Under the pieces are notes generated by a model. The model worked only from the letters and a program-made list of their open reading frames with translations. It made no database searches and had not been told where the DNA came from. Positions 1 through 64,000 of a stretch of 64,000 bases of DNA are shown here, piece by piece. The position numbers were made by a program, and so were the translations under genes. The DNA is taken from positions 681,282 through 745,281 of the forward strand of contig JAVHNS010000019.1 in the NCBI GenBank assembly GCA_036872755.1. Direction: 5' to 3'. The first letter of the stretch is position 1; each line of letters begins with the position of its first letter. Origin of the DNA: Orbilia blumenaviensis (Eukaryota > Ascomycota > Orbiliomycetes > Orbiliales > Orbiliaceae).

Positions 1-1000
1 CTTGAGATTCGCTTTGGGGGGCGGCGTAGGATGGGGGGTTGTAATTGTAGTTATAATTATAGTTGTCGTCTGAGAGGGGTATAGTCTCGGCGCTGGAGAC
101 AGGCATAGGTGGGGACTTAGGGTTTGGAGGAAGAGGAGGAGCTTCGTATAGATATGGATGTTGTGAATCCTGACTTTGAGATCGTTCATCTTCATCAACT
201 GATGATAGCCTTGCAGTTTCGGTACTAGGTCCCGAGGGCGGTTGTGCTCCTTTGGCTACCACTCCCTTGAAAGATATTGGCGGTGGGTATTTACCAACGT
301 TGTAGTCGATAATGATGCTATCCTTATAGAAGAATATCTTGTTCTCAAGTCTTCAGCAAAAAGGAACAAAGAAACAAAGTTAGCCTCTAGAACCATTCAC
401 TCGCTAAGTTAAGCGTGTGTGGGGGTAGGAATAAACTCAAGACTATATATATACATATGGTGGGCATGTATATTGCGTACTTATCCATGTATCCAACGTC
501 TATACCGCACCCGATGCACCTTAATTCGATATAATTGAAGTCCTGCTTCAGTCTTGGTGCTTTACCTGATGGCCTACCTCGTTTGTTCAAGAGTCACCAT
601 TAACTGTTAGCCAAGTAGCATTGATATCCTACCTAGGTACTTTAAGCAGGCAATTACTTAACCACTTAAATACCTATGTAGAGAAATAGCTGACAATAAG
701 AGAGAAAAAAACTCACCACATATGCACACCTTTCTCCCGTGGATTGCTCTTATGACGCCAGGCGAAACGGCAAACCTGATTAACGTCATCGAACGTTAAA
801 ACCATTAAAGATCTGCCTCTGAATGAGGACGTGCTGTGTAGTTTTGGTGGATAGCATATAATTTCGCGACAATTGGGGAAACTGCATCTGATGATGAAGG
901 GACGTTGCGCATCCAGTTGTAGTTCTTGTGTGGGGTTGGGTGCCTTGAGCTCGGGTGTAGCTGCAGCTGCAGCCACAGCCGCTGCCGACTTGGGGGGCAT
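1..1000 (-). CDS. Putative Yippee/Mis18-like zinc-binding protein, 3' end cut by window edge
   Basis: Three exons can be built on the minus strand: 1000-717, 573-481 and 350 to beyond position 1. All splice phases agree (donor GTGAGT at 716, donor GTACGC at 480). The start is the ATG at 1000; a longer reading would need a GTG codon. The protein begins with an Ala-rich stretch, then a Cys pair around CSFPNC, a segment GRSLMVLTFDDVNQV, and a second pair CIGC just after the exon 1/2 junction. It continues into a Pro/Ser/Asn-rich tail with Tyr-Asn repeats that is still open at the window edge. Two Cys pairs separated by a beta-rich segment resemble the Yippee/Mis18/cereblon zinc fold, which is an inference from spacing only. 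The 5' side carries a tandem 8-bp repeat. It is divergent from the exonuclease gene at 1685. Confidence 0.6.
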
Positions 1001-1684
1001 CCTGGTAGATGCGGTGCTTTGTGATATCGTCACTCAGTTAATTATTATGGAGTCATGAGATCGTGAAATCGTGCAGTCGTAAAGTCGTGAAGCCGTGAAG
1101 TCGTGAAGATGGAGATGGCTGGTTGGCAGGGAATTGGTGGGTAGCTGGCAGCTGGTGGGGAGAAGAGAAGAGAGGGAAGGTTGGATCCATGAATTCGAAT
1201 TCGAAGGTTCGACGCGAGCAACCTTAGTCAACAAAGCTCGTCTCTATAACATTATTGCATTGAACATAGCCAATATATTACAAGCCTTTCTATAACTCTC
1301 CCAGTCCGTATCTTTAATACCGGCGACCCAGAATATACTATTTTTAACCATCAAAGATGTAAAGTTGGTGAAGCAATGGGAGCTTGAAGATAAACCTGGT
1401 CTGGTCTGGTCGCATGTTCATGTGATAGTCTTAACTAGCTTTATCAGGCGAATCTGGCTTGGCGCTTTTTTTGTGCGACGACTCAATTCGATTCAATCCA
1501 ACCTCCAACTTCCAACCTCATCCTTCTTTCTTTCATTCTTTCAACATCATCACCATCACTATCACCACCTTCATCGCTTCTACCACGGCAGTCGCTATTA
1601 TATATCCCGACTGACTGACCGACCAATTAATGATCCGCCATCACCAGTGAATACGATACATATATCTATATATATACCAAAACC
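1001..1684. promoter_or_regulatory. Divergent promoter region
   Basis: This is the shared upstream region of the minus-strand gene starting at 1000 and the plus-strand exonuclease starting at 1685. It contains the 8-bp tandem repeat and, from about 1490 to 1600, pyrimidine-rich CTTTC and CATCAC tracts typical of fungal 5' regions. No further open frame looks convincing here. Confidence 0.5.
1052..1107. repeat. 8-bp tandem repeat, 7 units
   Basis: Seven consecutive 8-bp units of consensus GTCGTGAA, with one or two changes in some copies, lie directly upstream of the minus-strand gene starting at 1000. Confidence 0.85.
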
Positions 1685-3892
1685 ATGGCCAGAAAGAGCA
1701 AAAGAAAGACCTCCCGCGGCAAAAGAAGACCCGAAGCCCGCGACGACGCAGATGAGAAAGCACACTCACCCCTCCCCACCCTCCCCTCCTTCGACGACCT
1801 CCCAACCTTCACCCTTCAATCCCACACTCCCTCCGAACAGAAGTCCGCTCGAAAGCGCACCGCTGATCACATATCCGACGCCGAAGATTCTTCGAAAGAA
1901 GACTCATCCTCAAAACGTCACTGCGCGTCTACCGAAGACACTCCTAAGGATAAACCCAACGACGACAAGGATGGTGATAATTATAAGAAGGATAGTAATG
2001 ACGGCGGCGACGACGACGACGGAGAAGGCTGGCAGCACATACCCGTCCGAAAGAAGAAGACCAACCGTGGAGATTCATACCCAGAGATCTCAATCTCCTC
2101 CCAAAGAATCCACACATGGACCAGAATCGCCGACCTACAATCTCTAATCCTCCACTTACTCTCCTTCGACGCCCCTCCGCAATGGATGCTTATAAAAAAC
2201 AAGTCCGCGGTCAGAAGGGTAGTCTACCTCTACGTGCCCGGTTTCTCAATGGACCTCTTCGACGGCCGAACACCCTTAATATCAAAACCCGTAGACGAAA
2301 AAGAAGAAGAAGAAGAAGAAGAAAAAAAGACCAAACCCACCCACTCAACCCTCGGCGAATTCTTCCCCGTCTCTTTATCTCAAAAACCGCTCCCACAGCC
2401 CCTCGCCCCTCTATCCTCGATATTTACGCACGTCCTCCCCGTCCGTGCCGGCGGTGATAACAACAAAATCTTCTCCCCAGTCTACAACATGCTAAACGTC
2501 CCCATCGAAGCGGACACCAACAAAAAATCCAACAGCAGACACCATAAACGCCCCCCTCGTCTAAAAATCTCAGACCTCCTCCTCTCAACCGAAGACCTAA
2601 TAGAAAACGAATACCCACTGCATAGCTCCCAAGTCCCCGAATCCGACCAGCCAACTTCAGACGACTCTGCCGACAAACCCAACGAAAACAGTGATGAAGA
2701 AGAATGGTTCGAAACCCAACTCTCCCCCCTCCCCCCGCGCAACAACGAAGCCGGCAGCACCCTAGAAGGCTACACGATCTACTCCCTCGACTGCGAAATG
2801 GTCAAAACCTCATCAGGACCCACACTAGCCCGTATCTCCCTAATCTCCTGGGACGGCACGGTAGCCTATGACTCCCTCGTAAAACCCACGTCTCCAATCC
2901 TAGACTACCTAACCCCCTTCTCCGGCATAACCGAATCAATGCTTCAAGATATAACAACAACCCTCCCGGATATCCAACAAAAACTAAAAGAATTGGTAGA
3001 CGGGAACACGATATTAATTGGTCAGAGTCTGAACTCAGACCTTAACGCTCTTAAAATGCGACATCCATGGATCATAGATACATCAGTAATCTACGACCAC
3101 CCGCGTGGGAAACCGATGAAACCCAGTTTAAAGTGGCTATCCCAAAAATTTCTCAAAAAGGAAATCCAAAAACAATCAACAACAGGCCATGATTCAATAG
3201 AAGACTCCATAGCCTGTCTGGAACTTGTAAAACTAAAACTGGAAAGGGGTAAAGAATTCGGCAGCACGGCTGCAAACTTCGAGAGTATATTCACAAAACT
3301 CTCGTCCTCGAAACCTCCAAAGACCGGAGGAGTGGTGGATACCACTGACGTCAATAAAAAATTCTCACAATTGGCACAATATACGAAAAGAGCGACTGAT
3401 GACGATGATGTTATTAATAACGTTTTGAAAGCGGTGAACGGGGATATAACCACCGGAATCGCACCAGTGGACTTCACATGGTCTCAACTCCGAGATCTGA
3501 ACACCTCCCGCGGCTGGAATAACTCCTACCAAAAATTCATAACCGACTTAAACACCACACTCATAACCCCGACTTCACCACCAATCACCATTCCAGAAAA
3601 ACCAATACCGGTCTCCGGCCCAGAGCTAGGAGAAGTAGTCTCCAAAACAGTAGAAAGAATAAAAAGACTCTACGACGGCCTACCAAAATGTTCCGTACTA
3701 GTCGTGTACGGCGGGACCGGAGATCCGGTTGAGATGGGAAGGTTGAATGCGTTACAGGCGCTTTATAGGAAGGAGTTTAAGGTTAAGAAGTGGGATGAGT
3801 GTAGTGTTAAGTGGACGGATACTGAGGAGCAGGCGTTGAGGAGGGCTATCGGCGAGGCGAGGAAGGGGGTCGCGCTGTTGGCTGTTAAGTAG
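1685..3892 (+). CDS. REX1: Rex1-family 3'-5' RNA exonuclease (DEDDh)
   Basis: This is one uninterrupted frame of 735 residues starting at ATGG in a good context (CCAAAACCATGG). Residues 1-110 are Lys/Arg/Asp-rich and disordered, suiting a nuclear protein. The exonuclease core is unmistakable: Exo I LDCEM with D369 and E371, Exo II with D452 in GQSLNSDLN, and Exo III with H502 and D507 in GHDSIED. This is the DEDDh order of Rex1/Rnh70 enzymes, which in yeast trim 5S rRNA, tRNA and 5.8S precursors in the nucleus. A C-terminal extension (about 620-735) follows, with a VVYGGTGDP segment. A run of Glu and Lys near residues 205-215 is low complexity. The family is certain; the exact orthology (REX1 versus a paralogue) is an inference. 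Confidence 0.9.
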   Translation: MARKSKRKTSRGKRRPEARDDADEKAHSPLPTLPSFDDLPTFTLQSHTPSEQKSARKRTADHISDAEDSSKEDSSSKRHCASTEDTPKDKPNDDKDGDNYKKDSNDGGDDDDGEGWQHIPVRKKKTNRGDSYPEISISSQRIHTWTRIADLQSLILHLLSFDAPPQWMLIKNKSAVRRVVYLYVPGFSMDLFDGRTPLISKPVDEKEEEEEEEKKTKPTHSTLGEFFPVSLSQKPLPQPLAPLSSIFTHVLPVRAGGDNNKIFSPVYNMLNVPIEADTNKKSNSRHHKRPPRLKISDLLLSTEDLIENEYPLHSSQVPESDQPTSDDSADKPNENSDEEEWFETQLSPLPPRNNEAGSTLEGYTIYSLDCEMVKTSSGPTLARISLISWDGTVAYDSLVKPTSPILDYLTPFSGITESMLQDITTTLPDIQQKLKELVDGNTILIGQSLNSDLNALKMRHPWIIDTSVIYDHPRGKPMKPSLKWLSQKFLKKEIQKQSTTGHDSIEDSIACLELVKLKLERGKEFGSTAANFESIFTKLSSSKPPKTGGVVDTTDVNKKFSQLAQYTKRATDDDDVINNVLKAVNGDITTGIAPVDFTWSQLRDLNTSRGWNNSYQKFITDLNTTLITPTSPPITIPEKPIPVSGPELGEVVSKTVERIKRLYDGLPKCSVLVVYGGTGDPVEMGRLNALQALYRKEFKVKKWDECSVKWTDTEEQALRRAIGEARKGVALLAVK

Positions 3893-4607
3893 CCTCCTTT
3901 TCTCTATCTATTTATCTATCTCACGATATATATATGTAGCTGTATGTTATGGATTCTGTGAGAGTGGGAAAACATTTAAATTGGGATGACAGCGGTGTAT
4001 TATATGATGGGTTATCATTTGATGTATTATATTATGGAATAATGCATTCATTTCCTGGTTCTAAGCTGGTAATACTATATATATAAAATGATAATGATCA
4101 AAATACAAAGAAACGGCCGTGATATAGGAGGCATTAATGGGCATGAGGATAGAACCAAGGAAGAAAGTAGAAGAAACCTTCTTGCTGGTAACAGGAAGCA
4201 GACACTGAGAAAAAAAGCTAGGTAAGTAATATGGTTGGCAAAGATAACGGTGTCTAAAAACTTTTTATACGCGAATAGCAGAAAAAATGATATATGAAAA
4301 AGAGAACAAGGGGAGCATATTAAAAAGAACTCACTGCACGAAACGTGTATAAAGTACCTATGAGTTAGTGTTTGAAGAACAGATAATGATATTATTATCC
4401 TTCTCTTCTATCTCGAAGCAGCAGTTACTAAAATCTCTATGAACAAAGGTGCCGTCTCCGATCACCTGTTTAACGAGATCTTGCGAAAATGCTATGTACA
4501 CCATCTTTTTTTTGTTTAGAAAAGGGGGATGGGTGTGTATGTATGGTGGTCTATAAGATAGTGGGAGAGAGAGAAGGGAGGGGTTACACTTTGTATCGTT
4601 TGTGAAA
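3893..4607. other. Convergent 3' regions of REX1 and RPB4
   Basis: An A/T-rich stretch between two converging genes. It holds TATATA runs that fit 3' end formation. A minus-strand frame at 4358-4618 overlaps the end of RPB4 and has no recognisable content. Confidence 0.5.
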
Positions 4608-5416
4608 TCACTCGACAAACGTACGGAACTTGGTGATCTGTGGAGAAGGTCGTTAGTTTGATTTTGCGGAAGAGTGTTTAGAGGAGGGGAGGAGATACCT
4701 CGTCAAGAAGTTCTTGTAAGTCCTCATCCGACTTCTTATCCGATATGCTGCACGAAACAAATCAATAAGAGCCCTCTCTTGGTAAGCATGGCATCCGAGA
4801 GAGAGAATCTACCTTGGAATAAGAGTCTTGGCCTCCTCAGAAGTCTCACAACAGAGTGTTCCTACCGTCGTGTCAGTCCTACCGTTGAAAGATATCAAGG
4901 TGTGTAGAACGTACCTAGCTGCGACTTTTCAAAGGATGCGAGCCCGCCTTCCATCTGTAGCAATCTTTCGACTGCAGAGACGTTTTCCTTCTTCTTGAAA
5001 CGCGCGAATTGTTCGAGGTAGTCCTTGGTTTTGATCAGAACTCTGTACGAGGAGCGTTAGCGTAGGTTCATATATAAACGGGACCCTCCTCCTTCAGCAT
5101 TCAGATAACCAATCCACTCCATCATAGCACTTGCACTCAAAACAGAAAAGAAAAGAGAGAGGAAGGAAAAGAGAAAAGAGAGAGGGAATCCGTACTCAGT
5201 CTCGCCAATATCAGCATTAGGACCCTTCGCACGATGGCTCAAGACGGCCTGGATAAGCAACCGTGCCTCGGAATGCGTCAACGAAGTCACGTTCTGGAAC
5301 TCGCCGAGCTTGAGCTCGGTACCGGCTTCCTCGTCACCGTGGATCTGCTCCTTCGTTCTAGCGATCACAGCAGGCATAATGCTGCGCCCGGGGCGATTGC
5401 TCGGTTGACCGTTCAT
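4608..5416 (-). CDS. RPB4: RNA polymerase II subunit RPB4
   Basis: Five exons give a complete 158-residue protein: 5416-5196, 5042-4915, 4861-4813, 4747-4699 and 4637-4608. Every junction keeps phase and has a GT donor and AG acceptor. Matches to the RPB4 family run through all exons: ELKLGEFQNVTSLTHSEA in exon 1, LIKTKDYLEQFARFK in exon 2, then GTLCCETSEEAKTLIP, the Leu-rich DEDLQELLDE helix and the last exon ending KFRTFVE. RPB4 pairs with RPB7 to form the stalk of RNA polymerase II, which takes part in initiation and links transcription to mRNA decay. The length suits the family (about 140-220). Two exons are only 49 bp and the last holds 9 codons, so simple gene finding would miss most of it. 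Confidence 0.93.
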
Positions 5417-7582
5417 CTTGAATATTTGTCGCCGTTATTTTTTTGTAATATTAATTAAATAAGACTGTGGAGGGTTATTGACAGTTTTGGTGATGTCGAG
5501 GTTGAGAGAGAGAGAAGCGATGGGACGGATGGATGGAGAGAGGGATGGTAAGGATCGGACGGGAGAGAAGGTTTCCCTAGGGGGGTCGTTTATTATATAT
5601 TTGAGGATTCGACGAGGGAAACTAGTCCGTGGAGGTGTTTATATATTGATATCCTGTCGAAGGTCGTGCAAAGCAGGTTGCCGTTCCCCGGTTTTTGAGC
5701 ACCACCCTTTCGATTCGATCCTAGCCTAGCCTTTTCCCTTCCCTGTCCTATTCCTATTCCTATTCCTATTTCCCCGTCGTATCCTGCTATCTATATCCCT
5801 TCCTTATACTCCTGCGAGATACCAACTGTAGATGCACTGTCGCGATCGTCTGGACCGGCTGTCGGGTGGGTGAGATCGAGAGCGTGGGAGTGCGTGTGTG
5901 TGTGGTGGATCTGATTGGGAGGTGGTTGATGGAGAGGCCAAATGCGAATTAACTGGACTAGCTGGCGCCAGCCTTAATTTTTTTGGGTGGACGTTTTTGA
6001 GCAACACGCCGGCGCCGCACTATAGCGAACAGCCTCGCAACAGCTGCAGGGAAAATGCGGCAGATATCTTTTTGCGAATTTGGGCATGGACATTTGGATT
6101 TGGGTCTGTCGCAGGCCATGATTTTCCTGGCTATCGGATAGAGGAGTCAAGCCGCCAATTGGGTTATTAGTATCAGACAATGGTGTATGTATCGAATGTA
6201 TGGGATACGAGCGGGTGACATATGACTAGCTTCTATAGATCTCGAGCTAGAGCTATAGAGGGCGCAGAACACTTATATACAGTGCAGTGCCGTGTAGCAG
6301 ATAGTCTGTAGGTATATACTGTCGTATTAGTACTAGTATATATCCATACATGGCGGAAAATTCTTGCAAGGCTGCTACTTCGTTTGGCTATGTTCACCCA
6401 CTTGATGGTTTCTTTGGTTTAACCCACCTTTGGGGTAAATATCAATCTTGCTGATAACTTTGTACTTGTTGAACATTGCGATCTGGGTCTGGTTGGCATT
6501 TAAGCTTGATAAAGGGGTTTTAGTCAACATAACGGTTTTCCCTGTACTAGATAGGTACTTACTGTGGGGGAAATAGAGCTTTTTTTGAGGACCCTTATAT
6601 ATGTGGCTCGAAGGCGTCTTATGTTGTAACTTTGTTAATACAATTCAACAAAAACAAGAAAAAGATTCAACTCTAGAGCTCTCCTGGTCCAGCTGCAGCC
6701 TCGACAAAAAGTAACAGCAATTTATTGCATAGTATAATTTGTAATAGTTATTGTTTATGAATATAAACATAATTGATAGATGATAATATGTTAGGTGGTA
6801 GTAAACAGGCTGACTAGATAGTTAATGTATAGTCAAACCTCCAGAGCTCCCATTGGCACCGCGGATAAGGCTGATAAGTACGCACATTTCTAGAATACTG
6901 GTTGTGAGTTGGGTGATTGCACACCCATATAATTATTCGGTCGAAGCTACTTAGAACGAGTCTCTTTATTGTTAGGCCAAAGGCTGTACTCGTTACTATA
7001 TATCCTGAATTGATCTCCACTATACACCTGATAGTCATGACTAGAACACAAAGTAAAAAGGACATAATTGTGTGGCTTAAAACATGCAAAATACGCCAGT
7101 CAAAAGAAAAAAAGGAAGCGATATGTACTAGTTGAAAACTTTGTCTCATGCCCAGACCTCGATTGTGCATAAATTGGAAACCCTTTTGGCGCAATTGGCA
7201 CGCTTCGTACGGTACTGAAGCGTCTTTTAATACTAGACTAGAGTTTATATATTGCCACTTCCATCCTCGATGCCCCGTGATCCAGCTTCAGTTTAGCTTC
7301 TTGCAGCCACCGTTGACTACCAAAGGTTAATCCGCCATAGATGCATAGGGTGAGTCGTGTGTTGTTGTGTGGTATTCTTCGCCATTCTTCGAGGCTGTAT
7401 ATATATATAGCACGCTATGTAGTGTCTTAGGATTGTAGTTAGCAAGAGTTTGTGCAATTAATACAATTGATTTGTGGATAGGTATAGCCATAACTTCACC
7501 AAAAGGCTAAAGAGTATCAACCCGAAAACGTGACAGAACTTACAGTCAACGGTTTTGATCGATCGATAGAATTATAAGCGGG
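5417..7582. other. Intergenic region, no gene seen
   Basis: This lies upstream of RPB4 and downstream of the NACHT gene. The RPB4-proximal part (5420-5800) is the likely promoter. Short open frames of 60-126 codons occur on both strands, but none has a recognisable motif or credible splice partners. Nothing else was identified. Confidence 0.45.
5746..5773. repeat. TATTCC microsatellite
   Basis: About four copies of a 6-bp unit (TATTCC) lie in a pyrimidine-rich tract upstream of RPB4. Confidence 0.8.
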
Positions 7583-10500
7583 TTAGATAGCTTCGTCGTC
7601 CACAGTTATGCCCGCTACTTGTTCCGATGATGAATTATTTCCCGGTTTAGGTTCGCGTTTGGGCTGGCTGCTACCAGATTCTGTGTCGAAATCGGTAGAG
7701 GTGGTAAGCTGGTCCAATTGTCTCTTATCAGCGGGCAGCAAGGCATCTAGCAGCTCGACGCTATTAGGTTGCTCTGCCGCAAGGTCTTTTGCAGTTTTGT
7801 TTTCGTGGTTTTTGATCATCACATTGGCGCCTTTGTCAACTAACATACTAACTATTCTTGGGTTTTTAAGTTGAACAACCGCTTGCATCAGCGGCGTATT
7901 TCCGGTCCATTCGGTAGGAACTACTCTGTGACCGAGACTAGGAAGCACTGATTCAGGGATAGGAACTGCATCCAAATCTGGTCGTTCGCGAAGCAGTTCT
8001 GTAATGATTAACTCTGAATATCTAGTAGGCGATGAAGTAGCCAGCCAAAGAGCGGTAATGTTGTTATTTGCTCGAATATTGACATCTGCTTTGTATTTGA
8101 GAAGAGTCTCGACCAGTTCTTGATGTCCCTGAAAAACTGCGGCCATAAGAGGTGTGTAGTATCGAGGTGAATATTTCCCGTTAATTTCTTCTCCCGCTTT
8201 AAGATACTCCCTTAATCGGGTTTCAGTGAGTTCGCCGTTTAGGGAATCTTTCCAGATAAAGTAGCAACTGGTACGTTGAAAAAGCCCCTGGGAGGAAATC
8301 GCGTTTATTTCCGCCGATAACCATGTTGGTATGGGTGGCCTCGGTTCATTTTTATATCCTGAATTTGGCAGAGCACCGTTATCAAGAAGTAGTTCCACGA
8401 TTCTGTCATCACGATTCTTTATAGCATGCAATAGTGGTGTCTATTATTTGTTAAATTAGGCTTATAATCCATACTGGGCATAGGTTTTATGGATGAAAAC
8501 TTACCAACTAAAGGAATAAAATTTGGTATTATCAGCATCGGCTGGCACAGATTATTCAAATATTGTAGATTGACTCACCTTCTAAAATATATAAGACCGA
8601 CACTATCAGCGTACTGCCCTGGTAATATATTTACCCGAATATTGGGGTCCCATACCGTCTTTGAATATCGGCTCTGAATGGCATAATGAAACCTCATTTC
8701 TGCACCCGCAGCAATGAGAAGTTTCACCATTTCGGCCTTTCGTTGGTATACTGCGTGCGAAAGCGGCCTCCATCCACTTCCATCTTGGAAATCTGGCTGA
8801 GCACCATTCTTAAGAAGCAGCTCCACTATTTTACCCTCGCCGTTTATTACAGCTTGTGATAATGGTGTCTAATTCTTAACTTCAATCTTGGGATATTTTC
8901 AATATAGGTATGCTGACTTACTATCTAAATAGTTGGGAATAATAGTATCAGTCATTTATGAACAATGTATTCTGCAAAGCAGATAATCGATAAACTCACT
9001 TACTTCCTAGCGATGGTCAGAAAAATTAGTGCTAGCTATTGTCAAAATAAAGGAATTTTCTGGCAAGGTTAGATATATACTAATTAGAATAATTTCTTCT
9101 AACAAACTTGCAAGTTAAACCTACATTTAGTGACATAGACCAAATTGTTTCAAGTACCAGTGGATCGTTTTTACCCTGATGTTTGAGAATAACGGTAAGC
9201 CATTGACCAGTAGAATCTTCGTACTTCGCCAAACAGCACTATATCCACTTGCTTCATACCATAACTAGAACAACAGTATCGGCCAGGGATCGATTAGGAA
9301 CCTATGTGACCTAACTTATTCACTTACAAGTATAGCAGGATAGCAGATATCTAATTTTGCTCCTCGAGCAATTAGAAGCTGTAAAATCGCCAAACTCCGA
9401 TGTTTGATAGCCCAAGATAGCGGTGGTATACCATCCGTATCTTCTAAATCAGGGTCGACCATCTCTGTGTCAAGCAGGAGCTTTGAGACATCCTTATCGT
9501 TTTTCTTCATACTAGAAATAAACAATTTCTGAATTATACTCTTCTTTGAGTCGACCTTGGTTCCGTTCCTTAGAATCAGCCCCACCACTTTATCATTTCC
9601 ACCACAGATGGCATAAGATAATGGCGTTCCTCCAACTCTATCCTCCAAGTCGACGCTGGCACCTGCGTTGAGCAGGAGCTTAATGGCTGTCACATTATTG
9701 TTCCAAACTGCATAAATGAGTGGTGTTCGGCCGTATGTATCCACAGAATCGATCTGGACCTTCTCCCGATACAACTTCCCCATACCCCACCAAGGCCTAT
9801 TAATATTGACCAGGAGCTCAACAGCAGAATTATACCCGCTCCCTGTAGCCCAGGATAGTGCAGATCGCCCGTGTGTATCATCTCTAAGATTTAGACCAGG
9901 ATCATCTGATTCAAGAAAAATTTTCATCGCCTTTGTCAGTCCAAAATAAGATGCAATCATAAGACTTGTAAAACCATTCGGGAAGTCTGTGTTTTGGCTT
10001 GCCCAATAGACCATTAGCCAAATTAGGCAACGCTGTGACTTTGAGTCGCACAATTTCAGAATGGATCGTGCTGTTGCATTATTAGCTTCCATTTGTGACT
10101 CTAGAACGTGAGTTGTCCAATGGTTAGCGGAGTAGTCGAGAAATACGTGATCCTCAGTGTATCGGGGTACCGCATCTTTGTATAAGGGAGGAACGTTGAA
10201 TTTGGAAAAAAGCAGGTACTGTATACAAGCCCTGGCAAGAACTTGGTGGGATTCTAGTAACCTAAGTGAGTGTTTCCATTGGAATTTGCGGTTAGTTCTT
10301 TTAGGGGAACTCGTCAGGTCGCTTCGAACTAAAAATTCCTTTGCGGTTTGGTGGAGCAGGTATATCCTCGAATTTATGATCGTGACGAAGAGACCGCAAA
10401 GATCTCGTACAATCTCGTGAAAACGTTCTTCTGATTCGAAATAAAAGTTGCTATATGTCTTCGACTGATAGCTCTCCTCAGGGTTGCCCTTGAGAGCTAA

Positions 10501-11718
10501 CGCCAGGCTCATCTCTTTCAAGGTTAAAGGCCTTGCTGCAGCGACAACAATCTGTAACAATCTTCTGGTTTTTTTGAAATCATGGCTCTTGGATATAATC
10601 TTCTCGTATGCCTCATCTACTGTTTTTGGAAGATGGGAGGTAACCCTGGCTATTCCATTTTTGTTGATATAAATATCGCTTTGAACCAAATCCAGAATGA
10701 GATACGCCCATAGATACGTCCTGTTGGGGACCCGCATAAGCTTCTCTAGTAAAAATTCTTCCTCTTCAAGTTTAAGTTTCAATCGTGCTCCGATGTCCTG
10801 GACTCTAGCTTTGATGAAAATGTCGATTTCGTCTGAAATTTTTGTCATCTCGGCTTCGTTCTCCCCACTTAGATGAATTACTGGCAGCCCCGGGATCCCT
10901 AAAATCTGGGTCTGGAAGCCCCGTCGGATTTCGCCATAAGGCCGACTGGTTAAGAGAAACTTCAGATTAGAATTCGGATTTTTCTTTGTGCCATATAGTG
11001 CGCACAATGCCTGAGCGAGTTGAGACCTTCCGTTGCTTTCGCATTCGTCAAATGCATCGAGGATACAGACAATTTGGCCGGCGTTCTTGTCATTTGCAGT
11101 GCTGAGAAGGGCGTCCCAAAGTCTACTAAATGAATTGGTGAATCCTTTTGGATCACTGGTGATCTCGAACTGTTCAATGATAGATTCGGAAAGTAAAATA
11201 CGTCTCTGTATAAAAATTTGGCGTAGAATACAACACAGAGCAGTAATAGCACTTCGCTGGTCCTCAAAATCGTCCTTAAAGAAGAAATAGCATGTTGTTC
11301 TGGATTCGGTGGTTGGAAGGATGGAATCGATCAGATATTTCGCAAGAACCGACTTTCCGCACCCAGGGTCCGCGGATACCCAAAGCGTTCTTGATAATGG
11401 TGTTTTGTTTTCTTGCCACTCTTTAAAGAGCCTATGGCCCACGAACCACTCGCATGTCCCATGGATTCGATCTGGGTTTCGATCTTTCCGGTCTTGGTAT
11501 GGTGATTTATCAAGGATCCTTAGAATCTCTCTTTCTTTTGCTTTCACTTTTTCCCGTGTATCTTGGCTGTGGTTAGGAAACCCAAGGCTATAGCTAATAG
11601 ACCTAGCCGGCAGTTTAGTAGCTATAGAGATGCGGTTGATTTGAACGGATATACCCATGGTTGAGAATATTTCCTTGGATTCCTGTGAGGTTTTCTTGGT
11701 TGTTGAACGTGGTCTCAT
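7583..11718 (-). CDS. NACHT-ankyrin NLR-like protein
   Basis: Large exon 1 (11718-9328) carries a short N-terminal region, then a NACHT NTPase. The P-loop GCGKS lies near residue 116, preceded by TLWVSADP, and the Walker B motif LDAFDEC near residue 222. A winged-helix-type spacer follows, then ankyrin repeats from about residue 600. Two further ankyrin exons fit in phase 0: 8868 to about 8656 and 8440-7583. Both start with the codons for TPL straight after an AG acceptor. The model gives about 1,150 residues. Such proteins are fungal relatives of plant and animal NLRs, where NACHT drives oligomerisation and ankyrins sense ligands; roles include non-self recognition. No HET, NB-ARC or PNP effector domain is visible at the N-terminus. 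The 459-nt first intron is long and may hide another exon; the donor of exon 2 is tentative. A Ser/Glu-rich tail ends the protein. Confidence 0.82.
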
Positions 11719-13191
11719 TTGCGTCCATCTGTTTCATTATTTTTTGATGCTATCAACTTCCTAGTTTAATCCGCACTCTAAATTTAGTTATTCCTTTAGA
11801 AGGCTCGGTAGGTTCTAGTATATTCAGGGCCTAAACTGCAATGGTCATAAGGTATCCTTACACAAATGATTGTTTTTTTTATATAAAACTCCCTCGGATT
11901 CCAAAATTTAACAAGAAAGCCGGACATAGAAACCTTGGGATATGGATACTACGAGGCTAGGGATGTGGATACTTTGAGTCTGGTATATATCTTGAAGCCA
12001 ATCTTACCCAAGTTCGACTTTCCCCTGAGGCTGCGATAATTGATAATTGCAAAACTCTCAACTGCCACATCAGTCTGCATGATACATGCATACTTGGCGT
12101 CGGCGTGTATGTATCAAATCAATAACCACGTGCATCTTTGGCTCAAACAAACCTTTTTTTTTGGATACTATAAAAGTGTGTTATCTTGTCAGTTTCTAAG
12201 CACAATTTACCCTGGGAAACGGGACATCCGAAAGAGACCAGGAAATTGGAAGTTGGAAATGTTCTTTTCCCAATAATATCTGTCGGAGGACCCTACGAGG
12301 CTGTATAGTATGTTGAATAGCATGAAATAAACTATATGCACCACTAACTGAGGCCTCTACAGCACCTCTAAAGCTTTGGGGGAAAAAACTTAGGAGTTGG
12401 TCAGAGTTACGAGGCGGTTTGGTACAGTATATTTAATCCTCACATTTTGTGGAACAGTCCTAGTCGGGCATGAGACTAAAGCCTCCCTAGGTTAGCTAGC
12501 CGCTAGGTTAGCTAATGTCTGCGTCCGCCCCGAGGTAATTTGACTAGTGTCTATCGAGGACTATTACCTAGACCATCAAGGGCTAGGCATAATTTAAAAC
12601 ATAGAGTAGGAAATGTTATTGAAAAGGAAACCTTAGTAGGAAGTCGTCTCATCTATATCTCTATAAGCATCGGTTGTATTTATATATCCAGGTAGGGATA
12701 GATTTACAGGGGACTATAAGTTGGTAGTCTTTGATAGTTATATATAATTATAATAGCGACTTAACCTAGAATATAGAGGTACTTGGGCCCCAGCTAATGT
12801 GCCTTCACATTGCTATTAGCAGGCCGCCCATGCTTACGTAATCACCGCACACTCAAGCACTGATCCTTCTCAGGTCCCCTTTCAAAGGATAGTGCATGCA
12901 TGTATCTTCAAGGTTCAACTGGCGGTGGGAAAAGATAGAGAAGATAAGAAAACTACAGGTGAAGAGCAGCTTCAGGTTTGGTTTGTGGTGGGGCGTAAGC
13001 TTAGTTAAGGCATTAGACCTGCCTAAGGATGGCGTCTGGGGTTAACCGGGCATGGATAGAACACCTGCGGTTCCAGCTCCAGCCCAGCCCATGGCCAACC
13101 AGCCAGCAACCAACGGCTACCACTGTTCGTGTTTGGTAGCATTTTGAGCAGCTGAGATATATCACCACAACCTCATTGGTAGCTCGCCACC
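11719..13191. other. Intergenic region, no gene seen
   Basis: This separates the divergent NACHT gene (-) and TRS23 (+). It contains degenerate short direct repeats (CTAGGTTAGCTA near 12,485-12,515) but no open frame with recognisable content or splice support. Confidence 0.45.
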
Positions 13192-13827
13192 ATGTGAGTA
13201 CTAGCTTCTTTACCATAACTTTATTATACTACAATATATACATTCCTAGTATATATCTATATAAGTGGTACTCGGATAGTAGCTAATGGGAGTGAGCCGA
13301 TAGGGTCGTCTACGCTGTCCTCATCCTCAACAAGGCTGGCGGCCTCATCTACCAGCGGGACTTCAACCCGGGCCTGCAGAAGCTCTCCTCCAACGACTAC
13401 CTCATCCTCGCTGGCACATTCCACGGGTACCTAACACCCCCTTAAATCTCAATCCCATTATATGCTTCATAACCTTTTACTACACTGTTGGAAACTACGG
13501 ATGGTTAATTAGTTTGATTGCTTGGTTGGTCGGAATAGGGTCCACGCGATCACGTCCCAGATCTCCCCGACGAACGAAACCTCCTCCTCTGGCCTCGAAG
13601 TCCTGGAGTCCGAGAACTTTGTCATGCGATGCTTCCAGACACTCACTGGCACCAAATTCCTCATATTTGCCGAACCGCGACAGCAGAACCTCGATGTTGT
13701 CGTGCGGAGGGTCTATGAACTCTACGCCGACTATGTCATGAAGAACCCTTTCTATCAGATCGAGATGCCTATCCGCTCCGAGGGTTTTGACCGCCATTTA
13801 ACCTCGTATATCAAGCCTCATCAGTGA
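13192..13827 (+). CDS. TRS23: TRAPP complex subunit Trs23 (TRAPPC4)
   Basis: Three exons encode 137 residues: 13192-13193, 13304-13426 and 13539-13827. The first exon supplies only A and T of the start codon (CACCAT then donor GTGAGT); the G comes from exon 2, giving [20 protein letters not shown], the typical longin/sybindin opening. Exon 2 ends in AGTFHG, exon 3 begins [10 protein letters not shown], and downstream come a [10 protein letters not shown] strand and the segment [12 protein letters not shown]. Trs23 is a core subunit of the TRAPP tethering complexes, which act as guanine nucleotide exchange factors for Ypt1/Rab1 on ER-Golgi membranes. The length is close to metazoan TRAPPC4 rather than the longer budding yeast protein. 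The split start codon means a single-exon search would lose the N-terminus. Confidence 0.9.
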
Positions 13828-14706
13828 TAACCTATACTGCATACTACCTGATACCACATACTCCCACCGTATCCTGTTCAAACACACATACACACATGGA
13901 CAACCGGACACTTCGCCCGAGGGGAATACTATCATCAAGAGACCAGATCATCGATCACCATCTAGAGCTTATGTGCAAATTTAATGAACTAAAAAAAGAA
14001 AGAAAGAAATATATGATACCCCTATCGATAAGCTATGGCTATCGATAATCTATTTTACTTAACATTCGCACTGCTCATATATATCAGTCTGCCAATTATG
14101 ATATCTTGCCACCCCGAGACATTGGCTCCGAACGTGCGGTCCCCCTTTACCCACCTGGTTTTTGGAGCTGGCCAACCGGGTCGGGCGAGAGCAAGCTAAT
14201 CTAGCTCGGATGGCCAACCGAGCAGGGCACATGCCATAAGATGCTGATGCTGCAACTTGGCACAATTCAACAATTCGCCTGCGCCGCGTATTTCCCGTCG
14301 GCACTTACTGGAACCGGTTCTTCTGAGTATCTCTCCACCATGTGGCCTCAACGGTAGTCGTCTTTCCAAGCCTCTCGTTTCGTCAGCATCCCGTAGTTCC
14401 TTGTCTATAGGCTTTCATTCTATCTTTCTTTTCCCCCTTCGCTTTCTTTAATTCTTTTTACTTCATCCCTGATCTCGGGATTTTATATCTTCTATATTTT
14501 ATTTTTACTTCATTTTTGCTTTCTGGAATTGTTTCCCCTTTCGAGACCACTTTTAAACTTGTGATTGTTCTGCCACGATAACCACTTAAATCTTTCCCAA
14601 TATCAACTTTGACACACAAAAAAAACCTCCCCCTACAAACCCACCCCTACGTCATCGAACCAAGGCCCAAGAAAAAAAACATCCAACCGACTTCCAACCA
14701 AACGGC
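13828..14706. promoter_or_regulatory. NUS1 upstream region
   Basis: This lies between TRS23 and NUS1, both on the plus strand. The half nearest NUS1 (about 14,380-14,560) is strongly pyrimidine-rich (TTTCTTTTCCCCCTTC), as in many fungal promoters. No convincing gene is seen. Confidence 0.5.
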
Positions 14707-15890
14707 ATGTCTACCCGTGTCGTCGCCCCTCCCATCGCGACCACCCGCAAAAAGGAATTCGAAGATCCAAAAGCTCGAGCGGCCTATGTCAAGAAATTCC
14801 TCCCCACGGACGACATCGACGACCCGTCCACCCCACGAACCCGCTCCCGCTCCCGTCCCGTCCGGACATTCATCAAAACCGGCTTTTATAAACTAATACT
14901 CTGGATCCTCTTCTCCATAACATCGCTGTACTTCCGCGCACGTTATGTTTACAACTTTATCTTGAACCGGTGGTTTTCGGTTCTTTATTACCATCATAAG
15001 ACGCCGGAGCTGATACAGAAGGATGTGAAGCAGTTGGATAGGCTGCCGCAGCATGTCAGCGTTATTCTTGAGTTTGAGAAGGAAGGAGGCGTGGAGCAGT
15101 TGATTGACCATGTTGCCGAGATCTCTTGCTGGTGTGCTAGTGCTGGGATTCCGACGTTGTCCGTCTACGAGCAGACCGGTATGGCCCATATATCCTTGTC
15201 TCTTTACGTAACTTCCCTCCTTTCTCTCTTTCTGGGGAATGGAGAGGGTTATATCTTATCTACCCCGGATTCATTAACTTGTTTATATTATCTATACAGG
15301 TACTCTAAAGAAATACATTTCTACCTCCCACCGCATCACCACCCAACGCCTTCACTCCTACTTCGGCAAAAAGCGTCCAACCCTCCGAGTCCTCGCACCG
15401 CATCTCCCATCATACACCAATGGCGACACCGAAGGTCTCCCAGACGGCGAATCCCCCGATCTAGAAGTAATTTTCATCTCATCTGAAGATGGCCGTGAAT
15501 CAATCGTAGACCTTACAAAAACACTATGCGAGATGGCTATCAGGGGTAAAATGACAAAGGACGACGTAACAGCAGAGCTTATCGAGGCAGAGCTGGAGAG
15601 CTTAACGATCCCTGAGCCGGATTTGTTGATTTTGTTTAGTCCTAGCGTGAAGCTTTTGGGGTATCCGCCGTGGCAGATTCGGTTGACGGAGATTTTGTAA
15701 GTTTTTTTTTTTTCCTTATCTGCACATTTTGTAGTCCGGTGGAATTGGGTGGGTCTACTATGGAACTGTGTGACTAACATATATTGTGTTTTTTAACAGC
15801 CACCTCCCGGATAACGATGCCGTGGGGTACCAGGTCTTCCTCCGTGCGCTGTATAACTATGCAAAATGCGAGATGAGGTTCGGAAGGTAG
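14707..15890 (+). CDS. NUS1: NUS1-like subunit of dehydrodolichyl diphosphate synthase
   Basis: Three exons (14707-15178, 15300-15696, 15800-15890) give 319 residues with consistent phases. Residues about 55-75 form a membrane segment (LILWILFSITSLYF). A cis-prenyltransferase-like domain follows with LPQHVSVILEFEKEGG, then GIPTLSVYEQTG, a segment around LRVLAPHLP, and DLLILFSPSVKLLGYPPWQIRLTEIFH. The protein ends MRFGR, which includes the C-terminal R-x-G motif that NUS1/NgBR proteins contribute to the shared active site. NUS1 forms a heteromer with the catalytic RER2/SRT1 subunit at the ER, making the long polyprenyl chain for dolichol and hence N-glycosylation. The usual catalytic Asp of the cis-prenyltransferase P-loop is absent, as expected for this subunit. 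The start has MSTRVVAPP after a CA-rich leader. Confidence 0.92.
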
Positions 15891-16447
15891 ATAACATAGA
15901 CCAACCATCCCCTCCCACATTCGGGGGCGTATTAGACAATGGTATTAGTATTCTGGTTTTTTGTCTTTCTGCACTATTATCATTATCCTCAGTAGTATTA
16001 TTATCCTGTTCCAACCCAGTTGGCTCTACACGAGACCTTTTTCAGCGAAGCAGTCTCTAACGAGCTCTGAATTCCCTTCCTTTTATATATCTAGTAATTA
16101 CTACCTAGCTTGCCTTCTTTTCCTTTCCGGTTTTGGGTTCTTTTTTATACGGCTGGTGCATACAGCTAGAAGCCAAGTTTTGGTAGCATGAGCGTTTTCC
16201 CTTTGCTCTGCCTTTTTGGAAGAAAGAATGGGTTTAAACTAAAAGTTATGTATATTTGTTTTATTATAAATTGCTTAATCCCTAGGCTATAGAAATGCTA
16301 TCAATGGAAACCTGGATCTAGTAATGCCGCTAAAAGAACCCCGATATATATATATATATAAACGCCAATGCACCACCCAAACCCAATAGCATACCTATAA
16401 CGGTATATGTATAATAACAAGAGAGGTTCACTGCCAAAACCCCACCA
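15891..16447. other. Convergent intergenic region
   Basis: This is 3' flanking DNA of NUS1 (+) and of the minus-strand gene ending at 16448. It includes a short (TA)n run near 16,343-16,361. No gene is seen. Confidence 0.5.
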
Positions 16448-17558
16448 CTAAAAAACCGCCTCCCCATTCTCAAATGTCATACCCTCCGCCGCCGCAAAAT
16501 CCAACGCCTCCTCAACAGACGCCGCATCCGGAAACCTCTCCCTAAGTGTCCTGTGAAACTCCTGCACCTGCCTCTCAAAAGTCCCACCTACACCACCTCT
16601 AATCCCTATAATAGACTTCGGCCGTTCGATATGCAGCCCTGCGTTCTTCAACGCCTGTTCATAGATATCTACATCGTCGTGGTTCAGCATCCAGCTGTGG
16701 ATGTCGTATAGGAAGTAGTTCGGAGGTTGGTATTCGTTGTCTGAGAAAGCAGCTATTATGTTTGGATAGCCTGGGGAAGGGAGGCGTTTCATGTAGACTA
16801 CTAGACCGGCGTTCAGGGCGCGGGAGAGCGTGTTTGTGGTGCTACCGGCTTGGTGGGGTTGGCGGATTAAAGCGCGAAGACATTCGAGGGCGTAGGCTTC
16901 GGTTTCTTCGTCACGGGGGGTGTATATTACCCTTTCTCCTCCTTCCCCCTCTTCTCCTCTTATCCCCCCCTCTGGAGTTGTTGATGTTGAAGTATTGACT
17001 TTGATTTTACGCGGTAAAGCGAGGAGACAAGCACGTACTAACATGTGAAATACGGCATGGGAATATAGTATTTGCTCGGATTCTTTGGAAAGGATGTGAT
17101 CGTTGTCGTTTTCGTAGTAGTTTTCGGATTTTGATTTCCCTAGGATCAGGAAGCGGAAGATTTTTAGGGCTGCGTGACGGGTTTGGGGGACTGTGGAGAG
17201 GGCATGGCGGAGGAGGGTGGGGAAGGTGGTGTCTGTTAGGGCGCGTTCGGCGATTATACGTATTGCTCTGTATATTATGTATATATATTAATTAGTGAGT
17301 CTGGTAGAGAATGATGATGATAATAGGGAAAGGAGGCGGGGCATACGCTCTGGAAAGGTTATAATTCACCCCTCGAGAAAGAGTGGCGAGCGTATCCAGC
17401 TTCAAAGCATTTTCGGTGGCCTTGTCGACTGTTTCTCGTGATTCTTCGGGTGTGATCTCGCATTGACGCTTGAAGGATTCGAGTTGATGGACTGTGAGCT
17501 TGTAGGCTAGGACGCAGCTGATGCCGAGGGTGAACCAGAGGAGGTGCTCTCGACTCAT
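16448..17558 (-). CDS. Unrecognised fungal protein with N-terminal membrane anchor
   Basis: Two exons (17558-17347 and 17267-16448) joined by a 79-nt intron give 343 residues. Residues 5-22 (HLLWFTLGISCVLAYKL) form one hydrophobic segment that could be a signal anchor. The rest is predicted soluble and mainly helical: an alpha-helical stretch with ALKLDTLATLSRG, then RHAALKIFRFLILG, and ECLRALIRQ. This pattern recalls armadillo-like repeats but is not a firm assignment. A variable Gly/Glu-rich loop lies mid-protein, and the C-terminus around FHRTLRERFPDAASVEEALDF looks conserved in style. Splice sites (GTATGC, TACAG) and continuous phase make it a real gene. I do not recognise the family and assign no function. 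Confidence 0.75.
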
Positions 17559-18304
17559 GGTTTGGATAATATAATATCGGGTCTGGTATATTGGTTGATT
17601 TGGTTTGGCCTGGGGTTTATGGTTTGGTGGGCATGATGGGTGTGGTTGCTTCTCCTTCCCCTTTTGAAGCTTCTTCTTCCTTGTCTAATTTCTTTAGCTG
17701 CAGTGATTGCCTATGGTGGGAGTGATAGCGACAGTCGTGATCGTGATCGTTATAATAGTAGTAGTCAAGTTGATGAAGCTGGTGATGCAATGACGTTAAG
17801 GCGGAATCCCCCAATCTAATCCCCCTGCCGCAGGATTACCTTAAGCTAAAGTCCGTCCCACCCGCCGCCGCACTATCCCATCCAATCCATCCATCCACCA
17901 CACCACGGATCCAAAACCACATCTTCGACCTCTCCTTCTTTCATACATCATTATCCATGGCCACCATCACAGCTACATCACAGTATCTTTAAGATACTAT
18001 TCACGCTTTCAATTGACGGAGGGTATTTTCCTTAGAAATAACTTTTTGTTTGTTTGGGGGAGGACAGTACCAGCAAATTTGGGTTTTTTTTTTGGGTGGT
18101 CGCCTAGAATCACACGCGTGACACTGGGACGTACATTGAGACCTTGTGTCTGGTGTTAAGCTATCGATCGAGTTTTGATCGTCGCGCGGGATTTCTTTGG
18201 TTTCACCCAGTACGGGTTAGCAATTGAAAACCGGATACGACTTTTACAAAAAAGAAAGAAAGAAAGAAAGAAAGGAGGAAGGAAGATCGATTTATCTATC
18301 GAAG
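17559..18304. promoter_or_regulatory. Divergent promoter region
   Basis: This lies between the minus-strand anchor protein and the plus-strand PWI gene. It includes an (AAAG)n tract at 18,250-18,274 directly upstream of the PWI start. A minus-strand frame at 17617-17814 is short and has low-complexity content. Confidence 0.5.
18250..18275. repeat. AAAG microsatellite
   Basis: About six copies of AAAG in the presumed 5' leader of the PWI-domain gene. Confidence 0.85.
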
Positions 18305-20391
18305 ATGTCCAGCGCCGAAGCAAAGTATATCAAAAGCCAGAAATGGTAAGTTAGCTCTCTCCTGCTCTCTATCGCTCTACAAAAACTACCATCAAAAATA
18401 ATTCACAGAAAAAAATATACAATATAATATATGAAAATGGAGAAGGGGAGAGAATAGCTAATATAATACTCCAGGCCTCCAGAATTCTCAAAGAAGGTCA
18501 ATATGCGCAAGGTTAATATTGAGATCATGAAGCAGTACGTCGCTCTCTTTCCTTAATCGTTATCCGGAGTGCAGCTCATTCTAAGGATTGATTGGTTACA
18601 GATGGATCTCAACCAGAATATCAGAACTTCTGAAAACTGACGATGACGTGCTTATCGAATTGATCTTTGGGATGCTGGAGAGCGAGACCTTCGTATGCTC
18701 AATATCTGCCTCCTAAAATGATTTCTAAACCTCCTACTAATATTGGCGGAAACAGCCTGACCCCAAAAAGCTACAATGGAGTCTTACTGGTTTCCTAGAA
18801 ACTGACACTTCAGCGTTTTGTAAAGAACTGTGGGAGCTGATGCTGGATGCTCAGAGTCAGCCTCAAGGTGTGCCGAAGCGCTTGATTGAAGCTAAGAAGG
18901 AGGAGCTGAGGAAGGAGAAGGTAGTTTTACATCCATTCCAATGCTAAAGCTGTAATGGGATATTAATAAAATGGAAAAATAGGAAGAAACGGAACGAGCC
19001 GCAAAACAAGCCCGCGACAGCCGCCAACGAGACGATGAAAAAGACCGAAGTCTGGATGAAATCCGTCAACGTGAGCGTGCAGAACGCGGCGGCGAAGGTC
19101 GCGGACGAGGTGGTGGACAAGGCGGCAGAGGTGGCCGTCGCGGAGGTGGTCGCGATTCAGGCGGAGACCGTGGCGGATATCGCCGAGACCGTAGCAGGTC
19201 TAATTCACCGCCGCCACGAATTCGTGGTGCCGGTGCAGGTCGTGATTCCCCCGCTGAACGCGATTCGTACCGTGGAGGTAGAGATGACTATTCTTCGCGC
19301 CCGAAGCGCATGCTGGACACGTATATCCCGTCATCGCGTGGTGGTGGGGGAGGAGGGGGAAGAGGTGACCGCAGACGAGATTTTGACTATGATGATAATA
19401 GGGATAGCAGACGGAATAGCTGGAGACGAAGGGGTGGAGATGATCCATCGAGAAGTGCGTCGCCTTACGCTTCGAGACGAGATCGATCAAGGACGAAATC
19501 AAAGTCTAGGTCTAGATCCAGGTCCGAATCAGACTCTCCGCAAAGACGCACAGAAGATAGATACCGAGGCAAAGGCGGATCTAGACCGAAATCTAGATCT
19601 CCGGATAGGTATGACAGACGATCCAGGCGCGGAGAATATACTCGCCGCGACGAGCGCCGCAGATATCGTAGTTCATCTTCTGCGTCCTCGGAAACCGCAT
19701 CTAGTGAAGCATCCGACCGACGAAGGACACGGGACGACAGACGAGACGACCGCCGGCGTTATCGCGATGACACAGAAGACGAAGATGACAGAAGAAAGAA
19801 GCGTAAGAGCGGTGGAGATAGACGAGGCTCCTATGATCGAGATTATGACGATAGGGATAGAGACAGGGATAGGCAACGCTCCGGCAGGGACCGGAGACGT
19901 CGCTCAAGATCTCCCTCTTCTGATGCACGTTCACGGTCGAGCTCTAGAGCTGATTCAGACGTAGTCAAGGGCAAATCCAACGATCACGGCCGCTTAAAGT
20001 CGAGGAACGATGACCGTCGTAGGTCTTCACCTGATAATTCGAGATCCAAACGCGCTCGCAGACGGTCCCCTTCGTCATCATCGGGTTCGCCGCCACCGGA
20101 AAAAAGTGGGCGGTCAAAGCCTTCGAAGAAGGGTGATGAGGATGTTGATATGGAAGATGCTGAGAAGGCACGTCATTGACAGGAATGTCCCTTACTATTT
20201 TCCTTTGTCGTCGAATATATTATCAGCAAGAAAGGCTGTATGTATATGCCCTTAAACTAACGAAGATTTGGATATAGGTCACGTCTCCCTCCAAAAAACA
20301 ACCTACCGAAACCGAGTTGCGAGAAGCAGTACTGAGAAATAGGATCAAGAAGATGCGAAAAGACCATAATGCAGAGAAGCTACCGAACTGA
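18305..20391 (+). CDS. PWI-domain SR-rich splicing factor (SRRM1/SRm160-like)
   Basis: Six exons give 551 residues: 18305-18345, 18475-18534, 18602-18692, 18756-18920, 18983-20167 and 20278-20391. Residues 13-110 form the PWI domain, with WPPEF, MRKVNIEIMKQWIS, DDDVLIELIFGML, and the closing FCKELWELMLDAQSQPQGVP. PWI domains bind RNA or DNA in pre-mRNA processing factors. A Lys/Glu-rich helix follows, then RGG-type repeats, then a long RS/RD-rich region, the hallmark of SR-related splicing coactivators. The last intron (20168-20277) seems to use a GC donor (AAG then GCACGT), with a perfect CTAAC branch site about 20 nt before its AG. It joins in phase 0 to an exon reading VTSPSKKQPTETELRE and ending KLPN. 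Without that splice the frame stops at 20179 as ...EKARH. The PWI identity is firm; the last exon is an inference. Confidence 0.9.
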
Positions 20392-20802
20392 CACAACTTC
20401 CCGAGAATTCTAATTCTTCTGCCCGGCTTGAATAAAAAGGCTCTGGGCGAGACTGACCCGAATTATGACTTTCCTTATTTCTTTCTCTTTCTATCTTTGT
20501 TTATTTTATTTTATTTTTCTTTCGCTGCATGTTTTTGACTGCAAAGGCCCAAAAATGTCTTTCTAACATTTTCTTTCGGTGTAGATACTTGAGACATTCT
20601 CCCCGATTGGATAGGCAGAAGAAAAATGGCTGTGGCGTGTTCCTATATCTAGGTTGTCAAAAAAAAAGAAAGTCTACATATGTAATAGACTGTGTGTAAA
20701 GAAGGAAACCAATATCATTTCGAAATTGTCCCATGACATATATACTCGTATGCATCGTACACTCACTCATAGTCCCCCTCCCTAAATTTGGAAGAGCACA
20801 AT
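20392..20802. other. Convergent intergenic region
   Basis: T-rich 3' flanking DNA between the PWI gene (+) and the uridine-kinase-like gene (-). No gene is seen. Confidence 0.5.
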
Positions 20803-22271
20803 CTATATCGGATCATAGAATCTCTCCAAATCAACTTCGCCAATAGAAATAGTCTGTTTCTCACCCACCGTTTTACCAACCAGCAAAGCCTTCCTTTCAT
20901 GTTCCGCCGTTAACCCCCCGCTGAAATTATTGACGTTCTCCGCCTTGGCACAGATGTCGTCCCATATACCTAACGCTATTAGGTCTATGGCGGCACCTTC
21001 AACGCCCTTAGGCAGGATTACGTCTGCGCGGGATTTGGCTGGTTCTATTCTTCCTGTTGTTTTTTAAAAAAAAGTTGTTAGCAAATTACCTTAGCAGATA
21101 GATGTAAAAAGGTGTTAGTACCTTCGAAAGCTCGCTTTCCGAATCTGAGGTATTGGTCGAATATTTTGTCGAGCGGGATGCCTCGCTCTTCTGTATCTCT
21201 TACCACTGTATATCCCCAAATAAATGAAGTAATTAGCATTATATAATGCAAGACCCAACCAGGTTCTGTATCATAAAAACCCCAAAGTTGTAAACATACC
21301 CCGTCTCCCCAACCTCGCATCAGCGTTCAAATCCACGAACACCTTGATATCCGCCATTTCCACCAGCCTCTTCTCGGAAAGCAGATAACACCCTTCCACA
21401 ATAAGTACATCTATTGGACCGGTTTCTCCCAACTCGTTTGTGGATGTTAAAGTTGTTTCTTCGGGGAGGTGCTGGAATTTTAGGATGTCGTATTTGGGGA
21501 CTTTGATTTCTGATGATGGAGGGTTTTCTCTGATCTTTTGGGTTGTTTGGACCAGCCAGTCGAGGTCGTATGCTTCTGTTTTTTATTAAATATTTTTATT
21601 GTTTAGTTCTCTTATATTGTTGTCTTTAAAGCTTTGGGTTTTGCAAGGGAGAGTTTTTTGCATAAAGTATAAGATACGAGTAACAAATTCGAAAATAAAC
21701 AAAATAAAAGAAATAGATGCATGAAAACGGTATAAAATGGCATAAAAAATAAATAAACCAGAGGATATAGATGCATACCAATACAATCCATATCCCGAAC
21801 CCCACTCCTCGCCTCCTCTCTCTCCGCATCATTAAGCTTCTTCGCAAAATCCCCCATACTCAAACACGCAATCCTCAACTTCCCACCACTCAACTCCTTC
21901 AACCTCTTCGCAATCGCAGCCTGCACCGTCTTCTTCCCGGCCGCCTGACCGCCCGAAACACTAACCACAATACATGACGGCATCTGTGTTGATGAAGAAG
22001 AAGAATAAGCAGCAGATAGACGTGAATACGCCGACGCCGAAGATATCACAGGGCTAGGATTTGAGAAGAGTTGGGATAATATTAATGCGGATGTTGGGGA
22101 TGTTGATGGCGGTGAAGTTGATTGTAATTGTGATTGCTGTTGTGCTGCATGTGGGAAGTCGAATTCAAACTCTAAGCTGCTGCTTGTTTCGGTGTGGCGT
22201 CGTCGGCGGAGGCTGGCGAAGGCGTCTTGCTGTTGTAAAAGCGTGGGCGCAACGCAGATGGTTGGTGCCAT
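20803..22271 (-). CDS. Uridine kinase-family P-loop protein with variant Walker A
   Basis: Four exons (22271-21779, 21575-21300, 21205-21122, 21053-20803) encode 367 residues with matching phases. The N-terminal 95 residues are Gln/Ser-rich. The kinase fold begins with VVSVSGGQAAGKKTV near residues 100-115, a P-loop of the uridine kinase/phosphoribulokinase type. Later come VLIVEGCYLLSEKRLVEMADIKVFVDL (Walker B and lid region), the Arg-rich VVRDTEERGI, and QYLRFGKRAFEG with RADVILPKG. This order is that of uridine/cytidine kinases of pyrimidine salvage. Two oddities stand out. The Walker A residue that normally coordinates magnesium (Ser or Thr after GK) is Lys, with Thr one step later. The substrate-binding D-x-F/Y motif after strand 2 is replaced by LSMGDFAKKL. 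It could be a divergent kinase (Das2-like) or a regulatory paralogue rather than the main URK1. Confidence 0.82.
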
Positions 22272-23363
22272 TTTTTACTTAGCTGGGATATTGATCGTCG
22301 GGGTCTTTTTTGGGGGGGAATAGAATAAATAACGGATAGATAGATAGTAGGATTACATAGTAGATTAAAATATAAAATCATAAGGTACTGAGTATTAGTA
22401 TATATATACTATCTGGGGTGTGATAAGGCCCCACGTTTTAGGAAGAAAAGAAACATTTGCATCTTGGACATTTCATGGCCCCCGGCCGTGCGGCGCGGGC
22501 GCTGACGGGCGATTCCGTTATCTAGATTCAGAAAGTGATCTCGTGATAGCCTGGTGATGAGTGATGGGGGATCTCGACACACTTGCCCGTTTTCTGAAAG
22601 GGACGGTTCTTGGCTGTTTGACATGGGGGGGAGGTATGGTCGATAGTTTAACTTAGCATGGCGGTTTGGCCATGGCCATGCATATGCCGATGTTGGTGGG
22701 TTTTAGCCTGTGGGTTATAGACGGCTTTTGGCTTCTGGTGTGGAGTTGGCTGAGGTTACACCGGGCTGGTTAAGACAGACCGACTGAAAAGGCGGGGAGG
22801 ATTGGCGGCGGTAGGGGATTAGACAACGCAAAGCTGTTGATCTCTTTGTGCAGCCCTGTCCTAACCGTCATCGAGGTTGCGATGGTTGGAAACACAACAG
22901 AACTTTGCATCGTGATTGCGAGCTGAGTTCTTGGTCAATTACCTTGATTTTTGGATATATCGAATGGAGAGAATGAGAATTGAAAATAAGGACCTATGCT
23001 TGGAAATGGATGGTGATTTGAAATGAAAGTTGTCATGTGATCGTACCGTAGAGTGTGGTTTTGTGAGTGGTTATGTGTTGCCCGTTGGGCAAATTTGGTC
23101 TCATAAACCAGCCTCGCAGGTTCTCACTTAATGTTTTTGTACTACATACTACGTACTATCGCAATTCAAAGTCAACCCGTCTTGAAACCTTTTTACTTTC
23201 TACTTTTTTTATGAGCGAGGTAGAGACTGTAATATATTGCAAACTGGGATCTGATCTAAATCGTGTCGGAGTTTCATATTAGGATGATATGTGATCTAAT
23301 CAGACCTGCATAAGTATCACGTTTTACCTGTCCCCACCGCAGGCGCAGGCCTAAGTTGTGATA
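22272..23363. other. Intergenic region, no gene seen
   Basis: This is upstream of the uridine-kinase-like gene and downstream of the Ras-like gene, both on the minus strand. It contains short open frames without motifs. A purine/G run near 22,305-22,320 is the only notable low-complexity patch. Confidence 0.45.
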
Positions 23364-24303
23364 TTACTTCCCACGTTTAATCACACGATCCACAAGACCA
23401 CCAAGCCATGACCTCCGACGTCGACCCTCAGAATGTTTGGATAGTTCTGCATGGCAACGGTTTGGACGACTCCTACATTGGGGCTCCTCAGGCTCGCCAG
23501 AATCCCTTACTCTCCGCACCAAGTCATAAACCGACTGATCGATATTCACACGAGTCCTTGCCGAACACTCATAGAACCCCGCACCAAGTACCTCTGCCAT
23601 ATCCTGCCCTTCTGTAAATTTATACAAAAGTTAGCAAATAGCCATATCATAGTATGTTTACAAGAAAAAGCAAACCTTCACTCAGCACCACACGCTTACT
23701 CTCCAAATCACACTTATTCCCCACAATAGTCATCTGGAAGCTGTGGGGGCCCTTCATTCTTCGGATTTCCTCGTATATCGTCGGTAGCATTTCAAAGGTC
23801 TCTCTGGATGTGATGGAATACATGAGGATGATACCTTCACTGTTTTGGATCATCTCGTGAGTGAGTCCTGTGGGACTGGTGTCGAGATCCCCGGTTTCGG
23901 AGAGATCGAGGATGGTGACTTCGTCGTCTATGACGCATTGTTTGCGGTGGGAGTCGTCTAGTAATTGATCAACGGTTAATATTGGATACATGTAGTTTCA
24001 TGGGTATCTAAATGTTTATGGAAGTAGTGGCATCTGGTAAATATATGTGGGATAGAAAAAAACCGGATGCGAAAGTACTGCTGGAGCCGACAGATTTTCA
24101 TCCAAAATCTTTTATATCAACGCAATGGAGCTCTAGGACTTGAAAATTATGATCTATGGATGTCAAACTAATAACTAACCTCTAACATATAGATCCTCAA
24201 TACTCTCCCAGCACGACCTGTATCCCATAAATTGGACCATAAAATTGAGTTTCCCGGAGCCAGGGGGGCCGATTATCAGTAAATTGTACTGGCGGAGGAA
24301 CAT
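23364..24303 (-). CDS. Degenerate Ras-like small GTPase
   Basis: Three exons (24303-24180, 23957-23676, 23611-23364) give 217 residues. The G1 loop reads GPPGSGKL at residues 12-19, so the usual Ser/Thr after GK is Leu. The segment HRKQCVIDDEVTILDL matches the Ras switch I/strand 2-3 region (SYRKQCVID...). The G3 motif DTAGQE is replaced by DLSETGDLD, so the catalytic Gln is lost. G4 NKCD and G5 ECSAR are intact, so guanine recognition is probably kept. The C-terminus is polybasic (GRRRRSW, KRGK) but has no CAAX box, so membrane binding would be electrostatic. Loss of Ser/Thr in G1 and Gln in G3 suggests weak magnesium use and little or no GTP hydrolysis, as in atypical Ras relatives (Rem/Rad/Gem-like in logic, not by descent). 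Length and splice sites support a functional gene. Confidence 0.85.
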
Positions 24304-25490
24304 CCTCTGTTTTACCCAGAAATTGGTATTTAGTTAGCTGTTTGCGCATTTGTACGGTTCTTGTTATGTTCATGTCGTTGGTATCACGGGGTTGGTGTGC
24401 ATTATTGTTTTTTGAGGACTGGGTACCTGATCGTTTCGGCTCATGTTCTATAATACTCGAAAAGCTTCGTACTATAGCGTTGGAAGGTTGGCTAGGATCT
24501 ATATCTGCTATATCTACAGAAGAGATGGATCAAGTTCCAGGCTTCAAGAGTATTAACACGAGCCAGGAATTGGCTGCCAAGTACTGGAGTTCCGAATTTT
24601 CGGATTTGCAATATTTGGCTTATTCGCAAAAGATAAAAAGGGAAGATTTAGAAAGTCTGTAACTCGAATAATTCGAATCAGAGTTACTTACGTTTTTATT
24701 TCAAGGGTAGCTAAGTATTTCTTATACAATAAATTGAGGCTTCTCGTCCTAAGTTTTGGGGCCAGCCGGCTATATATTTAGCCGCTGCTAGCTGTTTACG
24801 GGGGTCTCTACCGAAATCCAACGCGGCAAGGCAGAGAGGTCTGGCCAGATCTGGCTAGTATTAATGCAGCATGAGTCTACGACAAGACAACCCGCAAAAT
24901 GACACAAAGAGCCTGTCTTGATAAATACGACTTATTGTACGGTTGTATAGTTGGATGCAGTTGTTGCTTGGGCGTTGAGGCAGATTCCCAATGAGTCGGG
25001 AGCCGAAGCATATGTATATAGCGACGGTTGGAAGGATAATTGGCCTTGCGTATGATATGCTAGCCTTCGATTGGTCGTGGTATCGATACTAGTTGCGCTC
25101 CAACATGCAACAATGCCCCGCGACGCCGACAAACCCTGGTTCGGTACCAGGTAATTAAAGATATACCTATAGCTACAGAAAAGTAAATTAAAATGATATA
25201 AGGGTTTGACTCAATACAGCCTTTTCAAAACTAGGACTAGTAGAAAATCTTAGAAACCAAACTGTTAAAAAACGTCGGAACGCTCTGAGATAAATATGGC
25301 GAAACTTATATAATCTTAATTGCTATATAACCATACGCACGAGAATTGGAGAGTAAGTTGCACCGAAATCTGAAAAACGCAGGGGGAATAACAAAAAGCT
25401 GTCACATCTCGATACTTCTTATTTTGGGCATGCTGTTTAGGAAGAAAATATATAGAAAAACGAGACAGGGAGAATGCGCAAGTTTTAAGT
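24304..25490. other. Intergenic region, no firm gene
   Basis: This lies upstream of the Ras-like gene and downstream of the ankyrin gene at 25491. A 106-codon plus-strand frame at 24342-24662 begins at a TTG, not an ATG, and resembles no known family. The rest is A/T-rich with no support for coding. Confidence 0.4.
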
Positions 25491-28400
25491 TCATTCGACC
25501 ACATCAATAATCCTTGAATCCTGGCTCGAACCGGGTTGTGCACCTGGAGCTTTGTTCATCCATTCATCTCTGATCCATTCCGCTATATTTGGGACCCCGT
25601 GTGCTTCCGCGGCCCTTAAAGCTATACTGCGATGGCTGATATCGTGTAGCAAGAAAAGTGCTATGAAGTCGAGACGCCGGAGTTGGACTGCGAACTCTAT
25701 AGAAGATTCTGGGCCTCTATACATGGTTGGCTCTGATAGTTTTTTGGGGTCTGCGCCGTATTCCAGAAGATGTCTCCCAATTGTGAGATTACCGCCTTCG
25801 ACCGCATAGTGTAGGGCTGAAAAACCACACCTGGGGTAGGACGCGATCTGTTCCCCAGGATTGCATCCGTTTTGAAGGAGAAGGAGAAGGCATTTTGTTC
25901 TTTCGTACTTAGCTGCGAGTTGTAGTAGCGATATGTTAGAGTGGTGAAATTTGGATATCTCAGACCTCGCCTTTTCAGGCTGACTCAGAATGTAATTTTG
26001 CAATAGATTCGATTCGTCGCCGAGTATGAGAAGATAGTGGATTATGGTGGGATCTTCAATGAAACCTAATCCAGGGGGTTTGCAATCGTAGCTATTGTCA
26101 TCGACGTTTTGTTGGTGGAGTGTTTCAAGGCGCTTCCTCAAACTCCCAATCCCGCCAAACACAAGGTCATAAGCACCTAAAGCGCCTAAAGCACTTTCAC
26201 AAAAATCGCACTTCTTGCAATAATATTTGCGAGGTGGAAACAGCTCATGCCACATGCGGTCTATCCGTTCGAGGTCACCAGTGTTGAGCAACGTGAGAAA
26301 CTCTGGCGTCAACCAAGAAACCTCCTCATCATCAGGGCAAAACTCGGCAGGAAACACAGCGCCTGCTTTGAGAAGCTCAAGCAGAATTTCCCCATAAATC
26401 CCTGTAAAGGTGTTATCCGGGCTCATCTCCCCAGCGATGCACCACAAAAAGGTCCGCAGCGGTGTTTCTGGGTCGGCTCCAAGCTTCAAGGCAATTTTGA
26501 CACGTTTAACTGACCCTCTATCTACAGCCTTTTCTAGAATAGTTATCTCATAATAGTTACCAGAGCGGTTGATGTCTGCTCCGGAGTGAACCAGCCGTTT
26601 AGCCCAATGATATATGCGTCCCTCCGTCAAATTATAGAAGTCGATGTCGAAGTCGCCGCTCTCATCTTTTTCGACCTTATCCTCATCTTCATCCCCACCC
26701 CCAACTTGATGGTAAGAAAGAACGATTTCCTGGAGGGATGATGTGAAAACCCTAGTTTGCCCTTGATCGGATAGTTTTGTCTGAATAAATTCCAGAAGGA
26801 ATCCTAGAAGGGCAAGATCTGCTTCTTGGAATGATACCATAATGCAATGGCGAAGTATTTCTTCTCCTTCTTCAAGGGTAATATTTAATGGTTCCCCGGT
26901 ATACGAGTTGGATTCCCGGATTTTTTCGTTGACTGCCGCTGAAATAAGCTGGGAAAACACCTCTGCACCAATTATTTCCCAGACATAGCTAGAGCTGTAG
27001 TGCGGACCATCTTTATCTAGCTTTTCAAGTATCTCTACTGAAATCCCTATTTCCGTGCTAATAAAGAGCATCAAGCTAAAGGCACGCTCGGGGTCATTCA
27101 GTAAAACTGCCCCTAGAGCTTCTCTACGTGCGCCTCTCCGGAAACCGTAAAATAACATCTCATGTACCGGGACTTTTCTGTAAGTTCCTAAGGGGCGGGT
27201 AAGAAAAGTATTCTCGTACTTTGCCTCAATTTCACCCCAGTCAAAGGATTCGGGCATTAGATTTTTCATTGTTGTGATTGGGATCAGTCCCCAACGTATT
27301 GTGCAGGCGAGAAGAACTACCGCTTCCTTGAGTGTAGAGGGGATGACCTGTTGCTGTTGAATGAAACTAGCTAGCAACTTACAAGCTTTCAGCGCGCCGT
27401 GGTACTTCTTTATTAATTTTTTCATAGCCACTCTCCTCTGTTCCCAATCACGATTTGTCTTGTACCCAAGCTTGCTCATGTTGTTATTGCGGAAATCACC
27501 TCCTAAATTATATTTTTGCCGGCTGGTTCCCATCAAATGAAAAATCTCTTTATAGTAATTCAGTGAAAACATGCCATGAGTATCAAAGATGTGTTTTATG
27601 AGATCGTAATCACAACGGAGGATGAGAAGGGGAATCATATTTTCCGCAGCAGTTCTCACCGACAGCGTTTTTAACGATAATATCCTTTTTAGCGAGGATC
27701 GAAACCCTAGCTCCATGATTTTATCTAAAAATCCGTCGAGCATCACGGGGTCGACAAGGTTATTAGAAAGACGGTATATAAGGGCATCCAGATATCTGAA
27801 ATAGTCGCTGTTGACAATTTCACTAATCTCTTTCCCTGTGGTATTGTTCTGTTCTTGGAACTGTTGCTGATAAATTTCAATCAGCGTGTCCCCGGATTTC
27901 CGCATAGGAAGGGAGGCTATGATTGAATCGGGAATTTTTTCGTAGGTGGAACCGGTCGCAGGATTGAAGACTTCGAGAGACTCGAAAGTAAATGGTTGGT
28001 TTGGACTCTGTATAGTTAGAGCTATTTACATTGAATTAGTGGACGGCGCAAGATATGGGTCGTTAGGATATCTCAAGTCTAACCTTCTTGACGCATAATA
28101 TGACTCTGCTGTGTAGGAGATATTTGTCGTGACAACTCCTTCCTAACGGTCTCAGGCTCAATAGTATAACAACCATTGATTTTGACTGCAACGTCCCGAC
28201 CAACTGCATGGTTAACGTAGCAATATGCCGCGATAGCCCGCCATTCTTTCCCTGACAGTCTTTTCCTGAGACTGGTTTTCTCAATGTAACCAGAATATTG
28301 CTTTGGACTAAAAAAGTCTTGGGGTTAAATCTCGTACCTATATATGTGTGTAAATAGGGGTTAGGAATAAGATATCTACCTTGCACCAAGTTTGAAAATC

Positions 28401-28630
28401 AATTCCATCGCCTCATAAAGTTGAGGTTGGGTATACCGGCGTGCGAGGTAATAGTATGTGATGGCCTCATGGTGACTACCCAAGTCCTTATTGGACTTCG
28501 CCCTCCCACTATTTTCGGCTTTGTACCGTGATACCAACTGGTTTGAATCCATCGTACGTGTACGAGGGTTATGTCCCCGGGCGCCCCGGTCCCTCTTGAC
28601 GATGCGCCCCTCGAGTACTGATTGAGGCAT
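25491..28630 (-). CDS. Clr5-like N-terminus, ankyrin-repeat protein
   Basis: Three exons (28630-28380, 28307-28084, 28021-25491) join in phase to 1,001 residues. An in-frame stop lies just upstream of the ATG at 28630. Residues about 60-100 (QLYEAMELIFKLGARSPKQY, then LRKRLSGKEW) match the pattern of the fungal Clr5 domain: a helix, an aromatic/basic core KQY, and a following Trp/Arg-rich helix. A long helical middle part of unknown function follows. Ankyrin-type units occur near residue 640 (GADINRSGNYYEITILEKAV, LKLGADPETP) and near 845-910 (LLQLAAKYERTKCLLLLLQNG, LHYAVEGGNLTIGRHLLEYGADP). Clr5-ankyrin proteins are expanded in fungi, and their roles are mostly unknown; S. pombe Clr5 acts in silencing. 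A Cys-rich CKKCDFCE near residue 760 may bind metal. Exons 1 and 2 are easily missed because exon 3 alone reads as an 804-residue frame. Confidence 0.8.
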
Positions 28631-30351
28631 ATTGCCTTACAGAAAGCCCGAGTTTTAGGAGGCCTAGTACAACTAAACAATGTATGGTCTGAGGTAGAGG
28701 TTTATAAAATGCTTTCAGTTGTTTAAATTGACAAGGCTGAAGGCTATCTGGCGTGAATACTAGAATTTGGGTATTATTATAAGATAGAAATGAATTAAAA
28801 GTAGGGATGGATTTAAATTGGGCTTGTGTGTGTGGAAGAAAGAATGAAAAGTTGAGAATCTCAGAGACCAAAGGAGGGTTTATATCTTCATCGGGAGCCC
28901 TAGAATTTGCAATGTTCGCAGAGACGGCCCAGAAGTGAGGTTGTAGCCTGCCATGGCTTTGAATCAGACCTACATGTCACCAACAACCAATTGTATGTGC
29001 AGCATGTTGCATATTTGATGTTAGTTCCAGAAAAAGCAAGGTCAAGATGGTGCCCCAACGGATGTTGGTAGGAGCCAATCATAGTTGAGAATTCTAGATA
29101 TTTGACCAATTGAGAGGCACCAAAGGGACCCACTAGCCACCCAAAGGAGGATCCCTGTCAGCTGAGACTCAGGACGTGCAGGAGCACATGCAGACGGGCC
29201 CGCGTATACATGTATATATCTAGAAGTTGATGTTGCCTTGACGCATGATGAGTTGAGCTCAAATATCAATTGAGGTGATATGGGCCGGGACTGGGGGCAA
29301 TCTAGATATCTGAAACAAACTTGTACGCCCGGAAGGGACAAAAAGCAGGCGAATATCGATCAATACCTTAGCCTCTATTCATTTTCCGTTCATGAGGGGT
29401 TTCATGCATGCTAGCAGGCTGGCGTCATAATCCCGCGAGGCCAAATGATGCCCCGGATCCTGGCGTTGATCCGAAGCAAATGTGTGAGAACCTGAACTGG
29501 GACTCATAGGGAGCGCCAGAATACACTATTACTGTAACATTATTACAAAATCACAAAATCTTTATCTCATACATGCGCATATACTTAACGCCTGAGTACG
29601 AAGCTGTTTAAATATACTCAAGTTTGACCAATATCTCTGTCAAATGATTAAACGCGTAATGAAAGGTTAGTACATGTGCACTGGGAATTGATACGAAGCT
29701 GATAGGGTCGTGCGTAGAGTACTGCAGGAGGTATACATGTGTGGCAAGTACCAGGGGTATCTGTTCTACATTATGGTTGGATCCAAGGCTGTGGGTTTTT
29801 AGCATGCGTGCTGTTCAATTGATCAAACACCAACCGCGTACTTACATTTTTTTGTAAGCGAATGGTTCTACACTACAGACACAAACATCGGTCTAGATGG
29901 CTACTGGTCGCCAGCACGATACCGACCTGGAAGTATCTAAAAATCCTCTGCAATATTTCTTAGTATATAAGATAAATTTGTTTGATACTTTCACAGCCCT
30001 CAGCGAGCCCCCCCAACAATGGTCTGATCATGAGACTGTTCACAAAATACAGTTTTAGCGTGGGCTGTTCCGCTTCGGAGATTGTGTTTGCCATATCCCC
30101 GTATGGCCTCTTATATTCTTATTATTTGTAATACCCCAATTGACGATGGTAACTGCATAGTCCCAGAAAAAGATGCCTCGGGACGGTTGGGTGAATTCTC
30201 AATGCATTTCACACTCCACTCAGCAGTGGTAGAACCAAACTCTTCTTTACGAACCGCCTCATATTCCGGTATAACGAGAGCATTTCAATCAACCGCGACA
30301 CCACTATAATTCTTTTTTTTATTTTTCTAACGAGAGTACCGAGGCCTGTTG
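28631..30351. other. Intergenic region, no gene seen
   Basis: This is upstream of the Clr5-like/ankyrin gene and downstream of the CBM1 pseudogene. The stretches are moderately A/T-rich, with frames up to 100 codons that lack motifs and splice support. Confidence 0.4.
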
Positions 30352-30941
30352 CTATTGACTTGGCACTCGTGGTAGTTTAACGCTGGAGGTCTTTGAGGTC
30401 TTTGCTGCTTTAGTTGTCTTGCTGATTTTAGTCGTCTTTGGAGATGAGGTTTTAGGTGTATTTGTAGTTTTTGAGGTTTCCATAGTCGCTGTGACTGTAG
30501 TGATCATAGTGGGATATGAATCCGTATCTAGCGGGCGGCTAGATGCCGTAGTAGACAGGCCCTTGGTGGTCGTGCTTGGGAAGACCCAGAGACATTGCGC
30601 CCAGTATGGGTTTAGCTAAGGATTAATTCGGTATTAGTGTCATTTCACATTCTTAAATTCTATAGTAGGCTCCCACGTCTGCAAACTTCAAAGTGGTAGT
30701 AATTTGTAGTTTTGATTATACATACAGTTGAACAAGTGTACCCCGAGGAACAAATTACTGTTCCGGTAAAACCAATACCGCCGCCTGGTATAGATCATGG
30801 ATTAAGTTAATATATAGCCAGTAAATACATACGTTCTGGTAGAGAAGATAACTAACATTGAGACCAAGAGTCATCAGGTGAGGGCTATGGGGCCGCCAAA
30901 GCTGTTATGGCTGCAAGTATTGCTACCTGTGTAACTCTCAT
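30352..30941 (-). pseudogene. Small secreted CBM1 (cellulose-binding) protein, nonsense-mutated
   Basis: Three exons join in perfect phase: 30941-30857, 30784-30726 and 30615-30352 (135 sense codons plus one internal stop). Exon 1 encodes a signal peptide (MRVTQVAILAAITALAAP) and then an in-frame TAG at 30887-30885. The sense reading resumes with PSPDDSWSQC. Exons 2 and 3 complete a fungal type CBM1: WSQCGGIGFTG, ICSSGYTC, LNPYWAQCL, with all four cysteines for two disulphides and the aromatic binding face. A Ser/Thr/Lys-rich tail follows (SKTTNTPKTSSPKTTK and similar), ending in PSQ. CBM1 modules bind cellulose or chitin and are usually attached to wall-degrading enzymes; here there is no catalytic domain. 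The stop sits where CAG (Gln) would fit, a C-to-T change in a CpA context, the preferred RIP target. The calling of donors GTTAGT and GTATGT is by eye. Confidence 0.75.
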
Positions 30942-33900
30942 TATTCGAATCGATATCTGTAGCGCGCTTGTTCTTCAAAGAATTTCCTTTTCGATCCAGA
31001 CTGGTGTCGTAAATTTATAAACCAGCCTCATCGAAGTAGAACGTATCTAGATATATAGTTACCGTAGTCCAATTTTGGTATACCAGCGTTCGTAGTTATA
31101 TTGCTAAGCGTTCTCTGGAATCCCGGATTGCTAGCCTTCTATAGTATTCCTTGGATAACTATAGTTGCGGATAACGCCTTTTAATCGAGAACCTTATGCA
31201 CCTTCCGCGGAATATTTTCCGTGTTTTCCGTCCTCGTAATTGGAAATACATATTGACATCCAATTTTCAGTCGAACAGTAAGAGATCTACGACTATGGCG
31301 ACGGTACCTCGTGTGAAGAGTTGATAAAGGGGGGGTTATATCAGATGTGGGCTGAGAATATTTGAATAATTCTTCCCGTAAATACATAGACTCGGCAGGT
31401 TAAGTATATGTACACGGTAGAGAACCTTATATCCGGTGAGATCATATTCTCTTAGCTCCTGAAAGGGACTCGTACCTACAAGGTCTCTGGGTATGCATGT
31501 ATTATATATCCGAAAAAACTGCCTCGTCCCATATCTAAACTTGGGCCCACGATGAACCCTGCCCTGCAAAGCGGCCGAAATAAACAGTCCCAGAAAATCG
31601 GATTAAGAATTGAATGTATGTATCTACATAGTGAAATTCGCCCGAAATTCCACAAATACCATCGGAAAGACCGGCTTTGCGGAGATGAACAAAATCACCA
31701 TCAGGCAATTGCATAGCGATAAATATAATCTTGAACATTAATACAGGGTCCTTTAGCATCTGACGGCTAATGTTTGGGAATGCAAAGTAGCCGATAAAGA
31801 CCGGTTATGAAATGTTGAGTTCCGGTGGGCTGAAGATATAGGCGCTGAAAATCCTTGTATATAAGAGAGTAGATAACGTTATAAAGGCCTGGTATGGAAG
31901 CCCCTAGAGGTATATATACTCGGAATATAAATAAGCATTATCGTGATGGGATAAGAAAATATTAATGCAGAATTGTAAGCTTAGGAGCGTATGATATTAT
32001 ATCGAAAATTCAGGAATCGACGTTGGAGGCTCCGGGTGCGGTTAATACGATTCAGTTTCTATCATACGACTACTATTAGGAGTACAATATTTGGAATAGA
32101 GACCAAAACGTACCTTGATACCTGATCAACGGTCAGATGGGTATTTGGGATACCACTATTTCTGTAAGACCACAATCCTGTGATTCATATTGGCATCGTG
32201 ATATCAACGATACCCGGAATACGGCATCGCGGTATTATATTAGTGAGCTCCTATTGTTAAACAAAATCTTCGAGAGCAAAAAGGAGAACTCGTTTACCGC
32301 GAGGTAGTATCTAGTTGCATTAATTTTTCCAAATGGTAAAGTTTATCATTCGGAAGACAGCTACAAGCCTATTAACAGAGCAGACGCTTCGAAATCTCAA
32401 AAAGAAGCAATAAGTCGGTACCGGCCGAGGGGACATTGATAGTGTTGAATAGGCCATCATACATCATGGGTATCAGGTTCCGTGTTGAGGGAATAAAATT
32501 TATCAAGATGAAAATTTTACTTGAAGCAACGAGGTTACAGGAAGTCCTAAACGTGATAAAACATGCAGAAGAATACGGACCGAAGAGGCATCCCGAGAGA
32601 TATGAATACTCATTCCATACCGGCCTAACCGCTAATCGTTCCTGCAGCCGAGTATCATGTACTGTGAGGGTTGCGTGTTGCCTGTGGTATTTCTTCTATA
32701 GTGGCAAACCACTGTTTGGTTTATTCGGCTCGAGTCGGCCTACAGGACAATCCAGCTACCCTTTCTATTCTAGAACCAGCAGAAATTTCTATTCATGATC
32801 TAAAATTATAGAACATCCAGGTACCCTTTGCGCTTTGTGAGTTCGCCGAAATTACTGCAGCAAATTCTGGTCCTGGTCGTTCTACGATATCGCAGAACGT
32901 AGCTGGTCAACCCCGAGCTCGCTACTAATCCTGATGACCGATCTTGTTACAAAATTTTGTTAGTCTAGTTCTCATACATTCATGCCTTGAGTATGATACA
33001 CAAATTACGCTATATTCAATGTACTGTACAATGGAAGAATAATTATTCCATAACGTTGAGCGATCAGATCTGGTCCTTCATAAGGCAGGACCGAAGCATT
33101 CCATTGCTGTATCATGACATATCGACGCTGTCACACCGTCGATTATGATGGCTTCGTTGGTGGATCGACTACGCACACATAACAGCCACAAACAGGCTAC
33201 AGATAATACTAGCTGTTCGCTGGCATTGAATTTCAAACCCATCATATTGACAAAGATCTGAGACCTCGGGAAGAGCTGAATCAATCAGAAAAATTTCCGA
33301 CAGGCTTCAGCGGGTGGCAAGATCTAGAAATCCCCCCTTGTTATGCCTTACCCTTGTAATACTCGCTTTGCCCTGTAATGGAAGCATTGGGATAGCGATT
33401 GTATCCGTCAACTTTCGCAGAGAAGCTTGAAGCTGGCTGGTTGGTTGTGGCCTGATCAAATTTGCTGCAAGGATCGAGCGCGAGCGGCCGGAACTGACGG
33501 CAGTAAATCTTGGGGATTCACCTGATTTGGCTTCGTTGCATTCCATCCTATTTGATGTATTATGGTGCGGCATGCGGCTCGTTGGCTCACGTAGATCGAT
33601 CGTACGACATGCCACAGCCCCGTGGGAGGCCTTCGAATCGTCACACCAATGATGCGGCTTGTATCACGCCTCGAGGTCGGGAATATTCCAGAAAAGAAAG
33701 AAAAAACATCCCCGGTCACTATAGTTCTATCATGAGGTCAAAGCTTCCGACTGCCCAAAAAGCTTCTTCCTCCTACGTCGGCGACCGCAAAGATGGTATG
33801 ATGAAGCGGGAAAAGGAATCTCACGAGCTTGTAACTGCCATTACATGACGCCCCCCAGGTTTATGCAGGGGCAAGGGTTTCGCCAAAAAGCTTATGTATG

Positions 33901-35133
33901 CAGATAAGCAAATGCCCAGCCGGCTGACATCCAACACCAACACCACAACCGATGTCTTGAATATTTAGCTAATAGTATCCTATCGATTCGATATTAATAT
34001 TATCCAGGATCCAGTTTCATGAAAATTTGTTTGAGGAAGTCTCAGTCATCGTTACGTCTAGATCTGCAGTCTGACAGGGCCAGACTTTACTGATTGTAAC
34101 CTCGACATATGGCTATTGAAGGCAGCTGCCATGCATCTCAATTTTTGAACAAATTTTGTTCAAATTTAGAGACTAGTTTCTAGGTAAATTGGTATCCCTG
34201 CGCAGCTTCGAAATTTTTTGTCGGTCTATTGAGCTCGCCTTTGACCTCGTCCGAGGATTTTTTATCGACCCCAAATTACTAGGAAACCTAGCCAATCGGT
34301 GAAAATTTTCTTAGTATTCTAGAACTCTTACTCTACATCCTATGGCCCAAGAGTAGCTAAGTAATCGCTTACCCCTGACCCAAGGTAGACGAACCAGGAA
34401 TGTGACGTGAATCTACCCAGGAACTCCCGAAAATAAGCTGGGGTTACAAATGTGTGCACTGAAGGAAGTTGAGGTAATCCTGGCTAACTGGCTCATGCTA
34501 GTGTTACTGCTGACAGGGAGAAAGGTCCGAATTTCCCGGGTATACCCGCAACGTTATAGCGATGGCAGGAAGCCGTAGCCTAGTGAGGGATCGTCGATGC
34601 CGCGCAAGCTTGAGCACCTGTCATGGTTGGTATTAGAAACGATATCACGAGTAATAGTAACATTGCATATCCATTCCTGCCGGATAATAATAATAAAAAA
34701 TAATCATTCTATACCCTTTTTCTTTCTATAAAAGGCCCTCATCTTGGCCTTCTCAATTCCAATTGTATTCAGCATCATAGCCTCAAGCTTAAAACCAGTC
34801 CTAAGATTTTATCTCTGTACTTCTCTTCAGTCTACCCTGTTGCATTTCGCAAAATCAACGCACTTTACTCAACTCTCAATATTCCTTACTCGAATTGATC
34901 ATCCTGATCTATCTATAAATCTCGCAATTTCCTCCCTATCCTAAGCTCTATAGACTCTTAGTCCCCACTCACTCCAAACTTGTACGTTAAGATAACCCCT
35001 CATTAACGTTTACCCTTGGTTATTCTCCACACGCAGCTTATACATATATGCATATCGACCCGCAGCATAATACTAACATTGCGTTTCAACATTCTATAGA
35101 AAACTTTATAGTTTTATCGCCTAAAAAAGCAAC
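30942..35133. other. Gene-poor region, decayed frames only
   Basis: No intact gene is seen over 4.2 kb. On the minus strand at about 31,530-31,800 an open stretch reads like protein (FPNISRQMLKDPVLMFK, then FGRFAGQGSSWAQV) but is broken by stops on both sides. A promoter-like segment lies at its right end: a TATA box (TATAAAAGG) at 34,727-34,736 followed by a pyrimidine-rich leader, leading to the isolated exon at 35,134. Confidence 0.4.
34727..34736 (+). promoter_or_regulatory. TATA box upstream of the isolated exon
   Basis: CTATAAAAGG followed by a C/T-rich tract, about 400 bp before the ATG at 35,134. Its position and composition suit a fungal core promoter with a long leader. Confidence 0.45.
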
Positions 35134-35172
35134 AATGTACTTCCCAATCGTCGCCCTTCTCTCCCTCGCTAG
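35134..35172 (+). pseudogene. Orphan first exon of a putative secreted protein
   Basis: ATG with a purine at -3, then 12 codons reading MYFPIVALLSLA, hydrophobic like the start of a signal peptide. The exon ends GCTAG directly at a consensus donor GTAAGT. Ordinary-composition intron sequence continues for about 50 nt, and then the DNA turns almost pure A/T (from about 35,225) and enters the retroelement nest. No continuation is seen within the window. The likely reading is a small secreted-protein gene interrupted by ancient transposon insertion in its first intron. The alternative, a functional gene with a very long intron, is unlikely because the AT-rich block runs more than 28 kb to the end of the window, apart from the two young elements. 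Confidence 0.5.
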
Positions 35173-35224
35173 GTAAGTTTTGCCAAGAGCAGATCAGATG
35201 TCAGTGTCTGTGTTATAAGAGAAT

Positions 35225-36204
35225 ATAAGTTAATAACAAAATTTTATGGAAAGATTAAAAAAAACAAAATAAATAAATTATTCTAAATATAAATAGTTTT
35301 TTTTTTGAAAAAAATTTAAAAAAAATATTTAATTTTTTAAATTTTATTTTATATAATAAATATTAAATTATAAGTTTATAAATATTTTTATATAAATACT
35401 TTTATTATTATTTTTTATATTAAAATAATATAAAAATAAAATTTTATTATATTTAATCTAGTAAAAACAAATAAAAAAATATAAAATTTATTTATTAAAT
35501 ATAAAAATAATATTGTGGTTGAAAAAATTTAATAAATTTTTTAACTTTTATAAATTATTCTTGTATTAGTTACCCTTATATTAATTATTTATATTTATAT
35601 ATTAGCAGTTTTTGTTCTTATTTTACCAATAACTTTTTTATTAATAATTCCCTTATTAATAACTTTTTTATTATTTTTACTAATTATATTAATACTATTA
35701 GTTATTTTAATATTTTTAATAAATTTATTAAATAATATTTTATTAAAAAAATATAAAATTAAAAAAATTTTAAATTTTTTAAATTCTTTAAATTTTTTAA
35801 ATTTAAATTTTAATTTAGATTTTTTATTTTCAAATTCAAAATTAAATTTTAATAATTTTAATAAAAAAAATAATTTTTTAAAAAAAAAAAATTAAAAAAA
35901 TAATTATTAATATTAAAAAAATTAATATTAAATTAAACGTTGAAATTCAAAAATTAATTTAATAATTACAACTTCAAATATTAAAAAAATTAATAAATTA
36001 ATTACAACTAATAATTATCCATTATAAATTATACAATTAAAAAATATATTTTTTATAAAAAAATTATAAAATATTATTATTAAAAAAAACAAAATTAAAT
36101 AATATTAAAATAAAAAAAATAAACATTTTTGAATTTAATAACAAAAATTTTTAAAAACTTAACAAAATATATATACAAAAATTATTTTATCAATTAACTT
36201 TATT
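35225..36204. repeat. AT-saturated relic DNA, origin unknown
   Basis: About 1 kb that is nearly all A and T, with the bleached look of RIP. It precedes the LTR of relic A. I could not align it by eye with the Gypsy-2 family, so it may be the remains of another repeat or of the disrupted gene. Confidence 0.5.
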
Positions 36205-36664
36205 TGTCACGGCCAGCCATACTAGGTATATCTTGGCATGTCAAACATGAATCCGTTTTCATAGGCTATTTCTCACACTAAAATGATTTTTATTATAAAT
36301 ATTTAGTAGAAGAAAACCATATTAGAAAAAAATAAGTTAAATTATATTATATTGATAATATAATTTTTAAAATAAATTATATAAAAAATATTATATATAA
36401 TTTAACACATTATATATATATAATATTTTTTAAAATATATAATATTTAAATTTATAAATAATTTACATTTATATAAATAATATTTATATATATAAAGATT
36501 TTTAAATAATAATAATTTTAAAATTTTTTTTTAAACTCCATTAATTAACTTATTAATACTTAATATATTTTGTTTATTATTTTTATTTATTGAACTTAAT
36601 ATTCTTTTATTAAAAATTATATTATTTAATATTTTTATATTTAACCCAATTTATTTTAAAAAAA
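36205..36664 (+). repeat. LTR of relic A, left part (RIP-mutated)
   Basis: It begins TGTCACGGCCAGCCATAC, the start of the Gypsy-2 LTR. The first 110 bp keep many G and C; the rest is almost all A/T. It is interrupted at 36,664 by Gypsy-1 and resumes at 43,758-43,841. The two parts together, minus the AAAAA duplication, match the intact 558-bp LTR apart from about 18 bp at the end. Confidence 0.85.
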
Positions 36665-36994
36665 TGTAAGGTTATATGTGCGAGAGTGTGCGTGTCACGA
36701 CGGTTGAGAATATGACCTTAGTTATGGTTATAGATTAAAAGACAAGGAGCTATATACATGACTGCTATCTATGCTTTATATACTGAAGGATATGCGTATC
36801 ACAGCGTCAGGCCGCGGCTCTCTATTGCTTCCGGATCAAGGGAACTGAACTGACGTTGGCCCGAGGACCGAAGTTGCCCGGGTGGGTCTCCGGGTGGGTC
36901 GCCGCGTGTTCGTGTTGCCCGGACCGGGTAGCTCTAGCCGTTGTGTTGACCTTGTTGTATTTTGCGCACCACCGCGTGGGTGCGCGGCCTGACA
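36665..36994 (-). repeat. Gypsy-1 3' LTR
   Basis: A 330-bp repeat. It contains a TATA-like TATATAAAG on the minus strand (near 36,774-36,782), an 11-bp palindrome CCCGGACCGGG at 36,918-36,928 and an inverted repeat GCGCACC/GGTGCGC at its outer end. Confidence 0.93.
36918..36928. promoter_or_regulatory. CGG-A-CCG palindrome in the LTR (also 43,681-43,691)
   Basis: CCCGGACCGGG contains two inverted CGG triplets spaced by one base. Zn(II)2Cys6 proteins as a family bind paired CGG triplets, so this is a candidate operator for the zinc-cluster protein encoded by the same element. The link is an inference. Confidence 0.4.
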
Positions 36995-37827
36995 CCATCC
37001 CTCTCTAATAGCCTTCGAAGCTTGCTTGCTAAAAACTAAATGAGACCTCGTCGCTGCGACCCGTGTTGAAGCTGTAGTTCTCCTGCGTAGCCTAGAGAGT
37101 GTTCTAGGGGGCCAGTCCTAGGCTCCAGCTTACCAGTGTCATCATACCGCTGCGACTCTGCGCGGGTGTTTCGGAGGCTCTGAGCTTGGCCGCTAGGCTC
37201 AAGCGTATGAAAACAATATGCAACAAAAACAACACGCTAGCTATAAACTCAAAACAAAACTCTATACATGCTAGGGATTCCACTTATGCACTGTGACTCT
37301 GCGGGAGACTGCGTACCGTGAAGTTGTATGAAAGATCTTGGGTTTGTTCTGCGACGGCCCGCGGCACGTCGTATTCTAGGGATTTTTGGTGTGGTGTGGG
37401 CGGCCGACCGTATAAAATTAAACTTGCCGTGCTATGCGTCGACCCGCGAGCTTGCATTATCATGAAGCTTGCATTCCATGGGTTGCGACCTTCAGCAACC
37501 GTGCTCTACGGCCCGTGGCCTTAAAGCTTGCGTTTTGCGGCTCGTAGCGTGAGGATGTGACTGTAAACTGTATGAATCCCAGCTTCTAGAATCTCAAAGA
37601 AAGCCGAAATCTAACATATAACGCTGCGTCTCGCGCCCTTTCGTCCCTTTCTTCTTCTCTTCACCCCAAAATATTCCAATAAACAGCTCTTCTGGATCAA
37701 CAGTCCTAAAACGTTCTAAAATTTTCAAGTCAACAACTTACAATTCTTCCCTCCTCGTCTCGCTCTGCCTCGCGGAGTGTATAACAATTTCTTTTCGCCT
37801 CGTCTCGCCCTTCCTCGCTCGAAAAAA
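36995..37827. other. Gypsy-1 non-coding segment upstream of the antisense ORF
   Basis: 833 bp between the 3' LTR and the antisense ORF. From 37,630 on it is pyrimidine-rich (TTCTTCTCTTCACC), like a fungal promoter firing to the right. It has several copies of the words CTGCGACTC and relatives. Confidence 0.5.
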
Positions 37828-38703
37828 ATGGCTGGCCAACTTGGTATGCGTACTATCGATATCGCGGAAGCGGTTCGTATTAACCTCGGTCCCCCGCTGC
37901 GTACCGCATGCGACCAATGTCAAACTGCAGGCTTTGCTTGCTACCCTTCCCCCGGTGACCACGACGCTTGTTCTCGTTGCCGCAAGAGGCGACTCGGTGC
38001 GACTCGGCCTTGTCAATTTGGGGGTGTCAATTCTACAGCTGCTGGCTTCGCTGCTCGACCCGTTGCGACTCGCATGAGTCAACTTGTTCATCCGGTCACC
38101 CTGACCATGAGGATTCCTGCTGGTGTGGTGGTTCGTCGAGATTGGTGGGAAGCAGCCTTCTTTGAGGTTGCCCCAGTTGCTGTGGGTGCCGCGTCGGGTC
38201 GCTTCGACAATATTCCAGACTTCAACGCCCCCTCGCAGCAAATCGCAACTTTGGAGCACTTGTTGCTTCGAGGAGGTCTTCCCGTGGTTCCTGGGCCGAA
38301 TTCTTTGGTTTCGCGTGTCGCTGCGTTGGAAAGCGCGCTAAGTTCTTTCGTTTCCTGTGGTTGTGGGGTTGGGGGTCCTCCAGCGGTTATTGGAGGTGAT
38401 GGAGGTGATGGTGGGGATGGCGCTGCGGGAGGTGGCGATGGGGGTGGTGATGGAGGAGATGGGAGTGGTGGAGCTCCTCCCCCTGCGGGTGACGGCGGTG
38501 CGGGGGATGGAGGAGATGGCGGAACTGGTGGAGGTGGAGGAGGAGATGGTAGTGGGGCCGCTCTTTGTTATTGCGGTAGAAATGCGGGTCACCGCGGTCC
38601 TCACCGTGGTGGAAGGAGGAAGAAGAAGGATGGAGACGGGAAGACCCGTAAATATAAGGTCTCCAAGAGGAGAAGTCGTCCGGTTTGGTTGCATTATGAG
38701 TAG
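37828..38703 (+). CDS. Gypsy-1 antisense ORF: Zn2Cys6-like cluster, Gly/Asp-rich linker, basic tail
   Basis: An open frame of 291 residues beginning AAAAAAATGG, on the strand opposite gag-pol and between pol and the 3' LTR. Residues about 29-65 hold CDQCQTAGFAC, then CSRCRKRRLG and a last Cys in PCQFG. The spacing is CX2CX6CX9CX2CX10C, close to the binuclear zinc cluster of fungal Gal4-type DNA-binding proteins, with a basic stretch at the expected place. A low-complexity region of Gly and Asp follows. The C-terminus has a short CYCGRNAGHRGPH motif and a strongly basic tail (GGRRKKK, KVSKRRSR), a likely nuclear signal. The C6 spacing in the last loop is longer than usual (6-8). It is not part of canonical retroelement coding. 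Coding is supported by length, start context and the parallel gene in Gypsy-2. Confidence 0.7.
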   Translation: MAGQLGMRTIDIAEAVRINLGPPLRTACDQCQTAGFACYPSPGDHDACSRCRKRRLGATRPCQFGGVNSTAAGFAARPVATRMSQLVHPVTLTMRIPAGVVVRRDWWEAAFFEVAPVAVGAASGRFDNIPDFNAPSQQIATLEHLLLRGGLPVVPGPNSLVSRVAALESALSSFVSCGCGVGGPPAVIGGDGGDGGDGAAGGGDGGGDGGDGSGGAPPPAGDGGAGDGGDGGTGGGGGGDGSGAALCYCGRNAGHRGPHRGGRRKKKDGDGKTRKYKVSKRRSRPVWLHYE

Positions 38704-38884
38704 ATTTTCTGCGTGTCGCTGCGTCTGTTTTCGTTAATTTTTTCTTAATTTTCTGTGGGAGTTTTTTGTCTTTTTAGATTTGCCTTGTTCCTGATAGTTT
38801 TACTAGATCGGCCCGCTGCGACTCTAGAGTTTTTAATAGTAATTTCAAGTTTTTTCCGCGGGTCATTGCGACTCGCAAAATCTC

Positions 38885-41800
38885 TCAAAGTGTTCTTTTA
38901 AAATCTCTAATCTTAGCCTCAGCGTGCAGTAAGTGTTCTTCAGGCTCCCATGATGCGTCTGCTAGCGACCAACCTTTCCATTTAACCAAATAGTGCTTCG
39001 TCTCGGTGCGGCTCCGTGCGCCCTTCTTGAAATTATCCTCTGCTAATATCTTTTCTATTTCCCATTCTTCCTCTCCCTCTACCTCGACATGCTGCGGCTC
39101 GGGGGGTGCTGGGTGGATTTCATTTATGATATATGGCTCTAGAAGTGACACATGGAAAACATTATGTTGTCTCATCTTCTTAGGTAATGCTAGCTCATAG
39201 GCATGCGTCCCAATGCGGGCCGTGATTCTATATGGACCTAAGAACCTGGCTTCAAGCTTTGCAGAGGGTCGCTTAGTGTCTATATTCTTGCTAGAGAGCA
39301 TAACCTTTTGCCCGACCTCGTATTCTGGTGTCTCGTCTCGCCTCGAGTCGCTGTACCTAGCTTGGTCATTTTGAGCCTGTTTCATCTCTAATTTGCAAGC
39401 CTGATGTAGCAATTTCAACTCCTCGATGCGTTCCTCTGCGGCTGGCACCTTATTTCTCACGAGGTGGTTCGCTTCGAACCGTGGGTGGTAACCATGTTTA
39501 GCAAAGAATGGGGTCATCTTAATTGTCACTTGATAAGTATTATTGTATGCAAACGCTGCGAGCGGAAGCAAGCCGACCCAGTCATTTTGCTTATAATTGC
39601 AATAGTTCCTTATCAGTTGTTCCAAGATCTGGTTGACCCTTTCTGTCTGACCGTCCGTCTCGGGGTGAAACGCGGTGGATTGCTTCCTTGCGATACCTGT
39701 CGCCTCGCAGAGACTCGCTATGAACTTAGAGGTGAAAACTCGTCCTCGATCAGACACAAAGTCGTCTGGAAGACCGTTATGAATTAAGTGTTTCACATAA
39801 GCTTGTGCTAGTTCTTCTGCTTGCGGCTCACCGCGAAGCGGTACAAAGTATGCAAACTTGGTTAACCTGTCTACTACCACCCAAATTGTGTCAAATTCCG
39901 GGCTTGCGTCTCCCAGCGTAGGGTCTCGCGACGGAGGTAATTTGACAATAAAATCCATGGAAATACTGCGCCACGGTGCGTCTGGCACCGGGAGTGGTAG
40001 CAGTTTTCCTTTCTTCAGCCTTCTAATTGTCTTGTTTCGCTGGCAGACGTCGCATCCCGCAATGTATTTGTAAATAAATCCGGTGTATCCTGGGAAGTAA
40101 TAATTCCTAGAGAACAATTCTTGTGTTTTACGATAACCGAAATGGCCTGCTAGAGGAGCGTCGTGTACGCGGTGTACCGCATCCTTACGCAGTTTCAAAA
40201 CATTGGGTATGTATAATCTGCCTTCGAACCGCAGCGTGCCGTCTTCTTCTAATGTATAGCCTGTCGTATATGCCGTGTCGTCTCGCTGTATGGCGCTGAT
40301 AATGCGTTTTACTTTCTCATCTTTGAGATACGCTTTCTTGATGTTATTGATGTCTTGTGAAAATCCAGCGGATATCAGTGCCAGGGTACCAAGTGGCCTA
40401 CTGCGTATCGCTGCGACCAGCTGCCCTGCCTTCAGCAATGGAGGTGGCAGTGATCTATCATGTCCTTCTGTGTATTCTATCTGGCGAGACAATGCGTCTG
40501 CCGCCGCGTTATCCTTTCCTGGACGATATTGAATTGTGAAGTCATAGTCTGCTAGTTCCTCAGACCATCTGACTTGTCTCGCATTGAGTCGCTTTGAGGT
40601 TGTGAAATAAGTTAAGCTTCGGTGATCGCTGTAAATAATGATTTGAAACTGGGCTCCCTTCAGGTACGCCGCCCAGTGTCGCAGTGCCTCGACCACCGCT
40701 AGCATTTCTTGATCAAAAACCTCGTAGTTCCTCTCTGCTCCTGACATTTTTCTGCTCCAAAAACAGACAGGGTGCCAGCGACCCTCTTCGTCCTGTTGCG
40801 AGAGGCAGGCTCCAATTCCGAATCCAGAGGCATCGGTTTCGACCGCAGTGCGTCGCTTCCAGTCGTAGTATGGTAGTACTATTTCAGTTGTAAATTTTCT
40901 TTTGATGCGTTCGAATGCGGCTTGCTGCTCCTCGCCCCATTCCCATGTCTTCTCTTTTGATAAAAGTCTTGTAATTGGTTCTGCTATGGCGCTGTGCCTC
41001 GCAAGGAACCGGTGATAGAAGTTCACAAAACCTAGGAAGGATTGTAGCTGTTTTATATTCTGAGGAGCTTTCCATTGGTGTACAGCTTCTACCTTGCTCT
41101 CGTCCATCGAGATGCCGCGAGTCGACACGGTGAAGCCTAGGAAGTCCACTTTTTCTTTATGGAACTCGCACTTTTCTGCTTTGACATATAATGATGCCGC
41201 TTTGAGTCGCTGCAGCACGGTGCGTACGTGTTCCACATGAGATTTGTAATCCTTAGAGAAGATTAGGATGTCGTCTAAATAAATAATAACGAAGGTATCT
41301 AGCAAGTCGCGGAACAACGCGTTCAGCAGCGACTGGAAGGTCGCTGGTGCATTCGTTAATCCAAACGGCATTACTAAATATTCGTAGAGGCCATATCTTG
41401 TTCTAAACGCTGTTTTCCACTCCTCCCCCGCTGCGATACGCACCAAGTTATAAGCCCCTCTCAGGTCTAATTTAGTGAATATTTTGGCGCCCCGCAGCTG
41501 GTCGAGGAGTCCGTCTATTAAAGGTAGTGGGTACCGGTTTTTTATCGTTATATTATTAAGTGCCCGGTAGTCCACACAGAGCCGCAGTGAGCCGTCCTTC
41601 TTTTTTACGAAAAGAATAGGTGCCCCTGCTGGTGAAGAGGATTCGCGGATGAAGCCTTTCGACTCCATTTCCTCTATATATAATTTTAGTGCCTCATCTT
41701 CGGTTGGAGAAAGCTTATAAATTGGCCCGAAGGGAGGCGCGGTGTCTCGCACCAGTGGGATCTTATGGTCCCAGGGCTGGTGTTCCGGTAGCTTATCTGC

Positions 41801-42508
41801 TGCTTCTTTTTCTCCTAGATCTGCGAAATCGGCGTATTCTTTTGGCATGTGCCGCATCGACTCGCTTTGAGAAGCAGCTTCTTTCAGGACCGTTGCTCCC
41901 ACTAGTACGGAGTCTTCTAGTAGGGAGTCGAATTGTTCCGCTTCAACTAGTCCTATGGTGATAACGCGAGGCCCTGCGGCTCGTCGCATTAGAAGATGGC
42001 CCGTATTCCAATTAATGTCTGGGTTATTTTTGCGTAACCACGCGAGTCCCAGTATGAGATCGAATGATCTGATTTCCATGACATCAAAAGAAATAGATTC
42101 TTCAAAATTGTCTATTTTCATCCCCAAGTCTTCTGTTTTATGCGTGACGCTGCGGCCCAGTGAGGCGCCATTCACTCCTTCGAGTGGGATGACTTCATTC
42201 CTTCTCACTAGAGGTATGCCGTGCCTCGCCGCGAACCGCGTCGCTATGAAGTTGCTAGGTGCACCGCAGTCTATTAATGCTCTGGCTCGCACCGTCTCGC
42301 CGTTCCATGATAGTGTTACTTCTACTACCAAATGGTTGAAATATCCTTCCGGTAGTTTTGTTCCACATATCGCAGCCAGCGTGACGCTGCGTATGACATA
42401 GGTACCCTTTTCTCCAGGCGACGGGAGTTCTGTCGCCTCCATTATTTTTTGATCCCTTGTGCTGCGTGCCGCTGCGGCACTGCCTTGCCATGTGGCCAGA
42501 TTTTCCAC
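38885..42508 (-). CDS. pol: Gypsy-1 Pol: protease, RT, RNase H, integrase, chromodomain
   Basis: An open frame of about 1,207 codons. The protease has LIDCGAPSNF near residue 80 (DCGA where DSGA is usual). The reverse transcriptase has CVDYRALN, PYPLP-like YPLPLID, MPFGLTNAP and the catalytic YLDD near residue 410. RNase H has VETDASGFGIGA and DHRSLTYF. The integrase has the HHCC finger (HRVHDAPLAGHFG, then CDVCQRN, about 780-826), then DDE core motifs SMDFI, VSDRGRVF and DGQTERVNQ. The last 65 residues form a chromodomain (EWEIEKIL, HYLVKWKGW, ASWEPEEHL), placing it in the chromoviruses. The frame overlaps gag by 254 nt in the +1 frame and has no ATG until codon 23, so it is probably made as a Gag-Pol fusion by recoding. 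Confidence 0.95.
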   Translation of the reverse strand: MENLATWQGSAAAARSTRDQKIMEATELPSPGEKGTYVIRSVTLAAICGTKLPEGYFNHLVVEVTLSWNGETVRARALIDCGAPSNFIATRFAARHGIPLVRRNEVIPLEGVNGASLGRSVTHKTEDLGMKIDNFEESISFDVMEIRSFDLILGLAWLRKNNPDINWNTGHLLMRRAAGPRVITIGLVEAEQFDSLLEDSVLVGATVLKEAASQSESMRHMPKEYADFADLGEKEAADKLPEHQPWDHKIPLVRDTAPPFGPIYKLSPTEDEALKLYIEEMESKGFIRESSSPAGAPILFVKKKDGSLRLCVDYRALNNITIKNRYPLPLIDGLLDQLRGAKIFTKLDLRGAYNLVRIAAGEEWKTAFRTRYGLYEYLVMPFGLTNAPATFQSLLNALFRDLLDTFVIIYLDDILIFSKDYKSHVEHVRTVLQRLKAASLYVKAEKCEFHKEKVDFLGFTVSTRGISMDESKVEAVHQWKAPQNIKQLQSFLGFVNFYHRFLARHSAIAEPITRLLSKEKTWEWGEEQQAAFERIKRKFTTEIVLPYYDWKRRTAVETDASGFGIGACLSQQDEEGRWHPVCFWSRKMSGAERNYEVFDQEMLAVVEALRHWAAYLKGAQFQIIIYSDHRSLTYFTTSKRLNARQVRWSEELADYDFTIQYRPGKDNAAADALSRQIEYTEGHDRSLPPPLLKAGQLVAAIRSRPLGTLALISAGFSQDINNIKKAYLKDEKVKRIISAIQRDDTAYTTGYTLEEDGTLRFEGRLYIPNVLKLRKDAVHRVHDAPLAGHFGYRKTQELFSRNYYFPGYTGFIYKYIAGCDVCQRNKTIRRLKKGKLLPLPVPDAPWRSISMDFIVKLPPSRDPTLGDASPEFDTIWVVVDRLTKFAYFVPLRGEPQAEELAQAYVKHLIHNGLPDDFVSDRGRVFTSKFIASLCEATGIARKQSTAFHPETDGQTERVNQILEQLIRNYCNYKQNDWVGLLPLAAFAYNNTYQVTIKMTPFFAKHGYHPRFEANHLVRNKVPAAEERIEELKLLHQACKLEMKQAQNDQARYSDSRRDETPEYEVGQKVMLSSKNIDTKRPSAKLEARFLGPYRITARIGTHAYELALPKKMRQHNVFHVSLLEPYIINEIHPAPPEPQHVEVEGEEEWEIEKILAEDNFKKGARSRTETKHYLVKWKGWSLADASWEPEEHLLHAEAKIRDFKRTL

Positions 42509-43397
42509 ATTTGAAGCAAAGGTTGCTCGCTCTGTAACGCTTATACTCGCTGGGGGATAATCTTCTTTGCTGGAAGGCGTCTATTTCCATAGGATCTGGT
42601 TGATCTAATACCGGTGCGGCTTGCTGCGGTACGACTTGGGCTTGTGGGTTATGAGGTAAACTATTTCGGGTTTGATGATTCTTGATATGTAGGTCTTGCA
42701 GTCCCTCGACGCGAACCGCTAACTGTATGAGCTCCTGTAGATCTTTGGGTCCCCCCGACATGCTGCCAGTCGCAGCGAGGATAGCCTTCTGAATTTTCTC
42801 TTTAAGGCCTTTGTGGTAAAGGGTACGTAGGGTGTCCTCATGCCATAGGGGTAGTTTGGCTCGTAGCGTGTTGAAGCGGGTCGTGTAGTCGGTAACTTTG
42901 CCTTCTTGTCGTATCTTCAGGATAGCAAGTCTGGCTACTTCTTCTTCGTTCAAGTCCCCGAAGTGAGTCGTGACGGCTCGCTCGAACGCCTCCCATGTTG
43001 CTAGCTCTGGGGGGGTTTTGCCTGTGTTCATCAGAGCCACTAGAGGTTCGGACCACTCAGCCGCAGTGCCTCGCAGCTGGTTGAGGGCGAAATTAATTTT
43101 GCGTTCCTCGTTATTTTCGAACATCCAGCGGTTGGAGTTAAAGAACAATCTCATCTGATGAATGAAGGCTCGCGTCTTGCCGCGGTCACCCGTAAATTCG
43201 TCTGGCCTATTAACCAGCTTTGCGAATTGGGTAGCTATAGCTAGACTGTCGTCTCTGGGTCGTGGGGCGAGCTGCTGCGTTCCACTGCTTCCCGAAGGTC
43301 CAGGACCCGAAGGTCCAGGACCCGTTGGGCTCTGTGGAGCGCTTTGCATTAACTCGTCCTCTCCGGTGGACGCTGCGGGTACTTGCGAGGCGCTCAT
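42255..43397 (-). CDS. gag: Gypsy-1 Gag with one CCHC zinc knuckle
   Basis: 380 residues. A Pro/Ser-rich N-terminus with a repeated GPGPSG motif precedes a capsid region typical of Ty3/Gypsy Gag: FALNQLRGTAAEW, WEAFERAVTTHFGD, VTDYTTRFNTLRAKL, LYHKGLKEKIQKAIL. The nucleocapsid finger CFKCGKSGHMARQC (CX2CX4HX4C) lies at about 290-303. The C-terminal 77 codons after it overlap pol in another frame. Its start lies about 30 bp after the 5' LTR, leaving a very short leader for a primer-binding site. No clear tRNA-complementary site is seen; self-priming as in Tf1-type elements is possible. Confidence 0.93.
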   Translation of the reverse strand: MSASQVPAASTGEDELMQSAPQSPTGPGPSGPGPSGSSGTQQLAPRPRDDSLAIATQFAKLVNRPDEFTGDRGKTRAFIHQMRLFFNSNRWMFENNEERKINFALNQLRGTAAEWSEPLVALMNTGKTPPELATWEAFERAVTTHFGDLNEEEVARLAILKIRQEGKVTDYTTRFNTLRAKLPLWHEDTLRTLYHKGLKEKIQKAILAATGSMSGGPKDLQELIQLAVRVEGLQDLHIKNHQTRNSLPHNPQAQVVPQQAAPVLDQPDPMEIDAFQQRRLSPSEYKRYRASNLCFKCGKSGHMARQCRSGTQHKGSKNNGGDRTPVAWRKGYLCHTQRHAGCDMWNKTTGRIFQPFGSRSNTIMERRDGASQSINRLRCT

Positions 43398-43427
43398 GGT
43401 AGTAGGTTGAAAGATGGTCTTTTAATA

Positions 43428-43757
43428 TGTAAGGTTATATGTGCGAGAGTGTGCGTGTCACGACGGTTGAGAATATGACCTTAGTTATGGTTATAGATTA
43501 AAAGACAAGGAGCTATATACATGACTGCTATCTATGCTTTATATACTGAAGGATATGCGTATCACAGCGTCAGGCCGCGGCTCTCTATTGCTTCCGGATC
43601 AAGGGAACTGAACTGACGTTGGCCCGAGGACCGAAGTTGCCCGGGTGGGTCTCCGGGTGGGTCGCCGCGTGTTCGTGTTGCCCGGACCGGGTAGCTCTAG
43701 CCGTTGTGTTGACCTTGTTGTATTTTGCGCACCACCGCGTGGGTGCGCGGCCTGACA
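43428..43757 (-). repeat. Gypsy-1 5' LTR
   Basis: A 330-bp copy of the LTR at 36,665-36,994, with the same palindrome at 43,681-43,691. In element orientation it starts TGTCAGGC and ends CTTACA. Confidence 0.93.
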
Positions 43758-43841
43758 AAAAATAATTTAAATATTTTAAATTAAAAATACAATTAGTTAA
43801 AAAATACTAAATTATTTTAAAAATTTTTTATTTAAGAAATA
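43758..43841 (+). repeat. LTR of relic A, right part
   Basis: This continues the relic A LTR after Gypsy-1, ending at the position matching GGGAAATA of the intact LTR, where relic B begins with TGTCACGG. Confidence 0.8.
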
Positions 43842-44354
43842 TGTCACGGCCAGCCATATTAGGTATGTTTTGGCGTGTCAAACATAAATCCATTTTCACA
43901 AACTATTTTTTACACCAAAATAATTTTTATTATAAATATTTAATAAAAAAAAACTATATTAAAAAAAAATAAATTAAATTATATTATATTAATAATATAA
44001 TTTTTAAAATAAATTATATAAAAAGTATTATATATAACTTAGTATATTATATATATATAATATTTTTTAAAATATATAATATTTAAATCTATAAATAATT
44101 CATATTTATATAAATAATATTTATATATATAAAAATTTTTAAATAATAATAATCTCAAAATTCTTTTTTAGATTTTATTAATTAATTTATTAATATTTAA
44201 TATATTTTATTTATTATTTTTATTTATTAAATTTAATATATTTTTATTAAAAATTATATTATTTAATATTTTTATATTTAATTTAATTTATTTTAAAAAA
44301 ATAATTTAAATATTTTAAATTAAGAATATAATTAATTAAAAAATATTAAGTTAT
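43842..44354 (+). repeat. 5' LTR of relic B, left part (RIP-mutated)
   Basis: It begins TGTCACGGCCAGCCATATTAG. The first 90 bp are mildly mutated; the rest is nearly pure A/T. It is interrupted by Gypsy-2 and resumes at 53,545-53,593. Confidence 0.85.
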
Positions 44355-44912
44355 TGTCACGGCCAGCCATACTAGGTATGTCTTGGCGTGTCAAACATGA
44401 GTCCGTTTTCGCAGGCTGTTTCTCACACCGAGATGATTTTTATTATAAATATCCGGCGGGAGAAAACCATACCAGAAAAGAGACGGATTGGACTGTGTTG
44501 TGCCGACAACACAACTCCCAGAACAAACCATGCAGAAAGCGTTATGTGTGGCTTGGCGCGTTATGTGCACATAACGCCCTCCGGGGCACATAACGCCCAA
44601 GTCTATAGACGATTCACATTTGTATGGACGACGCTCATGTATATAAGGACCTTTGAACGATGGCAGTCTCAGGATTCTTTCTTAGACTCCATCGGTCAAC
44701 TTATCAATACTCAATACACTCTGTTTACTACCTTTACCCATTGAACCTAGTATCCCCTTACTAGGAGTTACACTATTTGATATCTCTATATTCAACCCAG
44801 CTTACCTTGAGAGAATAATCTGAATACTTTAGATTGAGAATACGATTAGCCAAAGAACGCTAGGCTGTTTTAGGAATTTCCTATTTGGGAAATACCCGGG
44901 ACAGGTGTAACA
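44355..44912 (+). repeat. Gypsy-2 5' LTR
   Basis: 558 bp, TGTCACGG ... GTGTAACA. It holds the palindromic array at 44,539-44,594 and a TATA box at 44,640. Confidence 0.95.
44539..44648 (+). promoter_or_regulatory. LTR promoter: palindromic array plus TATA box
   Basis: Four copies of GTTATGTG or its complement lie within 56 bp. The two central copies fuse into a perfect 20-bp palindrome at 44,558-44,577 (GCGTTATGTG joined to CACATAACGC), with one outer copy on each side in matching orientation. A TATA box (TATATAAGG) follows at 44,640-44,648. The layout looks like an upstream activating site for a dimeric factor. The same array is present in the 3' LTR at 53,171-53,226 (palindrome 53,190-53,209). 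Confidence 0.6.
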
Positions 44913-44952
44913 CTTTGACCGATCCGACTCTCAACGGTAAGGCGAGAATCGT

Positions 44953-47900
44953 ATGTCAAGCAATAGCAGTGACGCCGAATATCACGACTTCCACGGCACT
45001 ACTTACGGAATAGGAGACAATCTCTTTGATAGAGTAATACGTCTACCAGTTGCAACTCAAGATCAACAGACGCAGACAGAAGAATCATCTGCAGAACAGG
45101 TTGAATTACCCCCTCTAGAGCTAACCACTGACAGTGAAGATTTAGAATTAGTACGAATCAGTGTTCCGTCCGGACAATATAGAGACACTGAATACATCAG
45201 CGTTACGACTAGGATACAGCCGACGCTAGATCATTTTCGAAGACACGAACGACTACTTAGCACAGCATCAGACTTACTCAACGCAATGGCCAGCGTAGGA
45301 GGACCCTCAAGTGGACAGATTCCACCAACTGTGGAAGATCTCATGACGAGAATAGCCACTTTGGAAGTAGAATACAAGCAAGCTGTCGCAGACAAGGAAG
45401 AAGCGCTCTTACAGAAACAATTGGAATATGAAACCCTCAAAACGGATTACGACAAGGAAAAAGTCAGAACCGGTACTAACAAGGCACCTAAAATCGGAGA
45501 CCCAATAAAGTACTCTGGCAAACCCGAGAAAATTGATCACTTTCTCCACCAACTCTCAACCCATTTTGAAGTACAGGGTGACAGATTTCCAAATGACAGA
45601 CTCAAGGTCATCTTTGCAGGAATGTACTTGGAAGACCCGATCCTCCAAGCATTCATCAACTACAATAATCATTATGTCAAGAATGGAACCGCCTCTGACG
45701 CCCACATCCTCAAGATCATGACGAATTTCGAGGAATTCGTCACGTTCCTTAAACAACAATGCGGAGAAGACGATAAGGTTAACAAGGCCCGTAGGGACCT
45801 TGAAGGACTCAAACAGACTAACTCAGCTCGTGGATACTTCCACAAGTTCAACCAAATCGCCCTTCTCACCGAATGGGACGAATCCAACATCACCTACCGA
45901 GCCCGAGAAGGATTGAAACCAGAGCTGAAGGTTCAAGTCCTTCTCAGAGAACAACAACTCGGAAAACCCCTCGAACGCATGGAAATGCAGAAGATGGTCA
46001 TCGAAATCGACGACATCTACTGGCGAAATAAGCACGGTCAGGGAAAGAAGAATTTCCACGACCATGGTCCTAAGAAGGACAAGAACAAGGGGAAGGCACC
46101 CCAGAACCAGAATAATAAAGGAAATGGGAACTGGCGTAAGAATAAGGATGGAAGTTTTACTCCAAATAAAACTTTTGGCCCAGCCCCCATGGATCTCAAC
46201 ACAACTCGACACAATTACCCGCACAACAAGGAGCCCAAGGGACCAAAATCTAACAGCCCTATTTGCTACAATTGCAACAAATCTGGGCATATTGCTAGAA
46301 ATTGCGACGAGCCACGACAAAATAACACATTTCAACAACGCAGAAATGTCAGATTCGCGAACACCAACTCTCCACCACCACCTACTACGAAGAAAGTTCA
46401 AATGACACACCAGTCTACTCCTCAGGAGATCGAACAACTTCAGCAGCGAATTCTTGAGCAAGCCTCAAACTGCTCAACCACCTCCGATCAACCTATGAAC
46501 ACCCCCGAGTCTACCACCCAAGAAGAAGAAACTGGACTTGAAGTTGCCCCAGTCACCCATGATCCAACTCCTCAAGAATATCATTGGCTTTGGAACAATC
46601 CGACGCCTGGAGTTCATTTGAACTACGAGAGGCGCCCTAACGGAGAACTCTTCCAGGAGTACATGTCTGAAGGGATTCACTATACCCGCCTAGTTCATAT
46701 TGACCCCATACCACGAAATCCTAAGGTTCATCTACGATCCACTAATGTAGTAGAGGACCCCCTCACCAAAATGGATTTATCACTCGCTTACGACCAAATC
46801 TCCCACAGATGGGAAGATCTTCCTATGGAACACTCAAGTGATGAAGAGGAAGCCTACAAAGAAGTTCCCTCTAGCCCTTCAACTACGTCCTACAGGAGCT
46901 GGGATGACGACGAAGCCTTTGCCCCTGAGACCTACGTTGACGACATAATCCCTATGGAACTCGAAGAAGGACAAGTCCGATGTATGGATTGTCAGAAAGG
47001 AACCCACAACTGGCGCGAAAGTTACAACCGTACAACTCAAAGTCGATCGGACCGCAGATGTCTAGACTGCTACACTACTTTCACTGCTGGATGTGCCGGA
47101 TACAGATATGCTGAAAACCGGAAATGGCCCTCCTCTAAGAAATACCAAGATGCCCTCTTCTATGCTAATAGCGACCTTTATGGAGTCGACTTTGCAGAAG
47201 ATTGGGAAACCTACCATAAAGGAATCGAAGACGTCGATTCCCCTCCTACCTACGAACAAACCGATGAGATTGGATGCATTGCTTCGGAATATTGGGAAGT
47301 TGCTCCCGATTGCCACCTGTGCGAGACCCGACCCTCAGATGTGAGACTCTACGACCACGCTCTCTATCTTTGCGATCTCTGCCACGATGGATGGAGCTTA
47401 TACACTGGATATTTCAACTTCGTCCAACTTACCCCCTACGATCCCAATACCCCTTTTAATTGCAGGAAATGCCCCTGTCAATATCCCTTTCGAACCATCA
47501 TTCAACTCTTAACTCACCAAGATACTTGCATCACTCAATTCGACACCGACTACGAGGAAGAAACCACAGAATACCACAGAAAGGACAAACACTATTGTAC
47601 AGCCGGTACCAAACATATCACCAAGCACGGCTTGATCAAGAAGGAGAATCGCCGATGCCGACTCTGCAGAAAACCAGCTGTCTACTCGTTTTATGGAGGA
47701 TACGACCTCTGTATCAACCACACCCGAAAATATGTCACCTTCACTGGAAATCCTCATGTCCTAGAAATCAAACCAAATGCTCGAAACGTAGGATGGCGAT
47801 GCATGTACTGCCGAGACCTCACCTTTGACACCTGGCTTGACTTCAGACATCATTTCCAGGAAGATCACCCCAACCACGGACAGGATGACCCTGCCTCACC

Positions 47901-48030
47901 TTACTACCGACTTAAAATCACCGATCTTAAACGAGGTCACCTTGAACCAAGACCCAACAGATTCCTCCACATCAACAAGATTGAATTTGCCGACGTCTAT
48001 GGAAGAATGAACATGGAAGGAAAAAACTAA
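44953..48030 (+). CDS. gag: Gypsy-2 Gag, oversized, with C-terminal Cys/His-rich array
   Basis: 1,025 residues, two to three times the usual Gag. Residues about 115-165 form a coiled coil, followed by a capsid region (IKYSGKPEKIDHFLHQL, VIFAGMYLEDPILQAF, ARGYFHKFNQIALLTEW). The nucleocapsid knuckle CYNCNKSGHIARNC is at 438-451. Instead of ending there, the frame continues for 570 residues: an acidic region, then Cys/His pairs at C677/C680 with C703/C706, C787/C790 with C807/C810, C837/C840/C842 with C859, C902/C905 with C920, and a C2H2-like C950/C953 with His residues near 968-976. These look like four or five zinc-binding modules of unknown type. The frame ends in AAC TAA inside the frameshift signal. 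The added domain could bind nucleic acid or host factors; this is inference. Confidence 0.92.
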   Translation: MSSNSSDAEYHDFHGTTYGIGDNLFDRVIRLPVATQDQQTQTEESSAEQVELPPLELTTDSEDLELVRISVPSGQYRDTEYISVTTRIQPTLDHFRRHERLLSTASDLLNAMASVGGPSSGQIPPTVEDLMTRIATLEVEYKQAVADKEEALLQKQLEYETLKTDYDKEKVRTGTNKAPKIGDPIKYSGKPEKIDHFLHQLSTHFEVQGDRFPNDRLKVIFAGMYLEDPILQAFINYNNHYVKNGTASDAHILKIMTNFEEFVTFLKQQCGEDDKVNKARRDLEGLKQTNSARGYFHKFNQIALLTEWDESNITYRAREGLKPELKVQVLLREQQLGKPLERMEMQKMVIEIDDIYWRNKHGQGKKNFHDHGPKKDKNKGKAPQNQNNKGNGNWRKNKDGSFTPNKTFGPAPMDLNTTRHNYPHNKEPKGPKSNSPICYNCNKSGHIARNCDEPRQNNTFQQRRNVRFANTNSPPPPTTKKVQMTHQSTPQEIEQLQQRILEQASNCSTTSDQPMNTPESTTQEEETGLEVAPVTHDPTPQEYHWLWNNPTPGVHLNYERRPNGELFQEYMSEGIHYTRLVHIDPIPRNPKVHLRSTNVVEDPLTKMDLSLAYDQISHRWEDLPMEHSSDEEEAYKEVPSSPSTTSYRSWDDDEAFAPETYVDDIIPMELEEGQVRCMDCQKGTHNWRESYNRTTQSRSDRRCLDCYTTFTAGCAGYRYAENRKWPSSKKYQDALFYANSDLYGVDFAEDWETYHKGIEDVDSPPTYEQTDEIGCIASEYWEVAPDCHLCETRPSDVRLYDHALYLCDLCHDGWSLYTGYFNFVQLTPYDPNTPFNCRKCPCQYPFRTIIQLLTHQDTCITQFDTDYEEETTEYHRKDKHYCTAGTKHITKHGLIKKENRRCRLCRKPAVYSFYGGYDLCINHTRKYVTFTGNPHVLEIKPNARNVGWRCMYCRDLTFDTWLDFRHHFQEDHPNHGQDDPASPYYRLKITDLKRGHLEPRPNRFLHINKIEFADVYGRMNMEGKN

Positions 48031-48060
48031 GAAAACTTCAGGACTCGATGCCGCCTGAAG
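48021..48060 (+). promoter_or_regulatory. -1 programmed frameshift signal (slippery heptamer and hairpin)
   Basis: The heptamer A AAA AAC (48,021-48,027) lies in the Gag frame, directly followed by the Gag stop TAA. After an 8-nt spacer comes a perfect 7-bp stem, CTTCAGG at 48,036-48,042 with CCTGAAG at 48,054-48,060, enclosing an 11-nt loop. Slipping by -1 enters the Pol frame, which is open across the site (CTA AGA AAA CTT). The parts match known viral and retroelement -1 signals. Confidence 0.8.
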
Positions 48061-51000
48061 GGTCCAAGTTACGCATCGTTAAAAATGGACCATCCAAACA
48101 ACTTTCCTTACAGTCAACCAAAAATCATTTCTTTCTACCAGTCAACATTAACGGAAACTCCAGCACGTCTTTATTAGACTGTGGAGCAGAAGATTCATTC
48201 ATTCACCCCGAAGTTGTCAAACAACTTAAACTACCTTACATTCAGAAACTTCAGAAAACACATGTTACCGCCTTCGATAATAGCCCTCTTGGAACAATCA
48301 CTCACGAAACCACTTTCACACTTCTTATAAATGGACACTTGGAAACAATCACGATGGATATCCTAGAGACCCCCCACGAATTGGTTCTCGGATTCCCTTG
48401 GTTGGAAGAACATAACCCAAGTATTAACTGGAAAACTCGACACCTTGAATTCTCGAGATGCGATTGTAGAAAGATCTATTCCAAGATCCGACCGGACAAT
48501 CGACCCCCAAAAGAAGCTCATCACCGACTCACCCAACATATGTCACAAAAAGAAGTTAACAACCGTCTCCGAAACAAACCTCATTCCATAAGACATGTTT
48601 TTCTCAAAATACGAGAAATTAACAAAGAAAAGAAGGAGATTCCAGATTGGATTCTCGAAGATAATAAATTGGTCTTTCAGCCCCCAGACGAAAGGGACCC
48701 CCTACCGAAAATCAATCAATTCACACATCATATCCCTCTAAAGGAAGGAACCCAACCAAAATCTCTACCTATATACGCATGTACAGAAGAAGAAACTGCG
48801 GCTCTACGCGAATACATTGACGAAAACCTTCGCAATGGATTCATACGACCTTCTAACTCACCCGCAGGACACCCTATACTATTCGTACCAAAACCTAATG
48901 GAAAACTGCGAATATGTATCGATTACAGAAGCTTGAACGACATTACGATCAAAGACACTGGACCCCTACCACTGATAAGCGAGTCTTTCGATCGCTTAAC
49001 AGGAGCAAATTACTTCACCAAATTGGATATTATCAATGCCTACTACAATATCAGGATAAATCCAGGAGAAGAATGGAAAACGGCTTTTCGATGCCGCTAC
49101 GGTCTATTTGAATACTTGGTTATGCCATTTGGGCTAACCAATGCACCAGCTTCTTTCCAAGCTTTTATGAACCATGTGCTTCGAGAGCACATAGATGTCA
49201 TTTGTGTTGTCTACCTAGATGACATTTTGATTTTCAGCAAGACGCTGGGAAAACACAAGGAAAACGTCAACGCAGTGTTGAAATCCCTCCGGGACTACGA
49301 CCTACGTGTGGCGCTAGACAAGTCAGAATTTGCTGTTACTGAATGCGAATTCTTAGGAGCCATAGTCACCTCGAATGGAATTAAGATGGACCCAAAGAAG
49401 GTTCAAGCCATTCAAGATTGGCCTCTCCCTGAGAATGTCAAAGAAGTGCAGTCATTTCTTGGACTTTGCAATTATTATCGACGATTTATTCGGAAATACA
49501 GCTTCATGTCAGCAGCGCTTTCCGAACTCACCAAGAAACAACTGAAGTTTGAAATGACGCCCGAAAGAGTTCAAGCCTTTGAAACTCTGAAAAAATCATT
49601 TACCTCCGCCCCCATTCTCAAACTTTACGATCCGAAATTACCTATCAAGATTGAAACCGACGCCTCTACAGCAGCGCTAGGAGCCTGCTTACTCCAACTC
49701 CATAAGGACAAACAATGGTACCCCATTGCCTACATCTCTCACAAATTCGATGCTACGCAACTGCGATACGCTATTCATGACAAGGAATTGATGGCTATTG
49801 TAGAAGCATGTCGAAAATGGCGCGTTTACCTCCAAAGCAAAGAACCTTTCACAGTTCTATCCGATCACAAGAACCTCACTTACTTCCTAACCACGAAGGA
49901 ACTTAGCAGACGGCAAGTTCGATGGTGGGAACTCCTCAGCGAATATAGCATGAAGATAATACACTTTAAAGGAAAAGAGAATGCTCTCGCAGATGCGATA
50001 AGCAGGAGACCAGACCTTGTCAAAGGCGTTGAACCTGACAAAGGAGCAATTCTCAAATATGGCGATACTAAGGACCAGATTCTCATCAATAAATCCCTGA
50101 ATCTGACAGAACACAATATCGAAGATGATCTTCGACAGAAAGTCCTCAAAGCCTATGAACAAGACCCTGTTGCACAACGGATCTTGAAGAAAGAAGATAC
50201 ACCCCCTCACTTTGAATTAGTCGACGGAATTATTATGTTTCGAGACTCGTTCTACATCCCAACTAAGAAACTTCAAGAAGAAATCATCTCTTTACACCAC
50301 GATCACCCAGCTCATGGTCATCTTGGAATTGACCGTACTCAGGAACTTATCACAAAGACTTATTTCTGGCCTCAGATGAGAAAGCAGATCGAAGAATACA
50401 TCAAAACTTGCGATCTTTGCTGCAGAAACAAGCCTAACCGACACAAACCTTACGGAACCCTTCAACCACACGACGTACCAAGTGCACCCTTCGAAGTTAT
50501 TACTTACGACTTTGTACAAGGAATGCCTCCAGCACGAGACCCCCTCACCAACAAGCTGTACGACGAAATATTGGTTATCACGGACAAGTTGACAAAAGTT
50601 GCTATTTTTGTCCCATGGGATAGCCAATGGGGAGCCAAAGAATTACAACAAGTCTACCACAACCATGTTTTCTCTAAATATGGAATCCAACGAAAACACA
50701 TTTCTGATCGCGACCCTCTTTTTACGAGCAAATATTGGCAGTCAATTATGAACCAAACTGGTACTAAATTGAACATTGCAACCAAAGGTCACGCTCAAAC
50801 GGACGGAGCCTCCGAGAGACTCATCCAAACCCTTGAAATCTACCTTCGAAACTTCCTCAACTACGCTCAAAATAATTGGATACCCCTTCTACCCATGGCA
50901 GAATTCACCTACAACACTTCTCAACATTCAACTACTAAGTACACCCCGTACGAAGTACTGAGAGGATGGACGCCTAAGGCTATTCTTCCCCCTCTCACGC

Positions 51001-51608
51001 CGAAAGAAGTTGTCCCCGAAGCTGAAGAACATATGAAATCAATGAAGAATGCTCATAATATTCTCGTAAAAGACCTTCAGTTCTCACAAGAAAGAATGAG
51101 CCATTACTACGACAAACGACGGGAGGAAGCCCCAGATTTTAAAGAAGGAGATAAAGCATATCTGCTTGCACGAAACTTGAAAACCAAGCGACCTAATAAA
51201 AAACTTGATTTTCAGAAATTTGGCCCATACGTAATCAAGAAGAAACTTGGAAAGCACCATTTTGAACTTGACATACCTGGACCAACACGGATACACAAGA
51301 CATTTCATGTCTCAGTCTTAGAAAGAGCCCCTCCAGGACTCAGAGAAGACCCGAACGAGATTGAAATCGAATACGACGACTACGCGGAATACGAAGTTGA
51401 AAGAATCCTTGACGGACCTAACGGCGACAACGAATACCTTATTCGTTGGGCTGCTCCCTACGGACCAGAAGACGATTCTTGGCAACCAGAAGAAAATATT
51501 TCGCCACAAACTATACAGGATTACCTTAGGAACAGGGACCCACCCCATCAACCTGATGCCCCTGCACCTAAACGAGGACGAGGAAGACCTAAGAAAAATA
51601 GAGATTAG
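48048..51608 (+). CDS. pol: Gypsy-2 Pol: protease, RT, RNase H, integrase, chromodomain, AT-hook
   Basis: 1,186 residues counted from the first ATG; as a Gag-Pol fusion it would begin at the frameshift. Protease LLDCGAEDSF with D44. Reverse transcriptase with CIDYRSLND, MPFGLTNAP and YLDD at 389-392. RNase H with IETDASTAALGA and DHKNLTYF. Integrase finger HHDHPAHGHLG to CDLCCRNK (about 750-793), then DDE motifs ITYDF, SDRDPLFTS and DGASERLIQ. The tail holds a chromodomain-like unit (YEVERILDG, EYLIRW, DSWQPEENI; about 1,107-1,160) and then an AT-hook, KRGRGRPKKN. A chromodomain can read histone methylation and an AT-hook binds the minor groove of A/T DNA. Together they suit targeting to RIP-bleached heterochromatin, which is where the element sits. 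Confidence 0.95.
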   Translation: MPPEGSKLRIVKNGPSKQLSLQSTKNHFFLPVNINGNSSTSLLDCGAEDSFIHPEVVKQLKLPYIQKLQKTHVTAFDNSPLGTITHETTFTLLINGHLETITMDILETPHELVLGFPWLEEHNPSINWKTRHLEFSRCDCRKIYSKIRPDNRPPKEAHHRLTQHMSQKEVNNRLRNKPHSIRHVFLKIREINKEKKEIPDWILEDNKLVFQPPDERDPLPKINQFTHHIPLKEGTQPKSLPIYACTEEETAALREYIDENLRNGFIRPSNSPAGHPILFVPKPNGKLRICIDYRSLNDITIKDTGPLPLISESFDRLTGANYFTKLDIINAYYNIRINPGEEWKTAFRCRYGLFEYLVMPFGLTNAPASFQAFMNHVLREHIDVICVVYLDDILIFSKTLGKHKENVNAVLKSLRDYDLRVALDKSEFAVTECEFLGAIVTSNGIKMDPKKVQAIQDWPLPENVKEVQSFLGLCNYYRRFIRKYSFMSAALSELTKKQLKFEMTPERVQAFETLKKSFTSAPILKLYDPKLPIKIETDASTAALGACLLQLHKDKQWYPIAYISHKFDATQLRYAIHDKELMAIVEACRKWRVYLQSKEPFTVLSDHKNLTYFLTTKELSRRQVRWWELLSEYSMKIIHFKGKENALADAISRRPDLVKGVEPDKGAILKYGDTKDQILINKSLNLTEHNIEDDLRQKVLKAYEQDPVAQRILKKEDTPPHFELVDGIIMFRDSFYIPTKKLQEEIISLHHDHPAHGHLGIDRTQELITKTYFWPQMRKQIEEYIKTCDLCCRNKPNRHKPYGTLQPHDVPSAPFEVITYDFVQGMPPARDPLTNKLYDEILVITDKLTKVAIFVPWDSQWGAKELQQVYHNHVFSKYGIQRKHISDRDPLFTSKYWQSIMNQTGTKLNIATKGHAQTDGASERLIQTLEIYLRNFLNYAQNNWIPLLPMAEFTYNTSQHSTTKYTPYEVLRGWTPKAILPPLTPKEVVPEAEEHMKSMKNAHNILVKDLQFSQERMSHYYDKRREEAPDFKEGDKAYLLARNLKTKRPNKKLDFQKFGPYVIKKKLGKHHFELDIPGPTRIHKTFHVSVLERAPPGLREDPNEIEIEYDDYAEYEVERILDGPNGDNEYLIRWAAPYGPEDDSWQPEENISPQTIQDYLRNRDPPHQPDAPAPKRGRGRPKKNRD

Positions 51609-51962
51609 CATACTTTGTAGATTTTCGACCTACAAGGATATGGCCTCTCTACCCAACCAGTTCCTACACTTACGAATTTTCTTTACAAACATCCACCTCC
51701 ACAGACACACGGTCTGAACAGACACCTACGGTGTTGATCGTCCAACCACTCTTCGACCCTCTCCAGATACCTTATTTCCTCAACCAGCAGAACCCTGTAC
51801 TCTGGCCGCGCTAACGAGCGACTGCGCAGAAGCTGTATCGATAGAGCGATACCACGAATTATTGGAGTCAACGACTCAGCGCGAATCATAGCAAGATAAC
51901 AAGGCATGATTTGATTTGAAAATGAGAAGTTACGAATACATGACAGGAAACCAGCCAAAGTT
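51609..51962. other. Gypsy-2 spacer between pol and the antisense gene
   Basis: A non-coding stretch of 354 bp where pol (+) and the antisense gene (-) converge. It probably holds both 3' ends. No motif was identified. Confidence 0.5.
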
Positions 51963-52661
51963 TCAGATAGTACTCTGAAGGAAATCCTCCATGGAAAACG
52001 CGAGATAACTCTCATCCCACCCAGCAGAAAAATCCACCGCATCCGCTGGGATGTCGCAGAAGAAGTCAAGCACCTCATCAGGCGCTGACGAACCTTCACC
52101 AGCCCCTTCTTCAACGATCGGATCATCTCCGAATATCATATCATTTTCTATGACTCTCTGTTCTTCATGAAGAAGAGATTCTCGATACTTCCGCGCGATT
52201 ACTGAAGCCTCAGTGGATTGACGTTTTAATTCAGCCGCAACAGTGTTGAACTCAGCCAGAAGCTCTGTGAGCTTTGTCTGACCTTCGATGACTTTTTGAT
52301 GTGCTATTTCATACCGAGCAGAAGTTTCTTCCAATTCTTTGAACTTCTTGTCTCGAATTTCCGCAATACGATCCACTAAAGATTTTGGATTAGAAACACC
52401 CCACAAAGCGGAGAAAAACAAAAATCACTTACAAGGAATTGCATTGCATTTTCCTACTCTGCCCTGTCTATGACAGACTTCGCACTTGATGCTCTTTTCC
52501 AACATGACGCAAATATGACCGTTCGCGACGCAGTGTGAACACGGAACTGCAGCCTCTAAACCTTCTGACTTGAACCGCTCAAGAAAGATGGCCCTTCTTC
52601 GTTTTGCTTGGACGCGATTCTCTGATCTTTTTTTAGGTTTTTGAATGGCGCTCCGTTGCAT
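51963..52661 (-). CDS. Gypsy-2 antisense gene: Zn2Cys6-like cluster, coiled coil, acidic tail
   Basis: A two-exon gene on the strand opposite gag-pol: 52661-52433 and 52375-51963, 213 residues. The intron has donor GTAAGT, a CTAAT branch-like site and TTTAG acceptor, in phase 1. The basic N-terminus (KRRRAIF) precedes CSHCVANGHIC and then CEVCHRQGRVGKC, spacing CX2CX6CX8CX2CX8C, very close to a fungal binuclear zinc cluster. Exon 2 gives a long heptad-rich helix (about 80-150: IRDKKFKELEETSARYEI, LTELLAEFNTVAAELKRQ), a likely dimerisation coil. The end is acidic with aromatic residues (EEGAGEGSSAPDE, FSMEDFLQS), resembling an activation domain. This layout is that of a small zinc-cluster transcription factor. 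Inverted relic C keeps the same intron signature at 60,129-60,148, so the gene is an old part of this family. Function is inferred. Confidence 0.78.
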
Positions 52662-52986
52662 GATCAGAATGAAAGATTTGATATTATTTTGTATGTATGA
52701 AAGAATATTTTGTGGTTTAAGTTTTGAAATTTAGTTATGGTGCGAATTGCAGTTATTTATGTTTGATTTTGATTACATAATCATGTAACGTGATCATGAA
52801 GGCTAAGCCTTCGGACACGAGAATTCTTGTACACAAATTTCTCCCAGACGGTTTTCCCGTACGGTAGAATTTTGTAGACGAATTTTGTACAAAGGCCCTT
52901 TACCCAGTTTTGTTGCATCTCCTATGTGCGAGAAGATCCCGCATGGGAATTTCCCTTTTGGGAGTTTCCCTTGAAGGAGGAGATAG
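52662..52986. promoter_or_regulatory. Upstream region of the antisense gene and polypurine tract
   Basis: 325 bp between the antisense start codon and the 3' LTR. It should contain the promoter of the antisense gene (minus) and the purine tract GAAGGAGGAGATAG (52,973-52,986) that primes plus-strand DNA synthesis. Confidence 0.55.
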
Positions 52987-53544
52987 TGTCACGGCCAGCC
53001 ATACTAGGTATGTCTTGGCGTGTCAAACATGAGTCCGTTTTCGCAGGCTGTTTCTCACACCGAGATGATTTTTATTATAAATATCCGGCGGGAGAAAACC
53101 ATACCAGAAAAGAGACGGATTGGACTGTGTTGTGCCGACAACACAACTCCCAGAACAAACCATGCAGAAAGCGTTATGTGTGGCTTGGCGCGTTATGTGC
53201 ACATAACGCCCTCCGGGGCACATAACGCCCAAGTCTATAGACGATTCACATTTGTATGGACGACGCTCATGTATATAAGGACCTTTGAACGATGGCAGTC
53301 TCAGGATTCTTTCTTAGACTCCATCGGTCAACTTATCAATACTCAATACACTCTGTTTACTACCTTTACCCATTGAACCTAGTATCCCCTTACTAGGAGT
53401 TACACTATTTGATATCTCTATATTCAACCCAGCTTACCTTGAGAGAATAATCTGAATACTTTAGATTGAGAATACGATTAGCCAAAGAACGCTAGGCTGT
53501 TTTAGGAATTTCCTATTTGGGAAATACCCGGGACAGGTGTAACA
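52987..53544 (+). repeat. Gypsy-2 3' LTR
   Basis: A 558-bp copy of the LTR at 44,355-44,912; no difference was seen in the parts compared. Confidence 0.95.
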
Positions 53545-53593
53545 GTTATTTTAAAAATTTTTTATTTAAAAAATATTTAGGATAAGTGTAATA
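53545..53593 (+). repeat. 5' LTR of relic B, right part
   Basis: It starts with the GTTAT duplication and ends GGATAAGTGTAATA, the mutated form of the intact LTR end GGACAGGTGTAACA. Confidence 0.85.
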
Positions 53594-56500
53594 TTTTAAT
53601 TAATTTAATTTTTAATAATAAAGTAAAAATTGTATATTAAATAATAGTAGTAATATTAAATATTATAACTTTTATAATGTTATTTATAAAATAAAAAATA
53701 ATTTTTTTAATAAAGTAATATATTTATTAATTATAATTTAAAATTAACAAATATAAATAAAAAAATCATTTACAAAATAAATTAAATTATTTTTTTTAAA
53801 ATTAACTATTAATAATAAAAATTTAAAATTAATATAAATTAATATTTTATTTAAATAATATAAAAATATTAAATACATCAATATTATAATTAAAATATAA
53901 TTAATATTAAATTATTTTTAAAAATATAAATAATTATTTAATATAATATTAAATTTATTTAATATAATAATTAATATAAAAAAATTCTTAAATAAACAAA
54001 TTTTATTAATTATAAAAAATTTTATAATAAAAATAATTATTTTAAAAATAAAATATAAATAAATTATTATAAATAAAAAAAAAACATTTTTATAAAAATA
54101 ATTAAAATATAAAATTTTTAAAATAAATTATGATAAAAAAAAAATCAAAATTAATATTAATAAAATATTTAAAATTAAAAATTTAATAAAATATTTTAAT
54201 AAATTTAAAAAAATTAATTATTTTTTTTATTAATTTTTAATTTATTTTAAAATATAAAATAATAAATTTTCAAATAACAAATTTAAAATCATTTTTATAA
54301 AAATGTATTTAAAAAACCTAATTTTTTAAATATTTATTAATTATAATAATTATTATATTAAAAATAAAACTATTTTTAATATTTACATTTTCAAAATCAT
54401 AATAAATTTTAAAAAATTTATTATGTTTTTTAAATAATAATATAGAGAAGATGATAAAATTAATAAAACCTGTAAAAATTTTAAAAAATTTAAACAAATT
54501 AATTTAGTTTATAAATATTTTTATAAGTTTAACCAAATTACTTTTTTTATTAAATAAAACAAATCTAATATCATTTATTGAATTTAAAAAAAATTGAAAT
54601 TAAAATTAAAAGTTTAAATTTTTTTTAAAAAATAATAACTTGGAAAATTCCTGAAACACATAGAAATACAAAAAATAATTATTAAAATTAATGATATTTA
54701 TTAACAAAATAAGTATAATTAAAAAAAAAAGAATTTTTATAACTATAATTTTAAGAAAAACAAAAATAAAAAAAAAACACCCCAAAATTAAAATAATAAA
54801 AAAAATAAAAATTAACATAAAAATAAAAATAAAAATTTTATTTCAAATAAAACTTTTAATTTAATTTTTATAAATCTCAACATAATTTAACATAATTATT
54901 TATATAATAAAAAATTTAAAAAATTAAAATTTAATAATTTTATTTATTATAATTATAATAAATTAAAATATATTATTAAAAATTATAATAAATTATAATA
55001 AAATAATATATTTTAGTAATATAAAAATATTAAATTTATAAATATTAATTTTTTATTATTATTTGTTATAAAAAAAATTTAAATAATATATTAATTTATT
55101 TCTTAAAAAATTAAATAATTTTAATAATGAATTTTTAAATAAATTTTAAATTATTTTATTATTTTTAATTAATTTATGAATATCTTTAAATTTACTACTT
55201 AAAAAAAAAAAATTAAATTTAAAATTATTTTAATTATTTATGATTTAATTTTTTAAAAATATTATTAATTTTAAAACAATTTAATACTTAAAATTTATTT
55301 AAATTACAAAAAATATTTTAATGGAGAATTTTTTTAAAAATATATATTTAAAAAAATTTATTATATTTATTTAATTTATATTAATTTTATATTACAAAAT
55401 TTTAAAATTTATTTATAATTTATTAATGTAATAAAAAATTTTTTTATTAAAATAAATTTATCACTTGTTTATAATTAAATTTTTTATAAATAAAAAAATT
55501 TTTTTATAAAACATTTAAATAATAAAAAAAAAATTTATAAAAAAGTTTTTTTTAATTTTTTAACTACATTTTATAAAAACTAAAATAATGATAAAGTCTT
55601 TATTTTTAAAATTTATATTAATAATATAATTTTTATAAAATTTGAAAAAAAATAAGTTTAATATATAAATTATCAAAAAAAAATTTATAATTAATATAAA
55701 AATTATAATTATATAATTTAAAATTAATTAAATTATAAATATTTAAATTATTATATTATTTTTATTATTAAATATGTTAAATATAAATATATTAAAAATT
55801 AAAAATAATTTTTTTTTAAAAAATATCAAAATATTTTTTTTTATATTAATAATAATTTTTATAAAATCAATTTTATAAAAAATTAGGAAATTTATTATAA
55901 AAAAATTAAAAATATTAATTTTTTTTTTATTTATAAACAAATTAATAAAATTAAATATATTACTTTAAAATATTAAAAAATTACTCCCAATTATTATTTA
56001 TACAAAAACCAATTTTTAAATATAAGATTTTATAATTATATTTTTTATTTTTATAATTTTTATTATAATAAATGGAGTTTATATATTAAATATTTTAATT
56101 TTATTTAATTTATTTTTTATAATTTTAATATTTTTTTTAATTACAAAAAATACTTTTATTAATATTTTTTTTAAATTATTATTTAATTTTTAATTTATTA
56201 AAATATTTGTATTATTTAATTTAATATTGATTATAAAAAAAAAATTATAGAATATTATAAAAAAAACAAATATTATTATATAATTAATATTAAATATATT
56301 ATTAAGTATAGTTTAATCAAAAAAAAAAATTATTAATATTGATTTTATAAAAAATTAGTTATTTATTTGTTTTATAGAAAATATGATTTTTATATTAATT
56401 ATATTTGAAAATATATTATTTTTATTAAAAATTTTTATGTTTTAAAAATCAAATTAAATATTTAAAATATAAAATGGTGATATATATATTATTAAAATTT

Positions 56501-58983
56501 TATTTTTAATATTTAATTTAATTTTAAATATTATTTTTAAAAAAATTATTTTAATTATAAATAAGATGATTTTATTTTATTTTATTATTAATTTAAAATT
56601 ACTAATTTTAAATAAAATTATTTTGAATTAAGATTTAATAAATTTTTTTATATTAACAAAATTAAATTTATTAATATTTATAAAAAAATAAATATAAAAA
56701 AAAAAAATTAAAAAAATTTTAAAACTTAATATTATTTAAAAAATTTAAATTATATATTATTAAAAATAAATTATTTAAATAATTTTTTTTATAATTAATT
56801 AAAAATTATTTTTTTTTATTAATTAATATTAATGGAAATTTTAATACATCTTTATTAAATTATAAAATAAAAAATTTATTTATTTATTTTAAAATTATTA
56901 AATAATTTAAATTATTTTATATTTAAAAATTTTAGAAAATATATATTACTACTTTTAATAATAATTTTTTTAAAATAATTATTTATGAAATTATTTTTAT
57001 ATTTTTTATAAATAAATATTTAAAAATAATTATAATAAATATTTTAAAAATTTTTTATAAATTAATTTTTAAATTTCCTTAATTAAAAAAATATAACTTA
57101 AATATTAATTAAAAAATTTAATATTTTAAATTTTTAAAATATAATTATAAAAAATTTTATTTTAAAATTTAATTAAATAATTAATTTTTAAAAAAAATTT
57201 ATTATTAATTTACTTAATATATATTATAAAAAAAAATTAATAATTATTTTTAAAATAAATTTTATTTTATAAAATATATTTTTTTTAAAATATAAAAAAT
57301 TAATAAAAAAAAAAAAAAATTTTAAATTAAATTTTTAAAAATAATAAATTGGTTTTTTAATTTTTAGATAAAAGAGATTTTTTATTGAAAATTAATCAAT
57401 TTATATATTATATTTTTTTAAAAAAAAAAATTTAATTAAAATTTTTATTTATATATGTATGTATAAAAAAAAAAATTGTGGTTTTATATAAATATATTAA
57501 TAAAAACTTTTATAATAAATTTATATAATTTTTTAATTTATTTATAAAATATTTTATATTATTTATATTAAAATTTAATAAAAAACTATAAATATATATT
57601 AATTATAAAAACTTAAATAATATTATAATTAAAAATACTAAATCTTTATTATTAATAAATAAATTTTTTGATTGTTTAATAGAAATAAATTATTTTATTA
57701 AATTAAATATTATTAATATTTATTATAATATTAGGATAAATTTAGGAGAAGAATGAAAAATGGTTTTTTAATATTGTTATGGTTTATTTGAATATTTAAT
57801 TATATTATTTAAATTAATCAATATATTAATTTTTTTTTAAATTTTTATAAATTATGTGTTTTGAGAGTATATAAATATTATTTATATTATTTACCTAAAT
57901 AATATTTTGATTTTTAGTAAAATATTAAAAAAATATAAAAAAAATATTAATATAATATTAAAATTCTTTTAAAATTATAATTTATATATAATATTAAATA
58001 AATTAAAATTTATTATTATTGAATATAAATTTTTAAAAACCATAATTATTTTAAATAAAATTAAAATAAATTTTAAAAAAATTTAAATTATTTAAAATTA
58101 ATTTCTTTTTAAAAATATTAAAAAAATATAATTATTTTTTGGATTTTGTAATTATTATTAATAATTTATTTAGAAATATAGTTTTATGTTAGTAGTATTT
58201 TCTAAATTTATTAAGAAATAATTAAAATTTAAAATAATATTTAAAAAAATTTAAATTTTTAAAATTTTTAAAAAATTTTTTATTTTTATTTTTATTTTTA
58301 AATTTTATAATTTAAAACTATTTATCAAAATTAAAATTAATATTTTTATAATAATATTAAAAACTTACTTACTTCAATTTTATAAAAATAAATAATAATA
58401 TTTTATTATTTATATTTTTTATAAATTTAATGTAATATAATTATAATATATTATTTATAATAAAAAATTGATAATTATTATAAAAACCTATCAAAAATGG
58501 TGTGTTTACTTTTAAAATAAAAAACTTTTTATAATTTTATTTGATTATAAAAATTTTATTTACTTTTTAATTATAAAAAAATTTAATAAATAATAAATTT
58601 AATAATAAAAATTTTTTAATAAATATAATATAAAAATAATATATTTTAAAAAAAAAAAAAATGTTTTTAGAAATATAATAAATAAAAAATTAAATTTTAT
58701 TAAAAACATTAAATTTAATAAAAAAATAATTTTTAAATATAATAATATTAAAAATCAAATTTTTATTAATAAATTTTTAAATTTAACAAAATATAATATT
58801 AAAAATAATTTTTAATAAAAAATTTTTAAAGTTTATAAACAAAATTTTATTATATAATAAATTTTGAAAAAAAAAAATATATTATTTTATTTTAAATTAA
58901 TTAATAAAATTATTATATTTTAAAATTTATTTTATATTTTAATTAAAAAATTTTAAAAAGAAATTATTTTTTTATATTATAAT
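53594..58983 (+). mobile_element. Relic B internal region, RIP-destroyed gag-pol
   Basis: This is colinear with intact Gypsy-2 positions 44,913 to about 50,305: 5,390 bp against 5,393 bp, so almost no indels, yet nearly every G and C is replaced by A or T. Landmarks survive, for example the RT segment AGGATAAATTTAGGAGAAG near 57,733-57,751, which matches 49,053 onward of the intact copy. It ends where relic C begins. All long frames in it (such as at 54,606 and 55,743) are chance products of A/T DNA. Confidence 0.88.
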
Positions 58984-59539
58984 TGTTACACCTATCCCGG
59001 ATATTTCCTAATAAGAAATTCCTAAAATAGTCTAGTATTTTTTAACTAATTGTATTCTTAATCTAAAGTATTTAAATTATTCTTTCAAAATAAATTGAAT
59101 TAAATATAAAAATATTAAATAATATAATTTTTAATAAAAATATATTAAATTTAATAAATAAAAATAATAAACAAAATATATTAAATATTAATAAATTAAT
59201 CAATAAAATTTAAAAAAAAATTTTAAAATTATTATTATTTAAAAATTTTTATATACATAAATATCATTCATATAAATATAAATTATTTATAAATTTAAAT
59301 ATTATATACTCTAAAAAATATTATATATATATAATATATTAAATTATATATAATATTTTTTATATAATTTATTTTAAAAATTATATTATTAACACAACAT
59401 AATCCAACTTATCTTTTTTTAATATAATTTTTTTTTGTTAAATATTTATAATAAAAATTATTTTAATATAAAAAATAACTTATAAAAATAAATTTATATT
59501 TAATATATTAAAATATATTTAATATAATTAATTATAATA
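58984..59539 (-). repeat. 3' LTR of inverted relic C
   Basis: The reverse complement of the Gypsy-2 LTR: it starts TGTTACACCTATCCCGG and ends AATTAATTATAATA, the bleached reverse complement of TGTCACGGCCAGCC. Length 556 bp. It interrupts relic B. Confidence 0.85.
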
Positions 59540-62500
59540 TTATTTTTTTTTTTAAAAAAAAATTTTAAAAAGAAAATTTTTATATAAAATTTTTTTATTA
59601 AAAAAAAATATAATAAAATTAGGTAAAAAATCTTTATATAAAATTTATTTATAAAATTTTATTATATAAAAAAATTATTTAAAAAAAATTTATATATAAA
59701 AATTTTTATATTTAAAAATTTAATTTTTATAATTATATTATATAATTATATAATTAAAATTAAATATAAATAATTATAATTTATATTATAATTAAATTTT
59801 AAAATTTAAATTATAAAATATTTTTTATATATATAAAATAATATTAAATTTTTCATTTTAATTATATAATAAAATATTATTTAAAAATTTAAAAAAAAAT
59901 TAGAAAATTATATTTAAATAAAACAAAAAAAAACTATTTTTTTTAAATAATTTAAATCAAAAAATTTAAAAATTATAATTTTATATTTATATTATATTAT
60001 AAATAGTTATATTTATATTATATTAAAAAAAAATATTAAATATAAAATTTATTATAAATAAAATAAAATAAGAAAATGTAATATAATTTTTTATAAATAA
60101 TTTTTATTTTTTTTTATTTTATAAAATATTTCTAATCCAAAATCTTTAATAAATTATATTATAAAAATTTAAAATAAAAAGTTTAAAAAATTAGAAAAAA
60201 TTTTTATTTAATATAAAATAACATATTAAAAAATTATTAAAAGTTAAATAAAGTTTATAAAGTTTTTGGTTAAATTTAATATTATTATAATTAAATTAAA
60301 ATATTAATTTACTAAAATTTTAATAATTATGTAAAAATATTAAAAATCTTTTTTTCATAAAAAATAAAAAATTATAAAAAATAATATAATATTTAAAAAT
60401 AATTTAATTATTAAAAAAAAAACTAATAAAAATTTATTAATATTTAATAAAATATTTAATTTTTTTTATAATATTTTAATAAATATAATAAATTTTTTTA
60501 CTAAGTAAAATAAAAATTATTTTATATTTTTTATAAAAAATTTTTTTTAAAATATTATTTAAAATTTAATTAATTTTTTGTTATATATTTGTAATTTTTC
60601 ATTTTTAAATTAAATTATATTTTATTATTTTGTTATAATTTATATTAAATTATTAATTTTAATAATTTGTAATATTATTTTATTGATATAGTTTTTATAT
60701 AATTATTTATTAATATTATTAGAATATAAGATTTTATTAATTAAAGAAATAAAATATTTAAAAAAAATTAAAAAATAATTAAATAAATAATATTATAGGT
60801 GTTTATTTAGGTTATATATTTATAAAAATAAATGTTTGTAAAAAAATTTGTGAGTATAAAAACTGGTTAGATAGAAAAACTATATTTTTATAAATCAAAA
60901 ATTTATAAAGTATGTTAATTTTTATTTTTTTTAAGTTTTTTTTGTTTTTGTTTAGGTGTAAAGATATTAGATTAATAAAGTAAATTTTTGTTTTTAAAAT
61001 AATTTTATATAATTTATAATAAAATATTTTTTTTTAATTGTTAAGAATTATTTTTTAATTTATAAAAAACAGTTTAATGAATAAAATATTTATTATTATT
61101 ATTAAATTTATTAAAGATTTTTTTAATTTTGTATTTTATATAATTATTATATTTAATTTTAATTTTATTTAAATTTTTTTTAAATTTTGGAAAAGTTTTT
61201 TTTAAAATTAAAATATAAAATGTCTTATATATTTATATTAATTTAGATATATTAAATTTAAAATAATATTTTCTAAATTTTTTTTTAATTATATATAAAT
61301 TAAATTTTTAAAAATTAAATTTTTTATTAAATTATTTAATTTTTAAATTTCATATAAATAAATATGTTTTATTTTTTTTTTTAAAATTTAAAACTTCCTC
61401 CCATTATTTATTATAATAATAATTTATTTTTTTTTATAAAAATTAAAAATTTTTCATAAAAATATTATAAACATTTTTTATTAATTTCATATATTTTTCA
61501 ACTTTAAAAACAACTTTTTTTAATATAAAAAAAAGAAAAATAATTTTAAGTATTTATTTTTTTAATATTTTATACAAAATATATTTAATAATTAAATATT
61601 AAGAAATATTATAAATAAATTTTGTTATAAGTAAAAAAAGTATTTAATTATTTTAAATATAATTAAGAAAATTTTAAAAATAAATTTTAAAAATTTAAAT
61701 AAATTTTTCAAAAGCTTTATTTATTTAAATATAATTTTTAATTATAATATTTAATTTAATATTAATTTAATTCATAATTAATTATTAATATTTGTTTATA
61801 AAAAAAAAATTATAATTAAAAATATATTTTTATTAAATTTTATATTTAAAAAAAATATAATTATAATAAATTTATTATAATTCTTTAATTTTTTATTAAC
61901 TATCCTACAAAATAAAAATAATAATTTTTGTTAATTTATTCATAATAACCAATATTTTATTATATAATTTATTAATAAGGGAGTTTTATATTAAAAATAT
62001 TTTTTATATAAAATTATAAGTAATAATTTTAAAAAATATATTTAATATATTATATAATTAAAAAATTTTATAAAATTTATATTAATTAAACTTATTTTTA
62101 TAATAAAGATTATAAATTTTAATATACTCTTCAATCTATTTTCTCATCTAAAACTAAAAATAAATTTTTATAATAAATTTCTAAATACAATTAATTTTAA
62201 AATAATTATAAACTAAATAATCATAATATAAAAAAATAAATTTTTTTTAAAATTTCTTAATTAAAATATAAAATAAATTTTAAAATATAATAATTTCATT
62301 AATTAATTTAAAATAAAAAAATATATTTTTTTTTTTTAAAATTTTTTATATAATAAAATTTTATTTATAAGTTTTAAGAATTTTTTATTAAAAATTATTT
62401 TTAATATTATATTTTATTAAATTTAGAAATTTATTAATAAAAATTTAATTCTTAATATTACTATATTTAAAAATTATTTTTTTATTAAATTTAATATTTT

Positions 62501-64000
62501 TAATAAAATTTAGTTTTTTGTTTATTATATTTGTAAAAATATTTTTTTTTTTTTTAAAATATATTATTTTTATATTATATTTATTGAAAAATTTTTATTA
62601 TTAAATTTATTATTTACTAAATTTTTTTATAATTAAAAAATAAATAAAATTTTTATAATTAAATAAAATAATAAAAAATTTTTTATTTTAAAAATAAATA
62701 TGTTATTTTTAATATATTTTTATAATAATTATTAATTTTTTATTATAAATAATATATTATAGTTATATTATATTAAATTTATAAAAAATATAAATAATAA
62801 AATATTATTATTTATTTTTATAAAATTAAAATAAGTAGGTTTTTAATATTATTGTAAAAATATTGGTTTTAATTTTAATAAATAATTTTAAATTATAAAA
62901 TTTAAAAATAAAAATAAAAATGAAAGATTTTTTAAAAATTTTAAAAATTTAAATTTTTTTAAATATTATTTTAAATTTTAATTATTTTTTAATAAATTTA
63001 AAAAATATTACTAATATAAAATTATATTTTTAAATAAATTATTAATAATAATTATAAAGTTTAAAAAATAATTATATTTTTTAATATTTTTAAAAAAAAA
63101 TTAATTTTAAATAATTTAAATTTTTTTAAAATTTATTTTAATTTTATTTAAAATAATTATAATTTTTAAAAATTTATATTTAATAATAATAAATTTTAAT
63201 TTATTTAATATTATATATAAATTGTAGTTTTAGAGGAATTTTAATATTATATTAATATTTTTTTTATATTTTTTTAATATTTTACTAAAAATTAAAATAT
63301 TATTTAAATAAATAATATAAATAATATTTATGTGTTTTTAAAAGATATAATTTATAAAAGTTTAAAAAGAAGTTAATATATTAATTAATTTAAATAATAT
63401 AATTAAATATTTAAATAAATTATAGTAACATTGAAAAATTATTTTTTATTTTTTTTTAAATTTATTTTAATATTATAATAGGTATTGATAATATTTAATT
63501 TAATAAAATAATTTATATTTATTAAATAATTAAAAGATTTATTTATTAATAATAAAAATCCAATATTTTTAATTATAATATTATTTAAATTTTTGTAATT
63601 AATATATATTTATAATTTTTTATTAAATTTTAGTATAAATAATATAAAATGTTTTATAAATAAATTAAAAAATTAAATAAATTTATTATAAAAATTTTTA
63701 TTAATATATTTTCATAAAACCATAATTTTTTTTTTTATATATATATATATAAATAAAAATTTTAATTAAATTTTTTCTTTTAAAAAAATATAATATATAA
63801 ATTAATTGATTTTTGGTAAAAAATTTTTTTTATTTAAAAACTAAAAAATTAATTTATTATTTTTAAAAATTTATTTTAGAATTTTTTTTTTTTTTTTATT
63901 AATTTTTTATATTTTAAAAAAAATATGTTTTATTAAATAAAATTTGTTTTAAAAATAATTATTAATTTTTTTTGTAATATATGTTAAATAAATTAATAAT
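59540..64000 (-). mobile_element. Relic C internal region, inverted and RIP-destroyed, cut by window edge
   Basis: Directly after the inverted LTR comes the bleached polypurine region and then the mutated antisense-gene region (about 59,865-60,560), where the intron stretch TTTCTAATCCAAAATCTTTA survives at 60,129-60,148 with the acceptor AG changed to AA. Further right lies inverted pol. 4.46 kb are present, corresponding to intact positions 52,986 down to roughly 48,525. No intact frame remains. Confidence 0.83.

Follow-up and report, generated by a model that had tools for sequence, protein, structure and literature searches.

A Gypsy retrotransposon of the fungus Orbilia blumenaviensis, here called E2, carries a two-exon antisense gene whose product is a putative zinc-cluster protein. 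With a probability of about 0.6, we take this protein to bind DNA and to regulate the LTR of the element that encodes it. Genomic comparison found that the second exon of this gene is under purifying selection, that an array of four decamers in the U3 region of the LTR is kept where the first exon is unchanged, and that in one lineage of copies the first exon and the array have changed together. The initial annotation of the window (a stretch of 64,000 nucleotides of contig JAVHNS010000019.1) had named control of the element's own LTR as one possible role for the gene, and this role is plausible.

E2 is bounded by two identical LTRs of 558 bp with TG...CA ends (44355..44912 and 52987..53544, plus strand), and is surrounded by a 5-bp duplication, GTTAT. 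The gag ORF (44953..48030, plus strand) encodes 1025 aa with Retrotrans_gag and zf-CCHC zinc knuckle matches, and the pol ORF (48048..51608, plus strand) encodes 1186 aa with Pfam matches for protease-like, reverse transcriptase (RT), RNase H, integrase and chromodomain regions. The chromodomain (PF00385) lies at residues 1115-1160, after RT and RNase H and at the integrase C-terminus, and scored 26.8 bits against a cut-off of 25.1. Together with the gag match, these domains confirm the earlier classification of the element as a chromovirus. The gag protein is unusually long and has several CxxC pairs besides the zinc knuckle in its C-terminal half, where no Pfam domain was found above the cut-off. 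Rfam and tRNA scans of the window were empty. An AT-rich sequence adjoining E2 (43842-44354) resembles the start of the E2 LTR (a 98-nt unit, 86%), which suggests that E2 was inserted beside an earlier, RIP-mutated copy. The window also contains a RIP-mutated copy of the E2 antisense gene at 59876..60553 on the plus strand (G000:C19:741157-741834), which belongs to type I as defined below.

The antisense gene is located between pol and the 3' LTR on the opposite strand, where the initial annotation had placed it, with its ATG at 52661 and its stop codon ending at 51963 (minus strand). Exon 1 (52433..52661) encodes residues 1-76 and the first base of codon 77, comprising a basic N-terminus and the Cys6 cluster, and exon 2 (51963..52375) encodes a middle segment, an acidic tail and the stop. 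The spliced CDS of 642 nt corresponds to 213 aa plus stop, and the unspliced frame reaches a stop within the intron. The intron (52376..52432) is 57 bp long, with a GTAAGT donor, a CTAAT branch-like site and a TTTAG acceptor, in agreement with the near-perfect splice sites noted before; judged from these signals and from the comparison of copies, the gene is apparently spliced. In the protein, the N-terminus is basic (net charge +8 over residues 1-40), the six cysteines at residues 41, 44, 51, 60, 63 and 72 have the predicted spacing CX2CX6CX8CX2CX8C, and the tail is acidic as had been claimed (net charge -17 over residues 151-213, with no K or R). A coiled coil had also been proposed, and was abandoned after its heptad score was matched by 3354 of 20,000 shuffles. 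The stretch between the gene and U3 (52712..53011), which includes a presumed antisense promoter, the polypurine tract and the start of the LTR, is conserved: its fixed transversions between the type II and type III copies described below (1/283) are per base fewer than those of exon 2 in the comparison with the window copy. This low divergence may reflect constraint on the antisense promoter.

Zn2Cys6 clusters have the consensus spacing CX2CX6CX5-12CX2CX6-8C, usually with a basic run within the first loop, and form short helices at their two CxxC pairs. The spacing in the E2 antisense protein agrees with this generally known consensus. None of 200,000 shuffled versions of the protein reproduced the Cys6 pattern, and among 289 window ORFs (stop-to-stop, at least 60 codons, last gap slightly widened to 6-10) it was found in just two, the E2 antisense gene and the antisense gene of a second element, E1, for whose product 200,000 shuffles likewise gave none. 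The E2 protein resembles Gal4-type Zn2Cys6 factors (PF00172) in its Cys spacing, basic flank and acidic tail, but differs from them in having no Pfam match, the Zn_clus profile giving none up to E 10, and in lacking the basic run that the first loop normally contains. Of the transcription-factor layout first described, the cysteine spacing and the acidic tail stand, and the coiled coil does not. An AlphaFold model of exon 1 (single sequence, mean pLDDT 68) has short helices at residues 42-47 and 61-66, at both CxxC pairs; as a prediction it fits the Zn2Cys6 fold as commonly known, and proves nothing. The six Cys codons are preserved in type III copies with p = 0.04 counted by bases and 0.11 counted by codons, which is weak evidence for the cluster.

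Genome searches (42.46 Mb) found 12 copies that are identical across the 699-bp gene. The pol gene is free of stops in all 12 of these intact copies; in one of them the LTR-array spacing is 8631 instead of 8632 and the pol match ends at residue 1183. Diverged exon 2 sequences were found at a minimum of 62 further places. Fifty-two of these were fetched, and 10 weak or partial ones were omitted; L069 aligned poorly, and from L046, which ends at a contig end, just exon 2 and the last part of exon 1 were used. Most of the 52 differ from the window copy almost wholly by transitions and are thus RIP-mutated. An AT-rich and apparently RIP-mutated rDNA unit (L040; G000:C9:2230318-2233471; 5.8S 46 bits) was also seen, about 18.5 kb from an intact rDNA unit (5.8S 162 bits).

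Since RIP makes no transversions, transversions are a usable signal of selection, and a transversion-only test on the RIP-hit copies was used in place of dN/dS; the 12 intact copies are identical over the gene, and dN/dS on ordinary RIP-hit copies was uninformative, as these have nearly zero transversions. Transversions are plentiful in one subfamily, type III (L048, L054, L087, L091 and the partial copy L046). In exon 2, the transversions common to at least three type III copies comprise seven synonymous and four conservative nonsynonymous changes, where 16% synonymous would be expected (p = 6e-4). With RIP ambiguity allowed, eight of the 11 changed codons are synonymous-compatible in the true frame; the five alternative frames give 1, 2, 0, 4 and 0 of 11. 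The data show purifying selection on exon 2, a new finding for this gene. Exon 1 by itself, with six synonymous and 24 nonsynonymous transversions, has no purifying-selection signal; of its 23 codons, 6 can be synonymous in the true frame, and 6, 3, 5, 3 and 1 in the remaining frames. For comparison, gag and pol were examined in two of the four type III copies: transversions at codon positions 1, 2 and 3 numbered 2:0:10 in pol and 6:8:11 in gag of one copy, and 3:1:12 in pol and 6:8:12 in gag of the second. In the multiple alignment the sole frame-changing indel common to type III is a 2-nt deletion located in the intron; pairwise alignment gives a 2-nt insertion and a 2-nt deletion within exon 1 that compensate each other. 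Private frame-changing indels are present in both exons of L087.

The candidate target of the protein lies in U3. At LTR positions 185-242 (44539..44596 in the 5' LTR and 53171..53228 in the 3' LTR) an array of four decamers was found, GCGTTATGTG twice and then CACATAACGC twice. As CACATAACGC is the reverse complement of GCGTTATGTG, the decamers form two inverted pairs, the inner of which is a perfect 20-bp palindrome. Exact copies of this 20-mer are present at 24 genomic places with the spacing of 12 LTR pairs, and versions with three mismatches at two other sites. The presumed TATA box of the sense promoter, TATATAA (53272..53278, plus strand), lies 43 bp downstream of the array and is retained in the four type III copies and the one type II copy inspected. 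The placing of four decamers as inverted pairs upstream of a TATA box in U3 is a new observation. A second palindrome, TGTGTTGTGCCGACAACACA, is found upstream of the array at LTR positions 140-159 (44494-44513 and 53126-53145).

To classify the diverged copies, the 3' LTR side of 50 of them was taken and 45 were classed; the other five (L056, L066, L071, L084 and L088) have no alignable LTR. Type I (22 copies) has a U3 as in the window element, type II (18 copies) combines a different left part of U3 (U3-left) with the usual exon 1 and array, and in type III (four copies) both exon 1 and the array are changed. The usual array was kept in all 41 copies with the usual exon 1, though 18 of these have a different and one (L062) an intermediate U3-left; the changed array was found in all four copies with the changed exon 1. 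A scan for decamers in purine/pyrimidine coding, which is blind to RIP, found all four free of transversions in 22/22 type I and 17/17 scanned type II copies (L053 gave no anchor). Between types I and II the decamers are unchanged (0/40) whereas U3-left is changed at 22/151 positions (Fisher p = 0.005).

The group comparisons of types I, II and III were made on a sample of three of the 22 type I copies plus the window E2, seven of the 18 type II copies and all four type III copies. In the multiple alignment, the array has transversions between types II and III at 13/56 positions, plus 10 gap columns, and the sequence immediately preceding the ATG has them at 10/49. The gene-to-U3 stretch, by contrast, has 1/283, U3-left 8/161 and the TATA-R-U5 region 0/281. 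Compared with the window copy, type III differs at 35/229 positions in exon 1, 11/413 in exon 2 and 0/141 in the 3' flank, and one type III copy has 37/6632 differences in gag and pol combined. The choice of alignment affects these counts. Aligned pairwise, exon 1 gives 28-29/227 and the array 7-8/58 with 10-12 gap positions; the 50 bp before the ATG have just two or three transversions with 7-8 gap positions, and the gene-to-U3 stretch, set against the window copy, has 7-11/300. By either count, exon 1 and the array are about 20 to 40 times more changed than the backbone. The zinc-cluster exon and the U3 array thus appear to have diverged jointly in one subfamily, with near-identical sequence between them. 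Relaxed selection alone should not surpass the neutral rate so far; the divergence more likely stems from rapid adaptation or from sequence imported from a different lineage, and in either case the two stretches went together. The coupled change is confined to one lineage (four copies, and a fifth, partial one without LTR) and therefore counts as one event, so that p-values based on copies overstate independence.

The changed array also has a regular structure. In all four type III copies, four units are each changed at one identical position of the motif, the fourth. By our own assignment, three of these units match old units in place, orientation and spacing, one is extra, and one old unit was lost with a 10-bp deletion; the multiple alignment gaps the middle unit differently. 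Four such units were reached in 91-167 of 20,000 run-preserving shuffles per copy, and chance decamer matches with one change occur in every type, the purine/pyrimidine coding being of low complexity. The concerted change at motif position 4 would be the trace expected from an altered binding specificity.

The other multi-copy Gypsy family found intact, E1, also carries an antisense Cys6 gene, so that both multi-copy chromovirus families found intact have one; this too is new. The E1 pol (38885..42508, minus strand) has a chromodomain and is 42% identical to the E2 pol over the matched stretch, and the E1 LTRs are about 331 bp long (3' LTR at 36664..36994, minus strand; partner copy at 43427-43757). 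The antisense gene (37828..38703, plus strand; 291 aa) is located between pol and the 3' LTR, with its cluster (37909-38013) at the N-terminus of the protein. Ten pol copies without stops and 10 identical copies of the antisense gene were found. The two antisense proteins have no detectable similarity by BLASTP (E 2.9), and their MAFFT alignment is not trustworthy; homology between them was rejected as a claim. Neither has a Pfam match above the cut-off. Protein database searches found no relative at E 0.01 of the E2 protein among 247 candidates, nor of the E1 protein among the 8000 candidates that had most words in common with it. An AlphaFold model of the E1 antisense protein had a mean pLDDT of 37 and was discarded as useless.

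The E1 antisense gene follows the same trend as that of E2 less clearly. Its transversion sites are distributed 4:5:15 over the codon positions (1:4:9 for sites present in at least three of five copies), and 8/13 codons are synonymous-compatible in frame against 0/14, 4/12, 1/13, 7/12 and 1/14 in the other frames, though one antisense frame (7/12) almost equals the true one. Five coding indels in L093 are all multiples of three; other E1 sister copies also have indels that are not. With 0-3/240 changes in the cluster part and 0-2/331 in the alignable LTRs (L094 has no alignable LTR), both are nearly constant, and E1 therefore provides no second coupled switch. Repeats of the CCCGG type and an imperfect GC-rich palindrome are found near the start of the E1 LTR and may be sites for the E1 antisense factor. 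The genome also contains a third intact Gypsy-type element (L167; G000:C7:1117600-1127500; C7:1122539), with a single gag-pol frame of 1946 aa (3155-8995, minus strand) that has RT, RNase H and integrase and no chromodomain match. It has exact 103-bp repeats near 2854 and 9362, with little room between pol and the end repeat, and no antisense Cys6 ORF was found among its 55 ORFs. The statement that all intact Gypsy families carry the gene is contradicted by this element, and such a gene is thus not required by every such element.

From these data we propose the following mode of action for E2, with the protein acting in the nucleus. The antisense gene would be transcribed from the region between the gene and the 3' LTR. 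Exon 1, with its N-terminus resembling a basic nuclear signal and its Zn2Cys6-like cluster, which we infer to bind zinc, would recognise the U3 decamers upstream of the TATA box. The protein would bind the array probably as a dimer, since the decamers are inverted pairs. Exon 2, with its constrained middle segment and acidic tail, would act on transcription or chromatin; given the acidic tail, activation or anti-silencing of the element's own LTR is the most likely direction of the effect. At the exon boundary, a recognition module open to change would adjoin an effector module that is conserved. The intron would outlast retrotransposition because the genomic RNA carries it in an orientation that cannot be spliced.

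Several other explanations have to be weighed against a regulator of this kind. That a host factor binds the array is unlikely, though to be taken seriously; the antisense protein would then act elsewhere, for example in nuclear import of the integration complex or in RNA binding, and the coupling in type III would be a coincidence of two separate imports out of another element. There is only one coupled event, the array sits where a host activator site would, and other roles are conceivable for Cys clusters. However, the full palindrome is found solely at the LTR-pair places of this element and at two mismatched sites, and the decamers stay fixed while the neighbouring U3 changes and are altered just with exon 1. 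Of much the same standing is a variant in which the protein is no classical transcription factor but an anti-silencing factor on the DNA or chromatin of its own element, comparable to VANC of Arabidopsis. In the excerpt of PMC5735166, a transposon-encoded protein and motif repeats that change jointly are the pattern of VANC, and heavy RIP, with about 60 mutated gene copies, would give E2 a reason to have such a factor; yet the acidic tail and an array close to the TATA box suit a transcription factor at least equally.

An active antisense transcript in place of a protein is less probable than either. Pairing with the genomic RNA and feeding into silencing or copy control, a role of this type has been proposed for antisense RNAs of LTR-element antisense ORFs (PMC7264820, in the part consulted). 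Against it stand the codon-aware selection seen in exon 2 and, with less clarity, in the antisense gene of E1, as well as the Cys6 clusters of both antisense genes. In the multiple alignment, moreover, the sole frame-changing indel common to type III falls within the intron, although the pairwise one also puts a compensating 2-nt insertion/deletion pair into exon 1. Least of all do we favour a functionless passenger captured from the host, which we regard as very improbable. The intron and the transcription-factor-like layout do resemble a host gene, and capture of a host gene was among the origins first considered; but the database held no relative at E 0.01, the gene is present in 12 intact copies and in a diverged subfamily with exon 2 under selection, and an element LTR lies beside 45 of the 50 diverged copies read on the 3' LTR side (part of the weak genome matches were inspected). 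A capture from the host is thus unsupported, and regulation of the element's own LTR by the antisense protein is the reading we prefer.

An antisense gene in Boty-like elements of Botrytis was reportedly named brtn by Zhao et al. in 2011 (Virology 417:248). The excerpts of four papers (PMC8365987, PMC7264820, PMC4227169, PMC5987419) describe brtn in Boty-like retrotransposons (BcGypsy1) of Botrytis cinerea, with relatives in Sclerotinia and Monilinia; Boty is also treated in PMC8131559, as far as excerpted. Like the E2 gene, brtn is an antisense gene of a fungal chromodomain Gypsy element, situated between pol and 3' LTR (PMC7264820); no role or target site is stated for brtn in these excerpts, and the function of antisense ORFs at this place is given as not known in the part of the review seen (PMC7264820). 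E2 itself was rejected as a Boty/BcGypsy1 element: the published Boty primers match nowhere in the window with up to three mismatches, and primer B1830 nowhere in the genome with up to two; the ITS of this genome, moreover, is not that of Botrytis. The claim of the initial annotation that such a gene was undescribed is unsupported in its original form, since an antisense gene in a fungal Gypsy element is known as brtn; the zinc cluster and the splicing may still be new. In the literature searched (titles and beginnings of abstracts, most subscription journals lying outside), no antisense gene with a zinc cluster is described for any fungal Gypsy element, nor did the excerpts examined mention a joint change of cluster exon and LTR array or a zinc cluster in two families.

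Plant Gypsy elements have antisense ORFs in the same place and on the same strand (Grande gene23, RIRE2, Retand TRP28, PvRetro13; PMC7264820, PMC11963269). A nuclear or DNA-binding role is suggested for them in the excerpt of PMC7264820, and DNA binding for Retand TRP28 in that of PMC11963269; they differ from the E2 gene in encoding other proteins (TRP28, SMC-like), and no promoter target is named in these excerpts. HBZ of HTLV-1 is an antisense, spliced bZIP factor whose expression is driven by the 3' LTR and which affects sense transcription (PMC10186651, in excerpt). As described there, it is like the E2 gene an antisense, spliced regulator resembling a transcription factor. It is, however, a retroviral bZIP protein with which no homology is expected, and as no Pfam bZIP match was found in the E2 antisense protein, the latter does not count as a bZIP factor of the HBZ kind. 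To our knowledge, HBZ has no Cys6 cluster. The VANDAL elements of Arabidopsis are DNA transposons. Their anti-silencing protein VANC evolves jointly with short motif repeats in the noncoding DNA of the element (PMC5735166, in the part available). E2 is similar in having an element-encoded protein and a short motif array that changed jointly, in one lineage and with an array that is a putative target; the VANC systems differ in belonging to plant elements and, in the part of the source seen, in acting through loss of DNA methylation.

With somewhat less than even odds, we suggest more generally that fungal chromoviruses carry a factor/operator pair that switches specificity together between subfamilies and so insulates sister lineages from each other, as a counterpart of VANC and its motifs. 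E2 supplies a protein module and a 10-bp candidate target, and it has a natural subfamily with changes in both of them. If this is true, retrotransposons would control their own activity by means of a private transcription factor, the specificity of which evolves along with the target.
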